Positions 1 to 64,000 of a stretch of DNA of 64,000 nucleotides are shown here, piece after piece. The notes beneath the pieces are model-generated. The model was not told where the DNA came from. It made no database searches and saw only the letters and a program-made list of their open reading frames with translations. The DNA comes from Streptomyces ambofaciens ATCC 23877 (GTDB lineage: Bacteria > Actinomycetota > Actinomycetes > Streptomycetales > Streptomycetaceae), in NCBI RefSeq assembly GCF_001267885.1, contig NZ_CP012382.1, positions 2,653,001 through 2,717,000 on the forward strand, read 5' to 3'. A program made the position numbers and the translations under genes. Position 1 is the stretch's first letter, and the number at the start of each line of letters is the position of its first letter.

Positions 1-1
1 C

Positions 2-1495
2 ACGCTGCTCGGCGGCATCCTGATCGGCGACGCGGACGCGTACGGCACGCTGCGCGCCTTCACCGGCTCGGTCCCGCCGGTCTCCCCCGAGTCCCTGGTG
101 CTGCCCGCCGGCGCCGGCGGCCCGGTCCAGCTGGGCCCGTCCGCGCTCCCCGACGAGGCGGTGATCTGCTCCTGCCACAACGTCAGCAAGGGCGCGGTCC
201 GCGGCGCGGTGACCGACCACCAGTGCACCACCGTGCCCGAGGTGAAGAAGTGCACCAAGGCCGGTACCGGCTGCGGCTCCTGCCTCAAGGTGCTCGGCCA
301 GCTGCTCACCGCCGAGCTGGAGGCGAGCGGCGTCGAGGTCGACAAGGGCCTGTGCGGCTGCTTCGCGCAGACCCGCGAGGAGCTGTACGAGATCGTCCAC
401 ACCCTGCGGATCACCTCCTACCGCGAGCTCCTCGACCGGCACGGCCGCGAGGGCGCCCGGGGCGGTGACGGGTGCGAGGTGTGCAAGCCGACGGTCGGCT
501 CGATCATCGCCTCCCTCGCCCCGGCGATCGGCGCGAGCGGCTATGTCCTGGAGGGCGAGCAGGCGGCCCTCCAGGACACCAACGACCACTTCCTGGCCAA
601 CCTCCAGCGCAACGGCTCGTACTCGGTCGTCCCGCGCATCCCGGGCGGTGAGATCGCCCCGGAGAAGTTGATCGTCATCGGTGAGATCGCCCGCGACTTC
701 GGGCTCTACACGAAGATCACCGGCGGTCAGCGCATCGACATGTTCGGCGCCCGCGTCGAGCAGCTCCCGGTGATCTGGGCCCGGCTGGTGGACGCCGGCT
801 TCGAGTCCGGGCACGCCTACGGGAAGTCGCTGCGCACGGTGAAGTCCTGCGTGGGGCAGACCTGGTGCCGCTACGGCGTCCAGGACTCCGTGCGCATGGC
901 GATCGACCTGGAGCTGCGCTACCGGGGGCTCAGGTCGCCGCACAAGCTGAAGTCGGCGGTGTCGGGGTGCGCCCGCGAGTGCGCCGAGGCCCAGTCGAAG
1001 GACTTCGGCGTGATCGCCACCGCCAACGGCTGGAACCTGTACGTCGGCGGCAACGGCGGCGCCACCCCGCGCCACGCGGACCTGCTCGCGCAGGACCTCT
1101 CCGACGCCGAACTGGTCCGCCTGATCGACCGGTTCCTGATGTTCTACATCCGCACCGCCGACAAGCTGGAGCGCACCTCCACCTGGCTGGAGCGCATCCC
1201 GGGCGGCCTGGACCACGTACGGGACGTGGTCGTGCACGACTCGCTCGGCATCTGCGACGAGCTGGAGTCCCTGATGTCCGCCCACGTCTCGCACTACCGG
1301 GACGAGTGGGCCGAGACCATCAACGACCCCGAGAAGCTGGCCCGGTTCGTGTCCTTCGTGAACGCGCCCGACACCCCCGACCCGGTCGTGGGCTTCGTGC
1401 CCGAGCGCGACCAGATGAAGCCCGACCTGCCGCTGCTGGACATCGGCCTGCGGCGCACCGAGGAAGACCTCCTGGAAGGAAGCACCCGGCGATGA
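2..1495 (+). CDS. nirB: Nitrite reductase (NADH) large subunit, 3' part
   Basis: Reduces nitrite to ammonium in the cytoplasm with NAD(P)H electrons (assimilatory nitrite reductase). The frame is open from base 2, so the FAD/NAD-binding start lies left of the window; about 497 residues are present. Near the start a BFD-like [2Fe-2S] domain shows CSCHNVSKG and CTKAGTGCGSC, with a second cysteine pair (CGCF, CEVCKP). A ferredoxin-like half-domain and the sirohaem/[4Fe-4S] domain follow, with cysteines in SCVGQTWCRYG and SGCARECAEAQ. The stop overlaps the nirD start (ATGA), so the two are probably translationally coupled. Any GlnR-type control region would lie outside the window. Identification is firm. 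Confidence 0.96.
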   Translation, partial: TLLGGILIGDADAYGTLRAFTGSVPPVSPESLVLPAGAGGPVQLGPSALPDEAVICSCHNVSKGAVRGAVTDHQCTTVPEVKKCTKAGTGCGSCLKVLGQLLTAELEASGVEVDKGLCGCFAQTREELYEIVHTLRITSYRELLDRHGREGARGGDGCEVCKPTVGSIIASLAPAIGASGYVLEGEQAALQDTNDHFLANLQRNGSYSVVPRIPGGEIAPEKLIVIGEIARDFGLYTKITGGQRIDMFGARVEQLPVIWARLVDAGFESGHAYGKSLRTVKSCVGQTWCRYGVQDSVRMAIDLELRYRGLRSPHKLKSAVSGCARECAEAQSKDFGVIATANGWNLYVGGNGGATPRHADLLAQDLSDAELVRLIDRFLMFYIRTADKLERTSTWLERIPGGLDHVRDVVVHDSLGICDELESLMSAHVSHYRDEWAETINDPEKLARFVSFVNAPDTPDPVVGFVPERDQMKPDLPLLDIGLRRTEEDLLEGSTRR

Positions 1496-1842
1496 CCCTG
1501 GCACCCGAGACGACCGACCTGAAGGTCCGGCTGCGGCTGACCGACGACTGGTTCACGGCCTGTGACCTCGGCGCCCTGCTCCCGGGCCGGGGCGTCGCGG
1601 CCCTGCTGCCGGACGGCGGACAGGTGGCCCTGTTCCGCGACCGGGGCGGCGAGCTGTACGCCATCGACAACCGCGACCCGTTCACCGGGGCGGCGGTCCT
1701 CTCCCGCGGCCTGACCGGCACCCACCAGGGCCGCCCGTTCGTCGCCTCCCCCCTGCTCAAGCAGCGCTTCGACCTGGCGACCGGGGAGTGCCTGGACGAC
1801 GAGGCGGTACGGGTGGAGACGTACGAGGTGAAGGCGGCCTGA
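1492..1842 (+). CDS. nirD: Nitrite reductase (NADH) small subunit
   Basis: A 116-aa Rieske-fold small subunit that partners NirB. The ATG at 1492 overlaps the nirB stop by four bases, which fixes the start. As is usual in NirD, the Cys/His iron-sulfur ligands of true Rieske proteins are absent; the fold is recognisable from AIDNRDPFTGAAVLSRG and the RPFVASPLLKQRFDL stretch. No further gene follows in the same operon: an inverted repeat lies just downstream, and the next gene has its own Shine-Dalgarno sequence 175 bp away. Confidence 0.93.
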   Translation: MTLAPETTDLKVRLRLTDDWFTACDLGALLPGRGVAALLPDGGQVALFRDRGGELYAIDNRDPFTGAAVLSRGLTGTHQGRPFVASPLLKQRFDLATGECLDDEAVRVETYEVKAA

Positions 1843-1852
1843 GGGACGAGGA

Positions 1853-1897
1853 GGGACCGGTCCGGTGGTGGTGAACCGCCGGGCCGGGTCCGGTCCC
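1853..1897 (+). terminator. Stem-loop after nirBD
   Basis: GGGACCGG (1853-1860) pairs with CCGGTCCC (1890-1897) eleven bases after the nirD stop. There is no T-run, as is common in Streptomyces. Likely a transcript end for nirBD. Confidence 0.45.
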
Positions 1898-2017
1898 GAG
1901 GCGCCGCCCAGCCGTCACGGATTGTCCATGGACCGTCAACCGAGCTGCCCTAGGGTCCAAGCCGCACGCCCCGTCGCCGGCCGGCGACGGGGCCGGACCT
2001 GACACCCGGAGGCAGCA

Positions 2018-3172
2018 GTGGATCGTCGTACCCTCCTGCGCACGGCCGTCGTCGGCGGCTCGGCCGTCCTCGGCGGGACCCTGTGGCGCGGTGCCGCGTA
2101 CGCCGCGCCCGCCCAGCCCGGCAGCGGCCCGTACGGGGCGCTCGGCGCGCCCGACGGCAACGGCGTCCGCCTGCCCGCCGGTTTCACCAGCAGGGTGATC
2201 GCCCGGTCCGGCCAGAAGGTCGCGGGCACCTCGTACACCTGGCACAGCGCACCGGACGGCGGCGCCTGTTACGCGGACGGCACCGGCTGGATCTACGTCT
2301 CCAACTCGGAGGTCAACCCCTCCGGCGGCGCGAGCGCGGTGCGGTTCTCGTCCACCGGCGCGATCACGTCCGCCTACCGGGTGCTCTCCGGCACCCGGCA
2401 GAACTGCGCGGGCGGCAGGACCCCCTGGAACACCTGGCTGTCCTGCGAGGAGGTGGACCGCGGCTACGTCTACGAGACCGACCCGTGGGGCGTGAAGGCC
2501 GCGGTGCGGCGGGACGCCATGGGCCGCTTCAAGCACGAGGCGGCGGCGGCCGACCCGGTGCGCAAGGTCGTGTACCTGACCGAGGACGTGACCGACGGCT
2601 GCTTCTACCGCTTCCGCCCGACGACCTGGGGCGACCTGTCCTCCGGCACCCTGGAGGTGCTGGTCGCGGGCTCGGCCACCAGCGGGCCCGTGACCTGGGC
2701 GCGGGTCCCCGACCCGTCCGGCGCCACGGCCACCCGCAACCAGGTCTCCGGCGCCAAGCGCTTCAACGGCGGCGAGGGCTGCTACTACGCGGACGACACC
2801 TGCTGGTTCACCACCAAGGGCGACAACCGCGTCTGGCAGTACGACGCCGCCGCCCAGACCATCGAACTGGCCTACGACGACTCCCTGGTGACCTCCGGCA
2901 CCGCCCCGCTGACCGGCGTGGACAACGTCACCGGCAGCTCCTCGGGCGACCTGTTCGTCGCGGAGGACGGCGGCACCATGGAGATCTGCGTGATCACGCC
3001 GAACGACGTGATCGCCCCCTTCCTGCGCGTCGACGGGCAGTCCGGCTCGGAGATCACCGGTCCGGCGTTCTCGCCCGACGGCACGCGGCTGTACTTCTCC
3101 AGCCAGCGGGGGACGAGCGGGAGTTCGTCCGGCGGCATCACGTACGAGGTGCGCGGGCCGTTCCGGGCCTAG
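2018..3172 (+). CDS. Tat-exported PhoX-like (DUF839) protein
   Basis: A 384-aa protein starting at GTG 2018, with a good Shine-Dalgarno (GGAGGCAG) just upstream. The N-terminus has a twin-arginine signal: MDRRTLLRT, a hydrophobic stretch, then AYAAP as a likely cleavage site. The mature part resembles the PhoX/DUF839 beta-propeller family (phosphatase-like, Ca/Fe-dependent in characterised members), with segments such as SCEEVDRGYVYE, GRFKHEAAAADP and FVAEDGGTMEICVI. It is shorter than classical PhoX phosphatases, so the family is fairly clear but phosphatase activity is not proven. Monocistronic between nirD and an IS relic. Confidence 0.75.
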   Translation: MDRRTLLRTAVVGGSAVLGGTLWRGAAYAAPAQPGSGPYGALGAPDGNGVRLPAGFTSRVIARSGQKVAGTSYTWHSAPDGGACYADGTGWIYVSNSEVNPSGGASAVRFSSTGAITSAYRVLSGTRQNCAGGRTPWNTWLSCEEVDRGYVYETDPWGVKAAVRRDAMGRFKHEAAAADPVRKVVYLTEDVTDGCFYRFRPTTWGDLSSGTLEVLVAGSATSGPVTWARVPDPSGATATRNQVSGAKRFNGGEGCYYADDTCWFTTKGDNRVWQYDAAAQTIELAYDDSLVTSGTAPLTGVDNVTGSSSGDLFVAEDGGTMEICVITPNDVIAPFLRVDGQSGSEITGPAFSPDGTRLYFSSQRGTSGSSSGGITYEVRGPFRA

Positions 3173-3229
3173 GTGTATTGCTGGTGTGTTGATCACGAGC
3201 GTTGTCGACGCCGGCGGGCTTGATCATGG

Positions 3230-3283
3230 CGAAGACCTCCGGTGTGGCGGAGCTGTCCAGGACTGACCGCACGGAGGTCTTCG
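3230..3283. repeat. 12-bp perfect inverted repeat ahead of transposase relic
   Basis: CGAAGACCTCCG (3230-3241) is exactly complementary to CGGAGGTCTTCG (3272-3283), with a 30-base loop. It abuts the GTG of a transposase-like remnant. I recall similar hairpins in front of Streptomyces IS transposase genes; this is a recollection and was not checked. Confidence 0.6.
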
Positions 3284-3360
3284 TGTCCCCCCGTAATGCC
3301 CGACTCGCCGACCCGGTCGTCCCGGCGTGCGCCCTCGGCCGGTTCCCGCAGCCGCCGTAG
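3283..3360 (+). pseudogene. Transposase N-terminal relic (IS481-like?)
   Basis: GTG at 3283 opens a 25-codon frame beginning MSPRNARLADP and ending at TAG 3358-3360. The start resembles the MSHRNARL- opening of IS481-type transposases, after which similarity is lost. Nothing recognisable of the catalytic core follows, because the SDR gene begins from the other side at 3367. I read this as the 5' scar of a deleted insertion sequence. The identification rests on a very short match and is tentative. Confidence 0.4.
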
Positions 3361-3366
3361 GCGGGG

Positions 3367-4299
3367 TCAGGCCTCGAGCGCCTCGTACGTGACGCCCGTC
3401 AGCCGCTCGGAGGCGGCCCACAGCCGCTCCCCCATCGCGTCGTCGGTGGTCCAGGAGGCCCGCCAGGAGGGTGCCGGCGCCCCGCGCCACATCGCGAAGG
3501 ACGGGCCGGTGAAGGAGTCGGCGGGAACACCGGGCGCGGTCGCCGCGTACAGGACGGGCAGTGCGCCGGCCTCGGCGGGCTGGGCGACGACCCGGTTGGC
3601 GAGCAGCATCAGTCCTTCGGCGATCCGGCGCCCCTCGGCCCGGGGTCCGGCGGTCTGGAGGCCGGTCTCCGCGTACCCGGGATGGGCGGCGACCGCGCGC
3701 ACGTCCGCGGCACCGTCCCGTGCCGCGAGCCGCCGCGCCAGCTCGTGCGTGAAGAGCAGGTTGGCGGACTTCGAGCGGGCGTAGGCGGTCCAGCGCCCGT
3801 AGCGGCGTACGTTGTTGAGGTCGCGCGGATCGACCTTGGCCAGCGCGTGCAGCATGCTGGAGACGGTCACGATCCTGGCGCCCGGCGTGGCGAGCAGGAC
3901 GGGCAGCAGCAACCCGGTGAGGGCGAAGTGGCCCAGGTGGTTGACGCCGAACTGCGTCTCGAAGCCGTCCGCCGTCGTCCCGTAGGGCAGGGCCATCACC
4001 CCGGCGTTGTTGACGAGCAGATCGACCCGCTCGTACGGCAGTCCGTGCGCGAACTCCCGCACGGAGGCCAGGTCCCCGAGGTCCAGGCGCGCCAGTTCCA
4101 CGGCGGCGTCCGGCACCTCACCGCGCAGGCGCTCGACGGCCGCGCTCCCGCGCCCCTCGTCGCGGCAGGCGAGCACCACGGACGCCCCCTTGCGGGCGAG
4201 CTCCCGGGCCACCACGTGGCCGAGGCCGCCGTTGCCCCCGGTGACCACGGCGACGCGCCCGTCCTGGCCGGGGATGTCGCCCACGTTCCAGCCGGTCAT
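3367..4299 (-). CDS. Short-chain dehydrogenase/reductase
   Basis: A 310-aa NAD(P)-dependent oxidoreductase of the extended SDR type, close to retinol-dehydrogenase/protochlorophyllide-reductase-like members. The Rossmann glycine motif TGGNGGLG is near residue 20, NNAG near residue 96, the catalytic serine lies in VTVSSMLH, and the catalytic pair is in YARSKSANL (YxxxK). Start ATG at 4299; it is divergent from the Excalibur gene, with a 183-bp region between them that should hold both promoters. The substrate cannot be deduced from sequence or neighbours. Confidence 0.88.
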   Translation of the reverse strand: MTGWNVGDIPGQDGRVAVVTGGNGGLGHVVARELARKGASVVLACRDEGRGSAAVERLRGEVPDAAVELARLDLGDLASVREFAHGLPYERVDLLVNNAGVMALPYGTTADGFETQFGVNHLGHFALTGLLLPVLLATPGARIVTVSSMLHALAKVDPRDLNNVRRYGRWTAYARSKSANLLFTHELARRLAARDGAADVRAVAAHPGYAETGLQTAGPRAEGRRIAEGLMLLANRVVAQPAEAGALPVLYAATAPGVPADSFTGPSFAMWRGAPAPSWRASWTTDDAMGERLWAASERLTGVTYEALEA

Positions 4300-4482
4300 C
4301 AGCGGCTCCTTCCCAGGTCCGGACCCTGCTTACCGTACGCGCCCCGCGGCTGGGAGCGGAGAGCTACCGTCCGGTCACGTCACGTTCGCATCACGAGTCC
4401 TTCATATCGCCACCACACCCAGTGCCCCTCAATAGCTTCGTCACCTCATATCCACCCATCCACACCATTCCCGGGACTCCTG

Positions 4483-4938
4483 ATGAAGCTGCTCCGCAAG
4501 CCCGCCGCCGTGGCCCTCGCCGCGCTGGCGCTGGCCGCCCTGCCGACCGCCGCCCAGGCGCACGAGGGCGCCCACCCGTTCGAGAACTGCACCGAGGCGT
4601 ACGAGAACGGCTACGCGAACATCGCCGAGGGCGACCCGCACTACGGCGAGCACCTGGACCGCGACAAGGACGGCGTCGGCTGCGACAAGCCGCCCGCGGA
4701 CTTCGTGCCCGCCGAGGACGAGGAGACCGACGACGGTGCGGGCTCCGGGGACGAGGAGGGCTCCGGGAGCGGCGAGGCCCAGGGCGAGGAGGCGGCCGGG
4801 CAGCAGGGCACCGACCTGGCCGAGACCGGCGGCGACGACAGCACGCCGTACCTGGCGGCGGGCGGCGCGGTGGTCGTGCTGGCCGGCGGCGGACTGCTGC
4901 TGGCCGTGCGCCGGCGCCGGGGCGACGGCACGGCCTGA
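4483..4938 (+). CDS. Sortase-anchored Excalibur-domain surface protein
   Basis: A 151-aa cell-surface protein. ATG 4483 opens an obvious signal peptide (MKLLRKPAAVALAALALAAL, cleavage after AQA). It is followed by an Excalibur calcium-binding domain with the DRDKDGVGCDKP core and a paired cysteine (ENCTEAY), then an acidic Gly/Ser/Glu linker of about 45 residues. The C-terminus has a class E-type sortase signal LAETG, a hydrophobic helix and a RRRR tail, so it should be attached to peptidoglycan. The same frame is open further upstream, but the signal peptide fixes this start. Confidence 0.85.
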   Translation: MKLLRKPAAVALAALALAALPTAAQAHEGAHPFENCTEAYENGYANIAEGDPHYGEHLDRDKDGVGCDKPPADFVPAEDEETDDGAGSGDEEGSGSGEAQGEEAAGQQGTDLAETGGDDSTPYLAAGGAVVVLAGGGLLLAVRRRRGDGTA

Positions 4939-4940
4939 CC

Positions 4941-5000
4941 CGGCGGACCCCGGCGGACCCCAACGGACTCCGGCGGACCCCGACGGACTCCCGGCAGACC
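4941..5000. repeat. Exact 10-bp tandem repeat, six units
   Basis: Six contiguous 10-base units of the form CGRCGGACYC lie between the stops of two convergent genes: CGGCGGACCC twice, then CAACGGACTC, CGGCGGACCC, CGACGGACTC and a degenerate sixth. Visible by direct reading. Confidence 0.8.
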
Positions 5001-5029
5001 CGCCGGTCTCACGGCGTCCCGGCCGCGGT

Positions 5030-6238
5030 TCAGCGGCGGGGCGCCGGCGTCTTCAGGCTGAACGCGGCGCTGCTCAGCCAGCGCCGGGCGGCCCGGGCCA
5101 CCGGACGCTCGACGAACCGCTGCACGACGTAGGAGATCGCGACCAGGGCCGCCACGGTGATCCCGACCATGACCCAGGGATCGGCGCGGTCGCCGAAGCG
5201 GTTCAGGACGTTCACGCCGATGGCGTCGTGCAGCAGGTACAGCGGGAAGGTCAGCGTGCCCGCGACGGACAGTCCCCGCCAGCGGATCCGGCTGGTCCAG
5301 CCGAGGGCGACGGCGGCGATCAGCAGGAAGAAGACCGTGATCACCAGGACCAGCCAGCCGCGCCCCGGCGACCAGGAGTCCCAGTTGAGGCGGCCCCCGT
5401 CGGGCGTCAGCAGGTAGTGCAGCGCCACCAGCCACGACATGGCGACGATGCCCCACAGCAGCGGTGTCGGCCGGTAGCGGTACATGAGGTAGAAGGCCAT
5501 GCCCGCGATGAAGTACGGGGCGGACGGCGGATTGACCAGCAGCGTGAACAGCCGCATGTCGGCGGCGGGCGCCAGCACCGCGGCGACCGTCCAGACCCCG
5601 CAGTAGATCACCACCCGCTGGTAGGTCAGCCCCTTCCACACCACGACCGCGAAGGTGAGGTAGAAGCAGAGCTCGGGCCAGAGCGTCCAGTAGACGGAGT
5701 CGAGGTTCTCGACCCCGAGCGGGGTCTGCAGCATCGTCAGGTTGGCGAACAGCACCCGGGGGTGCGGGTGTCCGAACGGGTTGTCGGCGAAGTAGACCAC
5801 GCACGCCGTGATCGCGATCGCCGCCCAGTACATCGGGTACAGCCGGGTGACGCGCGAGATGAAGAAGTCGCGCGGGGTGCGGCCCCACGCGCTCATGCAG
5901 ATGACGAACCCGCTGATCAGGAAGAAGAGTTCGACGCCGAGCCGGCCGAAGGCGAAGTAGCCGTGCGCCTGGGGGAAGACCTCGTCGACGGGACGGTCCC
6001 AGATGGTCTGCATCGTGGCGGGCACCTGGCCGACGAAGTGGAAGAGGACCACGGAGAGGGCCGCCAGGAACCGCAGTCCGTCGAGCGCCGCGAGCCGGTC
6101 CCTGCGGACGGCGGGCCCGGCCTCCGGCACCCTCGCCTCGGCGGCGGTCCGTGGCCCCGGCACACCGGAGCCGGCTCTCTCCCCCTGCCCGCGTGGTGCG
6201 GTCGTGCCGGCCGGTTCCCTGTGCTCCGTCTGGGTCAT
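5030..6238 (-). CDS. Membrane acyltransferase (acyltransferase-3 family)
   Basis: About 402 aa from ATG 6238; an earlier in-frame TTG at 6286 is less likely. An Ala/Glu-rich cytoplasmic N-terminus leads into the acyltransferase-3 signature: RLAALDGLRFLAALSVVLFHF carries the early catalytic-type histidine, and FLISGFVICMSAWGR follows. Around ten hydrophobic segments come next, with FPLYLLHDAIG near the end. Such proteins transfer acyl groups (often acetyl) to sugars or lipids at the membrane; the acceptor is unknown. Convergent with the Excalibur gene. Confidence 0.88.
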   Translation of the reverse strand: MTQTEHREPAGTTAPRGQGERAGSGVPGPRTAAEARVPEAGPAVRRDRLAALDGLRFLAALSVVLFHFVGQVPATMQTIWDRPVDEVFPQAHGYFAFGRLGVELFFLISGFVICMSAWGRTPRDFFISRVTRLYPMYWAAIAITACVVYFADNPFGHPHPRVLFANLTMLQTPLGVENLDSVYWTLWPELCFYLTFAVVVWKGLTYQRVVIYCGVWTVAAVLAPAADMRLFTLLVNPPSAPYFIAGMAFYLMYRYRPTPLLWGIVAMSWLVALHYLLTPDGGRLNWDSWSPGRGWLVLVITVFFLLIAAVALGWTSRIRWRGLSVAGTLTFPLYLLHDAIGVNVLNRFGDRADPWVMVGITVAALVAISYVVQRFVERPVARAARRWLSSAAFSLKTPAPRR

Positions 6239-6346
6239 CCAACCACCGTTCCGGTGTCGGCCCCTGTCCACTGTCAGGGCTCTCAAACATTGCTGACAGG
6301 TTGCTGCTGCTCAACGCACAGGAGTTCACACCATCGATCACGTCAC

Positions 6347-6384
6347 AAAAGGCGGCACCCCCCGCACAGGGGTGCCGCCTCTTT
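6347..6384. terminator. Bidirectional rho-independent terminator
   Basis: GGCGGCACCCC (6351-6361) and GGGGTGCCGCC (6369-6379) form an 11-bp perfect stem with a 7-base loop. It is flanked by AAAA on the left and TTTT on the right, so it has a U-tract in both directions. It sits 140 bp beyond the ppdK stop and probably ends ppdK transcripts. Confidence 0.85.
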
Positions 6385-6526
6385 TCCGTGATCCGGAGCC
6401 GCCGCCGATCGGTGAGGGTGGTCGGGTGACAGACGGCGGCTCCGGGGTCCTCGCCCCGCGGTGCCCACCGGGGTCCGTGCCCCGGTGGGGGCCGGCGGGG
6501 TCGTCGCCGGTCGGGGCCTGCGGGGT

Positions 6527-9256
<2,730 letters not shown>

Positions 9257-9304
9257 GGGTCTCGACTCCTCGAGGACGCGGTGGCTGCCCTGACGGCGAG
9301 GAAT

Positions 9305-9331
9305 GTACCCAGATCAAAGGCACCTGGGTAC
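9305..9331. promoter_or_regulatory. 8-bp palindrome in the ppdK leader
   Basis: GTACCCAG (9305-9312) and CTGGGTAC (9324-9331) are exact inverted repeats with 11 bases between them, about 50 bp upstream of the ppdK start. Could be an operator or an RNA hairpin in the 5' UTR. Confidence 0.45.
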
Positions 9332-9459
9332 GTCCACTTGCGCGTCATGCGCCTGTAACCACCCGTCCGCCAGCGGATCGAAAGTCAAGGCTTGGCAAGC
9401 GACCTGCCGTCAGTGTTTTCACTTCTTGAACGAACGACTCCTCAAAAGCGCCACCTCTC

Positions 9460-9572
9460 GCTCACCTGAGCAAGCTTGTCCACGTTTGAGTTCGATCGAT
9501 GAACGATCAAGGTATGGCACTCAGTGCCACTCCTTCCAGAAGTGGAATAGCTCAAGATCCGCTCATCTGAGC
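9460..9572. promoter_or_regulatory. Paired dyad motifs between ppdK and the sulfatase gene
   Basis: The 480 bp between the two divergent genes (9257-9736) holds no credible gene. It contains two copies of the dyad GCTCAYCTGAGC, at 9460-9471 and 9561-9572, 101 bp apart. Between them lies the palindrome GGCACTCAGTGCC (9516-9528). CCACCTCT and AGAGGTGG also occur near the two dyads. The stretch is less GC-rich than its surroundings, as expected for a promoter region. The binding protein is unknown. Confidence 0.45.
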
Positions 9573-9736
9573 GCTACCTCTATCAGAGGTGGCGAGAATC
9601 ACGCTGCCACAGGCCGTCGGATTTCACCATGCGGACCGGTGAACGGACCGCTCGCGGCGGACGTACGAGTGGTCGGCGGACCCGGCCCCCTCGCCGGGTC
9701 CGCCGACCACCGCGTTTCGCACGGAAGGACCTCCGG

Positions 9737-11857
9737 GTGCCCGTCTCCACACGCTTCGGCCAGTCACCGCCCCCGGCCGGCGAGCCACCCGAACGGGACA
9801 CCCGGGCCGAGGAACCCGCCGCGGTCGGCGGGCGCGAGGGTGGCGGCGAGACCGAGGGCCCGGGCGAGCCCGACGAGTCGGCCGAGCCCGACCTCGTCGA
9901 GCCCGAGGACCCCGGGGAGCCCATAGGCGGGCCGGAGACGTCGGCACCCGAGGACGCCGCGGTGCCGAGGGAGGCGCCGGGTCCGGACGACGAGACCCCG
10001 GTAGGGGCCGAGGGGCCGAGACCGGAGGAGACCCCGGCATCCAGTGCCGTTTCCACCGTTTCTGCCGTTTCTGCCGCACCCACCGTCCCGGCCGCTCCCG
10101 CCGGGGCCCCCGGTGACCGGCCGGGCCCACCCGACGGCGCCCCGCGCGCCCCGAGCACCCTGCGCACCCGCCTCAGCCGGCTCAGCCGCCTCACCCGGCG
10201 GCGCGCCCGGCGCACTCGGCACCCGCGTCTCGCGCTCGCCGTCCGCCGGACCACGACCGTCCTCGCCGCCGTCCTGGTGCTCGGGGCGCTGCTGCTGCCG
10301 AACAGCTTCGTCGCCCTGGAGCCGAACCGGTTCGCGCGGATACCGGCGGAGGCGGTCATCGGGACGGTGCTGCTGCTCTGCCTGCCGCGCGTGCCGAGGC
10401 TGGCGCTGGCGGCGCTCTTCGGCACCGGCCTCGGCGTGCTGACCGTGCTGAACCTGCTCGACATGGGCTTCACCGAGTACCTCGGCCGGGGCTTCAACGT
10501 CGTCCTGGACTGGGGCCTGCTGGACGACGCCCAGTCGTACGTGGCGGACTCGATGGGAGGGGCGGCGGCGACCTGGGCCGCCGTGGGCGCGGTGGGGGGC
10601 GCCACGCTGCTGCTGGTACTCATGGCGCTGGCCGTGGTCCGGCTCGGCGAGCTGCTCGCCGCGCACCGGGAGCGGGCGGCCCGGGGCGCGCTGCTGGCGG
10701 CCACCGTGTGGATGACCTGCGCGGCGCTGGGCGTGCAGACCTTCGGCGTGCCGGTCGCCACCAGGAGTGCCTCCGGGGCGCTGGAGGCGCAGGCCCACCG
10801 GGTGGTGGACACGCTGCGGGACGAGGCGGCGTTCGCGAAGGAGGCGAAGGCGGACCGGTTCGGCGCCACGCCCGCCGAGCAGCTGGTGCCGGACCTGCGC
10901 GGGAAGGACGTCATCTTCACGTTCATCGAGAGCTACGGCCGCAGCGCCATCGAGGACCCGGTGATGGCGCCCGGCGTCGGGCGGGCGCTGGACAGCGGCA
11001 CGGAGGCGCTGGCCGGCGCCGGTTTCCGGGCCCGGAGCGGCTGGCTGACCTCGGCGACGTACGGCGGCAGCAGCTGGCTCGGCCACTCCACCTTCCTGTC
11101 GGGCCTGTGGGTCGACAACCAGCAGCGCTACCGCACCGTGACCGCGGGCGACCACCTCACCCTCACCAAGGCGTTCGCGAAGACCGGCGACTGGGACACG
11201 GTCGGCGTCATGCCGGGCGTCCAGAAGGCCTGGCCGGAGGCCGAGTGGTACGGCCTCGACAAGGTCTACGACGCCTTCGACGTCGGCTACGAGGGTCCGA
11301 AGTTCAGCTGGTCGACCATGCCCGACCAGTACGCGCTGGAGGCCTTCCAGCGTCTGGAGCACGGCAGGGAACGCGACCGGCCGCTGATGGCGGAGATCAT
11401 CCTGACCTCCAGCCACCAGCCGTGGGCCCCCATACCCCGGATGGTCGGCTGGGACGAGATCGGCGACGGTTCGGTCTTCGACGGCATCGAGGCGTCGGGC
11501 GAGAAGGCCGCGGACGTCATCGCCGATCCCACCCGCTCCAAGGAGGAGTACGGCAAGTCGGTCGAGTACTCGGTCACCAGCCTCACCCGGTGGCTGGAGC
11601 GCTACGGCACGGACGACACCGTCCTCGTCTTCCTCGGCGACCACCAGCCGCTCGCCCGCGTCAGCGGGAACGGGGCGAGCCGGGACGTCCCGGTCTCGGT
11701 CGTCGCCAAGGACCCGAAGGTGCTCGACGCGATCGACGACTGGAACTGGACGCAGGGGCTGAAGCCCGCCGAGGACGCCCCGGTGTGGCGGATGAGCTCC
11801 TTCCGCGACCGCTTCCTGACGGCGTACGGCTCCACATCGCACCCCACGAAGGGCTGA
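9737..11857 (+). CDS. Membrane-bound sulfatase/phosphoglycerol-transferase-fold protein
   Basis: About 706 aa from GTG 9737, chosen because AAGGAC lies 8 bases upstream; the frame is open to 9629. The first ~140 residues are acidic and Pro/Glu/Gly-rich with low complexity. Four or five membrane helices follow (for example TTVLAAVLVLGALLLP and GGATLLLVLMALAVV), then an extracytoplasmic alkaline-phosphatase-superfamily domain. Supporting segments are KDVIFTFIESYGRSA (nucleophile-side strand), SWLGHSTFLSGL, LTSSHQPWAPIP and the metal-binding VLVFLGDHQPL. The architecture resembles LtaS-type lipoteichoic acid synthases and related envelope enzymes; the substrate is unknown. Confidence 0.8.
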   Translation: MPVSTRFGQSPPPAGEPPERDTRAEEPAAVGGREGGGETEGPGEPDESAEPDLVEPEDPGEPIGGPETSAPEDAAVPREAPGPDDETPVGAEGPRPEETPASSAVSTVSAVSAAPTVPAAPAGAPGDRPGPPDGAPRAPSTLRTRLSRLSRLTRRRARRTRHPRLALAVRRTTTVLAAVLVLGALLLPNSFVALEPNRFARIPAEAVIGTVLLLCLPRVPRLALAALFGTGLGVLTVLNLLDMGFTEYLGRGFNVVLDWGLLDDAQSYVADSMGGAAATWAAVGAVGGATLLLVLMALAVVRLGELLAAHRERAARGALLAATVWMTCAALGVQTFGVPVATRSASGALEAQAHRVVDTLRDEAAFAKEAKADRFGATPAEQLVPDLRGKDVIFTFIESYGRSAIEDPVMAPGVGRALDSGTEALAGAGFRARSGWLTSATYGGSSWLGHSTFLSGLWVDNQQRYRTVTAGDHLTLTKAFAKTGDWDTVGVMPGVQKAWPEAEWYGLDKVYDAFDVGYEGPKFSWSTMPDQYALEAFQRLEHGRERDRPLMAEIILTSSHQPWAPIPRMVGWDEIGDGSVFDGIEASGEKAADVIADPTRSKEEYGKSVEYSVTSLTRWLERYGTDDTVLVFLGDHQPLARVSGNGASRDVPVSVVAKDPKVLDAIDDWNWTQGLKPAEDAPVWRMSSFRDRFLTAYGSTSHPTKG

Positions 11858-11866
11858 CCGGGGGCC

Positions 11867-12031
11867 GGTCAGCCGGAGGGCGATCAACCGGGGGGCGATC
11901 AACCGGGGGGCGGTCAACCGGGGAGGCGGTCAACCGGGAGGCGGTCAGCCGGAGGACGGTCAGCCGGGGAGGCGGTCAGCCGGAGGGCGGTCAACCGGAG
12001 GGCTGTCAGCCGGGGCCCGGTCAGCCGCCGG
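11867..12031. repeat. 15-16 bp tandem repeat, about 11 units
   Basis: Roughly eleven head-to-tail copies of a unit close to GGTCARCCGGRGGGC fill the space between the sulfatase gene and the converging dus gene. The last copy contains the dus stop codon. Unit length alternates 15/16 bp, with substitutions such as GATCAACC for GGTCAACC. Confidence 0.9.
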
Positions 12032-13187
12032 AGGTGTCCAGCTCCGCGTCCTCGCCGATCCCCGCGCAGTCGTACGGGTCCTTCAGCCAGCCGTCCGGCA
12101 GGACCACCCGGTTGTTGCCGGACGTACGGCCGCGCGGGCCGTCGGCGCCGGTGGGCCAGGGCTGGTCGAGGTCGAGTTCGTCCAGGCCGGCGCGGAGCGC
12201 CTCCAGCGAGGAGGTGATCGCGAGCCGCTTGCGCATCTCCGAACCGACGGCGAAACCCTTGAGATACCAGGCGACGTGCTTGCGGAAGTCGATGACGCCG
12301 CGCGCCTCGTCGCCGATCCACTCGCCGAGCAGGGTGGCGTGCCGGACCATCACGTCGGCGACCTCGCGCAGGGTGGGCCGCACATAGGTGTCGGTGCGGC
12401 CCTCGAAGGCGGCGACCAGGTCGGCGAAGAGCCACGGCCGCCCCAGGCACCCGCGCCCGACCACGACCCCGTCGCAGCCCGTCTCCCGGACCATCCGCAG
12501 CGCGTCCTCGGCGGTCCAGATGTCGCCGTTGCCGAGCACGGGGATCTCCGGGACGTGCTCCTTCAGGCGGGCGATGGCGTCCCAGTCGGCGGTGCCGCCG
12601 TAGTGCTGGGCGGTGGTGCGGCCGTGCAGGGCGATGGCGGTCACGCCCTCCTCTACGGCGATGCGGCCGGCGTCGAGGAAGGTGAGGTGGTCGTCGTCGA
12701 TGCCCTTGCGCATCTTCATGGTGACGGGCAGGTCGCCGGCGCCGGTCACGGCCTCGCGGACGATGGCCCGCAGCAGGTTCCGCTTGTACGGGAGGGCCGA
12801 GCCGCCGCCCTTGCGGGTCACCTTGGGGACGGGACAGCCGAAGTTCAGGTCGATGTGGTCGGCGAGGCCCTCCTCCGCGATCATGCGGACGGCCTTGCCG
12901 ACGGTCACCGGATCGACGCCGTAGAGCTGGATCGAGCGCGGCGTCTCGGTCGCGTCGAAGTGGATCAGCTGCATGGTCTTCTCGTTGCGCTCGACCAGCG
13001 CCCGAGTCGTGATCATCTCGCTGACGAACAGGCCCTTGCCCCCGCTGAACTCCCGGCACAGCGTGCGGAAGGGCGCGTTGGTGATCCCGGCCATCGGCGC
13101 CAGCACCACGGGCGGCGCGACGGTGTGCGGGCCGACCTGCAACGGCCGGGTGACGGTGCTGGGAGCGGGCGCGGTGGGCGTGGACAT
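12021..13187 (-). CDS. dusB: tRNA-dihydrouridine synthase
   Basis: A 388-aa FMN enzyme that reduces uridine in tRNA. The N-terminal barrel has VVLAPMAGITNAPFR, the FMN/active-site loop is DLNFGCPVPKVTRKGGGSAL (catalytic cysteine), and later come GDIWTAEDAL and GVVVGRGCLGRPWLF. Start ATG 13187. The stop lies inside the tandem repeat, so the extreme C-terminus may vary between strains. DusB-type is the usual single Dus of actinobacteria; the exact target uridine is not readable from sequence. Confidence 0.93.
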   Translation of the reverse strand: MSTPTAPAPSTVTRPLQVGPHTVAPPVVLAPMAGITNAPFRTLCREFSGGKGLFVSEMITTRALVERNEKTMQLIHFDATETPRSIQLYGVDPVTVGKAVRMIAEEGLADHIDLNFGCPVPKVTRKGGGSALPYKRNLLRAIVREAVTGAGDLPVTMKMRKGIDDDHLTFLDAGRIAVEEGVTAIALHGRTTAQHYGGTADWDAIARLKEHVPEIPVLGNGDIWTAEDALRMVRETGCDGVVVGRGCLGRPWLFADLVAAFEGRTDTYVRPTLREVADVMVRHATLLGEWIGDEARGVIDFRKHVAWYLKGFAVGSEMRKRLAITSSLEALRAGLDELDLDQPWPTGADGPRGRTSGNNRVVLPDGWLKDPYDCAGIGEDAELDTSGG

Positions 13188-13294
13188 TCCTCCATTGTCC
13201 CGTACGCGAGGCGGTGCTCGCCGCGCCTGTGGACGAAGACCGTGTATGGGTCATTAGTTAGCCGCACTATCGACATGCGCGTACGATGCGACCC

Positions 13295-14740
13295 ATGCCC
13301 GAGCTCACCCACCGCCGACGTCTGCTCGTGCTCGCCATCTGCTGCATGAGCCTGCTGATCGTGAGCATCGACAACACGATCCTCAACGTGGCCCTGCCGG
13401 CCGTGCAGCGCGATCTCCGTGCGAGCACCTCGGGGCTCCAGTGGGCCGTCGACGCCTACACGCTGGTGCTGGCCGCGCTGCTGATGCTCGCCGGTTCCAC
13501 GGCCGACCGGATCGGCCGCAAGCGGGTCTTCATGACGGGCCTGGTCGTCTTCACCCTCGGCTCGCTGCTGTGCTCGCTGGCGCCGGACCTGTCCTCGCTG
13601 GTCGTCTTCCGGATGATGCAGGCGGTGGGCGGTTCGATGCTCAACCCGGTGGCCATGTCGATCATCACCAACACCTTCACCGACCCGCGCGAGCGCGCCC
13701 GCGCCATCGGTGTCTGGGGCGCGGTCGTCGGCATCTCCATGGCCGCCGGTCCGCTGGTGGGCGGGGTGCTCGTGGAGTCGGTCGGCTGGCGCTCGATCTT
13801 CTGGGTCAACCTGCCGGTGGGCCTGGCGGCCCTGCTGCTCACCCTGCGCTTCGTCCCCGAGTCCCGCGCGCCGAGGGCCCGCCGCCCGGACCCGCTGGGC
13901 CAGCTGATGGTGATCGTGCTGTTCGGCTCGCTGACGTACGCGATCATCGAGGCGCCGGGCGCCGGTCTCGCGAGGGTGCTGCCGTTCGCCGTGGTGGCCC
14001 TCGCCGCACTGCTGGGTCTCCTCTGGTACGAACCCCGCCGCGCCGAGCCCCTGATCGACCTGCGCTTCTTCCGGTCGGCACCCTTCAGCGGGGCCACCGT
14101 GACGGCGGTCACCGCCTTCGCCGCGCTGGGCGGGTTCCTGTTCCTGTCCACGTTGTACCTGCAGAACGTGCGCGGACTGAGCGCCCTGCACGCCGGGCTG
14201 TGGATGCTGCCGATGGCCGTGCCGACCTTCCTGTGCGCCCCGCTGTCCGGACGGCTGGTCGGCAGCCGGGGGCCGCGGCTGCCCCTGATGATCGCGGGCG
14301 GCGCGCTGACCGTGAGCGGGGTGCTGTTCGCCGCCTTCGAGGCCGAGACCTCGAACATCACCCTCTTCATCGGCTACGCCCTGTTCGGCGTGGGCTTCGG
14401 CTTCGTCAACGCGCCCATCACCAACACCGCGGTCTCCGGCATGCCGCGCGCCCAGGCCGGGGTCGCCGCCGCCGTCGCCTCCACCAGCCGCCAGCTGGGC
14501 CAGACCCTGGGCGTGGCGGTGATCGGCGCGGTGCTGGCGGCGGGCGTGGGCACGTCGTCGTACGGCGACACCTTCGTCGCCGCGGCCCGCCCCGGCTGGT
14601 GGATCCTGGCCGCCTGCGGCCTGTCGGTCCTCGTCCTCGGCGCCGTGACGAACGGCCGCTGGGCCCACCGCACGGCGGAACGAGCCGCCGAGCGCCTGGA
14701 ATCCCCGGAGCCACAGAAGACGACACGCTCCCCGGCGTGA
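13295..14740 (+). CDS. DHA2-family MFS drug efflux transporter
   Basis: About 481 aa from ATG 13295 (an in-frame ATG also lies at 13286). Fourteen predicted membrane segments. Motif A is STADRIGRKRVFMTG, motif C lies around AAGPLVGGVLVE, and IDNTILNVALPAVQ in helix 1 is typical of EmrB/QacA-like proton antiporters. The short upstream region (13252-13294) contains TAGT and ACTA half-sites 7 bp apart that could serve a TetR/MarR-type repressor, although no regulator gene is adjacent. Substrate unknown. Confidence 0.9.
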   Translation: MPELTHRRRLLVLAICCMSLLIVSIDNTILNVALPAVQRDLRASTSGLQWAVDAYTLVLAALLMLAGSTADRIGRKRVFMTGLVVFTLGSLLCSLAPDLSSLVVFRMMQAVGGSMLNPVAMSIITNTFTDPRERARAIGVWGAVVGISMAAGPLVGGVLVESVGWRSIFWVNLPVGLAALLLTLRFVPESRAPRARRPDPLGQLMVIVLFGSLTYAIIEAPGAGLARVLPFAVVALAALLGLLWYEPRRAEPLIDLRFFRSAPFSGATVTAVTAFAALGGFLFLSTLYLQNVRGLSALHAGLWMLPMAVPTFLCAPLSGRLVGSRGPRLPLMIAGGALTVSGVLFAAFEAETSNITLFIGYALFGVGFGFVNAPITNTAVSGMPRAQAGVAAAVASTSRQLGQTLGVAVIGAVLAAGVGTSSYGDTFVAAARPGWWILAACGLSVLVLGAVTNGRWAHRTAERAAERLESPEPQKTTRSPA

Positions 14741-14783
14741 CCGACCCGGTCGACCACCGCACCACCGAATCCGCGCGGCCACC

Positions 14784-14920
14784 CCACCCACCCGCGCTCG
14801 ACACACCCCCGGCACCACATCGGAAAGGGGCGCGGGGAACTGCGCGAACACCCCCACCCACCCGCACCCGACACACCGCCGCACCACCCCCACAAGGGCC
14901 GCGGGGAACTGCGCGAACCC
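14784..14920. repeat. Two tandem copies of a GGGGAACTGCGCGA intergenic element
   Basis: GCGGGGAACTGCGCGAAC occurs at 14832-14849 and again at 14901-14918, 69 bp apart. Each copy is preceded by a related CCACCCACCCGC...GACACACC tract, so a ~70-bp unit is duplicated between the convergent MFS and P-type ATPase genes. I recognise this string as a common extragenic repeat in Streptomyces from memory. Confidence 0.75.
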
Positions 14921-14944
14921 CCCGCACCGCCCCGCGCAGGGCCG

Positions 14945-17900
14945 TCACCCGAAGGCGCCCCGCGCCACCCCCGGCATCCGCTCCGTCACCTTCGGCCAGT
15001 ACTTCACGATCGCCTCCTCCACCCGCGGCAGCGCCCGCTGCCCCGCCAGTGCCAGGGCGATCGCCGCGGCCACGCCCGCCCAGGCGACGGGCCCCAGCGG
15101 GGTGCAGCCGAAGAGCTGGCTGGCGCCCGGCGTCTGCACCAGGGCGACCAGCGCGGCGGCGGAGCCCAGCGACGTGACCTGGACCAGGCGGCTGCCGCGG
15201 CGGTCGGCCAGGGTCTGGGCGAGCTGGGTGCCGACCACGGCGCACAGGGCCATCGTCGTGGAGCGGCGCCCGGTGCCCGGCGTGAACCGGCCCAGGAGCC
15301 AGGCGGCGGTCGCGCCGAGTGCCGTGGTCAGGGCCCGGTGCCGGATCTGACGGATCAGGGGCTCGCCCAGCACCGCCGCACCGAGCGGCGTCCCCGCGTC
15401 GTCCTCCTCCTGCTGGGCGTCCCCCGTCTCCGTGACCGCCACGGCCATCGCGGGGAACAGGTCCGTGAACAGGTTGACCAGCAGCATCTGCCGCGTGGAC
15501 AGCGGAGCGGAGCCGCCGAGGACGGTGCCGAGGATGCCGAAGCCGACCTCGCCCGCGTTGCCGCCGATCAGGATGGCGATGGCGTCGGCGACGCTGCGCC
15601 ACAGCGCCCGGCCCTCCCGTACCGCCTCCACCAGGACCAGCAGGTCGTCGCCGGTGACGACCAGGTCGGCGGCGTTGCGGGCGGCGGCCGAGCCACGGGC
15701 GCTGATGCCGACGCCGATGTCGGCCGCGCGGATCGCGGCGGCGTCGTTGGCACCGTCGCCGACCATGCCGACGACCCGTCCGGCGTCCCGCAGCGACTCG
15801 ACGACCTGGAGCTTCTGCTCCGGCGCCACCCTGGCCACGACGTCCGCGTCCCGCAGCATCCGTGACCGCGCCGTGCGGTCCGCGGCGGCCAGTTCGTCCC
15901 CGGTGACCACGACGGCGTCCTCGGGCCAGCCCAGCTCCACGGCGATGGCGTGGGCGGTCTGCGGATGGTCGCCGGTCAGCACCACGGGCCGTACGCCCGC
16001 CTCGCGCAGCCCGTGCACCAGCGCCGGGGACGTCTCGCGCGGGACGTCGGACAGCCCGAGCATCCCCGTGAACTCCAGCCCCTCCGGCTCCTGTTCGAGG
16101 ACGTCGGCGGCCTTCTCCCCCTTGCGCAGCGGCCGGCTGGCCACCGCGATGATGCGCAGTCCGTCGCGGGCCATCCCGTGCGCCACCTCCGTGACGTACG
16201 AGGGCAGGTCCGCGCAGGCGGGCAGCACGGTCTCCGGTGCGCCCTTGACCACGAGCACCGGCGCTCCGTCGCCGTCCCGTCCGACGGCGGCGGCGTAGCC
16301 GCGGGAGGTCTCGAAGGGCAGGCCCTCCTCCTGCGTCCACCGCGGGTCGTCACCGGCGGCGTCGAGGACGGCCTCGTCGGTGGCGTGCGTGGGGCGGGCG
16401 CCGTCGCCGTTCAGGCGGGGGCAGGCGCGCGCGGCGATCCGCAGGGCGTCGGCGGCGTCCGGGTCGCCCGCCTTGCGGACCGTGCCGTCGGCGCCCGCGA
16501 CCCGCGTCAGCCGCAGCTTGTTCTCGGTGAGCGTGCCCGTCTTGTCGAAGCAGATGGTGTCCATCCGGCCCAGCGCCTCCAGCGTGCGCGGGGTCCGCAC
16601 GAGGACGCCGTGGCGGCTGAGCCGGCGGGCCGCCGCCAGCTGCGCCACCGTCGCCACCAGCGGCAGCCCCTCGGGCACCGCGGCCACCGCCACCGACACG
16701 CCGCCGGCGACGGCCTGCCGGATCGGCGTCCCGCGCAGCAGCGAGAGGCCGGTCACCGCGGCCCCGCCCGCCAGGGTCAGCGGCAGCGCCTTGCGGGTCA
16801 GCTCCTGGAGCCGGGCCTGCACTCCGGCCGCCGACGGCGTACGGGCGGCCAGCGAGACCGCCCGGGCGGACTCGGTGTGCTCCCCCGTGTCCACGACGAC
16901 GGCCTGGGCGCGGCCGGCCACCACGGTCGTGCCCTCGAAGACCATGCAGTGCCGCTCGGCCACCGGGGCGTTCGTCACCGGGTCCACGCGCTTGTCGACC
17001 GGCAGTGACTCACCGGTGAGGGACGACTCGTCGATCTCCAGGCCGTCCTCCCACAGGAGCCGGGCGTCGGCGGGCACGACGTCGTCCGCCTTGAGCTCGA
17101 TGATCTGCCCCGTACGGAGTTTGGCGGCGTCCACGACCCGTGGCTCGGCCGTCGGATCGTGGGTCTCCTTCTCGGCGACCCGCGCCTTCTGCTTCTGCTG
17201 CGCGAGCAGCCCGGACAGCGCCCGCTCGGCGCGCAGCCGCTGGAAGCCGCCGACCAGCGCGTTCAGGTCGAGCGCGCCGACGACCAGCAGGGCGTCCATG
17301 ACGGAGCCGAGGATCGCCTCGGCCGCCGAGCCGACCGCGAGCACCGGGGTGAGCGGGTCGTCCAGCTCGCCCCGTACGGCCTGGCCCAGCTCCCATGTCC
17401 ACTTCACCGGCGCGAGGACGGGGACGCGGCCCGCCCGGTCGGCCACCGCGTGCATCCTGGCCGTCAGCTGTTCGGCGAGGGTCGGTTCCGGCTCCTTCTC
17501 CCGGTCCAGCCGTTCCCGTACGGCCGCGGGGTCCAGCGTGTGCCACGCGACCCGCGCGCGGGGGTGCGGGGCGCGGGCCGTCGCCACGCCGAGCGCGGCG
17601 CGCGTTCCGGACAGCAGGGCCACCGCCGCGCTCACGTCGACCGGTGCGTGCCGCAGTCCGGGCAGCAGCGAGCCGGTGAAGCCCTGCTTCCCCTTCCGTG
17701 CCTCGCCGACCGCCACCAGCAGTCCGGACAGCGCGGCCCCGGACCGGGCCAGCGTCTGCGACCGGCGTCCGATCGCGCGGGCGGCCGGCACCGCCCGCAG
17801 CAGCCGCCAGACGTCGGCGAGGCCCTGCGGGGCGATCACGTCCGCGCCCCAGGCCACCGGCGCGTCCCCGTCGGCCAGCGCGACGGCCACGTCGCCGGCG

Positions 17901-19327
17901 AGCAGCCCGGCCACCACCGTCCCGTCGTCACCGGGCAGGGGCCGTACGACGGTGACGACGCCGCCCTCGGCGCGCAGTTCGTCCACGACGTCCCGGAGCG
18001 GGCGGCCGGCGCCGACGACCTGGTCCGCGAGGCCGGTGAAGTCGGCCAGCGCCGGGTCCTCGACCATCACGACGCGCAGGCCCGCGCGCCGGGCGGCGTC
18101 GAGCACGTCCTCGGTCCACGGGTCCGCGCTCGCCTCCGGCGCCCGCAGCGCACTGGGGTGCAGGACGACCGTGGCGGCCATCTCCAGCTGCCGCAGCCGT
18201 TCCGGGTCGCGCACGAGCACACCGTCGCGGGAGAGCGCGGTGCTCAGTACGGCGTGGAAGGCGGCGGGTCCGTAGCGCGCGGCCTTGGGCGAACCGGCCA
18301 GCACCGCCTCGGCGGCCTCGGCCACGTCGTGCTTGACCAGCAGGGTCGCCAGCGCGCCCGCCACGCTGCCGGTGGAGGCGTGGGCGGCGTAGTCCTGGGC
18401 GGGGGAACTGCGCAGCGGCGGGCGCTGGGCGGGGTCGCCGGGCAGGCTGTCCCGGCCCGGCGCGCAGAGGCGGTCGTGCACGACCTCGAAGGTCGCCGTC
18501 CGGGTCACCGCCTCCGTCAGCTGACAGACGCGCAGGGCGCCGTCCAGCACCAGCGAGGCGGGGCTCTGCCCGGCGCCGTGCACGGCCGCGTTGGCGGCGG
18601 CCAGCGCCACGTCCATGCCGTGGGCCCCGAGCCGTTCACGCACCCAGGCGCGGAAGGCCGGGTTCTCGCGCAGCAGCGTCCCCACGGCCGTCACCAGGCG
18701 GGGCGAGGGCGGCAACCGCAGACGCGCCCCGGTCACGGCGGCGGCGATGCCCAGAAGGTCGGCGCCGAGGGCGGTGGCGGCGACGCGCACCGAGGCGGGG
18801 TCGCCGGGGTGGGTCAGCTCCTCCACCGGATCGTCCGGGCCCTGTTGCTCCGCCCGGGTCAGTCCGTGCTGTTCGGCGAGTTCGGTGGCCCGGTCGACCA
18901 CCCGGTCGGTGAGCGCCTCCTCGGTCGCGGTCACCACCAGCCGGGCGAGGCCGGTGTCCCAGTAGGCGAGCACCACGTCCGGGTGCTCGGCCAGGGCCGC
19001 CGCCACTCGACGCGCCACGCGCTGCGTGCCGCCCGCCCGGCGCACCTTCTCCGTCGCGGCCGGCCGCAGCGCCAGGTGCGCCCGGGTCCCGGCGCGCCAG
19101 TCCCGGGTGCTGCCGCCGCCGGGCAGCGCGGCGCGGGCGACCCGTGCCGCCCGCGCCGCGAAGTCGGCGCCGCGCACTCCGGCCCGTGCGGTGCCCGCGA
19201 CGGCGCCGGCCGCGGCGCCGGCCGCAGCGCCGACCGCGGGTGCGGTGCCACGCGCGAGCAGCCGGGGCCCGGCCAGCACGATCCCGGTCACGGCGCCCTG
19301 GGAGCGGGTCAGAAGTCCACCGACCAT
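14945..19327 (-). CDS. Very long cation-transporting P-type ATPase (CtpI-like)
   Basis: 1460 aa, against roughly 700-900 for typical bacterial P-type ATPases. The first ~650 residues form an Ala-rich extension with degenerate HMA-like and P-type-like segments. The catalytic half then follows in order: TGESLPVDK (actuator), phosphorylation loop DKTGTLTENK, nucleotide-binding KGAPETVLPACADL, and hinge GDGANDAAAIRAADIGVG. C-terminal membrane helices close the protein. The size and layout recall mycobacterial CtpI; the ion is unknown. Nine bases separate it from the upstream H1-like gene, indicating one transcript. Confidence 0.88.
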   Translation of the reverse strand: MVGGLLTRSQGAVTGIVLAGPRLLARGTAPAVGAAAGAAAGAVAGTARAGVRGADFAARAARVARAALPGGGSTRDWRAGTRAHLALRPAATEKVRRAGGTQRVARRVAAALAEHPDVVLAYWDTGLARLVVTATEEALTDRVVDRATELAEQHGLTRAEQQGPDDPVEELTHPGDPASVRVAATALGADLLGIAAAVTGARLRLPPSPRLVTAVGTLLRENPAFRAWVRERLGAHGMDVALAAANAAVHGAGQSPASLVLDGALRVCQLTEAVTRTATFEVVHDRLCAPGRDSLPGDPAQRPPLRSSPAQDYAAHASTGSVAGALATLLVKHDVAEAAEAVLAGSPKAARYGPAAFHAVLSTALSRDGVLVRDPERLRQLEMAATVVLHPSALRAPEASADPWTEDVLDAARRAGLRVVMVEDPALADFTGLADQVVGAGRPLRDVVDELRAEGGVVTVVRPLPGDDGTVVAGLLAGDVAVALADGDAPVAWGADVIAPQGLADVWRLLRAVPAARAIGRRSQTLARSGAALSGLLVAVGEARKGKQGFTGSLLPGLRHAPVDVSAAVALLSGTRAALGVATARAPHPRARVAWHTLDPAAVRERLDREKEPEPTLAEQLTARMHAVADRAGRVPVLAPVKWTWELGQAVRGELDDPLTPVLAVGSAAEAILGSVMDALLVVGALDLNALVGGFQRLRAERALSGLLAQQKQKARVAEKETHDPTAEPRVVDAAKLRTGQIIELKADDVVPADARLLWEDGLEIDESSLTGESLPVDKRVDPVTNAPVAERHCMVFEGTTVVAGRAQAVVVDTGEHTESARAVSLAARTPSAAGVQARLQELTRKALPLTLAGGAAVTGLSLLRGTPIRQAVAGGVSVAVAAVPEGLPLVATVAQLAAARRLSRHGVLVRTPRTLEALGRMDTICFDKTGTLTENKLRLTRVAGADGTVRKAGDPDAADALRIAARACPRLNGDGARPTHATDEAVLDAAGDDPRWTQEEGLPFETSRGYAAAVGRDGDGAPVLVVKGAPETVLPACADLPSYVTEVAHGMARDGLRIIAVASRPLRKGEKAADVLEQEPEGLEFTGMLGLSDVPRETSPALVHGLREAGVRPVVLTGDHPQTAHAIAVELGWPEDAVVVTGDELAAADRTARSRMLRDADVVARVAPEQKLQVVESLRDAGRVVGMVGDGANDAAAIRAADIGVGISARGSAAARNAADLVVTGDDLLVLVEAVREGRALWRSVADAIAILIGGNAGEVGFGILGTVLGGSAPLSTRQMLLVNLFTDLFPAMAVAVTETGDAQQEEDDAGTPLGAAVLGEPLIRQIRHRALTTALGATAAWLLGRFTPGTGRRSTTMALCAVVGTQLAQTLADRRGSRLVQVTSLGSAAALVALVQTPGASQLFGCTPLGPVAWAGVAAAIALALAGQRALPRVEEAIVKYWPKVTERMPGVARGAFG

Positions 19328-19336
19328 CGCCGTGTC

Positions 19337-20302
19337 TCAGCCCGTCTTCTTCTGCGTGGACGCGGCCGTCTTCTTGGCGGCGGCCGTCTTCTTGCTCCGG
19401 CTGCGCCCGGAAGCGGCCGGCCGGCTGGCGGACGCCTTCTTCGCGGCGCTGCTCTTGGCCGTGGTTTTCTTGGCCGTGGTCTTCTTGGCCGCACTCTTCT
19501 TGGCCGTGCTCTTCTTGGCCGTGCTCTTCTTGGCCGTGCTCTTGGGAGTGGTGCTCTTCGTGGCGGCCCTCTTGGCGGGGCTCGCCCCCGCGGAGCTCGA
19601 CCTGGCCGCACCGGACTTGGCCGCGCCGGACTTGGCCGCGCCCGACCTGGCGGTCGTCTTCTTGGCGGCACCGCTCCCCGCCGAGGCGGTCTTCGCGGCG
19701 CTGATCTTGGTGGCCGTCTGCTGGGCGGCGCCGGACTCGGCGGTGCCCGCCTTCGCGGCGCTGCCCTTTGCGGCCTGGCTCTTGCGGCCCGCGGCCTGCG
19801 TGCCCGACGTCTTCTTCGCGGAACTCCGCCGCGCCCCGCTCTTCGCGGCCGCACCGGCTCCGGCCGCCCCCGTCCCACTCGTACGGGAGTCCGCGGCACC
19901 GGACTCCGCCGTACGGGACCGCGCCGCGCCCGCCCCGGTGGCGGCGGCCGTACCGGACGTCCGCGCGCCGCGGGCCCGAGCGCCACCGCCGGAGGCCTCC
20001 GCGCCGTTCTGCAGCACCCGTGCGGCCTCCGCCTCCGGCGACTCCTGCGGTCGCGGCCGGGTCAGCCACGCCACCGCCGCCCCGGTGGCCGCCACCGGCC
20101 ACTCGACCAGCCCGACGACGCCCAGCACCCCGGCCCCCGTGTACACGAGAGCGCGCCGCCCGCGCGGCGACACGGCTCCCACCTTGTCCAGTGCGCCTTC
20201 GGCGACCCTGCCGACCGTCCCGGCGCCCGGGACCTTCCGCAGCGCCGACGCGGCCGCGTGCAACGGCCTCGGGAGCGTCTGCGCCGACTTCTGCTCAGCC
20301 AT
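19337..20302 (-). CDS. Histone H1-like Lys/Ala-rich protein with hydrophobic segment
   Basis: 321 aa. Residues ~50-85 include a hydrophobic stretch (ALVYTGAGVLGVVGLVEWPV and following), which could be membrane-associated. From about residue 110 the protein is low-complexity Ala/Ser/Gly, then dense S/T-A-K-K repeats (KSTAKKSTAKKSTAKK), resembling the basic tail of eukaryotic H1 and of bacterial HU-fusion proteins. Such tails bind nucleic acid or polyanions. It is the first gene of a pair with the giant P-type ATPase. No HU domain is present. Function unknown. Confidence 0.7.
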   Translation of the reverse strand: MAEQKSAQTLPRPLHAAASALRKVPGAGTVGRVAEGALDKVGAVSPRGRRALVYTGAGVLGVVGLVEWPVAATGAAVAWLTRPRPQESPEAEAARVLQNGAEASGGGARARGARTSGTAAATGAGAARSRTAESGAADSRTSGTGAAGAGAAAKSGARRSSAKKTSGTQAAGRKSQAAKGSAAKAGTAESGAAQQTATKISAAKTASAGSGAAKKTTARSGAAKSGAAKSGAARSSSAGASPAKRAATKSTTPKSTAKKSTAKKSTAKKSAAKKTTAKKTTAKSSAAKKASASRPAASGRSRSKKTAAAKKTAASTQKKTG

Positions 20303-20446
20303 GACTGTTCGTCCTCGCCCTGTGCATGCTGTGGAAATCCTGGAACATCACCTTCCGCACAACTCCGGGTTCCCGCACCTCGGGCGCTCACCCCGGGGGA
20401 CACCCATATGCACCCGGGACTTCCCCGTCCGGACCTCCTGACGAAA

Positions 20447-20456
20447 GGTCTGGACC
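20447..20456. promoter_or_regulatory. DasR-like operator (dre)
   Basis: GGTCTGGACC at 20447-20456, in the context AAAGGTCTGGACCAAG, differs by one base from the GGTCTAGACC core that DasR binds in front of chitin and N-acetylglucosamine genes. It lies about 50 bp upstream of a chitinase remnant, which fits its known targets. Confidence 0.6.
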
Positions 20457-20507
20457 AAGCGTGTCATGTCTACGACACCTCCCCGCACCCCCACCGGGAG
20501 GCCCGGC

Positions 20508-20813
20508 ATGGTCCGCCGCACGCTCCGTCTGCTCGCCGCCGCACTGGCGGCCACCGTCCTCACCCCACTGGGGAGCGCCACCGCGTCCGCCACCCCGCCT
20601 TCCACCCGGACGGCCCACCCGACGGCCTCCCGGGTGGCCTCCCCCGCCGCCGACACCTGCGCCGTGAAGTCGAAGCCCGCCGGCGCCCTGGTCGCCCAGG
20701 CCTGGAACCACTACGGCGGCGCCCTCAAGGGCCTGATGACCTGGTCGCTCAACTGGGACGGCTCCAGGAACGGGACCTTCGGCGACAACGCCAGGGCGTT
20801 GCAGGGACGTTGA
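20508..20813 (+). pseudogene. Internally deleted secreted chitinase (GH18) remnant
   Basis: A 101-aa frame with a well-placed Shine-Dalgarno (GGGAGG). The N-terminus is a good Sec signal (MVRRTLRLLAAALAATVL, cleavage after ASA). After a short Thr/Pro linker, the last ~45 residues (AWNHYGGALKGLMTWSLNWD, then GTFGDNARAL) look like the final strand and C-terminus of GH18 chitinases, including the conserved barrel-end Trp. The catalytic DxxDxDxE segment is absent. I interpret it as a chitinase whose middle was deleted in frame. It is still translatable, so a small secreted product is possible. A DasR-like site upstream supports the chitinase origin. Confidence 0.6.
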
Positions 20814-20842
20814 TTCCCCACAGGACCCCGATCCGACCCCAG

Positions 20843-20910
20843 CCCCGGCCCCGGCACCGGCCCCGGCCCCGGCCCCGGCCCCCGGGAGCCTGCCCCCGGG
20901 AGCCTGCCCG
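20843..20910. repeat. GGCCCC hexamer tract and 14-bp duplication
   Basis: A run of about six CGGCCC/GGCCCC hexamers, then two copies of CCCGGGAGCCTGCC, lies between the chitinase remnant and the convergent LysE gene. G/C-rich self-complementary sequence that could act as a terminator. Confidence 0.6.
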
Positions 20911-20921
20911 GGCGCCGGGCC

Positions 20922-21536
20922 CTACCGGGCCGTGAACGCCAGCTTCGCCCCCAGCGCCACGAACGACCCGGCGAAGCTCCGCCGCAGCCACGCCATCACC
21001 CGCGGCCGGGAGAGGACGTGGCTGCGCACGGACGCGGCCAGGACGCCGTACGCGGCGAACACGACGAAGGTCACCACCATGAACACGCCGCCCAGCAGCA
21101 GCATCCGCGGCAGGGCACCGGCCTGGCCCGGGTCCACGAACTGGGGCAGGAAGGCGAAGAAGAACAGCGTCAGTTTCGGGTTGAGGAGGTTGATCAGCAC
21201 GCCGCGCAGGATCACCCGCCCCGCCGGGACGGGCTTGCCCCGCTCGGCGGCCACCGTGAGCGCCTCCCGGTCCCGGAGCGTGGCCCACGCCATGTACAGC
21301 AGGTAGGCCACACCGGCGTACTTGAGGACCTGGAAGGCGGTGGCGCTGGCGTGCAGCACCGCCGCGACGCCGGTGACAGTGGCGAGCAGGTGCGGCACGA
21401 TGCCGAGCGCGCATCCGAGGGCGGCGACGACGCTCGCGCGGCGACCGCGCGAGAGGGCGGCGGCGAGGGTGTAGACGACCCCGGTGCCGGGGGTCGCGAC
21501 GACCACGAGGGTGGTCAGCAGGAAGGCGATACTCAT
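20922..21536 (-). CDS. LysE/RhtB-family amino-acid exporter
   Basis: 204 aa from ATG 21536. The frame continues upstream, but MSIAFLLTTLVVVATPGTGV is the characteristic LysE N-terminus, with PGTGV in place of the more common PGP. Five to six membrane segments and the conserved LRGVLINLLNPKLTLFFFAF loop are present. The family exports basic or neutral amino acids or homoserine lactones; the substrate here is not predictable. It follows glyS on the same strand but a strong hairpin separates them. Confidence 0.88.
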   Translation of the reverse strand: MSIAFLLTTLVVVATPGTGVVYTLAAALSRGRRASVVAALGCALGIVPHLLATVTGVAAVLHASATAFQVLKYAGVAYLLYMAWATLRDREALTVAAERGKPVPAGRVILRGVLINLLNPKLTLFFFAFLPQFVDPGQAGALPRMLLLGGVFMVVTFVVFAAYGVLAASVRSHVLSRPRVMAWLRRSFAGSFVALGAKLAFTAR

Positions 21537-21628
21537 GAGGACCACCCTGGAACGCGGCCGGCCCGCCTCACAGGGCCAATGGGCCACCGGCATCGGGGAC
21601 CACTCGCCGCGGGCCCACCGACGACGAA

Positions 21629-21666
21629 GCCCACCCGCCGTCCGACCGGGTCGGAGGCGGGTGGGC
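21629..21666 (-). terminator. glyS terminator hairpin
   Basis: GCCCACCCGCC (21629-21639) pairs exactly with GGCGGGTGGGC (21656-21666), and TCCGA/TCGGA extend the stem inside the loop. It begins about 50 bp after the glyS stop. Confidence 0.7.
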
Positions 21667-21718
21667 GAAGGTCAGGGGTCCCGGGAGCGGAGCCCCCGGT
21701 ACACCGACCGGGGGAACG

Positions 21719-23101
21719 TCAGCAGCCGACCAGGCGCGAGGCCAGGTACCCCTCGATCTGGTCCAGCGACACCCGCTCCTGCTTCATGGTGTCCCGCTCC
21801 CGCACGGTCACCGCGTTGTCGTCCAGCGTGTCGAAGTCGACGGTGACGCAGAACGGCGTCCCGATCTCGTCCTGGCGCCGGTACCGGCGCCCGATCGCAC
21901 CGGCGTCGTCGAAGTCGATGTTCCAGTTCTGCCGCAGCGCCTGGGCGAGCCCCTTGGCCTTGGGCGACAGCTCGGGGTTGCGGGACAGCGGCAGCACCGC
22001 GACCTTCACCGGGGCGAGGCGCGGGTCGAGGCGCAGCACGGTGCGCTTCTCCAGCTTGCCCTTGGCGTTCGGCGCCTCGTCCTCCACGTACGCGTCGAGG
22101 AGGAAGGCCAGCATCGCCCGGCCGACACCGGCCGCCGGCTCGATGACGTACGGCGTCCAGCGCTCCTGGGCCTCCTGGTCGTAGTAGGAGAGGTCCTGGC
22201 CGGAGGCCTTCGCGTGCGACGAGAGGTCGTAGTCCGTCCGGTTGGCGACACCCTCCAGCTCGCCCCACTCGCTGCCGCCGAACGAGAAGCGGTACTCGAT
22301 GTCGGCGGTGCGCTTGGAGTAGTGGGAGAGCTTCTCGGCCGGGTGCTCGTACCAGCGCATGTTCTCCTCACGGAGACCGAGGCCGGTGTACCAGTTCCAG
22401 CGCTGCTCCATCCAGTACTCCTGCCACTTCTCGTCCTCGCCCGGCTTGACGAAGAACTCCATCTCCATCTGCTCGAACTCGCGGGTGCGGAAGATGAAGT
22501 TGCCGGGCGTGATCTCGTTGCGGAAGGACTTGCCCATCTGGGCGATGCCGAACGGCGGCTTGCGGCGCGAAGTGGTCTGCACCTGGGCGAAGTTGGTGAA
22601 GATGCCCTGGGCGGTCTCGGGCCGCAGGTAGGCGACGGAGCCGCTGTCCTGGGTCGGGCCGAGGTGGGTGGAGAGCAGACCGGAGAACTGCTTGGGCTCC
22701 GTGAAGGTGCCCTTGTTGCCGCAGTTGGGGCAGTTGAGGTCGGCCAGGCCGTTCTCCGGGGCCTTGCCCTTCTTCTCCTCGTACGCCTCCTCCAGGTGGT
22801 CCGCGCGGAACCGCTTGTGGCAGGAGGTGCACTCGGTCAGCGGGTCCGTGAAGGTGGCGACGTGACCGGAGGCCACCCAGACCTCCGGGGCCAGGATGAC
22901 GGAGGAGTCGAGACCGACGACGTCCTCGCGCGAGGTGACCATGTAGCGCCACCACTGGCGCTTGAGGTTCTCCTTGAGCTCGACACCCAGCGGTCCGTAG
23001 TCCCAGGCGGCACGCTGACCGCCGTAGATCTCACTGCACGGGAAAACGAAGCCACGGCGCTTGCTCAGGCTGACGATGGTGTCGATCTTGTCGGCGGCCA
23101 C
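21719..23101 (-). CDS. glyS: Glycine--tRNA ligase
   Basis: A 460-aa class II homodimeric glycyl-tRNA synthetase of the eukaryote-like single-chain type. Visible are [15 protein letters not shown] at the start, a Cys4 zinc insertion (CTSCHKRF and CPNCGNKG), [13 protein letters not shown] (class II motif), [21 protein letters not shown] (motif 2) and [18 protein letters not shown] (motif 3). Charges tRNA-Gly in the cytoplasm. Divergent from znuA. Its neighbourhood next to the zinc-uptake genes fits a zinc-dependent enzyme, though that could be chance. Confidence 0.96.
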
Positions 23102-23269
23102 GGTGCTCTCTTCATTACGACGACGGTGACGGACTGGTGCGGCGCGAAGCGCCTCGATGGGGGGTGGTGGTCGGGAGACGGGCGGGCGAAGCGAGGTGCT
23201 TCCAGAGAATGATTCAGGTTACCGGCGCGGGCCGCCCCCCGGCCAAATCGGGGGCCCTCGGACGCTTTG

Positions 23270-23307
23270 TTGACAACGGTTTCCATATTTGTTGAAAATG
23301 AGTGTCA
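23270..23307 (+). promoter_or_regulatory. znuA promoter with overlapping Zur box
   Basis: TTGACA at 23270-23275 is a good -35. Seventeen bases later comes a -10-like TGAAAA, which is part of TGAAAATGAGTGTCA (23293-23307). That 15-mer has TGA/TCA ends and matches the streptomycete Zur box pattern. The box reaches into the znuA start codon at 23307, so the mRNA would be nearly leaderless and repression would be direct occlusion. Confidence 0.65.
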
Positions 23308-24296
23308 TGAACGTACGACGACGCCGCATATCCGGCATAGCAGTCACCGCGGCCGCCGCGCTCGGCCTCGGGACCCTCTCCGCCTGCTCCAGCGACGGCT
23401 CGGCGGCGGGCAAGTCCGGCAACACCGACAAGTTCGACGTCGTCGCGTCGTTCTACCCCATGGCCTTCCTCGCCGAGCAGATCGGCGGCGACCGCGTCAG
23501 CGTGACCAGTCTGACCCAGCCCGGCCAGGAACCGCACGACCTGGAGATCAGCGCCAAGCAGCGCGCGCAGCTGGAGGAGACGGACGCCGCGCTCTTCCTC
23601 AAGGGCCTGCAGCCCTCCGCCGACGAGGCCATCGCCCAGTCCGGGGCCAAGACGAAGATCGACGCGGCGACGCTGACCTCCCTGGAGGAGCACGGCGCCG
23701 AGGTCGGCGGCCACGCGGACGAGCACGGGCACGAGCACGCCGAGGAGGAGCACGGCCACGACCACGGCGAAGGAAGCGAGGACCCCCACATCTGGCTCGA
23801 CCCGGTCAAGTACGCCGAGGTCGCCGAGGGGGTCGGCAAGGCCTTCGAGAAGGCGGACCCGGACCACGCCGCGGAGTACAAGAAGAACACCGAGGCCCTG
23901 GTCGCCAAGCTGGACGGCCTGAACACCGCGTTCGAGACCGGGCTGAAGGACACGAAGACGAAGACCTTCATCACCACGCACGCCGCCTTCGGCTACCTCG
24001 CCGAGCGCTACGGCCTCACCGAGGAGGCCATCAGCGGCCTCAGCCCCGAGTCCGAGCCCAGCGCCGCCCGGGTCAAGGAGCTCGCGAAGACGGCCAAGGC
24101 CGACGGCGTCTCCACGATCTTCTACGAGACGCTCGTCAGCGACGAGACCGCGCAGACCGTCGCCCGGGACGCCGGTCTGAAGACGGACGTCCTCGACCCG
24201 GTCGAGGGCATCACCGACCAGTCCCGCGGCGACGACTACTTCCAGGTCATGGAAGCCAACCTCAAGGCCCTGCGGACGGCCCTGGGCACCAAGTGA
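23307..24296 (+). CDS. znuA: Zinc ABC transporter substrate-binding lipoprotein
   Basis: 329 aa from ATG 23307; an in-frame ATG at 23298 is possible. Lipoprotein signal with lipobox LSAC. Cluster A-I binding-protein fold (VVASFYPMAFLAEQIGGDRV) with the conserved metal histidines in PGQEPHDLE and THAAFGYL, and a His/Asp/Glu-rich loop (HGHEHAEEEHGHDHGE) that is typical of zinc rather than manganese binders. It captures Zn2+ outside the membrane for ZnuCB. First gene of znuACB-zur, under a Zur box. Confidence 0.94.
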   Translation: MNVRRRRISGIAVTAAAALGLGTLSACSSDGSAAGKSGNTDKFDVVASFYPMAFLAEQIGGDRVSVTSLTQPGQEPHDLEISAKQRAQLEETDAALFLKGLQPSADEAIAQSGAKTKIDAATLTSLEEHGAEVGGHADEHGHEHAEEEHGHDHGEGSEDPHIWLDPVKYAEVAEGVGKAFEKADPDHAAEYKKNTEALVAKLDGLNTAFETGLKDTKTKTFITTHAAFGYLAERYGLTEEAISGLSPESEPSAARVKELAKTAKADGVSTIFYETLVSDETAQTVARDAGLKTDVLDPVEGITDQSRGDDYFQVMEANLKALRTALGTK

Positions 24297-24325
24297 CCGA
24301 CCAGACCGATCAACCGGAGGGTGGC

Positions 24326-25093
24326 ATGACCGAGCCCGTCATCTCGCTTCGCGGCGTCCGCGCCGAACTCGGCTCACGCCCCGTCCTGCGCGGCATCGAC
24401 CTCACCGTGCGCCGCGGCGAGGTCGTCGCACTGCTCGGCGCCAACGGCTCGGGCAAGTCCACGGCCGTGCGCACGGTCATCGGCCAGGTACCGGTCACCG
24501 CCGGGGCGATCGAGCTGTTCGACACCCCGCGGCGCCGCTTCCGCGACTGGGCGCGCGTGGGCTACGTCCCGCAGCGCACCACGGCCGCGGGCGGCGTCCC
24601 CGCCACGGTGACCGAGGTCGTCTCCTCGGGCCGCCTCTCCCGGGCCCGCTTCGGCGTCCTGCGCAAGGCCGACCACGAGGCCGTGCGCCGCGCCCTCGAC
24701 CTGGTCGGCATGGCGGACCGGGCCAAGGACTCCGTGGACGCCCTCTCCGGCGGCCAGCACCAGCGGGTCCTGATCGCCCGCGCGCTCGCCGCCGAACCCG
24801 AGCTGCTGATCATGGACGAGCCGATGGCGGGCGTCGACCTGGCCAGCCAGCAGGTCCTGGCCGACACCCTGCGCGAGCAGGTCGCGGCCGGCACCACCGT
24901 CCTGCTCGTCCTGCACGAACTGGGCCCCCTGGAGCCCCTGATCGACCGCGCGGTGGTGCTCCGCGACGGCTGCGTGCTGCACGACGGCCCGCCGCCGAAG
25001 GCGGTCGGCCAGCACGCGCTGCCCGGCCACGACCACGTCCACCCGCACGCACCGGCGGGCGCCGAACCGATCCGCACGGGACTGCTGAGCTGA
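24326..25093 (+). CDS. znuC: Zinc ABC transporter ATP-binding protein
   Basis: 255 aa from ATG 24326, with GGAGG 5 bases upstream. Walker A is GANGSGKST, the ABC signature is ALSGGQHQRV, Walker B is LLIMDEP, and the switch histidine is in LVLHELGPL. The C-terminal tail is His-rich (GHDHVHPHAP), which may sense or bind zinc. Its TGA overlaps the znuB ATG by one base, so the two are coupled. Confidence 0.95.
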   Translation: MTEPVISLRGVRAELGSRPVLRGIDLTVRRGEVVALLGANGSGKSTAVRTVIGQVPVTAGAIELFDTPRRRFRDWARVGYVPQRTTAAGGVPATVTEVVSSGRLSRARFGVLRKADHEAVRRALDLVGMADRAKDSVDALSGGQHQRVLIARALAAEPELLIMDEPMAGVDLASQQVLADTLREQVAAGTTVLLVLHELGPLEPLIDRAVVLRDGCVLHDGPPPKAVGQHALPGHDHVHPHAPAGAEPIRTGLLS

Positions 25094-25995
25094 TGGAAAT
25101 CCTGAACTACGCCTTCATGCAGCGGGCGCTGCTGGCGGCCGTCCTGGTCGGCATCACCGCCCCCGCCGTCGGCATCTACCTGGTCCAGCGCCGCCAGGCC
25201 CTCATGGGCGACGGCATCGGCCACGTGGCGATGACCGGTGTCGGCCTCGGCTTCCTGCTCACCTGGTCCCCGGTGTGGATGGCCACCCTGGTGTCCGTGC
25301 TCGGCGCGGTCCTCATGGAGCTGATCCGCTGGTACGGCAGGACCCGCGGCGACATCGCCCTCGCCATGCTCTTCTACGGCGGCATGGCGGGCGGTGTGAT
25401 GTTCATCAACCTCGCGCCGACGGGTTCCAACGCCAACCTCACCTCGTACCTCTTCGGCTCCCTCTCGACGGTGTCCGAATCGGACGTCACCGCGATCTGC
25501 CTGCTGGCGGGCTTCGTGGTCCTCGTCACCGTCGGCCTGCGCCGCCAGCTGTTCGCGGTCAGCCAGGACGAGGAGTTCGCCCGGGTCACCGGCCTGCCGG
25601 TGCGCGCGCTGAACCTGCTCACCGCCGTCACCGCCGCCGTGACCGTGACGGTCGCGATGCGCGTCGTCGGGCTGCTGCTGGTGTCGGCGCTGATGGTGGT
25701 CCCGGTGGCCGCGGCCCAGCAGCTCACGCGCAGCTTCGCCGCCACCTTCGCCGTCGCCGTCGCCATCGGCGTCAGCGTGACGATCGGCGGCACGGTCACC
25801 TCGTACTACCAGGACGTCCCGCCCGGCGCGACCATCGTGCTGCTCACCATCGGAGCGTTCGTCCTGCTGACCGCGCTGGCCGTGCCGCTGGCCCGCCGAC
25901 GCGCGCGGGCGGCCGCCGCGGCGGAGCCCTCCGGGGATCCGACGGAATGCAAGATTCCGGCCACTCGGGGGGCCGGCGACGAGTTGGGTGTCTGA
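25093..25995 (+). CDS. znuB: Zinc ABC transporter permease
   Basis: 300-aa ABC-3 family permease with about eight membrane helices. MQRALLAAVLVGITAPAVGIYLVQRRQALMGDGIGHVAMTG is the usual start of the family, and GLLLVSALMVVPVAAAQ is the conserved late helix pair. Forms the membrane channel for ZnuC and ZnuA. Starts on the znuC stop. Confidence 0.95.
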   Translation: MEILNYAFMQRALLAAVLVGITAPAVGIYLVQRRQALMGDGIGHVAMTGVGLGFLLTWSPVWMATLVSVLGAVLMELIRWYGRTRGDIALAMLFYGGMAGGVMFINLAPTGSNANLTSYLFGSLSTVSESDVTAICLLAGFVVLVTVGLRRQLFAVSQDEEFARVTGLPVRALNLLTAVTAAVTVTVAMRVVGLLLVSALMVVPVAAAQQLTRSFAATFAVAVAIGVSVTIGGTVTSYYQDVPPGATIVLLTIGAFVLLTALAVPLARRRARAAAAAEPSGDPTECKIPATRGAGDELGV

Positions 25996-26054
25996 CTGCC
26001 GCCCGGCCGGGCTGGCACAATGGCCCGGCAAGCCGCAGACCTGAGGAGGAACCG

Positions 26055-26474
26055 GTGACGACCGCTGGACCGCCCGTGAAGGGCCGCGCCACCCGGCAGC
26101 GGGCCGCCGTGTCGGCGGCCCTCCAGGAGGTCGAGGAGTTCCGCAGCGCTCAGGAGCTCCACGACATGCTCAAGCACAAGGGCGACTCCGTCGGGCTCAC
26201 CACGGTCTACCGCACCCTGCAGTCCCTCGCCGACGCCGGCGAGGTCGACGTCCTGCGCACCGCCGACGGCGAGTCCGTCTACCGCCGCTGCTCCAGCGAC
26301 GACCACCACCACCATCTGGTCTGCCGCACCTGCGGCAAGGCGGTCGAGGTCGAGGGCCCCGCGGTGGAGAAGTGGGCGGAGGCCATCGCCGCCGAGCACG
26401 GCTACGTCAACGTCGCACACACGGTGGAGATCTTCGGCACCTGCGCGGACTGCGCGAGGGCCTCCGGCGGTTGA
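26055..26474 (+). CDS. zur: Zinc uptake regulator (Fur family)
   Basis: 139-aa zinc-responsive repressor from GTG 26055, with GAGGAGG 6-8 bases upstream. Winged-helix region TRQRAAVSAALQEVEEFRSAQ and TTVYRTLQSLADAGEVDV; metal sites SSDDHHHHLVC, the structural CxxC in CRTCG, and a second CxxC in GTCADCA. It lies 59 bp after znuB and probably represses the upstream znu genes through the box at 23293-23307. Confidence 0.95.
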   Translation: MTTAGPPVKGRATRQRAAVSAALQEVEEFRSAQELHDMLKHKGDSVGLTTVYRTLQSLADAGEVDVLRTADGESVYRRCSSDDHHHHLVCRTCGKAVEVEGPAVEKWAEAIAAEHGYVNVAHTVEIFGTCADCARASGG

Positions 26475-26477
26475 GCC

Positions 26478-26505
26478 GGGGGCCGGGGCTGCGCCCCGGA
26501 CCCCC
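26478..26505. terminator. zur/uppS convergent terminator
   Basis: GGGGG (26478-26482) and CCCCC (26501-26505) enclose GGGGC/GCCCC (26485-26489 and 26493-26497) with a TGC loop, starting directly after the zur stop and followed by TTCTC. Confidence 0.65.
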
Positions 26506-26532
26506 TTCTCATCGGCCTGAACGGCCTCGTCC

Positions 26533-27384
26533 TCACACGCCGGACGGGCTGGAGCCTTCCGTCCGGCCCTCCATGGCCAGCAGCTCCTCGTTGGGGATCG
26601 CGCCGCCGAAGCGCCGGTCCCGGGAGGCGAACTCCAGGCACGCCCGCCACAGGTCCCGCCGGTCGAAGTCCGGCCACAGCACGTCCTGGAACACCATCTC
26701 CGCGTACGCGCTCTGCCACAGCAGGTAGTTCGACGTGCGCTGCTCGCCGCTCGGCCGCAGGAACAGGTCCACGTCCGGCATGTCCGGGTAGTACAGGTAC
26801 TTCGCGAGGGTCTTCTCGTTCACCTTCGACGGGTCGAGCCGCCCGGCCCGCACGTCCTCGGCGAGGGCCTGCGCCGCGTCGGCGATCTCGGCACGCCCGC
26901 CGTAGTTCATGCAGAAGTACAGCGTGAGCCGGTCGTTGCCCTTGGTCTGCTCCTGGGCGATCTGGAGCTCCTTGGCGACCGACTTCCACAGCTTGGGCAT
27001 CCGCCCCACCCAGCGCACCCTGATCCCCAGCTCGTCGAGCTGGTCGCGGGTCCTGCGGATGAAGTCCCGGTTGAAGTTCATCAGGAAGCGCACCTCGTCC
27101 GGCGACCGCTTCCAGTTCTCGGTGGAGAAGGCGTACAGCGAGATGTTGCGCACGCCCATCTCGATGCCGCCCTGGAGCACGTCCAGCACCCGCTCGGCCC
27201 CGACCTTGTGCCCCTCGGTGCGCGGCAGCCCGCGCTCCTTGGCCCAGCGCCCGTTGCCGTCCATGACGATCGCCACATGCTCCGGTACCAGCTCACCGAG
27301 CCTCGGGGGCCGCGCGCCGGACGGGTGCGGCTCCGGCGTCCTGTAGTCCCGGCGCTGACGCCCCAGGATCCCGCGTACGGCCAT
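26533..27384 (-). CDS. uppS: Isoprenyl (undecaprenyl-type) diphosphate synthase
   Basis: 283-aa cis-prenyltransferase that builds the polyprenyl diphosphate carrier for cell-wall synthesis. The signature [20 protein letters not shown] carries the catalytic Asp and binding Arg; [23 protein letters not shown] and [19 protein letters not shown] follow. In streptomycetes chain length may be C50-C55. It is 42 bp downstream of recO on the same strand, the usual actinobacterial order. Confidence 0.94.
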
Positions 27385-27426
27385 GTGTCTCTCGTCTCCT
27401 CGTGCTGATCTCTTTGCCAGGTCGTT

Positions 27427-28176
27427 CTAGGACTTCTCGACGTACCGCAGGGAGCGCAGGCCGCGCTCCAGGTGCCAGTGCAGGTACGCGGACACCAGCC
27501 CGCTGCCCTCCCGGACGTACCGCGACTCGCACGCGTCCGCGGTCCCCCAGTCTCCCGTGAGCAGCGCCCCGAGCAGTTCCAGGGCCTGCGGCGAGGGTAC
27601 GACGCTGCCGGGCACCCGGCAGTCGGCGCAGACGGAGCCGCCCGAGCCGACCGAGAAGAACCGGTTCGGACCGGGCATGCCGCACTTCGCGCAGTCCCCG
27701 AAGGTCGGGGCGTACCCGTTCACCGCGAGGGAGCGCAGCAGGAAGGCGTCCAGCACGAGGTTCGGCGCGTGCTCGCCCCGGGCGAGGGTCCGCAGCGCGC
27801 CGACCAGCAGCAGGTACTGCTGCACCGCCGGCTCCCCCTCGTGGTCCGTGAACCGCTCGGCCGTCTCCAGCATGGCCGTCCCGGCGGTGTACCGCCCGTA
27901 GTCGGTGACGATCCCGCCGCCGTACGGCGCGATGGTCTCGCTCTGCGTGCACAGCGGCAGCCCGCGCCCGACCAGCTCGCTGCCCTTGGAGAAGAACTGC
28001 ACGTCCACGTGCGAGAAGGGCTCCAGCCGCGCCCCGAACTTCGACTTCGTCCGCCGCACCCCGCGCGCCACGGCGCGTACGCGTCCGTGACCGCGCGTGA
28101 GCAAGGTGATGATCCGGTCCGCCTCACCCAGCTTCTGGGTGCGCAGCACGATGCCGTCGTCGCGGAACAGACTCAT
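27427..28176 (-). CDS. recO: DNA repair protein RecO
   Basis: 249 aa from ATG 28176, giving MSLFRDDGIVLRTQKLGEAD, the standard RecO start; the frame runs further upstream but overlaps the next gene. An N-terminal OB fold is followed by a helical domain and a Cys4 zinc site (CAKCG and CADCR). RecO loads RecA onto gaps with RecR. Probably co-transcribed with uppS. Confidence 0.93.
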   Translation of the reverse strand: MSLFRDDGIVLRTQKLGEADRIITLLTRGHGRVRAVARGVRRTKSKFGARLEPFSHVDVQFFSKGSELVGRGLPLCTQSETIAPYGGGIVTDYGRYTAGTAMLETAERFTDHEGEPAVQQYLLLVGALRTLARGEHAPNLVLDAFLLRSLAVNGYAPTFGDCAKCGMPGPNRFFSVGSGGSVCADCRVPGSVVPSPQALELLGALLTGDWGTADACESRYVREGSGLVSAYLHWHLERGLRSLRYVEKS

Positions 28177-28198
28177 GACGACCATTCTCGCGCATGCT

Positions 28199-28417
28199 TC
28201 AAGGCACCTCGCCACGACTTCGGGCGTTGGTGTACGCCATCGCCGCGCTGAGCCGCTCGGCCGGGGTGGCGTGGCGTACGTCACCCGGCACGGCGTCCCA
28301 CTCCCGGCCCCCGCCGTACGGCCGCATCTGGACGTACGGTCCCTCGTGCCCCATGACGACGCCGACCCGTCCGCTGCGGAGGTCGACGGCGTAGGACCCG
28401 ACCGGCGGCATCATCAT
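28199..28417 (-). CDS. Small conserved protein of the XRE/DUF397-type locus
   Basis: 72 aa. Three consecutive ATGs (28417, 28414, 28411) precede PPVGSYAVDLRSGRVGVVMG. The segment GPYVQMRPYGGGREWD is typical of a small Streptomyces family found beside XRE regulators and other small proteins; it has no assigned activity. The start overlaps the stop of the upstream 68-aa gene (ATGA). Its former regulator next door is broken. Confidence 0.65.
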   Translation of the reverse strand: MMMPPVGSYAVDLRSGRVGVVMGHEGPYVQMRPYGGGREWDAVPGDVRHATPAERLSAAMAYTNARSRGEVP

Positions 28418-28620
28418 CGCAACACCGCCGCGAGGCGCTGCGCGGTCTCGACGGAACACCGGCCCAATTCGACGAGCGGACAGGGGGCCTCCCGCGCAAG
28501 ACTCACCGGGTCGAGCCCGAGCGACGGCAGAGTAATTCCTGCCTTCACGAGTGCTGCGCGCAATTCTTTCACCGCTACCTCCGCTTCTTCGACGCAGGGC
28601 GCCGAGTGTCGTGCCTCCAC
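28414..28620 (-). CDS. Small conserved protein upstream of the 72-aa gene
   Basis: 68 aa from GTG 28620. The core LRAALVKAGITLPSLGLDP plus PLVELGRCSVETAQRLAAVL is a pattern I have seen in many short Streptomyces proteins adjacent to XRE genes. Translationally coupled to the following small gene and divergent from the XRE pseudogene. No function known. Confidence 0.65.
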   Translation of the reverse strand: MEARHSAPCVEEAEVAVKELRAALVKAGITLPSLGLDPVSLAREAPCPLVELGRCSVETAQRLAAVLR

Positions 28621-28735
28621 CGTGTTCCCCTTCCCTTTACGGTTTCACTCTTCGTGTCCCCAGAATGCCGTGCGGTGACTACACTCGGCGGGAGTCTGTG
28701 CACTACAAGTGGGGTTCACTGGCGGGGGGTTGGTC

Positions 28736-29057
28736 ATGGCCAACGGTTCACGGCAAGCGGCGTGGGAGTTCTTCGGCGCGGAACTGAAACGCCGACGCGA
28801 GGACGCGGGAATCACTCAAGTCGAGCTTCGGCCAGTTCGAACAGGCAATTCGCAAGCCACAGCTGGATGTGGCCCAGCGGATTGACGAGTCACTACAAAC
28901 CGACGGTTTTTTCGAACGGCTCTGGCGGAAACTCATCAAGGAGCAGCGGTTCGCGGAGTACTTCGCTCACGCGGCGGAGCTGGAGCGGCTGGCGAGTGGC
29001 GCCACTTCCACCACTGCGACGGGCCCGCTCCGCCCGACCACCCCCGCGAAAGCGTGA
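28736..29057 (+). pseudogene. XRE-family regulator, frameshifted and truncated
   Basis: ATG 28736 starts MANGSRQAAWEFFGAELKRR and continues EDAGITQVEL, the opening of an XRE/DUF5753 regulator. At about 28827 the family sequence (FGQFEQAIRKPQLDVAQRID, then FFERLWRKLIKEQRFAEYF) continues only in the +1 frame. About a dozen codons that normally join the two HTH helices are missing. The original frame stops at 28885. The second frame ends at 29057, far short of the usual ~280 aa, so the DUF5753 domain is also gone. The 3' end coincides with a 43-bp palindrome. Confidence 0.75.
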
Positions 29058-29088
29058 ACACTTTGCAGCAAAGTGTTCACGCTTTCGC
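29046..29088. repeat. 43-bp perfect palindrome (21-bp arms)
   Basis: Left arm 29046-29066 (begins GCGAAAGCGTGAAC) and right arm 29068-29088 are exact reverse complements around a single A at 29067. The arms do not extend further. It begins inside the last codons of the broken XRE gene. As RNA it would be a very stable hairpin; as DNA it could extrude a cruciform or bind a dimer. Confidence 0.9.
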
Positions 29089-29323
29089 AGACCCCTCCCC
29101 CGCGGCTCCCCCTTCCCTGCCCTGCCCCTCCCTTCGACTCACCGGCGGCCGCCGGGCGACGCGACGTGCCGCCACCCGGCCTGCGCACGCAGGGACCGCC
29201 CACCCCACTCCCCGCAAGCCGCTGAGCCGACCCGGCGTGCATGCGAGGCGCGAGTGCGCCCCGTACGCCGGGGGCCGGGCAGCCGACGTAAGGGACCGTC
29301 GTACCTGGGCACCCGCTTTCCCC

Positions 29324-29460
29324 GGGCCGCCCGCTCGCTTCTCCCTCGTGCCGGAGCGGGCCGAGTCAAGGGTCGGCCGCAGGCCGATCGCCGAAGGCGA
29401 CGCGCAGCGCCCTTTACTCGGATCGCGGAGGCACGACACTGGCAAGGAAGCGGGCGGCCC
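29324..29460. repeat. Inverted-repeat element enclosing a contiguous four-way junction
   Basis: The region 29089-29593 has no convincing gene. Within it, 29361-29372 and 29410-29421 form a 12-bp stem with one mismatch. The 37 bases between them divide, with no unpaired base, into three triloop hairpins: TCGGCC-GCA-GGCCGA (29373-29387), TCGCC-GAA-GGCGA (29388-29400) and CGC-GCA-GCG (29401-29409). An outer imperfect inverted repeat (29324-29335 with 29449-29460) brackets it. Looks like a structured extragenic repeat. Confidence 0.75.
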
Positions 29461-29593
29461 CCACGGCCACTCCTCCGGCGGGCGGTCCCTCGGACCTACG
29501 CCCCACGGCCCGCCCCTTCGATCGTGCGGACGATGCCCGAAGTGCCCTCCGTCGGCAAGAGTTGCCCGGACACCCACGGAGAGAGGGGCATCC

Positions 29594-30073
29594 ATGTCGT
29601 ACCCGGAGCCGCGCTACCTCGGCGAGAAGGGCGAGATCAACGCCGTGTTCAGGGGTGCCGACACCCCGCCCGACATCGTGGCCCCCAGTGGCACGGCCAC
29701 CCACTACCTCGCGAGCCACGCCTCCACCGGCGGGGAGTTCGGGTTGTACAAGGTGGACATGGGGCCCAGGGCGCCGGGCGCCAGGACGCACTTCCACCGA
29801 AGCATCTCGGAGTCCTTCTACGTCCTGTCGGGCGAGATCCAGCTGTACGACGGCGAGCGCTGGGTCACCGGCCGGCAGGGCGACTTCCTGTACGTGCCGG
29901 TCGGCGGACTGCACGCGTTCAAGAACGACAGCGACGACCCCGTGTCCATGCTCATGCTGTTCTCCCCGGGCGCCCCGCGCGAGGAGTACTTCGAGCGCGT
30001 CGCCGAGTTCGCGCGGCGCGGCGGTGAGGAACTGAGGGAGTTCCAGGTGAAGCACGACAGCTTCTTCCTGTGA
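29594..30073 (+). CDS. Cupin-domain protein
   Basis: 159-aa single-domain cupin_2 protein from ATG 29594, with GAGAGGGG about 6 bases upstream. Metal-ligand motif 1 is THFHRSISESFYVLSGE and motif 2 is GDFLYVPVGGLHAFKN. The histidine and glutamate ligands are intact, so it should bind a metal. Substrate unknown; it stands alone. Confidence 0.85.
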   Translation: MSYPEPRYLGEKGEINAVFRGADTPPDIVAPSGTATHYLASHASTGGEFGLYKVDMGPRAPGARTHFHRSISESFYVLSGEIQLYDGERWVTGRQGDFLYVPVGGLHAFKNDSDDPVSMLMLFSPGAPREEYFERVAEFARRGGEELREFQVKHDSFFL

Positions 30074-30188
30074 CCGCCGGCCGAGACTCTCAGGGAGAAC
30101 CCCGAGTCGGCGTACTGGGGTAATCCCCCCTGCGTTTCAGGTTGTTGCCCGGATGGGGAGGGCCCCGCACATCCGCGAGGCTCGTCGC

Positions 30189-31685
30189 ATGACGCAGCGC
30201 ACCCGCACCATCCGCAACGCCGCCCTCGTCGGCGTGTCCACCGCCCTCCTCGGCATCACCGCACCCGTCACCGCCTCCGCGGCCCCGGAGCGGGGCTCGT
30301 CCGAGTCCCTCGCCTGGGGCGCCTGCGAGGGCGCCGGACTCGATCCCCGTCAGCAGTGCGCCACCCTGCGGGTCCCGATGGACCACGCCGACCCGGACAG
30401 CCCTCGCATCGACATCGCCGTCTCGCGCATCCCGAGCGAGAAGCCGGCCGCCCGGCGCGGAGTGCTCCTGCTCATCGCCGGCGGACCGGGCGGCTCCAGC
30501 CTCAACGACCCGTCGGGAAAGGGGCAGAAGCTGCCCCAGGACGTCCGTGACACCTACGACCTCGTCGGGTTCGCGCCGCGCGGGCTCGCCCCGTCCACGT
30601 CCGTCGACTGCGGCCTGGACCACGGCGACCTCGCCACCTCCAGGCTCCGCCCGTGGCCGACCCCCGACGGCTCGGTGGACGCGAACATGGCCACCGCCCG
30701 CCGCATGGCCGAAGCCTGCGCCCGCAACGGCGGCGAGCTGATCAGACACCTGAGCACCGCCAACGAGGCCCGCGACATCGACCGCCTCCGGGCCGCGCTC
30801 GGCGAGCGGAGGATCTCCGCGTGGGGGACGTCGTACGGTACGTACGTGGGGGCGGTGTACGCGCAGAAGTTCCCGCACCGCACCGACCGCTTCGTGCTCG
30901 ACAGCGTCGACGACCCCGACCCGGCCCGCGTCAACCGCGCCTGGCTGGCCGCGCACGAGCAGGGCGTCGAGGACACCTTCCCGCACTTCGCGGCCTGGGC
31001 GTCCGAGCCGGGCAACCCCGACCGTCTGGCCCGCACGGCGGCGGAGGTGCGCCCGATGTTCCTGCGGCTCGCCGCCCGGCTGGACCGCGAGCCCCTCCCC
31101 TGGCCGGGAGCCAATCCGGCGGAGCTGAACGGCAACGTGCTGCGCCAGACCATGCTGGACAGCCTCTACTCCCCCGGCCGCTACCCGACGCTCGCCCGGC
31201 TGATGCGGGCCGCTCAGGAGGGCACCGTGCCGCCCGCACCCCAGGCACCGCCCGAGGCCGTGCTCCAGAACGTCACCGCCGTGGGCGCCGGGACGCTGTG
31301 CAACGACGTGGCCTGGCCCACGTCGCGGGCCGTGTACGAGAAGGGCGTCGCCGAGAGCCGCGCCAAGTACCCGCTCACGGCCGGGATGCCCCGCAACGCC
31401 ATGCTGTGCGCCGCCTGGCCGTACCCGCCGCGTGAGGCCCCGGTGCGGATCACCGACGAGGGCCCGTCCAACGTCCTGCTCGTCTCGAACGAGCGGGACG
31501 TCGCCACCCCGCTCGCCGGCGCCCTGAGGATGCGGGAGGCGCTCGGCCGGCGCGCGGTCCTGGTCACCGTGGACTCCACCGGCCACAACCCCTACCTCGC
31601 CAACGGCAACGCCTGCGGCGACCGGACGGCCTCCCGCTTCCTGGCGACCGGGCAGCGGCCCGGCGCGGACGTCCGCTGCGACTAG
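30189..31685 (+). CDS. Secreted alpha/beta-hydrolase, tripeptidyl-aminopeptidase type
   Basis: 498 aa from ATG 30189. A signal peptide runs to TASAAP. Oxyanion segment LLIAGGPGGSS, nucleophile elbow GTSYGTY (Ser), catalytic Asp in SNERDVATPL and His in VDSTGHNPYL, with the TAP-like C-terminal domain. Related to the Streptomyces SlpD/SlpE and Tap mycelium-associated exo-peptidases (S33 family). Its stop codon overlaps the stop of the converging response-regulator gene at CTAG. Confidence 0.88.
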   Translation: MTQRTRTIRNAALVGVSTALLGITAPVTASAAPERGSSESLAWGACEGAGLDPRQQCATLRVPMDHADPDSPRIDIAVSRIPSEKPAARRGVLLLIAGGPGGSSLNDPSGKGQKLPQDVRDTYDLVGFAPRGLAPSTSVDCGLDHGDLATSRLRPWPTPDGSVDANMATARRMAEACARNGGELIRHLSTANEARDIDRLRAALGERRISAWGTSYGTYVGAVYAQKFPHRTDRFVLDSVDDPDPARVNRAWLAAHEQGVEDTFPHFAAWASEPGNPDRLARTAAEVRPMFLRLAARLDREPLPWPGANPAELNGNVLRQTMLDSLYSPGRYPTLARLMRAAQEGTVPPAPQAPPEAVLQNVTAVGAGTLCNDVAWPTSRAVYEKGVAESRAKYPLTAGMPRNAMLCAAWPYPPREAPVRITDEGPSNVLLVSNERDVATPLAGALRMREALGRRAVLVTVDSTGHNPYLANGNACGDRTASRFLATGQRPGADVRCD

Positions 31686-32350
31686 CCGGCCCCCGGCGTC
31701 ACCAGCCCCGACTCGTAACCCACGATGACCAGTTGCGCCCGGTCCCGCGCCCCCAGTTTCCCCATGATGCGGCTGACGTGGGTCTTGGCGGTGAGCGGGC
31801 TCAGGCCCAGGGTGTCGGCGATCTCGGTGTTGTTGAGGCCGCGCGCGACCAGGGTGAGCACCTGGCGCTCGCGGTCCGACAGGCAGCCGGGACCGCCGGC
31901 ACCCACCGCCGGTGTGGCCGGGCTGCGCAGGAACCGCTCGATCAGCCGGGCCGTCGGGCCGGGCGACAGGAGCGCGTCGCCGGCGGTCACCGTGCGGATG
32001 GCGTCGAGGAGTTCGGCGGGCCGCGTGTCCTTCACCAGGAAACCGGAGGCGCCCGCGCGGAGCGCCTCCACGATGTTGTCGTCGGTGTCGTAGGTGGTGA
32101 GGACCAGCACCTTCACGCCCGCGAGGTCCTCGTCGGCCGCGATCAGCCGGGTCGCCTCGATGCCGTCCAGGTCGGGCATCCGGATGTCCATGACGACGAG
32201 GTCGGCGCGTTCGGCGCGGGCCCGTTCCACGGCCTGGCGGCCGGTGCCCGCCTCGCCGACGACCTCCATGTCGGGGGCCGACGCCACGAGCAGGGCGAAC
32301 GCGGCCCGGACGAGGTTCTGGTCGTCCGCGAGCAGCACGCGTATGGTCAT
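31682..32350 (-). CDS. LuxR/NarL-family response regulator
   Basis: 222 aa. Receiver domain with the acidic pair ADD, phosphoacceptor Asp ~55 in VVMDIRMPDLDG, Thr in LVLTTYD and Lys in VKDTRPAEL; the C-terminal HTH is LSDRERQVLTLVARGLNNTEIAD. Its ATG overlaps the stop of the kinase gene (ATGA), so the two form a coupled two-component system. Being downstream of an MMPL transporter suggests control of that pump or of envelope stress. Confidence 0.93.
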   Translation of the reverse strand: MTIRVLLADDQNLVRAAFALLVASAPDMEVVGEAGTGRQAVERARAERADLVVMDIRMPDLDGIEATRLIAADEDLAGVKVLVLTTYDTDDNIVEALRAGASGFLVKDTRPAELLDAIRTVTAGDALLSPGPTARLIERFLRSPATPAVGAGGPGCLSDRERQVLTLVARGLNNTEIADTLGLSPLTAKTHVSRIMGKLGARDRAQLVIVGYESGLVTPGAG

Positions 32351-33651
32351 CCGTCGCTCTCAGGTCTCTCAGGGGTCACGGTCGTCAGGAGCGGGGCCGT
32401 CCCGGGACGGGAGGCCTCCGCGGGAGCCGGCAGTACGGCCGTCACCTCGAAACCACCGGTGTCCCCGTCCCGCGGCCCGGCGTCGAGTGTGCCACCCACG
32501 CTGCGGGCCCGTTCGCGCATGCCGACGAGGCCGAACCCGGGGGTGCCGTCGAGCGCGGTGCCCCGGGGGCCGTCGGCGCGGGTGCCGTCGTCCGTGACGG
32601 ACAGGCGCAGGGCGCCCCGCTCGCCGCGCACCTCGACGCGGACGGACGGTTCGGGCCCCGCGTGACGTACGGCGTTGGTCAGCGCCTCCTGCACGATGCG
32701 GTAGGCGGCGGCGCCGACCGCGGGCGGCACGTCGCCGGCGTCCACCGCCAGCTCGGCCCGGGCTCCGGCGAGCCGGGCGGCCTCCACCAGGTCGGGCAGG
32801 CCGTGCAGTCCGGGCAGGGGACCGCGGGCGTCGGGCGCGTCCTGTCCCCGCAGGACCTCCAGCGTGGTCCGCAGTTCACCACGTGCGGAGCGGCAGGTCT
32901 CGGCGATGTCGTCGAGGGCCTTGGCGACCGCGGCCCGGTCCAGGCGCTCGGGGTCCGCGGTCAGGACGTGAGCGGCGACCGAGGTCTGCACGCCGATCAG
33001 GGTGATGCTGTGCGCCAACAGGTCGTGCAGGTCCCGGGCGACGCGCAGGCGTTCCTCGGCGACGCGGCGCCGGACCTCCTCCTCGCGGGTGCGTTCGGCA
33101 CGCTCGGCGCGTTCGACGATGGCGGCGACGTACTGGCGGTAGTAGCGGACGTCGACGCCGGCGAAGAGGATGGCGACCACCCAGCCGGAGATCCGGAGCA
33201 GCTCGACGGCCCGATGGGTGTCGACGGTGAGCATGATGCTCACGGACACCGTGAGGACCGCGACGCCCGTCAGGATCGTGCGCAGGGGGCGGCCGGTGAC
33301 GGCGAGCGTGTAGAGCGCGACGTAGGAGGCGGGGCCGGGCGCGGCGTGGTTGTTGTCCAGGGCGTGGTAGGGGCCGACCAGTGCCACCACCAGCGCGAGC
33401 ACCAGCAGCGGGTGCCGTCGCCGCCACACGATCGGCACGTGCGCGGTGAGCAGCAGCACCCAGCCCAGGGTGTCCGGGCGGCGCCCCTCGTCCGTGAACA
33501 GCGCCAGGCAGGCCGCCGCGGTGAACAGGACCGCGGCGAGCACGGCGTCGTTGCGGGTGCCGTGCTCGGCGGTGCGGGGGTCGCGGTTGATCACGGCCAT
33601 GACCCGCTCGCCGAGGCGGGGCCCGGACGCGTTCGGGGTGGGTGCGTGCAC
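32347..33651 (-). CDS. Sensor histidine kinase (HisKA_3/DesK type)
   Basis: About 434 aa from GTG 33651, chosen for the GGAGG 8 bases upstream; ATG 33600 is an alternative. Four to five membrane helices form the sensor, followed by a coiled dimerisation helix with the phosphoacceptor in RVARDLHDLLAHSITLIGVQ. The ATPase domain has YRIVQEALTNAVRHAG (N box) and a G box in GTPGFGLVGMRER. No extracellular domain of note, so it probably senses membrane state. Pairs with the overlapping response regulator. Confidence 0.9.
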   Translation of the reverse strand: MHAPTPNASGPRLGERVMAVINRDPRTAEHGTRNDAVLAAVLFTAAACLALFTDEGRRPDTLGWVLLLTAHVPIVWRRRHPLLVLALVVALVGPYHALDNNHAAPGPASYVALYTLAVTGRPLRTILTGVAVLTVSVSIMLTVDTHRAVELLRISGWVVAILFAGVDVRYYRQYVAAIVERAERAERTREEEVRRRVAEERLRVARDLHDLLAHSITLIGVQTSVAAHVLTADPERLDRAAVAKALDDIAETCRSARGELRTTLEVLRGQDAPDARGPLPGLHGLPDLVEAARLAGARAELAVDAGDVPPAVGAAAYRIVQEALTNAVRHAGPEPSVRVEVRGERGALRLSVTDDGTRADGPRGTALDGTPGFGLVGMRERARSVGGTLDAGPRDGDTGGFEVTAVLPAPAEASRPGTAPLLTTVTPERPESDG

Positions 33652-33718
33652 CCGCCCATCCTCCGCGACGGACGCGCCCCTCCGGGAGGGGAGGGGCGCG
33701 CTCCGGTCGTGGGACACC

Positions 33719-35821
33719 TCAGACACCGGCGGTCTCCCGCTCCCCGGCCCGCACCGGGGCGCCGGGCGCCCGGGAGAGCCGGCCCGGCCACCACACCCGG
33801 CGCCGCAGGGCGACGCTCGCGCTGGTGACCAGGTAGGTGCGGACGAGGAAGGTGTCGAGGAGGACGCCGACCGCGATGACGAAGCCCAGCTCGACGAGTT
33901 GCACCATCGGCATGCTGGTGAGCACCGCGAAGGTGGCCGCCAGGACCAGTCCCGCGGAGGCGATGACACCGCCCGTCGCGCGCAGCGCGGTGAGCGCGGC
34001 CTGCGTGGGTTCGGCGCCGTGGAGGGACTCCTCCCGCATGCGGTGCATGAGGAAGATGCCGTAGTCGACGCCGAGTGCGACCAGGAAGACGAACGACAGC
34101 AGGGGAAGGCCCGGGTCGGTGCCCTCGAAGCCGAGGAGCGGGCCGAAGACGAGTCCGCCGATGCCGAGGGCCGCGCCCCACACGGCGACGACGGCGGCGA
34201 CCAGGATCAGCGGCGCGATCAGGGAGCGCAGCAGGACCACGAGGATCAGCAGGACCGAGAGCAGCACGATCGGGATGACGATGACGGTGTCCCGGGCGTT
34301 GGTGTTCTCCAGGTCGAGCTGCTGGGCGCTGGGGCCGCCGACGTAGGAGCCGTCGAGTCTGTCGCGCAGGGCCTCGATGGTGGCGGTCTCGGCCGCCGAC
34401 TGGGGCGGGGCGGTGGCCAGCAGGGTCAGTTCGGTCCAGCCTCCCCCTCCGCCGCGGCCCTCCTCGGCGCTCGCGACGCCGGGGGTGTCCCGGGCGTCGG
34501 CGAGGGCGGCGCCGGCCCGGTCGGTGGGGGCGATGACGGTGATGGGCTGGGTGCCGCGCTCCGGGTAGGCGGCGGCGAGGGTCTCCATGGCGGCGATGGC
34601 GTCCGGCCTGCTGGTGAAGGAGTCCTCCTGCTTGAGGGAGCCGGGCAGGTTGAACGAGCCGAGCGCCAGCGCGCCGAGCAGGACGGCGCCGCCCACGAGC
34701 ACGGCACGGGGCCGGCGTTCGGCGGAGCCGCCCATCGCGGTCCACAGCGACCTGCGGGCCTTGGGCGTGCTGCCATGGCGGGGAACGAGCGGCCAGAAGA
34801 CGCGGCGGCCCAGCAGGACCAGGATCGCGGGCAGCAGCGTGAGCATCGCGGCCAGCGCGCACAGCACGCCCACGGTGCCCAGCGGGCCCATGCCGCGGCT
34901 GGAGTTGAGGTCGGCGGCGAGCAGGCACAGCAGTCCGGCGGCGACGGTGCCGGAGGAGGCGAGCACGGCGGGCCCGCAACCGCGCAGGGCGGCGAGCATC
35001 GCGTCGTGGGGGCGTTCGGTCCGGCGCAGTTCCTCGCGGTAGCGGGAGACCAGCAGCAGCGCGTAGTCGGTGCCGACACCGAAGACGAGGATGGTCATGA
35101 TGCCGGTGCTCTGACCGGAGACCGAGGTGCCGAACCACTGGTGGAGGCCGTAGGCGACGCCCATCGAGAGGTAGTCGGCGATCCCGGCGACGGCGAGCGG
35201 GACCAGCCACAGGAAGGGGCTGCGGTAGATGAGGATCAGCAGCAGGGCCACGACGGCGGCGGTGGTGTAGAGCAGGGGGCCGTCGAGCGAGTCGTAGACC
35301 TGGGCGGCGTCCGTGGCCAGTGCCCCCTCGCCGCCGACCGCCACGCTCAGCCCGTCGCCGCCCCGGGCGACCTCCCGGACGGCGTCGACCAGTGCGTCCC
35401 GGGCCTCCTCGTCCTGGCCGGGCTCGGTACTGGCGACCGGGTACATGAGGGTGGTGCCGTCCTCGGACGGGATGCCCGCCGGGCGGCCGGTCAGCCGGTG
35501 CGCGCCCGCGATCTCGTCGATCTGGCCGGCGGCGGTGGCCCGGTCGGCGGCGGTCAGTCCGGTGTCGCGGTGGTAGACGACGACCATCTCGGTGGCGCCG
35601 CCGCCCGGCAGCCGGTCCTGGATCTCGGCGACCCGGGTCGAGTCGGCGCTCGCCGGCAGGTAGTCGACGGGCCGGTCGCGCTGCACGTCCGACAGTTTCG
35701 ACGCGAACGGGGAGGCGATGGCCAGTACGGCGATCCACAGCCCGAGCACCAGCCAGGGCACGGCCCGGCGCCGTCCCCCGCCTGCCGCTCCCGGCGCCCC
35801 GCTTCTTCCTACGGCCCCCAT
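33719..35821 (-). CDS. MMPL/RND-family transporter
   Basis: 700 aa with the RND layout: a first membrane helix, an extracytoplasmic loop, five helices, then the same again. The MmpL hallmarks VGTDYALLLVSRYREELRR and GVDYGIFLMHRMREES are clear. Streptomycete members export lipids or small hydrophobic compounds. It lies 67 bp upstream of the two-component genes on the same strand and may be in their operon. Confidence 0.92.
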   Translation of the reverse strand: MGAVGRSGAPGAAGGGRRRAVPWLVLGLWIAVLAIASPFASKLSDVQRDRPVDYLPASADSTRVAEIQDRLPGGGATEMVVVYHRDTGLTAADRATAAGQIDEIAGAHRLTGRPAGIPSEDGTTLMYPVASTEPGQDEEARDALVDAVREVARGGDGLSVAVGGEGALATDAAQVYDSLDGPLLYTTAAVVALLLILIYRSPFLWLVPLAVAGIADYLSMGVAYGLHQWFGTSVSGQSTGIMTILVFGVGTDYALLLVSRYREELRRTERPHDAMLAALRGCGPAVLASSGTVAAGLLCLLAADLNSSRGMGPLGTVGVLCALAAMLTLLPAILVLLGRRVFWPLVPRHGSTPKARRSLWTAMGGSAERRPRAVLVGGAVLLGALALGSFNLPGSLKQEDSFTSRPDAIAAMETLAAAYPERGTQPITVIAPTDRAGAALADARDTPGVASAEEGRGGGGGWTELTLLATAPPQSAAETATIEALRDRLDGSYVGGPSAQQLDLENTNARDTVIVIPIVLLSVLLILVVLLRSLIAPLILVAAVVAVWGAALGIGGLVFGPLLGFEGTDPGLPLLSFVFLVALGVDYGIFLMHRMREESLHGAEPTQAALTALRATGGVIASAGLVLAATFAVLTSMPMVQLVELGFVIAVGVLLDTFLVRTYLVTSASVALRRRVWWPGRLSRAPGAPVRAGERETAGV

Positions 35822-35976
35822 CTGACGGGCTCCCTCCGCTGGATGTCCGGTTCGGTGTCCAGACTTCCGGCGGCGGGGAGCCGACGCGTCGGGCGTGCGG
35901 GCGAGTCCGCGGCTACTGCCAGGGGTGACGCCCGGCCGTCCTTACTCCCCGAGGAGTAGCGGGGGCGGTGGTGCGG

Positions 35977-37092
35977 TCAGGCCCGGTCGACCATCCAGTT
36001 GCCGTCCTCCTCGGCGTCGACCCGTACCTCCAGCTCCCGCAGGCCCATGCCGGCGTCCCAGAGCTCCTTGAAGCGCTTCAGCCGGTCCCGTACGTAGTCC
36101 TGGCGCGCGGTGAGCCGGGTCCGGACGTTGACGTCCCTCAGGTCCTGCTCGATCTCGAACGACACCTCCTCGTCGTAGAGGATGAAGTCGTTGGTGGTGC
36201 CGCGCTGGAGGTGCGGGGGCAGTTCGGGCAGGACGGCCGCGCGGACGTCGATGCGCCGCAGTTCCTGCTCCTCGCAGAGCCTCAGCAGCCGGTCGTCGAG
36301 CTCCCGCGCGCTCTCCAGCAGGAACAGCCGGCGCACCGACACGCCCTGTTCGTCGATCGCCTCCTGCTGGGCGTCGAGGTAGCGTCCGGCGGGCTCGCTG
36401 TTCCAGAACTCCCGGTCGACGGAGGTGCTGGTGGCGCAGATGGAGTGCTCGGCGGCGCGGGTGAGGGTGAGCATCCAGTCGTGGTTCTCGCCCGGGCACT
36501 CGGCGCTCTGGTTGGTGAGGTCCGCCATGTGGCCGACCACGCGGGTCATCTCCAGGTGGACGAAGGTGTGGAGGATCGAGGGCTCCGGCAGCAGCACGTC
36601 GGCGAAGCCCTTGGCCAGGTCGGGCACGCTGTCGATGCGGGCCCGGTCCAGCGGCGGGTAGGACTCCGCCGTCCGGTGGTCCGCCTGCGTGACGTGGCTC
36701 TCGACCAGCTGTTTCACGTCCTCGGTGTGCCGGGTCAGGCCGGTCCGCAACTCGTCGTCGTACCGGGTCAGGCCCTCCCGGACGGCGGCGGTGTTCTCGG
36801 CCAGGGCGCTCTCCACCCGGCGGGTGTGCTCCTCCAGCCGCACGTGGCCCGGGCGTGGGGCCAGGCCGAGGACGTACTGGACGGCCATGGCGGCGCCGGC
36901 GCAGAGCACGGCGGCCGCGAACTGCCGCAGCGTGCCGTCCTCCGGGCTCAGCAGCGCCGTGACGCTCCAGAACAGGGCGCCGACGACCAGGGCCACCAGC
37001 AGCATGCGTGCCCATGGCGACTCCCCTCTCGGGTCGGCCGGGCCCCGGGTGCGGGCCGTGTCGTCGGGGCGGGGTGACTGTGCCGTGCTCAT
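35977..37092 (-). CDS. Membrane-anchored coiled-coil protein, PLD-like C-terminus
   Basis: 371 aa, not confidently recognised. Two adjacent membrane helices (MLLVALVVGALFWSVTALL; FAAAVLCAGAAMAVQYVLGL) are followed by a heptad-like helical stretch (~90-140). The C-terminal cytoplasmic domain has HSICATSTSVDREFWNSE, a long helix, GVSVRRLFLLES and DFILYDEEVSFEIEQDL. The strand/helix rhythm resembles phospholipase-D-like domains, but no HxK(x4)D motif is visible, so it would be inactive or a sensor. It is the last gene of the SCO2521-2525-type cassette, 69 bp after the previous one, and could anchor that system to the membrane. Confidence 0.6.
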   Translation of the reverse strand: MSTAQSPRPDDTARTRGPADPRGESPWARMLLVALVVGALFWSVTALLSPEDGTLRQFAAAVLCAGAAMAVQYVLGLAPRPGHVRLEEHTRRVESALAENTAAVREGLTRYDDELRTGLTRHTEDVKQLVESHVTQADHRTAESYPPLDRARIDSVPDLAKGFADVLLPEPSILHTFVHLEMTRVVGHMADLTNQSAECPGENHDWMLTLTRAAEHSICATSTSVDREFWNSEPAGRYLDAQQEAIDEQGVSVRRLFLLESARELDDRLLRLCEEQELRRIDVRAAVLPELPPHLQRGTTNDFILYDEEVSFEIEQDLRDVNVRTRLTARQDYVRDRLKRFKELWDAGMGLRELEVRVDAEEDGNWMVDRA

Positions 37093-37161
37093 CTCGCTTC
37101 TCCCCCCGTTGGGATACGCGTCGGATCGGGGTGGGATGTGCGTGGGAGGCGCCGGCGCCGG

Positions 37162-38142
37162 TCAGGGGACCGGCTCCACCTCCCGGTGGGCTGAGGGAAT
37201 GGCGTGCAGGGTGAGCTGGTCGCGGATGCGCTGCACCAGGGCCTGCCACTGCCGGGTGAAGCCGGGCCGCTCCTCGAGCGGGTCCCACAGCGGGGCCAGC
37301 CCGCCGGCCACCCGGGCCGCGGGCATCCACAGGTGCAGCAGGTGGTCGACGGCCGGACGCAGCGTCCTGACGACGGCGCCCGCGTCCTCGGCGGCTCCCT
37401 GGCCCAGCCGGATGCCGTCGAACATGCGGACCACGGTGGTGAGCAGCCAGTCGTGCAGGGCGAGGTCGTCGCAGAGCACGGCGAGCTCGGCGCCGTCGGT
37501 GCCCTCGGGCACCCGGAGCCGTACGGTGCGCAGTTCGTCCTCGGCGAGGGTGAAGCGCTCGAGGGAGGGGCCGTCGCCCGGGGCGGCGGGCAGGGCCACC
37601 CAGCGCAGCCGGGTCGGGCGGGACCGGAAGGGCGGACGCTGGTCGAGCAGGGGGTGGCGCAGCAGCCGGGTGAGCAGCCCGTCGGCGATCAGTCCGACGT
37701 CGAGGTCGCCGTGCCGTCCGCCGTCGAGCACACCCCGCGCGACCGCCTCGTGGGGCAGTTTCCCGAGCGGTTCGACCACGCCGGGCCGCACCAGGTACTC
37801 CCCCCAGGGCCGCCGCTGGTCCGGGCCGGACGCGGGCACCCGGAAGCGGGCGGAGGTCTGCAGCAGGCGTCCCTCGGTGAGCGCGGCGCGTGCGGCGACG
37901 GTGCCGACCGCGCGGACGCGGGCGCCGGTGGCGCTGGGCAGCGGGCAGTCGACGCCGGTGAGGGTGTCGGGGGAACGCGCGTAGAGGCCCGGGCGCTCGG
38001 AGAGCAGGACGCGTTCGTCGGCGCGCAGGGCCAGGAGCTGGGCGGCGGACCGGATGTCCAGGGCCTGCCGGGCGGGCAGCAGGCAGGTGCGGACCTCGCC
38101 GCAGACGAGGTCCGCGCCCGGTGTGCTCTGCCGCGGCGCCAC
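37162..38142 (-). CDS. SCO2521-family protein
   Basis: 326 aa from GTG, one base after the stop of the preceding gene, so surely co-translated. I recognise it as the SCO2521 family, an uncharacterised actinobacterial family always found in this cassette. Visible features are an N-terminal beta-rich part (VCGEVRTCLLPARQALDIRS), a middle Pro/Arg-rich zone and a C-terminal helical region with HLLHLWMPAARVAGGL. No signal peptide, membrane helix or enzymatic motif. Cytosolic; role unknown. Confidence 0.75.
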   Translation of the reverse strand: MAPRQSTPGADLVCGEVRTCLLPARQALDIRSAAQLLALRADERVLLSERPGLYARSPDTLTGVDCPLPSATGARVRAVGTVAARAALTEGRLLQTSARFRVPASGPDQRRPWGEYLVRPGVVEPLGKLPHEAVARGVLDGGRHGDLDVGLIADGLLTRLLRHPLLDQRPPFRSRPTRLRWVALPAAPGDGPSLERFTLAEDELRTVRLRVPEGTDGAELAVLCDDLALHDWLLTTVVRMFDGIRLGQGAAEDAGAVVRTLRPAVDHLLHLWMPAARVAGGLAPLWDPLEERPGFTRQWQALVQRIRDQLTLHAIPSAHREVEPVP

Positions 38143-38143
38143 G

Positions 38144-39109
38144 TCACGGCCCCGCGTAGTAGACGTAGGACACCCGGTCGGCGACCGAGTCGGGGACGGG
38201 CGTGCGCTCCCGGCCGGAGCGTTCGGCGACCTGTGCGAGCGCTCCCGGGTCGACCTCGATCTGGTCGAGGATCACGCGGACGGCGTGCTCGACGGGCAGG
38301 AACCGGGTGGGCAGCACCGAGCAGGTCCGGTAGGCGGCGAAGGGGTCCGCGCGTGCGTCGAGCCGCAGCAGGGAGGGCAGTTCGTCCCAGTCGTCCGGGA
38401 AGCCGGTGCCGGTGTGCGGCTGGGGGACGAGGACGGCGTCGCCCTCGTTGCGCAGCAGTCCGAGGCGGGCGAGCTGCCACACGGCCGCGAGGAAGGGGCA
38501 GGACCAGGTGCGGTGCCCGTCGGCGTCGTCGCTCCACAGCTCGACGTCGAGGAAGACGGAGTGGCGGCGGGCGGCGGTCTCCTTGGGCGGCTGCCAGGCG
38601 GTGGCGCGCTTCATCGCCTGCGGGGCACGGGCGACGGGGCTGCGCTCGCCGTTGGCCAGCCAGCCGGTCTGCGCGGTGGGCGGGCGCAGACCGTGACTGC
38701 CGGGTGGCGGCGACTCGACGATGCGGCCGGCCACCGCCTCCGCGACGGGCACCTTGCCGGTGACGGCGCAGCCGGACTCGCGGGCGAGGTAGTCGACGCT
38801 CAGCCCGGCCCGCTCGGCCTCCGCGAGCAGCATGGGCACGACGTCGGCGGGGGTGGAGAAGCGGGTGAAGTAGTCGTCGATGAGGAAGCAGGTGCTGATC
38901 CGGGCGCGTTTGCCGCCGGCCCGGGCGGTGGCGGCGGTGCGGGCCGCCTCCACCCAGGGGCGTACTTCGGCGAAGTGCCGGCGCAGGCGGGCGGGGCCGG
39001 CCTCGAAGTCCTCCATGTACAGGTGGCCCAGCTCCAGGGAGAGGTGGGCCAGCGGCACCGACTGGGTGCGCGGCTCGGCGGCGGTCTCGCGGAACACCTC
39101 TTCCGTCAC
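38144..39109 (-). CDS. SCO2522-family protein
   Basis: 321 aa from GTG 39109, which overlaps the stop of the P-loop gene (GTGA). The frame is open further upstream but that part is antisense noise within the P-loop gene. Recognised as the uncharacterised SCO2522 family. Segments such as LAHLSLELGHLYMEDF, ISTCFLIDDYFTRF and SVFLDVELWSDD suggest an alpha/beta fold with acidic clusters (DD, DVE) that could hold metal, but no named motif fits. Cytosolic, cassette member. Confidence 0.75.
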   Translation of the reverse strand: MTEEVFRETAAEPRTQSVPLAHLSLELGHLYMEDFEAGPARLRRHFAEVRPWVEAARTAATARAGGKRARISTCFLIDDYFTRFSTPADVVPMLLAEAERAGLSVDYLARESGCAVTGKVPVAEAVAGRIVESPPPGSHGLRPPTAQTGWLANGERSPVARAPQAMKRATAWQPPKETAARRHSVFLDVELWSDDADGHRTWSCPFLAAVWQLARLGLLRNEGDAVLVPQPHTGTGFPDDWDELPSLLRLDARADPFAAYRTCSVLPTRFLPVEHAVRVILDQIEVDPGALAQVAERSGRERTPVPDSVADRVSYVYYAGP

Positions 39110-40029
39110 GGCCGCCCCCAGTGCGAGTCGTCGGTGAGCCGCCGGGCGATCTCCTCCAGCGCTTCCAGGGTCTCCTTGTTGGCGATCTGGGTGGAGAGCA
39201 CGTCCTCCTCGGTGATCAGCTGCTCGCGCCACTGGAGTATCGGCTCCAGCGGTACGACACCGAGTACCACGCTGTCGCCGATCCGGTGCTCGGCGGCGAG
39301 CCGGCGCAGCGCCTCGTCGCACGTTTGCATCCAGGCGGCCTGGGCGGGCGAGCCCTGGGACCACAGCGGCGACTCGGGATCCGGTACGGCGGCGCGCACG
39401 AAGCGGATCGCGGCGCGCAGGGCGTCCTCGTCGTGGCCCCGGTCGACGCCGCCGCCGATGATGCCGTGGTCCGCGTGGACCAGGCCGGAGGCGGCGATCA
39501 CGTGCTGGCGCGTCCAGCGGTGGAAGACGAGCCAGCGGAAGGGCACGTTGCGCATCCGGGGGTGGGCGGTGGCCGCGAGGACCATGTCGACCGCGTAGCT
39601 GCGGCCGGCGCTGAGATCCACGACGGTGATGTCGAACTCGCCGTTCAGCCGCAGCAGCAGGTCGACGCACCGCTCCAGGGTCTCCTCGCCGGTGGCGAAC
39701 TCGCCGCCGCCCGCGTCGCCGGGGAACAGGACGAGCCGGCCGGACTGGTTGGGCCGGGCACGCAGCAGGGGGTGTTCGGTCTGGCGCCAGACGTCGATCC
39801 TGGCCGGCTCGGCGGTCTCTCCCTCCAGGTAGGAGTGGAGGCCGCGTTCCTCGGTGCCGCGCATGGCGCCGGGCACGTCGAAGACCGCGGCGGCGGTGGG
39901 CGAGCCGAAGTCGAAGTCCACGTAGGCCACGTGATCGCCGGTGAGGGCCCGCTGGTAGGCCAGGTTGGCGCTGGTCACGGACCGCCCGGTGCCTCCTTTG
40001 TCGGAGGCGGCGAAGACGAGCACCCTCAC
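39106..40029 (-). CDS. SCO2523-family variant P-loop protein (ParA/MinD-like)
   Basis: 307 aa from GTG 40029 overlapping the previous stop (GTGA). The N-terminus MRVLVFAASDKGGTGRSVTS is a deviant Walker A of the SIMIBI/ParA-MinD class. The signature lysine (K11) is present, but the usual P-loop lysine is arginine (R16). HVAYVDFDFGSPTA fits the switch-I/A' region and FDITVVDLSAG the Walker B region. ParA/MinD relatives dimerise on DNA or membranes and position other proteins. The arginine may weaken or abolish hydrolysis. Centre of a five- to six-gene cassette. Confidence 0.8.
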   Translation of the reverse strand: MRVLVFAASDKGGTGRSVTSANLAYQRALTGDHVAYVDFDFGSPTAAAVFDVPGAMRGTEERGLHSYLEGETAEPARIDVWRQTEHPLLRARPNQSGRLVLFPGDAGGGEFATGEETLERCVDLLLRLNGEFDITVVDLSAGRSYAVDMVLAATAHPRMRNVPFRWLVFHRWTRQHVIAASGLVHADHGIIGGGVDRGHDEDALRAAIRFVRAAVPDPESPLWSQGSPAQAAWMQTCDEALRRLAAEHRIGDSVVLGVVPLEPILQWREQLITEEDVLSTQIANKETLEALEEIARRLTDDSHWGRP

Positions 40030-41870
40030 ACCTCCTGCGCGGCGGCTCCCCTGGCCTGGGCCAGGGTGTCGAGTTCCTGCAGGACGGGGAGGGCCAGCGC
40101 GAAGGCGGTGGCGGGCCGTTCGTCGACCAGGCCGCGGGCGTGGTCGAGGCGGCTCTCGATGCTCCGCATGGCGCGGGCCCGGCTGCCGTCGGCGGCGGCG
40201 GACGCCTCCAGCTGTTCCTTGCCGAACAGGTGGGTGGCCTCGCTGAGCAGTTCGCGGGCCAGCTCGGCGAGTTCGGGGCTGCGGATGGGCTGCTGCTCGT
40301 AGAGGTTGCGGGCGGCGACGAGGCATTCGGTGACGCGCTCGGTGATGCTCCAGGACATGCGCAGGCCGGCGGTTCGCGCGTCGGGGTAGACGGACCGCAC
40401 GTCGTCCCAGAGGCCGGCGCCGTCCTCGTCGTCGATGCGCCGGGACCACAGGTGCTCGAAGGCCTGCTCGGCGAGGCGCAGCAGCCGGTCCTGCGCGCCG
40501 ATGTTCCGCGACAGCGTGGCCAGCTGGATGATCCGCTTGAGCAGTTGGGCGGAGTAGTCGGTCATCCGCCACAGGAGGACCCCGCCGGAGTGCTCGGACC
40601 CGGCGAGCGGCATGGTGACGCCGGGGGTGTGCAGCCTGATGGTGGGGTCGTCCTTGGTCATCCGGCTGGTGACCCGGCCCCGGTCGGCGAGGCGCTCCAT
40701 GACGGCGACGGTGCGGGTGAGGTCGTCGTCGGTCGCCTTCCGGCGGACCAGGTCGTGGACGAGGATGGCCGCGACGGTCAGCGAGAAGTACTCGGACTCC
40801 AGGCGCAGGCCGGTGGTCTGCCAGGGCAGGTCCTCCAGAGGCCAGCGCTCGCCGCCGAAACGGGCGATCGCGGACCAGTACTGCTGGCTGAGTTCCCAGC
40901 GCAGGCGCAGCGCCTCGGCGAGCTTCTGCTGGTCGGCGTCGAGCAGTCCGAGGGTGAGGGTGCGGTCGGAGAACAGGTCCTGGATGCCGTCGAGGGCGAC
41001 GACGGTGAAGTACACGTAGGGCAGCCGGTCGGCGATGCCGTCGGGCTGCCCGTGGACCTGGACGTCCAGGTCGGTGACGGTCGGCGCGTCCTTGACGATG
41101 CCCCAGGCCCAGCCGCACTCGAAGAGCTGGCTCTCGTCGCGGATGCCCTCGTCGACCTGGATGCCGCGGGTCAGGCTCTCGATGATGGTGGCGCGCAGGG
41201 GGCGTAACTTGCGGGAGAACTGCTGGAGGACGGCCCGGTCGGACTGTCTGCCCTGTCCGACGACCTGGATGAGCCGCTTGCCCTGCTCGGACTCGGCGTC
41301 GAAGACGTTGACGGTGAAGGAACGCAGCAGGCTGATCATGGCGGCGGTCAGCCGGGCGTTGGTGGCGTCCCTCAGCTCGGCGATCGCCCTGAGCACCTCG
41401 GGGCGGGTCGTGGTGCCCTCGTAGACCTTGAGGAACCCGAGGGTGGCGAGGCAGAGCGTGACGGACATGGAGTAGGAGTCCACCACGCCGAGCTGGCTCT
41501 GTTCGTGGGTGATCTCGCCGTCGGGCTCGGCGGACCTGAAGTAGTGTCCGCCGGCGAAGGTGGGGCTGTCGTCCGTGCCGGTGTGCGTGCGCATGAACTG
41601 GGTCAGCGCGGTGATCAGGTTGGGCGGGATCTCGAGCCGGCTGCCGATCCGGTCGAGGGCGCGCAGGACGTCGCGTTCGGTGGTGTCGGGCTGGTCGAGC
41701 CGGAAGGCGGGGACCTCGGTGGCGGGATAGAGCAGGCAGAGCAGGCGCTCGGCGTCCGCGACGCTGCTCAGCCCGTCGGTGTCCCCCCGGACGAGCTTCC
41801 CGTCCTCGAACGAGTGACGGGCCATGGCCTGCCAGATTTCCAGCATGTGCTGGCGTGGCTTGATCTGCAT
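40026..41870 (-). CDS. SCO2524-family protein
   Basis: 614 aa, the largest cassette member, recognised as the uncharacterised SCO2524 family. Almost entirely helical in appearance, with many charged amphipathic stretches (LEIWQAMARHSFEDGKLVRG, EQAFEHLWSRRIDDED, ITERVTECLVAARNLYEQQ) and no membrane segment or catalytic motif that I can name. It could be a scaffold, comparable in size to repeat-helical partners of P-loop switches. Starts 54 bp after the methyltransferase; ends overlapping the P-loop gene. Confidence 0.75.
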   Translation of the reverse strand: MQIKPRQHMLEIWQAMARHSFEDGKLVRGDTDGLSSVADAERLLCLLYPATEVPAFRLDQPDTTERDVLRALDRIGSRLEIPPNLITALTQFMRTHTGTDDSPTFAGGHYFRSAEPDGEITHEQSQLGVVDSYSMSVTLCLATLGFLKVYEGTTTRPEVLRAIAELRDATNARLTAAMISLLRSFTVNVFDAESEQGKRLIQVVGQGRQSDRAVLQQFSRKLRPLRATIIESLTRGIQVDEGIRDESQLFECGWAWGIVKDAPTVTDLDVQVHGQPDGIADRLPYVYFTVVALDGIQDLFSDRTLTLGLLDADQQKLAEALRLRWELSQQYWSAIARFGGERWPLEDLPWQTTGLRLESEYFSLTVAAILVHDLVRRKATDDDLTRTVAVMERLADRGRVTSRMTKDDPTIRLHTPGVTMPLAGSEHSGGVLLWRMTDYSAQLLKRIIQLATLSRNIGAQDRLLRLAEQAFEHLWSRRIDDEDGAGLWDDVRSVYPDARTAGLRMSWSITERVTECLVAARNLYEQQPIRSPELAELARELLSEATHLFGKEQLEASAAADGSRARAMRSIESRLDHARGLVDERPATAFALALPVLQELDTLAQARGAAAQEV

Positions 41871-41924
41871 CCCCGCACCCCTCGTACAGATCTCGTTGCC
41901 CTGTGTTCAGCATGGTCCCCGTTC

Positions 41925-42674
41925 CTACGGGACGGCAACCTCCGAATTGCGCCGCCCCAGGGCGAGGAGCATTCCCTCGTGTCCCGGCCGCACCATGTGG
42001 TGCAGATCGTGGATCTCCAGCTCGGCGGTGAACGGAGCGAGGCTCTCTCTGACCCGGTCCTCGTTCACCCGGTAGGCCGGATAGTCGTGATCGCCGACGC
42101 GATAACCGACCGACTCCTTCATGAACGCGGCGGCGAAAGGCGCACGCTCACCGAGGGCGTTCATGAAGCACCGCACACCCCGCTTGAACTCGTCGGGACA
42201 CTCGGACATGGAATCGGCGACGAAGAACATGGTCCCGAGGTCCCAGCGCCGGTGTCCGTCGAGGTCGAACAGGTTGCCCCGCTCCACCCGGACGATCTCG
42301 CCGAACCGGCTCCTCGGCTCGACTGCGGCGTAGGCGGGGGCCTCACGGAGCACGTCCCAGAACGCGTCCCACGCCGTGTCGAAGCCCCCGGAGGAGACCT
42401 GCCTCTCCAGGTACTCGACATTCGGACGCGCGAATTCCAGCAGAAGGATCTTTTCGCACCAGGGGAGCATCGAGAGCGCGGGATAGAGATTCGCCCCGGC
42501 ACCGGCGTCGACGCCCCGCACCGAATCCGGCACGCCCCCGGAGAAACAGCGCCCGAAGTGGTCGCGCATCAACCGGACGATCAACAGGTCCACTTCGAGC
42601 GGCGTCCGGTAATTGTTGTCGACGTACACCTCGGGATCGAACTTCGACCAAGGTGCGTCGGCGTTGCGATCCAT
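41925..42674 (-). CDS. SCO2525-family SAM-dependent methyltransferase
   Basis: 249 aa from ATG 42674, with AGGGTG upstream; in-frame starts at 42695 and 42827 are possible. Class I methyltransferase fold of the NNMT/PNMT/TEMT kind: FDPEVYVDNNYRT at the start, SAM motif GVDAGAGANLYPALS, acidic post-II LLEFARPNVEYLERQ, and FFVADSMSECPDEF. Relatives N-methylate small amines. First gene of the cassette. Divergent from a GNAT gene across ~275 bp that contains a CTTGC/GCAAG dyad at 42821-42835. Confidence 0.8.
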   Translation of the reverse strand: MDRNADAPWSKFDPEVYVDNNYRTPLEVDLLIVRLMRDHFGRCFSGGVPDSVRGVDAGAGANLYPALSMLPWCEKILLLEFARPNVEYLERQVSSGGFDTAWDAFWDVLREAPAYAAVEPRSRFGEIVRVERGNLFDLDGHRRWDLGTMFFVADSMSECPDEFKRGVRCFMNALGERAPFAAAFMKESVGYRVGDHDYPAYRVNEDRVRESLAPFTAELEIHDLHHMVRPGHEGMLLALGRRNSEVAVP

Positions 42675-42950
42675 AGTCACCCTGCCGCGTTCCATTCGAA
42701 TCCGGACAAGCCCAGTGCCGTGCACGGTAGGCCACCAGGACACGTCGAGACAGCCGGGAAACCGCCAGACCTCGTCCGCCGGGCGCACGTCGGGCGCATG
42801 GACGCACACCTTAACTCGCCCTTGCACGAGGCAAGTTGGAAGCTCACTCTAGCCAGGAGGGGGCGGCGGCCGCCACACGATGCCGCGTACTCCTGACGAA
42901 TGAAAAGCGCACCCGTCGAGTTGACCTCGCACGTCCTGACTGGGGGTTGC

Positions 42951-43511
42951 ATGACCGCCGAACCGCTGGAACGTTCCCTGGCCCGCCGCGATCGGCTCAC
43001 GGATGCCGGCCCTCCTCGTCCCGACGAACCGCCGCTGGTCCTGCGCACGGCCCAGGAGGCCGACCTGCCCGAACTGCGGCGGCTCGACGAGGAGGTCTTC
43101 CAGGACGTCGCCTATCCCGGCTTCCTCCTGCGCCAGCTCTTCGACATGTACGAGGAGCACTTCCTGGTGCTGGACGACGGCACGGGCCGGCTGCGCGGCT
43201 ACGTGCTCGCCGCCACCCGGGCGCTCGGCGCGGACAGCTGGATACTCGGCCTGTGCGTGACGCAGGACCGCCGGCGTCACGGGCTGGGCCGGGAGCTGAT
43301 GACGGAGGTGCTGGACCGGCTGTGCCGGGACGGCATCCGGGTGGTGCGCCTGACCGTGGAACCCGCCAACCTCGCCGCCATCTTCCTCTACCGAGGCCTG
43401 GGCTTCCGCCCGGAGGAGCCCGACGGCGGCCTGCGCCCGGACTACTTCGGCCCCGGCATGCACCGCCAGATCCTGCGCCTGGACCTGACGGACCAGGCGT
43501 CGCCGCTCTGA
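42951..43511 (+). CDS. GNAT-family N-acetyltransferase
   Basis: About 186 aa from ATG 42951, with a G-rich run upstream; ATG 42900 is a possible longer start. RimI-like GNAT fold: VLRTAQEADLPELRRLDEEVF (motif C/D), the acetyl-CoA loop in VTQDRRRHGLGRELM, and motif B VEPANLAAIFLYRGLGF. Substrate unknown. Divergently transcribed from the SCO2525-type operon and possibly sharing its control region, but it need not be part of it. Confidence 0.85.
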   Translation: MTAEPLERSLARRDRLTDAGPPRPDEPPLVLRTAQEADLPELRRLDEEVFQDVAYPGFLLRQLFDMYEEHFLVLDDGTGRLRGYVLAATRALGADSWILGLCVTQDRRRHGLGRELMTEVLDRLCRDGIRVVRLTVEPANLAAIFLYRGLGFRPEEPDGGLRPDYFGPGMHRQILRLDLTDQASPL

Positions 43512-43574
43512 ACGGTGGCCGGACCGCGCCGGCCGCGGCCGCGATCGCCGGGGCCGGGCGGCTGCCCGGGCCGG

Positions 43575-44270
43575 TCAGGAAGGCGTGCCCGCCGATTCCA
43601 GGAGGCGGGTCACGTCGTCGGAGCAGATGGTCAGGGCCGCGCCCACCGTGGCCAGCGCGTCGCGTTCGGCGGGGGTGTAGGGGCCGTCGGCCAGGGCGAT
43701 GCGGGCGCCCTGGAGGAGGATGGACTCGCGGCCGACGGTCGCCAGGTGGGGGGCCAGGGGGTCCAGGGCCTCGTGGAGTTCTATGGCGAGGCCGGGCACG
43801 CAGGGCTCGCCGTGGACCCGGCCGGTGTCCGCCTCCAGCGCCTCGACGAGCGCGCCCAGCTGCTCCTCGGTGCAGTCCTCGAAGCCGGCCGCGCGCACCG
43901 CGACGGCGGCCGTCTCCAGCGACGTACGGGAGCAGGCGCCGCCCGCGGCGAGGACGGCGAGGGCGACGGTGTGCACGGCGTCGCGGAGCATCGCGGAGAA
44001 GCGGGTGGTGGTCGGGTGGTCGAGGACGTCGGTGCCGTAGTGGCGGCGGCAGGCCGCGCACTCGACGGTCGGCGCGGACTCGCCGCGCGGCAGCACGGGC
44101 ACGCCGAGCAGGGTGAAGCGGCGGCGGCCGGTGAGCCGCTGGTAGTTGCGGTCGCCCCCGCAGCCCGGGCAGAAGAACTCGCCGTCCCCGACGGGCGTCC
44201 ACGCGGTACGCGTGCCCAGGATGCGCGGCAGCCGGACAGCTCGGCCCTGTCGTTCCCGTCCAGGCAGCAC
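43575..44270 (-). CDS. Zinc-ribbon TerB-like protein
   Basis: 231 aa from GTG 44270, with GGAGG 7 bases upstream; the frame continues further upstream. The N-terminal zinc ribbon has FFCPGCGGDRNY and VECAACRRHYG. The rest is a TerB-like helical bundle (TTRFSAMLRDAVHTVALAVL; ALADGPYTPAERDALATVGA), the fold of tellurite-resistance TerB and metal-sensing relatives. No other ter genes are nearby, so a tellurite role should not be assumed. Confidence 0.75.
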   Translation of the reverse strand: MLPGRERQGRAVRLPRILGTRTAWTPVGDGEFFCPGCGGDRNYQRLTGRRRFTLLGVPVLPRGESAPTVECAACRRHYGTDVLDHPTTTRFSAMLRDAVHTVALAVLAAGGACSRTSLETAAVAVRAAGFEDCTEEQLGALVEALEADTGRVHGEPCVPGLAIELHEALDPLAPHLATVGRESILLQGARIALADGPYTPAERDALATVGAALTICSDDVTRLLESAGTPS

Positions 44271-44400
44271 GTCGCACCTCCGTAACCGCGCGACAGCATC
44301 GTCGCGCTGGCGTGATGTTAGCCACATCACCTACGTGGAGTCAGTACCCCGGAGGAGACCTTTCCGTGACCTGCACACGGAGTTGGCCGGTATACGACGG

Positions 44401-44433
44401 GGCCCCGCCCGCCGGAGAACGGCGGGCGGGGCC
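44401..44433 (-). terminator. leuA terminator hairpin
   Basis: GGCCCCGCCCGCCG (44401-44414) and CGGCGGGCGGGGCC (44420-44433) form a perfect 14-bp stem with a GAGAA loop, 21 bp after the leuA stop. Confidence 0.8.
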
Positions 44434-44454
44434 TGTAACCACCGATTCGGCTGG

Positions 44455-46458
<2,004 letters not shown>

Positions 46459-46509
46459 TCATGGTTGCGGGTGGTGACAGTGACGTCACTCAGTGCGAGG
46501 GTGCCGGTC

Positions 46510-47580
46510 ATGACGACCCACGGGGGCTTCGAGCCCGTCTTCTGCACCATCGTGCCGCCCCACGTCCTCGACAAGCTCGCCCAGCACGAGGACCCGGTAC
46601 TCGCCGGACCCGCTCGCCGGACCCTCCAGCGCGACGCCTTCGAGCGCACCCACCGCCGGCTGACCACGGTCATCGGCGCCCCCACCGTCACCCCGCGCGC
46701 CGGCGCCGAACCCCGGAAGCCGCACCGCACGGTCTTCGACGCCCGGCACGGCACCGACCTGCCGGGCAGGAAGGTGCGCGGCGAGGGCGAGGAGCCCGGC
46801 AAGGACGCCACCGTCAACCGCGCCTACGCGGGCCTCGGCGCCACCTTCGACCACTTCCTGAAGGTCTACGGCCGCGACTCCATCGACGGCGACGGACTGC
46901 CGCTGGACGCGACCGTGCACTACGACCGCGAGTACAACAACGCCTTCTGGAACGGCGAGCAGATGGTCTTCGGCGACGGGGACGGGGAGATCTTCCTCGA
47001 CTTCACCGTCTCCCTCGACGTCATCGGCCACGAGCTGGCCCACGGCGTCACCCAGCACACCGCCAACCTGACCTACTACGGTCAGCCCGGCGCCCTCAAC
47101 GAGTCGGTGTCCGACGTCTTCGGCGCCCTCGTCAAGCAGTACTCGCTCGGCCAGACCGCCGCCGAGGCCGACTGGCTGATCGGCGCCGGGCTGCTCGCCC
47201 CGCGCGTGACGGGGGTGGCGCTGCGCTCCATGAAGGAGCCGGGCACCGCGTACGACGACGACGTGCTGGGCAAGGACCCGCAGCCCGCGACGATGGACGA
47301 CTTCGTGCGCACCGGCCGCGACAACGGCGGCGTCCACATCAACTCCGGCATCCCCAACCACGCCTTCTACCTCGCGGCCACCGCGCTCGGCGGGCACGCC
47401 TGGGAGCGGGCCGGACAGGTCTGGTACGACGTGCTGACCGGCGGCGAACTGGCGCAGGACGCGCTGTTCACGGACTTCGCCTCCCTGACGGTGAAGGCGG
47501 CCCGGGAGCGTTACGGCGACGCGGAGGAGCTGGAGGCGGTGCGCAAGGGCTGGGAGCAGGTCGGGGTGCGCACGGTGTAG
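46510..47580 (+). CDS. M4 metalloprotease, protealysin type
   Basis: 356 aa from ATG 46510. Thermolysin-family zinc protease with HELAHGVTQHTANL (HExxH), the third ligand region in GALNESVSDVFGAL, and catalytic His in DNGGVHINSGIPNHAFYLAA. There is no signal peptide and only a short N-terminal propeptide (~110 aa including PPHVLDKLAQHEDP), the hallmark of protealysin-like rather than classical secreted thermolysins. The next gene encodes an emfourin-like inhibitor, the known protealysin operon arrangement. Confidence 0.92.
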   Translation: MTTHGGFEPVFCTIVPPHVLDKLAQHEDPVLAGPARRTLQRDAFERTHRRLTTVIGAPTVTPRAGAEPRKPHRTVFDARHGTDLPGRKVRGEGEEPGKDATVNRAYAGLGATFDHFLKVYGRDSIDGDGLPLDATVHYDREYNNAFWNGEQMVFGDGDGEIFLDFTVSLDVIGHELAHGVTQHTANLTYYGQPGALNESVSDVFGALVKQYSLGQTAAEADWLIGAGLLAPRVTGVALRSMKEPGTAYDDDVLGKDPQPATMDDFVRTGRDNGGVHINSGIPNHAFYLAATALGGHAWERAGQVWYDVLTGGELAQDALFTDFASLTVKAARERYGDAEELEAVRKGWEQVGVRTV

Positions 47581-47600
47581 TTCCGTACTAGACACGGACC

Positions 47601-47867
47601 ATGCGGATTCAGGTGAGGCGCACAGGAGGCTTCGCGGGCATCGAACGCCACGCGGAGGTCGACACCGCGGGACGGGCCGACGCGGACGAGTGGCACGCCC
47701 TGGCGGAGCGGGCCGCGGCCGACGGGCGGGGCACACCGCCCGTCGGCGTGCCGGACGGGTTCAGCTACCAGATCACCGTGGACGGCCGGACGGTGTACGC
47801 CGCCGATCCCCGGCTGACGGACGAGCAGCGCAGGCTGATCTCGCGGGTGCTGAAGGAAGGGGCGTGA
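47601..47867 (+). CDS. Emfourin-like protealysin inhibitor
   Basis: 88 aa, 20 bp after the protease stop. MRIQVRRTGGFAGIERHAEV, then the PDGFSYQITVDGRTVYA strand pair and DEQRRLISRVL helix, match the emfourin (M4in) family, slow-binding inhibitors of protealysin-type M4 peptidases. Cytoplasmic, no signal. Presumably protects the cell or restrains the protease until release. Confidence 0.8.
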   Translation: MRIQVRRTGGFAGIERHAEVDTAGRADADEWHALAERAAADGRGTPPVGVPDGFSYQITVDGRTVYAADPRLTDEQRRLISRVLKEGA

Positions 47868-47924
47868 CCGCCGGTCCGCGCAGGGGCGTTGACGTGCCTC
47901 GCCGGCCCTGCGGATGATCCGCGC

Positions 47925-49250
47925 ATGGCGACGCATCCGATACCCCGGTTCCCGGACGGCTTCCTGTGGGGCGTGTCGACCTCGGCGCACCAGATCGAGG
48001 GCGCGGCGGAGCTGCGGGAGCCGTCCGTGTGGGACGCCTTCACCGCCGAGCCCGGACGGGTGAAGGACGGTTCCACCGCGGCGGTGGCCTGCGACCACTA
48101 CCACCGCTACCGCGAGGACGTGGCGCTGCTGGCGGACCTGGGCGTGGACGCGTACCGCTTCTCGGTCTCCTGGCCGCGGGTGAACTCACCCGGCGGCCTC
48201 GGCTTCTACGACCGCCTCGTCGACGAACTGTGCGCGGCGGGGGTCCGGCCGGTGCCGACCCTCTTCCACTGGGACCTGCCGGTGGGGCTCGACTGGCTGG
48301 AGCGTGACACGGCGTCGCGGTTCGCGGAGTACGTGACGCGGGTCGCGGACCGGCTCGGCGACCGAGTCGGCAGGTGGATCACGCTCAACGAGCCCGCCGA
48401 GCACACCCTGCTGGGCCACGCCCTGGGCGTGCACGCCCCCGGCAGGGGCCTGCTCTTCGACGCCCTTCCGGTGGCCCACCACCAGCTGCTCGCGCACGGT
48501 CTGGCGGTACGGGCCCTGCGCGCGTCGGGCGCCACGGACGTCGGGATCGCCAACTCGCACGGCCCGACCTGGCCGGCGTCGGACGACCCGGCCGACCGGG
48601 AGGCGGCGGACTTCTACGACCTCCTCCTGAACCGGCTGTTCAGCGACCCGCTGCTGACCGGGCGGTACCCGGAGGGCGTCGGGGAGCTGATGCCGGGGGA
48701 CGCGCGCCAGGTCGACGCCGACCTGGCGGTCATCGCCGAGCCGCTGGACTGGTACGGCGTGAACTACTACGCGCCCACCCGGGTGGGCGCCCCGCAGGGT
48801 GCGGAGATCGAGTTCGGGGGTCTGACGCTCCCCGCGGAGCTGCCCTTCTCGGTGCGCGGCATCGAGGGCCGGCCGCTGACCGACTTCGGCTGGCCCGTCG
48901 TCCCCGAGGGGCTGACGGAGCTCCTCACGGGCTTGAGCGACCGCTACGGCGACCGGCTCCCGCCGATCGTCATCACGGAGAACGGCTGCTCCTACGAGGG
49001 GCTCGACGACCGGGACCGCATCGCCTACCTGGACGGGCACGTCCGCGCCCTGCACCGGGCGCTGGAGGCGGGCGTGGACGTGCGCGGCTACTTCGTGTGG
49101 TCGCTGCTGGACAACTTCGAGTGGGCGGAGGGGTACGCGCGCCGCTTCGGCCTGGTCCACGTGGACTTCGCGACGCTGGAGCGCACGCCCAAGGCCTCGT
49201 ACGGCTGGTTCCGCGAGGTGCTGCGGGCGCAGCGGCACCGGCCCCGGTGA
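47925..49250 (+). CDS. GH1 beta-glucosidase
   Basis: 441-aa cytosolic glycoside hydrolase family 1 enzyme from ATG 47925. PRFPDGFLWGVSTSAHQIEG is the GH1 N-terminal signature, the acid/base Glu is in TLNEPAEHT, and the nucleophile Glu in IVITENGCSYEG; SLLDNFEWAEGY closes the substrate site. Cleaves beta-glucosides such as cellobiose. No LacI regulator or sugar ABC genes adjoin it. Confidence 0.94.
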   Translation: MATHPIPRFPDGFLWGVSTSAHQIEGAAELREPSVWDAFTAEPGRVKDGSTAAVACDHYHRYREDVALLADLGVDAYRFSVSWPRVNSPGGLGFYDRLVDELCAAGVRPVPTLFHWDLPVGLDWLERDTASRFAEYVTRVADRLGDRVGRWITLNEPAEHTLLGHALGVHAPGRGLLFDALPVAHHQLLAHGLAVRALRASGATDVGIANSHGPTWPASDDPADREAADFYDLLLNRLFSDPLLTGRYPEGVGELMPGDARQVDADLAVIAEPLDWYGVNYYAPTRVGAPQGAEIEFGGLTLPAELPFSVRGIEGRPLTDFGWPVVPEGLTELLTGLSDRYGDRLPPIVITENGCSYEGLDDRDRIAYLDGHVRALHRALEAGVDVRGYFVWSLLDNFEWAEGYARRFGLVHVDFATLERTPKASYGWFREVLRAQRHRPR

Positions 49251-49461
49251 CGCCCGGTCACGGACGGCGACCGGGCGGGGCGGGTCCGCCGGCGGAGGCG
49301 GCGGGCCCGGGACCGGGAGTGAACGCGGGTGGTACGCCGGACACCGGTCGGATAAAAGGCCTCGGCGCTGTCGGCGGGGAGTCGTACGCTGGAGACATCA
49401 GACCCGCCCGTCACGCGGCGCACGCCGCAGAGGAGGACTTGCAGGCCTAGAGCGCCGGCCC

Positions 49462-51621
<2,160 letters not shown>

Positions 51622-51633
51622 ACCAGCACGACC

Positions 51634-52131
51634 ATGTCGATCGACGTCAACAACGAGTCCGGAACCGAGGTCGACGAGCAGGCGATCCTCGACATCGCCC
51701 GCTACGCGCTCGCGCGGATGCGCATCCACCCGCTCTCCGAGCTCTCGGTGATCGTCGTGGACGCCGACGCCATGGAGCAGCTCCACATCCAGTGGATGGA
51801 CCTGCCGGGGCCGACGGATGTCATGTCCTTCCCGATGGACGAGCTGCGTCCGCCGGCCAAGGACGAGGACGAGCCGCCGCAGGGGCTGCTCGGCGACATC
51901 GTGCTCTGCCCCGAGGTCGCCGCCAAGCAGGGCACCGAGGCACCGACGCAGCACTCCATGGACGAGGAGCTCCAGCTCCTCACCGTCCACGGGGTGCTGC
52001 ACCTGCTCGGCTACGACCACGAGGAGCCGGACGAGAAGGCCGAGATGTTCGGTCTCCAGGCGGCCATCGTGGACGGCTGGCGTGCGGAGAAGGGCCTGAC
52101 CGGCCCGTCCCCGGCCCCGACCGTCTCATGA
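51634..52131 (+). CDS. ybeY: Endoribonuclease YbeY
   Basis: 165-aa single-strand endoribonuclease for 16S rRNA 3'-end maturation and ribosome quality control. The zinc motif [16 protein letters not shown] (HxxxHxxxxxH) is intact, with [12 protein letters not shown] earlier. It lies 12 bp after phoH and its stop overlaps the next start (ATGA), giving the conserved phoH-ybeY-corC order. Confidence 0.95.
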
Positions 52132-53432
52132 GCCTCCCGCTGATCGCCGGCGCGGTCGCCCTGGTCGTGGTCGCCTGGCTCGCCGCGTGCGCGGAGGCGG
52201 GGCTCGCCCGGGTCTCCAGCTTCCGCGCCGAGGAGGCCGTACGGTCCGGGCGGCGCGGCGGCGTGAAGCTCGCCAAGGTCGCCGCCGACCCGACGCGCTA
52301 TCTGAACGTGGCGCTGCTGGTCCGGGTGGCCTGCGAGATGGCGGCCGCGGCGCTGGTCACGTACGCCTGTCTGAAGCAGTTCGACGGCACCGGCGAGGCG
52401 CTGGTGATCGCCATCGCGGTGATGGTGCTCGTCTCGTACGTCGCCGTCGGGGTCTCCCCGCGCACCATCGGCCGGCAGCATCCGATGAACACGGCGACGG
52501 CGGCGGCGTACGTCCTGGTGCCGCTGGCCCGGATCATGGGCCCGATCCCGTCGCTGCTCATCCTCATCGGCAACGCGCTCACCCCCGGCAAGGGCTTCCG
52601 CCGGGGCCCCTTCGCCTCCGAGGCGGAGCTGCGCGCCCTGGTCGACTACGCCGAGAAGGAGTCGCTGATCGAGGCCGAGGAGCGCCGCATGGTGCACTCG
52701 GTCTTCGAGCTGGGCGACACGCTCGTGCGCGAGGTCATGGTGCCGCGGACCGACCTCGTCGTCATCGAGCGCTACAAGACGATCCGCCAGGCGCTGACCC
52801 TCGCCCTGCGCTCGGGTTTCTCGCGGATACCGGTGACCGGTGACAGCGAGGACGACATCGTCGGCATCGTGTACCTGAAGGACCTGGTCCGCCGGACGCA
52901 CATCAGCCGGGAGGCGGAGGGCGACCTGGTGTCCACGGCGATGCGGCCGGCGTTCTTCGTGCCCGACACCAAGAACGCCGGTGACCTGCTGCGCGAGATG
53001 CAGAAGGAGCGCAACCACGTGGCCGTGGTGATCGACGAGTACGGCGGCACGGCCGGCATCGTCACCATCGAGGACATCCTGGAGGAGATCGTCGGCGAGA
53101 TCACCGACGAGTACGACCGGGAGCTGCCGCCCGTCGAGGAGCTGGGCGAGGACCGCTTCCGGGTCACCGCCCGCCTCGACATCGGCGACCTGGGCGAGCT
53201 CTACGGCCTGGAGGAGTTCGACGACGAGGACGTGGAGACGGTGGGCGGTCTGCTGGCGAAGGCGCTCGGCCGGGTGCCGATCGCCGGTGCCTCGTCGATG
53301 GTGGAGCTGCCCGACGGCCGTGAGCTGCGGCTGACGGCGGAGGCCGCGGCGGGCCGCCGGAACAAGATCGTGACGGTGCTGGTGGAGCCGGTGAACGCGG
53401 CGAAGCCCGTCGCGGAGGGCGCACCGGAATGA
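52128..53432 (+). CDS. Hemolysin-family/CorC-like membrane protein with CBS pair
   Basis: 434 aa. DUF21/CNNM transmembrane domain (three to four helices, starting [20 protein letters not shown]), then [20 protein letters not shown] leading into two CBS domains (residues ~200-325), and a C-terminal CorC_HlyC transporter-associated domain with [12 protein letters not shown]. Relatives act in Mg2+/Co2+ efflux; direct hemolysin activity is not implied. Start overlaps the ybeY stop; its own stop overlaps the next start. Confidence 0.92.
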
Positions 53433-53788
53433 CCCCCGGGGAGCTGCGCGGCCTCTGCCTGTCCTTCAACGCCGCGGTGGAGGACTTTCCCTTCAGCCCG
53501 GAGATCTCGGTCTTCAAGGTGCTGGGCAAGATGTTCGCGCTGGCCTCGCTGGACGGGCGCCCGCTCACGGTCAACCTCAAGTGCGACCCGGACGACGCGA
53601 TCCGGCTGCGCGCCGACCACCCGGGGCTGATCGTCCCGGGCTGGCACATGAACAAGCGGCACTGGAACACGGTGACCGTGGACGGCGGGCTCCCGGACCG
53701 TCTCGTCCGGGAGCTGGTGGAGGACTCGTACGACCTGGTCGTCGCCGGCCTGCCGCGCGCCGACCGTCTCCGCCTCGACCGTCCCTGA
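53429..53788 (+). CDS. MmcQ/YjbR-family protein
   Basis: 119 aa, start overlapping the CorC-like stop (ATGA). MmcQ/YjbR fold (CyaY-like): FPFSPEISVFKVLGKMFAL, LTVNLKCDPDDAIRLR, PGWHMNKRHWNTV and ELVEDSYDLVVAGLP. Members are described as DNA-binding-like, but the function is uncertain. Last gene of the coupled run. Confidence 0.88.
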   Translation: MTPGELRGLCLSFNAAVEDFPFSPEISVFKVLGKMFALASLDGRPLTVNLKCDPDDAIRLRADHPGLIVPGWHMNKRHWNTVTVDGGLPDRLVRELVEDSYDLVVAGLPRADRLRLDRP

Positions 53789-53950
53789 GCGCGTCGCCCG
53801 GCGGCCGCGCGGTCCCGCCGCGACCGGCACGGCCGCCGTCAGCACGATCGCCGCGTCCAGGACCGGCACCGTGTGCACGCCGGACCTCAGGCCGGCCGAG
53901 GTGGTGGCCAGGACGCCGAGCAGCGGGATGCCGGCGGTGCTGCCGACTGC
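53783..53950 (-). pseudogene. C-terminal relic of an MFS transporter (?)
   Basis: Between mmcQ and the cdd-like gene, the minus strand reads STAGIPLLGVLATTSAGLRS, HTVPVLDAAIVLTAAVPVAA and then an Arg-rich tail. This resembles the last two helices and tail of a DHA2-type MFS pump. No start, no upstream part and no stop in a sensible place, so if genuine it is only a fragment. The similarity is by eye. Confidence 0.35.
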
Positions 53951-54067
53951 CGGGTGGAGGTGACCAGGCCGGTCGCCAGGGGCCTCGCCGGAGGGCCGGC
54001 GCGGGGCCGTGTATCCGGGGGCGGGGTGACCGGGCGGCCGGGCGGCGGCGCTCCGTATGCTCGCCTC

Positions 54068-54421
54068 ATGACCGAGACTCCCGCCCTCGACCCCGAGGAC
54101 CGCAAGATCGTCACCCTGGCCCGTTCCGCGCGGGCCCGCAACGGTGTGCCCGAGGGGGCCGCCGTACGCGACGAGACCGGCCGTACGTACGTCGCCGGTA
54201 CCGTCGCGCTCGACTCCCTGCAGCTCAGCGCGTTGCGCACGGCGGTGGCGATGGCGGTGGCCTCCGGTGCGACGTCGCTGGAGGCGGCGGCCGTGGTGAC
54301 CGAGGCGCCGTCGGCGTCGGACGAGGACCGGGCGGCGGTCCGGGACCTGGGCGGCCCCGGGACGCCGGTCCTGGTCGCCGCGCCGGACGGCACGGTCCGT
54401 GACACGGTGAGCGCGGGCTGA
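54068..54421 (+). CDS. Cytidine-deaminase-like protein without catalytic residues
   Basis: 117 aa from ATG 54068, in the position where actinobacteria commonly carry a gene annotated cytidine deaminase before era. The overall pattern (VTLARSARARNGVPEGAAVRDETGR, YVAGTVALDSLQLSALRTAV) follows the CDA fold. The zinc/catalytic CAE (or HAE) and PCxxC motifs are missing, and the protein has no cysteine at all. It should not deaminate cytidine by the known mechanism. Role unknown. Confidence 0.7.
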   Translation: MTETPALDPEDRKIVTLARSARARNGVPEGAAVRDETGRTYVAGTVALDSLQLSALRTAVAMAVASGATSLEAAAVVTEAPSASDEDRAAVRDLGGPGTPVLVAAPDGTVRDTVSAG

Positions 54422-54486
54422 CCGTCGCCGGCCCGGCGGGCGACCGTGGTACGGCGGGGCTCCGGGGATCAGGGACAATGGGCGCC

Positions 54487-55440
54487 ATGAGCGTTCGTAC
54501 CCAGTCATCCGAAGAACCGGCCGAGGCTGTTCACCGGGCCGGCTTCGCCTGCTTCGTGGGCCGTCCCAACGCGGGCAAGTCCACCCTCACGAACGCTCTG
54601 GTCGGGCAGAAGGTGGCGATCACCTCGAACCGTCCGCAGACCACCCGGCACACCGTGCGGGGCATCGTGCACCGGGAGGACGCCCAGCTCATCCTGGTGG
54701 ACACCCCGGGCCTGCACAAGCCGCGCACGCTGCTGGGCGAGCGGCTCAACGACGTCGTGCGGACGACGTGGGCCGAGGTGGACGTCATCGGCTTCTGCCT
54801 GCCGGCGAACGAGAAGCTGGGCCCCGGTGACCGCTTCATCGCCAAGGAACTGGCGGCGATCAAGAAGACCCCGAAGGTCGCGATCGTCACGAAGACGGAC
54901 CTGGTGGACTCCAAGACCCTGGCCGAGCAGCTGATCGCCATCGATCAGCTGGGCCAGGAGCTGGGTATCACCTGGACGGAGATCGTCCCGGTCTCGGCGA
55001 CCGCGAACCAGCAGGTGGACCTGCTCGCGGACCTGCTCACCCCGCTGATGCCCGAGGGCCCCGCGCTCTATCCCGAGGGCGACCTGACCGACGAGCCCGA
55101 GCAGGTCATGGTCGCCGAGCTGATCCGGGAGGCCGCGCTGGAGGGCGTGCGGGACGAGCTGCCGCACTCCATCGCGGTGGTCGTGGAGGAGATGCTCCCG
55201 CGCGAGGACCGCCCCGCGGACAAGCCGCTCCTGGACATCCACGCCAATGTCTTCATCGAGCGCCCGAGCCAGAAGGGCATCATCATCGGCCCCAAGGGCA
55301 AGCGCCTGAAGGACGTCGGCATCAAGTCCCGCAAGCAGATCGAGGCGCTGCTCGGCACCCCTGTCTTCCTGGACCTGCACGTCAAGGTCGCCAAGGACTG
55401 GCAGCGCGACCCGAAGCAACTGCGCCGCCTCGGCTTCTGA
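54487..55440 (+). CDS. era: GTPase Era
   Basis: 317 aa from ATG 54487 (ATG 54478 is also possible). G1 is GRPNAGKST, G2 around TTRHTVRGIV, G3 is DTPGL, G4 is TKTD and G5 VSATAN; the C-terminal KH domain has KGIIIGPKGKRLKDVGIKSR. Binds the 3' end of 16S rRNA and assists 30S assembly together with YbeY. Confidence 0.96.
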   Translation: MSVRTQSSEEPAEAVHRAGFACFVGRPNAGKSTLTNALVGQKVAITSNRPQTTRHTVRGIVHREDAQLILVDTPGLHKPRTLLGERLNDVVRTTWAEVDVIGFCLPANEKLGPGDRFIAKELAAIKKTPKVAIVTKTDLVDSKTLAEQLIAIDQLGQELGITWTEIVPVSATANQQVDLLADLLTPLMPEGPALYPEGDLTDEPEQVMVAELIREAALEGVRDELPHSIAVVVEEMLPREDRPADKPLLDIHANVFIERPSQKGIIIGPKGKRLKDVGIKSRKQIEALLGTPVFLDLHVKVAKDWQRDPKQLRRLGF

Positions 55441-55441
55441 G

Positions 55442-55490
55442 CCACCCCGGCTTCCGGACCACCCCGGCTTCCGGGCCACCCCGGCGGCGG
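55442..55490. repeat. 17-bp tandem repeat, three units
   Basis: CCACCCCGGCTTCCGGA at 55442-55458, a one-base variant at 55459-55475, and a partial third copy, directly after the era stop and before the converging kinase gene. Confidence 0.85.
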
Positions 55491-55494
55491 TGCG

Positions 55495-56676
55495 TCAGGC
55501 CGGGGGGCGGAAGCCGATGGTCGGTACGGCGCGGCGCAGGGGCCAGGGTGCCACCAGGTCGTCCGGGACCAGGTCGGCCAGGAACGCGTAGCGGCGCAGG
55601 GCCGTCGGGTCCTGGCCCTCGACGGACTGGACCTTGCGCCACCAGGTCGCGATCTCGCACCAGCCGGGCGCCGACAGGGAGCCGCCGAACTCCTGGACGG
55701 AGAGGGCGGCGGTGAGGCCGGCGAAGGCCAGCCGGTCGGCCAGCGGCCAGCCGGCCAGCGTCCCGGTGACGAACCCGGCGACGAAGACGTCCCCCGCGCC
55801 GGTCGGGTCCAGGGCCTCCACCTCGATGGCCGGGACCTCGGCGCTCTCCCCCGTACGCCGGTCCACCGCGTACGCGCCGTCCGCGCCGAGGGTGACCACG
55901 GCGAGCGGCACGTGCTCGGTCAGGGCGTGCGCGGCCGCGCGGGGGCAGTCGGCGCCCGTGTAGCGCATGGCCTCCTCCGCGTTCGGCAGGAAGGCCTCGC
56001 AGTGCGCGAGGTCGGGCAGCTCGGCCAGGTTCCAGGCGCCGGTGTCGTCCCAGCCGACGTCGGCGAAGACCCGGGTGCCGCGCGCGGCGGCCTGGGCGAT
56101 CCAGGGGGCGCGGACGCCGGGCGTGAGGGAGGCGACGGCGGCACGCGCGCGGGGCGGGCACTCGGGGGACGGCTCCTCGGGGGGCGGCTCGTGGCCGTGG
56201 GAGACCATCGTGCGTTCCCCCTCGTAGGCCATCGAGACCGTCACCGGCGAGTGCCAGCCGGGCACGGTGCGCGAGGGGCTCAGGTCGACGCCCTCGCCCC
56301 GCGCGAGGGCGTCCCAGCAGTAGTCGCCGTAGTGGTCGTCGCCGAAGGCCGCGGCCAGCGAGGTGCGCAGACCGAGGCGGGCCAGCGCGGTCGCCATGTT
56401 GGCGATGCCGCCCGGGCTCGACCCCATCCCCCGCGCCCAGGACTCGGTTCCGCGCACCGGCGCGGAGTCGAGGCCCGTGAACACGACGTCGAGGAAGACG
56501 GTGCCGGTCAGATACACGTCCCAGGGCGGGTCCTGCGGGGTGCGCAGGGCGGCGAGGGGGTCGACCTGGGGCTGGTGCGGTCCCCCGGAGGGGACGTGGC
56601 GGTGCGTTCTCTCGTCGGCCGGCATGACGGGCATGGCGGGCACGTCGGACGCGGTGGACACGGTGGACGCTGTCAC
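55495..56676 (-). CDS. PfkB-family carbohydrate kinase
   Basis: About 393 aa from GTG 56676, with GGGAG upstream; the frame is open well beyond, but that part is low-complexity. Ribokinase fold: TGTVFLDVVFTGLD, GGIANMATALARLGL (signature 1), VVTLGADGAYAVD and DPTGAGDVFVAGFVTG (signature 2 with the catalytic Asp). Phosphorylates a sugar or nucleoside not identifiable here. The 421-bp stretch 56677-57097 upstream holds no gene; it contains the CRP-like dyad TGTGATCCAGAACACA (56963-56978) and both divergent promoters. Confidence 0.9.
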   Translation of the reverse strand: MTASTVSTASDVPAMPVMPADERTHRHVPSGGPHQPQVDPLAALRTPQDPPWDVYLTGTVFLDVVFTGLDSAPVRGTESWARGMGSSPGGIANMATALARLGLRTSLAAAFGDDHYGDYCWDALARGEGVDLSPSRTVPGWHSPVTVSMAYEGERTMVSHGHEPPPEEPSPECPPRARAAVASLTPGVRAPWIAQAAARGTRVFADVGWDDTGAWNLAELPDLAHCEAFLPNAEEAMRYTGADCPRAAAHALTEHVPLAVVTLGADGAYAVDRRTGESAEVPAIEVEALDPTGAGDVFVAGFVTGTLAGWPLADRLAFAGLTAALSVQEFGGSLSAPGWCEIATWWRKVQSVEGQDPTALRRYAFLADLVPDDLVAPWPLRRAVPTIGFRPPA

Positions 56677-57097
56677 GGTGCGCTCCCTGGCATGGTGCGG
56701 ACCCCGCCAGTGTGCACCACGCCGCCGACAAGCCCGCGGCGTCCGGGCCGGTGCCGTCGGACCGCGGCCGGTCCCGGCCGCGCCGAGGAGCCGGCGTCCG
56801 CCCGGCGCGTGCGGCGCGGCCGACGGCGGGTCACGAGGCGCCGGACCGTCGCGGTGACAGGGGGTCAGACCCGGTACGGACGCGGTGGATCGGCTCGAGG
56901 ACGGGGTGACGCACCAGCGGTGACGATCGCTGTTACCCGGCTCCGATGGGCGTAAACGCGCATGTGATCCAGAACACACCACCTCGGCTGTTTCCCGCCT
57001 CCTCGCGCTTGATACAAATTGCCCGCGCGCACCTGTCCGTCGACGGTCGTCGCCCCCCTCCTCTCCTGAGTCCCTTTCGCACGCCCTGGGAACGCCC

Positions 57098-58447
57098 GTG
57101 TTCGCCCCCCGCACCACCCCCTGGCCCCTCGTCGCCCTTTTCACGGCCGGGTACCTTCCTCCGTATCTGCTGCCCACCACCGTCGGCAGACTCGACACCG
57201 GCCTTCCGCTGACCGCCACTCAGGCGGGCGCCGTCGGCAGTGCGCTCCTGCTGAGTTCGGCGACCGCCGGCTTCCTGCTGGCCTCCCGGATGCAGCGGAT
57301 CGGCGCCCGGACACCGGCCCGCTTCGGGCTCGCCCTGGCCGTCCTCGGCTACGGCGCCGCCTCCCTCACCACCGCCGTCCCCGCCGTGGTCGCCGGCGCG
57401 GTGCTGGGCGGTCTCGGATCCGGTACGGCCATGACCGTCGCCGCCACCCGGATCGCCGCCGAGCGTGACCCCCACCGGGCCTCCACGCTGGGCCTGCTGA
57501 CCGTCTCGGCGCTGGCCGGCGCGGTGTACCTGACGGTGCCTCACCTCGGCCGGGCGCACGGTCTGCCGCTGGCCGCGATCGCGCTGACCGCGCTCGCGGT
57601 GTGGCCGCTGACCGGCCGGCTGCCGGGACGGGCGGCCCCCTCCCCGGCCGCCCACGGCACCGGGAGCACCGCCCCGCTCCCCCGCCGCCGCTCGGGTCTG
57701 GTCCTCGCCGCGGCCGTGCTGTGCTGGTCCCTCGCGCAGAACTCCCTGTGGGGGGTCAGCGGCCGGATCGGCCTGACGCAGGCCGGACTCGGCGACGCCA
57801 CGCTCGGGGTCGTGTTCGCCGTCGCCCTGGGCGCGGGTCTGCTGGGGGTGCTGGCGGCCGGCGCGCTCGGGCCGCGGCTCGGGCGTGCGATGCCCGTCGG
57901 GGCCGGGACGGTGATCATCGCCGGGTGCATCGCCCTGACCGCGTCGGCGACCACTCCCACCACCTTCGCGGCCGGGGAGATCGCCTGGAACACGCTGTAC
58001 CCGGTCGTGCTGTCGTACCTGATCGGCCTGGCCGCCTCGCTCGACCCGCGGGGCCGCTGGGCGGTGCTCGTCGGGTCGGCGTCCTCCCTGGGCACGGCGG
58101 CCGGGCCGCTGACCGGCAGTGTGCTGTCCGCGCAGGCCGGATACCCGGTGATGGGCCTGGTGCTCGCCGCCGGTCTGCTCGTGGTCGCCGCGCCGATGAC
58201 CGCCGTCGCCCTGCACACCGGCGGGCGCCCGCTGCTGCCCGGCACCGTCCGCCGCCGGGGCGGCACCCCGGCCGCCCTGGTCGCCGCCGCCACCGGCACG
58301 CCGAGCGGCGCCGTGCCGGAGATCGGCGCCGCGGAGCAGGCGGTCGTGGAGATCACCGTGGACGCACCGGCCGTCGCGGTCCAGCGTGCCTACGACACGG
58401 CGGGACCCCGGCAGGCGGCGGCCACACCGGGGTCCGGGGCGAGCTGA
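57098..58447 (+). CDS. MFS transporter
   Basis: 449 aa from GTG 57098. Twelve predicted membrane helices: TGLPLTATQAGAVGSALLLSS and RMQRIGARTPARFGLALAV (a motif-A-like loop) in the N half, SGLVLAAAVLCWSLAQNSLWG opening the C half. The Ala/Gly-rich cytoplasmic tail of ~60 residues is dispensable-looking. Substrate unknown. Divergent from the PfkB kinase gene, so uptake of that kinase's sugar is conceivable but unproven. Confidence 0.85.
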   Translation: MFAPRTTPWPLVALFTAGYLPPYLLPTTVGRLDTGLPLTATQAGAVGSALLLSSATAGFLLASRMQRIGARTPARFGLALAVLGYGAASLTTAVPAVVAGAVLGGLGSGTAMTVAATRIAAERDPHRASTLGLLTVSALAGAVYLTVPHLGRAHGLPLAAIALTALAVWPLTGRLPGRAAPSPAAHGTGSTAPLPRRRSGLVLAAAVLCWSLAQNSLWGVSGRIGLTQAGLGDATLGVVFAVALGAGLLGVLAAGALGPRLGRAMPVGAGTVIIAGCIALTASATTPTTFAAGEIAWNTLYPVVLSYLIGLAASLDPRGRWAVLVGSASSLGTAAGPLTGSVLSAQAGYPVMGLVLAAGLLVVAAPMTAVALHTGGRPLLPGTVRRRGGTPAALVAAATGTPSGAVPEIGAAEQAVVEITVDAPAVAVQRAYDTAGPRQAAATPGSGAS

Positions 58448-58484
58448 CGGCGGTCGCGCGGGGCGGCGCGGGAACGCCGGGTGG

Positions 58485-59501
58485 CTAGCCGAAGCGGTAC
58501 GCGTCGACCTCGGCGAGGTACCGCGCCCGCAGCTCCTCGTCGTCCTCCAGGAAGGAGGCGAGGAAGGAGTTGCGGGCCAGCTCCCGCAGCCGGTCCTCGG
58601 TGAGCCCGAGCGTCCGGCGCACGGCGTCGAAGTTGTCACCCGCGTAGCCGCCGAAGTAGGCCGGATCGTCGGAGTTCACCGTGCACATCAGTCCGGCGTC
58701 CAGCATGGCGGGCAGCGGATGGTCGGCGAGGGTGTCGACCGTCCGCAGCCGCACGTTGGACAGCGGGCACAGGGTGAGCGGGACGCGGTCGCGCACCAGC
58801 CGCTCGACCAGCGCCGGGTCCTCCAGGCAGCGCAGGCCGTGGTCGATCCGCTCGACGCCGAGGACGTCCAGGGCCTCGGTGACGTACTCCGGCGGCCCCT
58901 CCTCGCCCGCGTGCGCCACCCGCCGCAGCCCGAGGGCGGCGGCGGCCTCGTACACCTCGCGGAACTTCACCGGCGGATGGCCCACCTCGGCCGAGTCCAG
59001 GCCGACGCCGGTGATCCGGTCGAGGTGGGGCTCGGCGGCGTCGAGGGTCCGCAGCGCCGACTCGGCGGACTCGTCGCGCAGGAAGCACAGGATCAGCCGG
59101 GTGGAGACGCCGTGCCGCTCCCGGCTGCGGCCCAGCGCCCGCCACAGCCCCTCCACGACCGTGCCCATCTCCACGCCCCGGGCCAGGTGTGCCTGCGGGT
59201 CGAAGAAGATCTCCGCGTGCCGCACGCCCTGCGCGGCGGCGCGGGCGAGGTAGGCGTTCGCGAGGTCCTCGAAGTCGCGCTCGGTGCGCAGGACGGCCAT
59301 GAGCTCGTAGTACAGGTTCAGGAAGGACTGGAGGTCCTCGAAGCGGTACGCCTCGCGCAGCGCGTCCGTGTCCGCGTACGGCAGGGTCACGCCGTTGCGG
59401 GCGGCCAGCTCGAAGGCCAGCTCGGGCTCCAGAGTGCCTTCGATGTGGAGGTGCAGTTCAGCTTTGGGCAGAGGCATCAGAGCATCGTACGGCGGTTTCA
59501 C
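58485..59501 (-). CDS. Adenosine/adenine deaminase
   Basis: 338 aa. GTG 59501 overlaps the RNase Z stop (GTGA), which favours this start over ATG 59477. Amidohydrolase zinc site [12 protein letters not shown] (HxH), catalytic [13 protein letters not shown] (HAGE), RIDHGL, and [13 protein letters not shown]. The HAGEEGPP and DDPAYFGGY forms are those I associate with the adenine deaminase branch (Aah1/PA0148-like) more than with classical adenosine deaminase. Purine salvage in either case. Confidence 0.85.
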
Positions 59502-60403
59502 CGTCGTTTCGGAACCGGGACCCGGAGCAGGTCGTGGGCCACGGTCAGCTCGCCCTCGTAGCCGGCCGCCCGCGCCTGCCGCTCGAACTCCCCGGGGTCC
59601 GCGTAGCGCTGGCTGAAGTGGGTGAGCACCAGGTGCCGTACGCCCGCGTCCCGGGCGGCCCGTGCCGCCTGGCCGGCGGTCAGGTGGCCGTGGTCGGTGG
59701 CGAGGGTCTCGTCCTCGTCGAGGAAGGTGGACTCGATGACCAGCAGGTCGCAGTCCTCGGCGAGCGCGTGCACGCCCTCGCAGAGCCTGGTGTCCATGAC
59801 GAACGCGAACCGCTGGCCGCGGCGGATCTCGCTGACCGCGTCGAGGGGGACGCCGTTCAGCGAGCCGTCGCGCTGGATGCGGCCGACGTCGGGGCCCTTG
59901 ATGCCGTGCGCGGCCAGGCGGTCGGGCAGCATGCGGCGGCCGTCGGGCTCGGTCAGGCGGTAGCCGTACGACTCGACGGGGTGGGAGAGTCTGCGGGCGT
60001 CCAGGGTGTACCCGGGGGTGACCGCGAGGACGCCGTCGGTGTCGACCGGGGACTCGGTGAGGGCGACCGTCTCGCGGTAGGCGGTGGCGTACCGCAGGCG
60101 GTCGAAGAAGCGCTGCCCGGAGCGCGGGTAGTGGGCGGTGACCTCGTGCGGCACCCGGTCGAGGTTGACGCGCTGGATGACGCCGGCCAGGCCCAGGCTG
60201 TGGTCGCCGTGGAAGTGGGTGACGCAGATCCGGTTCAGGTCGTGGGCGGCGACCCCGGCGCGCAGCATCTGGCGCTGCGTGCCCTCGCCGGGGTCGAACA
60301 GGATGCCCTCGCCGTCCCAGCGCAGCAGGTAGCCGTTGTGGTTGCGGTGGCGGGTGGGGACCTGGCTGGCGGTGCCGAGGACGACCAGTTCACGTACGGA
60401 CAC
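59498..60403 (-). CDS. rnz: Ribonuclease Z
   Basis: 301-aa metallo-beta-lactamase-fold tRNA 3' endonuclease. [20 protein letters not shown] at the start, metal motif [13 protein letters not shown] (HxHxDH), VMDTRLCEG (metal Asp), ESTFLDEDE and [12 protein letters not shown]. Bacterial short-form size. Six bases after the HIT gene, and its stop overlaps the deaminase start, so a three-gene operon. Confidence 0.93.
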
Positions 60404-60409
60404 GGCTGC

Positions 60410-60763
60410 CTATCCGGGGGGCCATTCGAGGCCGCGGCCGCCGAGGACGTGGGCGTGGGTGTGCCAGACGGTCTGGCCCGCGCCGCTGCCGGTGTTGAAG
60501 ACGATGCGGTAGCTGTCCAGCTGCTCCTGGTCCGCGATCGCCTGGGTCTCGCGCAGGACGTCCGCCGCCAGTTCCGGAGCACCGGCGGCGAGCGCGGCCG
60601 CGTCCCGGTAGTGGGCCTTGGGGATCACCAGGACGTGCGTCGGCGCCTGGGGGTTGATGTCCCGGAAGGCGACGGTGGTGTCCGTCTCGCGGACGATCGT
60701 CGCGGGGATCTGGCCTGCGACGATCTTGCAGAACAGGCAGTCGTCCTGTGGTTCGCCCGCCAT
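60410..60763 (-). CDS. HIT-family nucleotide hydrolase
   Basis: 117 aa from ATG 60763, with GAGGAGG 5 bases upstream; the frame extends further but lacks support. HINT/PKCI-like: CLFCKIVAGQIPATIV (CxxC), FRDINPQAPTHVLVIPKAH and the histidine triad HTHAHVLGGRGLEWPPG. Hydrolyses AMP-linked substrates such as AMP-lysine. First gene of the HIT-rnz-deaminase operon. Confidence 0.93.
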   Translation of the reverse strand: MAGEPQDDCLFCKIVAGQIPATIVRETDTTVAFRDINPQAPTHVLVIPKAHYRDAAALAAGAPELAADVLRETQAIADQEQLDSYRIVFNTGSGAGQTVWHTHAHVLGGRGLEWPPG

Positions 60764-60829
60764 GGGGCCTCCTCGCACTGGAACACGGGTGCACCGGGTC
60801 ACCGGTGATCTTCTTCGGGCATCGTATCG

Positions 60830-60956
60830 ACCGGGTACGCCGGTCGGCCGCCGGCCGCCCGGGCGGGGCGGACCGGCCGCCGGCGGGTCGGGCTCGGTCC
60901 GCCGGCCGCCGGCCGCCGGGGCAGGGTCGGTTCGGCCGCCGGCGGCTCGGGCAGGG
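60830..60956. repeat. Degenerate CGGCCGCCGGC repeats after the tricorn gene
   Basis: About five imperfect copies of a 25-30 bp unit containing CGGCCGCCGGCGG plus CTCGGGCAGGGTC follow the protease stop. The unit appears to be derived from the gene's last codons (LPELPATD), suggesting slippage or duplication at the 3' end. Strongly self-complementary. Confidence 0.6.
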
Positions 60957-63900
60957 TCAGTCGGTCGCCGGCAGCTCGGGCAGGGACGGCGGGGTCTTCG
61001 CGGGGGTCTCCTCCAGCGCGGCCAGGGCCAGCCTGATCGCCTCGTCCAGCTGGGGGTCGCGGCCCGCCGCGTGGTCCTGGGGGCGTTGCGGGACCTCGAC
61101 GTCGGGGTCGACGCCGTGGTTCTCCACGCCCCAGCCGTAGCCCTCCAGCCAGAAGGCGTACTTGGGCTGGGTGATCAGCGTCCCGTCGACCAGCCGGTAG
61201 CGGCTGTCGATGCCGATGACGCCGCCCCAGGTGCGGGTGCCGACGACCGGGCCGATACCGAGGGCCTTGATCGCCGCGTTGACGATGTCGCCGTCGGAGC
61301 CGGAGAACTCGTTGGCGACGGCGACGACCGGTCCGCGGGGCGCGTCCAGCGGGTAGCTCGACGGCCGCATGCCGCGCGGCAGGTCCCAGCCGACGATCCG
61401 CCGGGCCAGCTTCTCCACGACGAGCTGGGAGGTGTGCCCGCCGCGGTTCTCCCGGACGTCGACGACCAGGCCCTCCCGGACCACCTCGACGCGCAGGTCG
61501 CGGTGGAGCTGGGCCCAGCCGGCGCCGACCATGTCGGGCACGTGGAGGTAGCCGAGCCGGCCGCCGGAGCGCTCGTGGACGTAGGCGCGGCGGTCGGCGA
61601 CCCAGGCGTGGTAGCGCAGCGGCTCCTCGTCGGCGAGGGGGACGACGACGGCGTGTCGCAGTTCGCCGCCGCCGGACGGGGAGACGGTCAGTTCGACCGG
61701 CTTGCCGGCGGTGCCGACCAGCAGCGGGCCCGGCCCGGTGACCGGGTCCACGGGTTGTCCGGCGACCGCGACGATCGCGTCCCCGGCGCGCACGGCGACT
61801 CCGGGCGCGGCGAGCGGGGAACGGGCCTCGGGGTCGGAGGTCTCCGAGGGCAGCACGCGGTCGATGCGCCAGGTCCCGTCCTCGTGGCGGGAGAGGTCGG
61901 CGCCGAGCAGGCCCTGCCGGGCGCCGGAGCCGTGGCCGCCGCGGGGGGTGACGTAGGCGTGCGAGGTGCCGAGTTCCCCGTGCACCTCCCAGAGGAGGTC
62001 GACCAGGTCGTCGTGGGTGGCGAGGCGGTCCAGGACGGGCCGGTAGCGGTCCAGGACGCCGTCCCAGTCGACGCCGTTCATGTCCGGCCGCCAGAAGTGG
62101 TCCCGCATGATGCGGCCGGTCTCGTCGAACATCTGCCGCCACTCGGCGGCCGGGTCGACCCGCTGCCGGACGCGGCCGAGGTCGACGGTGATGTTGGTGT
62201 CGCTGTCCTCGTCGCCGGAGGCCCGCCGGTCGCTCGGCACGACCTTGAGGCGTCCGTCGGTCCACAGCAGCACCCGCTTGCCGTCGCCGCTCACCTCGAA
62301 GTGGTCGGCGTCGCCGGCCAGGTGCTCGACGCGCTGCTGGGCGAGGTCGTAGCGCTCCAGCTCGGTGTGCGGGTCGGGGTCGTCCGGGGTGGCGCGGGAG
62401 GCGCCGAGGACACCGGTGACCGGATGGCGCAGCCACAGCACGCCGTCCTTGGCGGCGCGCAGCCCGGAGTAGCGGGCCGCCTCCACCGGGAAGGGCACGA
62501 TGCGGTCGGCGAGGCCCTCGATGTCGATCCGGGTGGTCGGGGTGCCCTCGCTGTCGGGCGTCTCGTCCCGGTCCGGGGTCTCGAAGGGGCGGCCGTGGCG
62601 CTGCGGGCCGAAGGGCGACGGGGTGGTCGCGGCGAGGGTGATCAGGTAGGGGCGGGCGCCCTCGACGAAGGCCAGGTCGAAGACGTGCTCGTCGTAGACC
62701 GGGTCGAAGGAGCGGGTGGACAGGAAGGCGAGGTGCTTGCCGTCCAGGGTGAAGGCCGGCGAGTAGTCCTTGAAGCGCAGCGGGGTCGCCTCGGAGACCG
62801 ACAGGTCGGTGGTGTTGGCGAGCTTGAGCTGGCGCAGCGGGTCGGGGCCGGGGTGGGACCAGGCGAGCCAGGCGGAGTCGGGCGAGAAGACCAGCCCGGA
62901 GGCGTCGCCGTTGTCGCTGCGGTCGACCTCGCGGACCTCGCCGGTCTCCCGTTCGACGAGCAGGACCCGGCCGTCGTGCGAGGCGACGGCGGCCCGGCTG
63001 CCGTCGGGGGCCATGGCGAGGGCGAGCACCCGGCCGAGCTGCCCGGCGGCGAGGCGCCGCGCGGTGGCGCCCGGCGCGAGGCCGGTGGCGGGCGCGAACT
63101 CCAGGGCGTCGTCGCCCTCGGCGTCCGTCACCCACGCCACCCACTCCTCGCCGTCGGCGCGGAAGGCGCGCGGCAGCCGGGTCCGTACGCCGGGCTGCGC
63201 GGCCAGCGCGCGGGCGGGTCCGGAGCGGTGGGTGACCCAGTGCACTCCCCCGCGTACGGCGACGGCGCTGCCGCGCGCGGTGTGGTCGGGGGACGCGGAG
63301 CCGAACCAGCGGGCCGCGTTCACCGGGTGGGCCCGGAGGTCGACGCGCGCGCCGCCGAGCCGGATCTCCAGCCGGCGCGGCTCGGCCCCGTCCAGGTCGT
63401 CCAGCGTCCACAGCTCACCGGCGCTGGAGTAGACGACGCGGGTGCCGTCGGTGGCGGCGTGCCGGGCGTAGAAGCCCCCGAGCGGTGTGTGGCGGCGCAG
63501 GTCGGAGCCGTCGGCGAGGGAGGAGTAGAGGGCTCCGGTGCCCTCGTGGTCGGAGAGGAACGCGATGCGGTCGCCGACCCAGAAGGGGTACTCGATGTTG
63601 CCGTCGAGGTCGCTGTGCAGCCGTACGAACTCGCCGTCGTCCTCCGCGTCGATCCACAGCTTGCCCGCCGTGCCGCCCCGGTAGCGCTTCCACCAGGCGG
63701 CCTCGCGGCCCATCGGCGCGGACAGCAGCACGGTGTGCGGGCCGTTCGCGACGTCGCCGACGGGCCCGTACGGCAGGGTGGTGGCCGGTCCGCCGTCGAG
63801 CGGGACGGCGCGGGCCCAGGAGCGGCGCAGGCTGGCCTGACCGTGACTGCTGAGGGCCAGGACCCTCCCGTCCGGGGTCCAGCCGCGGACCTGGGTCCTG

Positions 63901-64000
63901 ATGCTGCCCCAGTGGGTGATGCGCTGGGCGGGGCCGCCGTCGACGGGGGCGATGTGCACCTCGGGGGCGCCGTCGCGGGTGGAGGTCCAGGCGACCGTGG
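60957..64000 (-). CDS. Tricorn-type S41 protease, 5' end outside window
   Basis: At least 1014 residues; the frame stays open to the right edge, so the start is missing. The N-terminal part is a beta-propeller (repeats such as RIAFLSDHEGTGALYSSLAD and WLAWSHPGPDPLRQLKLANT). A C1 domain, a PDZ domain (residues around VAVRAGDAIVAVAGQPVDP) and the S41 core follow, with the nucleophile Ser in VAVANEFSGSDGDIVNAAIK. Tricorn degrades peptides released by the proteasome; streptomycetes have both. Confidence 0.93.
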   Translation of the reverse strand, partial: TVAWTSTRDGAPEVHIAPVDGGPAQRITHWGSIRTQVRGWTPDGRVLALSSHGQASLRRSWARAVPLDGGPATTLPYGPVGDVANGPHTVLLSAPMGREAAWWKRYRGGTAGKLWIDAEDDGEFVRLHSDLDGNIEYPFWVGDRIAFLSDHEGTGALYSSLADGSDLRRHTPLGGFYARHAATDGTRVVYSSAGELWTLDDLDGAEPRRLEIRLGGARVDLRAHPVNAARWFGSASPDHTARGSAVAVRGGVHWVTHRSGPARALAAQPGVRTRLPRAFRADGEEWVAWVTDAEGDDALEFAPATGLAPGATARRLAAGQLGRVLALAMAPDGSRAAVASHDGRVLLVERETGEVREVDRSDNGDASGLVFSPDSAWLAWSHPGPDPLRQLKLANTTDLSVSEATPLRFKDYSPAFTLDGKHLAFLSTRSFDPVYDEHVFDLAFVEGARPYLITLAATTPSPFGPQRHGRPFETPDRDETPDSEGTPTTRIDIEGLADRIVPFPVEAARYSGLRAAKDGVLWLRHPVTGVLGASRATPDDPDPHTELERYDLAQQRVEHLAGDADHFEVSGDGKRVLLWTDGRLKVVPSDRRASGDEDSDTNITVDLGRVRQRVDPAAEWRQMFDETGRIMRDHFWRPDMNGVDWDGVLDRYRPVLDRLATHDDLVDLLWEVHGELGTSHAYVTPRGGHGSGARQGLLGADLSRHEDGTWRIDRVLPSETSDPEARSPLAAPGVAVRAGDAIVAVAGQPVDPVTGPGPLLVGTAGKPVELTVSPSGGGELRHAVVVPLADEEPLRYHAWVADRRAYVHERSGGRLGYLHVPDMVGAGWAQLHRDLRVEVVREGLVVDVRENRGGHTSQLVVEKLARRIVGWDLPRGMRPSSYPLDAPRGPVVAVANEFSGSDGDIVNAAIKALGIGPVVGTRTWGGVIGIDSRYRLVDGTLITQPKYAFWLEGYGWGVENHGVDPDVEVPQRPQDHAAGRDPQLDEAIRLALAALEETPAKTPPSLPELPATD

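What the first reader, a model, noticed from the sequence alone, without database searches (positions are those of the whole stretch)
35977..42674. Uncharacterised six-gene cassette: methyltransferase, helical scaffold, variant P-loop switch, two unknowns, membrane coiled-coil
Five genes recognised as SCO2525, 2524, 2523, 2522 and 2521 families lie in one strand with GTGA overlaps or a 1-bp gap, followed after 69 bp by a two-helix membrane protein with a PLD-like domain. Such coupling implies a complex. A ParA/MinD-type protein with a large helical partner and a membrane anchor suggests a spatial organiser or signalling switch; the methyltransferase adds a modification step. No function is known to me for any member. 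This is the best candidate here for an undescribed system.
Basis: partly seen in the sequence, partly recalled or inferred. Interest (0 to 1): 0.87.

Follow-up and report, generated by a model that had tools for sequence, protein, structure and literature searches.

The report
Uncharacterised seven-gene Streptomyces cassette
A block of seven neighbouring bacterial genes is inherited almost as one unit by some Streptomyces and their relatives; predicted shapes suggest enzyme-like parts working at the membrane, and a rare codon suggests a link to the life cycle, but what it does is not known.

Summary
The cassette is real and tightly co-inherited. Five genes are the NCBIfam SCO2525, 2524, 2523, 2522 and 2521 families. 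The sixth is a two-helix membrane protein, mostly called 'hypothetical' in databases. In 131 Streptomyces-genus genomes, 2523 and 2524 occur in the same 23; GNAT, methyltransferase and membrane gene each in 22 of those 23. In the 19 genomes that could be checked it lies in one chromosomal slot, between recO and a leuA-like gene.

The predicted structure of 2524 is an (alpha/alpha) toroid, as in sugar epimerases and terpene cyclases. That of 2522 resembles the class I tRNA-synthetase Rossmann core but lacks HIGH and KMSKS. 2523 has Arg instead of the Walker-A Lys in 30 of 30 sequences. The membrane protein has a DUF6879-like domain without an HKD motif. Cassettes are rich in TTA (bldA-type) codons: 84 of 101 have one. 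SCO2525 has a published growth/morphogenesis role.

Best reading: a membrane-tethered modifying or biosynthetic complex tied to development (0.35). No substrate, interaction or activity has been shown.

The parts
42900..43511 (+).
   Evidence: Pfam Acetyltransf_1 54.4 bits; cassette-type GNAT (117 bits or more) in 22 of 131 genomes, all cassette-bearing, best match in a cassette-free genome 41.6 bits; co-directional with the methyltransferase in 11 loci of family f85
42675..42899 (.). 225-bp divergent intergenic region between GNAT and methyltransferase; conserved blocks among 49 close sequences, window included
   Evidence: no consensus sigma-70 match
41925..42674 (-). SCO2525-family SAM-dependent methyltransferase (249 aa, ATG start), NNMT/PNMT/TEMT-like
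   Evidence: NF040568 311 bits; PF01234 26.0 bits against 25; G54 D56 G58 G60 N62 invariant in 26 of 26
40026..41870 (-). SCO2524 family (614 aa): predicted (alpha/alpha) toroid plus C-terminal helices
41205..41207 (-). TTA (UUA) leucine codon 222 of the SCO2524 gene, the only TTA in the seven genes of the window
   Evidence: TTA enrichment
39106..40029 (-). SCO2523 family variant P-loop protein (307 aa), KGGTGRS: Walker-A Lys replaced by Arg
   Evidence: NF040564 505 bits; R16 invariant 30 of 30; 30 of 30 also match NF047398 AAA_KGGVGR at E<=0.001 (window copy 38.7 bits, cut-off 90)
38144..39109 (-). SCO2522 family (321 aa): predicted class I aminoacyl-tRNA synthetase-like (HUP) Rossmann core without HIGH/KMSKS
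37162..38142 (-). SCO2521 family (326 aa), fold not predicted, no known domain
   Evidence: NF040565 415 bits; no Pfam match shared by more than 1 of 38 members
35977..37092 (-). Two-helix membrane protein (371 aa) with a variable linker and a DUF6879-like C-terminal domain
   Evidence: most named rows among the 120 listed relatives read 'hypothetical protein'

Best explanation
A seven-gene accessory operon of multicellular actinobacteria encodes a membrane-tethered modifying or biosynthetic complex. SHOWN: the genes, their order and their co-inheritance. PREDICTED STRUCTURE: SCO2524 is an (alpha/alpha) toroid; SCO2522 is a class I synthetase-like Rossmann domain with its own invariant polar residues. 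INFERRED: these two form the catalytic core, acting on a small molecule or a peptidyl, lipid or aminoacyl substrate. SCO2523, a MinD/ParA-like protein with Arg in place of the Walker-A Lys, acts as a slow or non-hydrolysing nucleotide-bound assembly factor; SCO2521 is a constant partner. The two-helix DUF6879-like protein anchors the complex or senses at the membrane. The methyltransferase and GNAT are dispensable tailoring enzymes (missing in some lineages). Expression is tied to differentiation through UUA codons read by the bldA tRNA, so the output tunes growth and development rather than being essential.
For: Co-inheritance: 2523 and 2524 in the same 23 of 131 genomes; GNAT, methyltransferase and membrane gene in 22 of those 23 each. 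Synteny across four families. Enzyme-type folds for 2524 and 2522. In 2522, S24, E26, G28, H29, T73, C74, D78, D79, Y80, D106, Y107, R110, E111, H183, S184 and D188 are invariant in 41 of 41. Methyltransferase motif I intact in 26 of 26. The membrane gene follows the core, and in three loci sits inside it. TTA codons in 84 of 101 distinct Streptomyces cassettes; TTA/Leu 0.0054, against 0.0029 in slot neighbours and 0.0011 in 20 stretches chosen arbitrarily from 11 cassette-bearing genomes. SCO2525 described as necessary for normal growth or morphogenetic, and sco2521-sco2526 as HupS-controlled.
Against: No sequence-level relationship of 2522 to CysRS or MshC (hhalign probability 0.1% and 0.9%; control pair 100%); HIGH and KMSKS are absent; Foldseek alone gave no E below 0.1 for 2522 and none at or below 0.001 for 2524. 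The toroid fold is shared by non-enzymes (complement C3/C4/C5 domains are in the same list). No substrate, interaction or activity is shown. The growth phenotype is for SCO2525, a gene that some lineages lack. The cassette is missing from most Streptomyces sampled (108 of 131), so it is no general developmental component. The gene caller behind the TTA comparison is crude, sequences are related to one another, slot neighbours are enriched too, and 32 of 82 overlapping runs of seven called genes also had a TTA.
Confidence: 0.35

Rival explanations
1. One reading: a ParA/MinD-like spatial organiser or signalling switch with a large helical partner and a membrane anchor; the methyltransferase tunes it.
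For: 2523 is recognisably SIMIBI (CbiA 27.3 bits against 25.4); signature Lys K11 and residues D38, D40, D138 and G142 are invariant in 30 of 30; a two-helix membrane protein is co-inherited.
Against: Walker-A Lys is Arg in 30 of 30; by general knowledge (recalled) loss of this Lys usually stops the ATPase cycle that drives ParA/MinD patterning. The 'helical partner' model is a toroid found mostly in enzymes; the 2522 model is an enzyme-type Rossmann domain; no ParB- or MinE-like partner was recognised by family scans of the seven proteins.
Confidence: 0.15
2. A defence or self-limiting conflict system of multicellular bacteria, related in logic to the NTP-dependent conflict systems of Kaur et al. 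2020, in which inactive MinD/ParA-like domains occur.
For: All 30 SCO2523 sequences match the NF047398 KGGVGR-type model at E<=0.001 (window copy below its cut-off); Kaur et al. describe inactive MinD/ParA-like domains in actinobacterial conflict and peptide-processing systems (passages and section 24); accessory presence (23 of 131) in a length-variable recO-leuA slot; the membrane protein is the fastest-diverging part (median 33% identity against 65-71% for the core).
Against: No convincing PADLOC match among the six proteins scanned (best 19.1 and 11.8 bits; the GNAT was not scanned there); no recognisable nuclease, TIR, vWA or MoxR part in the seven proteins; core proteins well conserved; UUA codons and the SCO2525 phenotype point to growth and development.
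Confidence: 0.15
3. A tRNA- or aminoacyl-tRNA-directed machine: SCO2522 uses or mimics a class I synthetase core (as cyclodipeptide synthases do without HIGH/KMSKS; recalled), with GNAT and methyltransferase modifying the aminoacyl product.
For: Class I synthetase-like fold without the ATP-site motifs; GNAT and methyltransferase linked.
Against: No tRNA-binding domain recognised in the seven proteins; cyclodipeptide synthases are not among the listed structural matches, which excludes nothing; no sequence link to CysRS or MshC.
Confidence: 0.1

Closest known systems
NCBIfam SCO2521-SCO2525 families (NF040565, 566, 564, 567, 568)
   Same: All five families match far above cut-off, in the order of the S. 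coelicolor numbers
   Different: Model names give no function beyond 'methyltransferase' and 'variant P-loop'; no NCBIfam model matched the membrane protein, and the GNAT matched only general GNAT models below their cut-offs
Inactive MinD/ParA-like (KGGVGR) domains of actinobacterial conflict and FxSxx peptide systems (Kaur et al. 2020, PMC7159879; passages and one section read)
   Same: Arg for the Walker-A Lys; 30 of 30 sequences match NF047398 at E<=0.001
   Different: Stand-alone gene, no vWA/MoxR, AP-ATPase or peptidase recognised in the seven proteins; window copy below the family cut-off
Class I aminoacyl-tRNA synthetases and MshC
   Different: No HIGH at the expected place, no KMSKS, no sequence-profile relation to CysRS/MshC; the chain appears to end before the KMSKS region (inferred from aligned ranges and recalled motif positions)
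N-acylglucosamine/cellobiose 2-epimerases and other (alpha/alpha) toroids
   Different: No PDB sequence match at E<=5; extra C-terminal helices; catalytic residues not compared

Membership tests
SCO2521-2525 NCBIfam families | Whole-protein score over the curated cut-off | tested here: met
   5 of 5
ParA/MinD (deviant Walker A) ATPases | KGGxGK[ST] with the P-loop Lys | tested here: not met
   P-loop Lys is Arg (R16) in 30 of 30; signature Lys K11 kept
ParA/MinD (deviant Walker A) ATPases | Recognisable CbiA/ParA domain | tested here: met
   PF01656 27.3 bits against 25.4
KGGVGR variant ATPase domain NF047398 | Score over cut-off 90 | tested here: not met
   38.7 bits for the window copy; 30 of 30 sequences match at E<=0.001
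Class I aminoacyl-tRNA synthetase | Rossmann catalytic-core fold (predicted) | tested here: met
Class I aminoacyl-tRNA synthetase | HIGH and KMSKS motifs | tested here: not met
   HxGH in 1 of 41, at residue 200 (not in the HIGH region); KMSKS-type pattern 0 of 41; an invariant E-x-G-H sits at residues 26-29
(alpha/alpha) toroid enzymes (AGE, GH76, terpene cyclases) | Toroid fold (predicted) | tested here: met
(alpha/alpha) toroid enzymes (AGE, GH76, terpene cyclases) | Catalytic residues in the cavity | not tested
   no residue-level superposition available
NNMT/PNMT/TEMT methyltransferase | PF01234 over cut-off and glycine-rich SAM motif I | tested here: met
   26.0 against 25 bits; G54, D56, G58, G60, N62 invariant in 26 of 26
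GNAT acetyltransferase | Pfam GNAT model over cut-off | tested here: met
   PF00583 54.4 bits against 20.7; G130 invariant in 24 of 24
Phospholipase D superfamily | HxKxxxxD motif | tested here: not met
   0 of 22
DUF6879 | PF21806 over cut-off | tested here: inconclusive
   window copy 12.2 against 23.9 bits; 17 of 22 members match at E<=0.1, best 3.1e-9
Known anti-phage systems (PADLOC) | Match to a defence protein model | tested here: inconclusive
   six proteins scanned; only weak partial matches, 19.1 and 11.8 bits; the library holds only described systems

The most novel reading that the evidence does not exclude
The cassette makes and displays a new class of developmental signal: a synthetase-fold ligase (SCO2522) lacking HIGH/KMSKS and a toroid enzyme (SCO2524) build an aminoacyl-sugar or aminoacyl-lipid conjugate (mycothiol-like logic, MshC/MshD by analogy only). 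The conjugate is tailored by GNAT and methyltransferase, gated by a non-hydrolysing MinD-like protein, sensed by the membrane DUF6879-like protein, and timed by bldA UUA codons.
Probability: 0.08. Interest if true: 0.88.

Novelty: categorically new. Interest (0 to 1): 0.6.

Why it matters
Seven co-inherited genes with two enzyme-type folds, an Arg-variant MinD-like protein and a mostly unnamed membrane protein match no described system that I found. In the held library of open papers, searches for SCO2520-SCO2526 found three papers, whose passages on these genes give no mechanism; other literature was not searched. The individual families were already named by NCBI, and SCO2525 already has a reported phenotype (Gehring 2004, not held here), so what is new is the unit as a whole, its sixth and seventh members, the predicted folds and the UUA enrichment. 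Together these make an old unexplained developmental phenotype testable.

Tried and rejected
Profile search of the four core families against PDB sequences: nothing for 2524 or 2522, one chance-level match for 2521; weak ParA/Mrp/MinD matches for 2523. Pfam scans of 2522 and 2521 relatives: only scattered single-member matches. PADLOC: nothing convincing. A homologue search for 2522 returned 2298 proteins at E<=1; the 120 listed are named SCO2522 family, hypothetical/uncharacterised, or unnamed, and carry PF28097, a Pfam accession that my own Pfam scans did not list; no functional lead. The class I synthetase relation was tested by hhalign with actinobacterial MshC (13 sequences kept of 15 loci) and CysRS (26 of the 30 loci taken): rejected at sequence level, control positive. 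There the labels MshC and CysRS were inferred from score and length, rows were chosen by a HIGH-type pattern, and some ORFs carry extra or fused sequence. No further universally linked gene stood out in 24 distant loci; that clustering was noisy because six-frame ORFs were used. No fusion of two families in one ORF was printed, whose output was cut in the middle. No sigma-70-type promoter or intrinsic-terminator match in 35500-43600, which says little for Streptomyces. Cyclodipeptide synthases, MshC and LanC were not among the listed structural rows; that excludes nothing. The structures of 2521, 2523 and the membrane protein, and any complexes, were not predicted (two jobs, single chains only).

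Counts to read with care: the 134 loci mix unnamed and named genomes that partly overlap (110 Streptomyces loci give 101 distinct by 2524 DNA). Of the 268 confirmed stretches only 80 were kept by the tool. 2522 and 2521 were not searched genome-wide on their own; they were seen beside 2523 in the cassette loci. In one search, 19 of 23 cassette-bearing and 98 of 108 cassette-free genomes entered the gap count; for the other 14 the two flanking genes are on different contigs or one was not found. In one search hits covering under 60% of a profile were dropped, so the membrane gene entered with 64 loci. SCO2523 also has weak P-loop matches below its cut-off in other genomes (42 of 131 at E<=0.001; 60 of 296 across the phylum, 5 of them over cut-off); only matches over cut-off were counted as cassette.
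Full report
OBSERVATION. NCBIfam recognises the first five far above cut-off and matches nothing in the sixth. Two junctions are 4-nt GTGA overlaps, one is a 1-bp gap and one 69 bp; the 2525-2524 junction is a 54-nt gap, not an overlap.

CO-INHERITANCE. The tool samples 131 genomes of the window's genus. That genus is Streptomyces by inference: for example contig G343:C1 (10,677,137 bases) has the length of a named S. cyaneochromogenes chromosome. SCO2523 is over cut-off in 23 of 131 and SCO2524 in the same 23 (in G356 the gene is in two pieces on two contigs). The methyltransferase is over cut-off in 22, all within those 23; the exception, G360, has fragments with stops. The membrane protein is found in 23: 22 of the 23 plus an isolated copy in G314. 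The divergent GNAT at 42900-43511 is found as the cassette type (117 bits or more) in 22, all within the 23; the best match in a genome without the cassette is 41.6 bits. The genome that lacks both GNAT and membrane gene is G327. There, about 2.4 kb separates 2523 and 2522 and the P-loop reads KGGACRS, which looks like decay. SCO2522 and SCO2521 were not searched separately but lie beside 2523 in all of these loci.

ORDER. In 134 loci plus the window (135), 104 have exactly GNAT< MT> 2524> 2523> 2522> 2521> membrane>. Over the 134 loci, 2524 and 2523 are in 134, 2522 in 133 and 2521 in 132; the losses are in two loci cut by contig ends. The methyltransferase is in 121, the GNAT in 122 and the membrane gene in 125. 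Three loci carry the membrane gene between 2523 and 2522, and 11 loci, all of family f85, carry the GNAT in line with the methyltransferase. The five fetched loci of family f84 lack methyltransferase and GNAT but keep the core and the membrane gene. So the core is 2524-2521, the membrane protein is nearly constant, and methyltransferase and GNAT are frequent partners. The membrane gene's move into the core, and the GNAT's change of orientation, argue that these are functional links and not only shared ancestry of a chromosome segment.

DISTRIBUTION AND SITE. In 394 genomes sampled across the class, 37 have a 2524 relative, in 7 of 137 genera and four families; across the phylum, SCO2523 is over cut-off in 5 of 296. 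Flanking the cassette are a leuA-like gene (131 of 131 genomes; Pfam) and recO (130 of 131). Where both flanks are on one contig, they are 10.2-37.9 kb apart in 19 cassette-bearing genomes (median 24.4 kb), and 0.6-57.5 kb apart in 98 cassette-free genomes (median 5.7 kb; 22 below 1.5 kb). In all 19 the cassette hits on that contig lie between the two flanks (for G356 only the core half). The cassette thus sits in one variable slot of an otherwise conserved neighbourhood. I infer one ancestral arrival or presence with many losses in this genus.

SCO2523 keeps the signature Lys and residues D38, D40 and D138 but has Arg for the P-loop Lys in 30 of 30 sequences. All 30 also match the KGGVGR domain model at E<=0.001; the window copy is below its cut-off. 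Kaur et al. 2020 (PMC7159879; passages and section 24 read) describe inactive MinD/ParA-like domains in actinobacterial conflict and peptide systems. SCO2521 remains without a fold. The membrane protein has two hydrophobic helices in 22 of 22 and an HKD motif in 0 of 22. Its C-terminal part is DUF6879-like in 17 of 22. It diverges fastest: over the Streptomyces loci L066-L088 the median identity to the window copy is 33%, against 65-71% for the four core proteins, 49% for the methyltransferase and 53% for the GNAT.

UUA CODONS. Of 101 distinct Streptomyces cassettes, 84 hold at least one TTA codon. TTA makes up 0.54% of leucine codons in the cassette, 0.29% in crudely called slot neighbours (69 of 713 genes with TTA) and 0.11% in 20 stretches picked at round coordinates from 11 cassette-bearing genomes (9 of 195 genes). 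It is concentrated in 2522 (34 of 100), 2524 (55 of 100), the methyltransferase (16 of 97) and the membrane gene (19 of 64), lower in the GNAT (6 of 97), and at baseline in 2523 (3 of 101) and 2521 (5 of 99). In 2524 the TTA lies at three alternative main columns (20, 16 and 12 sequences), which suggests repeated gain or retention rather than one inherited site. In 24 loci of other genera the share is 0.41%, mainly in 2522 (10 of 24), with few in 2524 (3 of 24) and none in the membrane gene (0 of 19). The window's own TTA is codon 222 of 2524 (41207-41205). Against this: the gene caller is crude, the sequences are related, slot neighbours are enriched too, and 32 of 82 overlapping runs of seven called genes had a TTA. 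In S. [quoted passage not shown] Control by bldA is therefore a supported inference, not shown.

LITERATURE. Searches for SCO2520-SCO2526 gave three papers (passages read). One reports sco2521-sco2526 as an operon in a HupS-only cluster and SCO2525 as necessary for normal growth (PMC11472566). One lists SCO2525 as an HrdB-controlled gene with a morphogenetic role (PMC6344877). One refers to mutagenesis of SCO2525 (PMC3017869). Two cite Gehring et al. 2004 (J Bacteriol 186:3570) for this; the third holds words of that title, and I did not check its reference number. Gehring 2004 is not held; I recall only its abstract. That SCO2526 is the GNAT and SCO2520 the membrane gene is my inference from gene order.

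JUDGEMENT. The genes are real, linked and unexplained. The folds favour a modifying or biosynthetic complex at the membrane over a ParA-type spatial organiser, and the codon and phenotype evidence favours a role in growth and differentiation over defence. None of these functional steps is shown. Novelty is rated 'categorically new' for the system as a whole, since it fits no described system that I tested; its five central protein families were already named by NCBI.

Noticed in passing
window 41205-41207 and loci L066-L169, L223-L229: TTA leucine codons are about five times as frequent in these cassettes as in 20 arbitrarily chosen stretches of cassette-bearing genomes, mainly in 2522, 2524, the methyltransferase and the membrane gene.
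   Followed up: partly
L084 (G327:C52): Apparently decaying cassette: about 2.4 kb between 2523 and 2522, P-loop KGGACRS, no membrane gene and no GNAT nearby.
   Followed up: partly
G356 C131:57529-60347 and C141:133143-134051: The SCO2524 gene is split over two contigs whose pieces share about 99 profile positions; rearrangement or misassembly.
   Followed up: no
G314:C20:151538-152245: Isolated relative of the membrane protein in a genome without the cassette.
   Followed up: no
window 27430-46455: The recO to leuA-like interval is a length-variable slot in the genus (0.6-57.5 kb in cassette-free genomes), possibly a hotspot for accessory genes.
   Followed up: partly
window 31682-35821 (-): A response regulator, a histidine kinase and an MMPL transporter lie just downstream of the cassette in the same slot; no link to the cassette seen.
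   Followed up: no
L074 (G296:C46): Two tandem copies of the membrane-protein gene behind the core.
   Followed up: no
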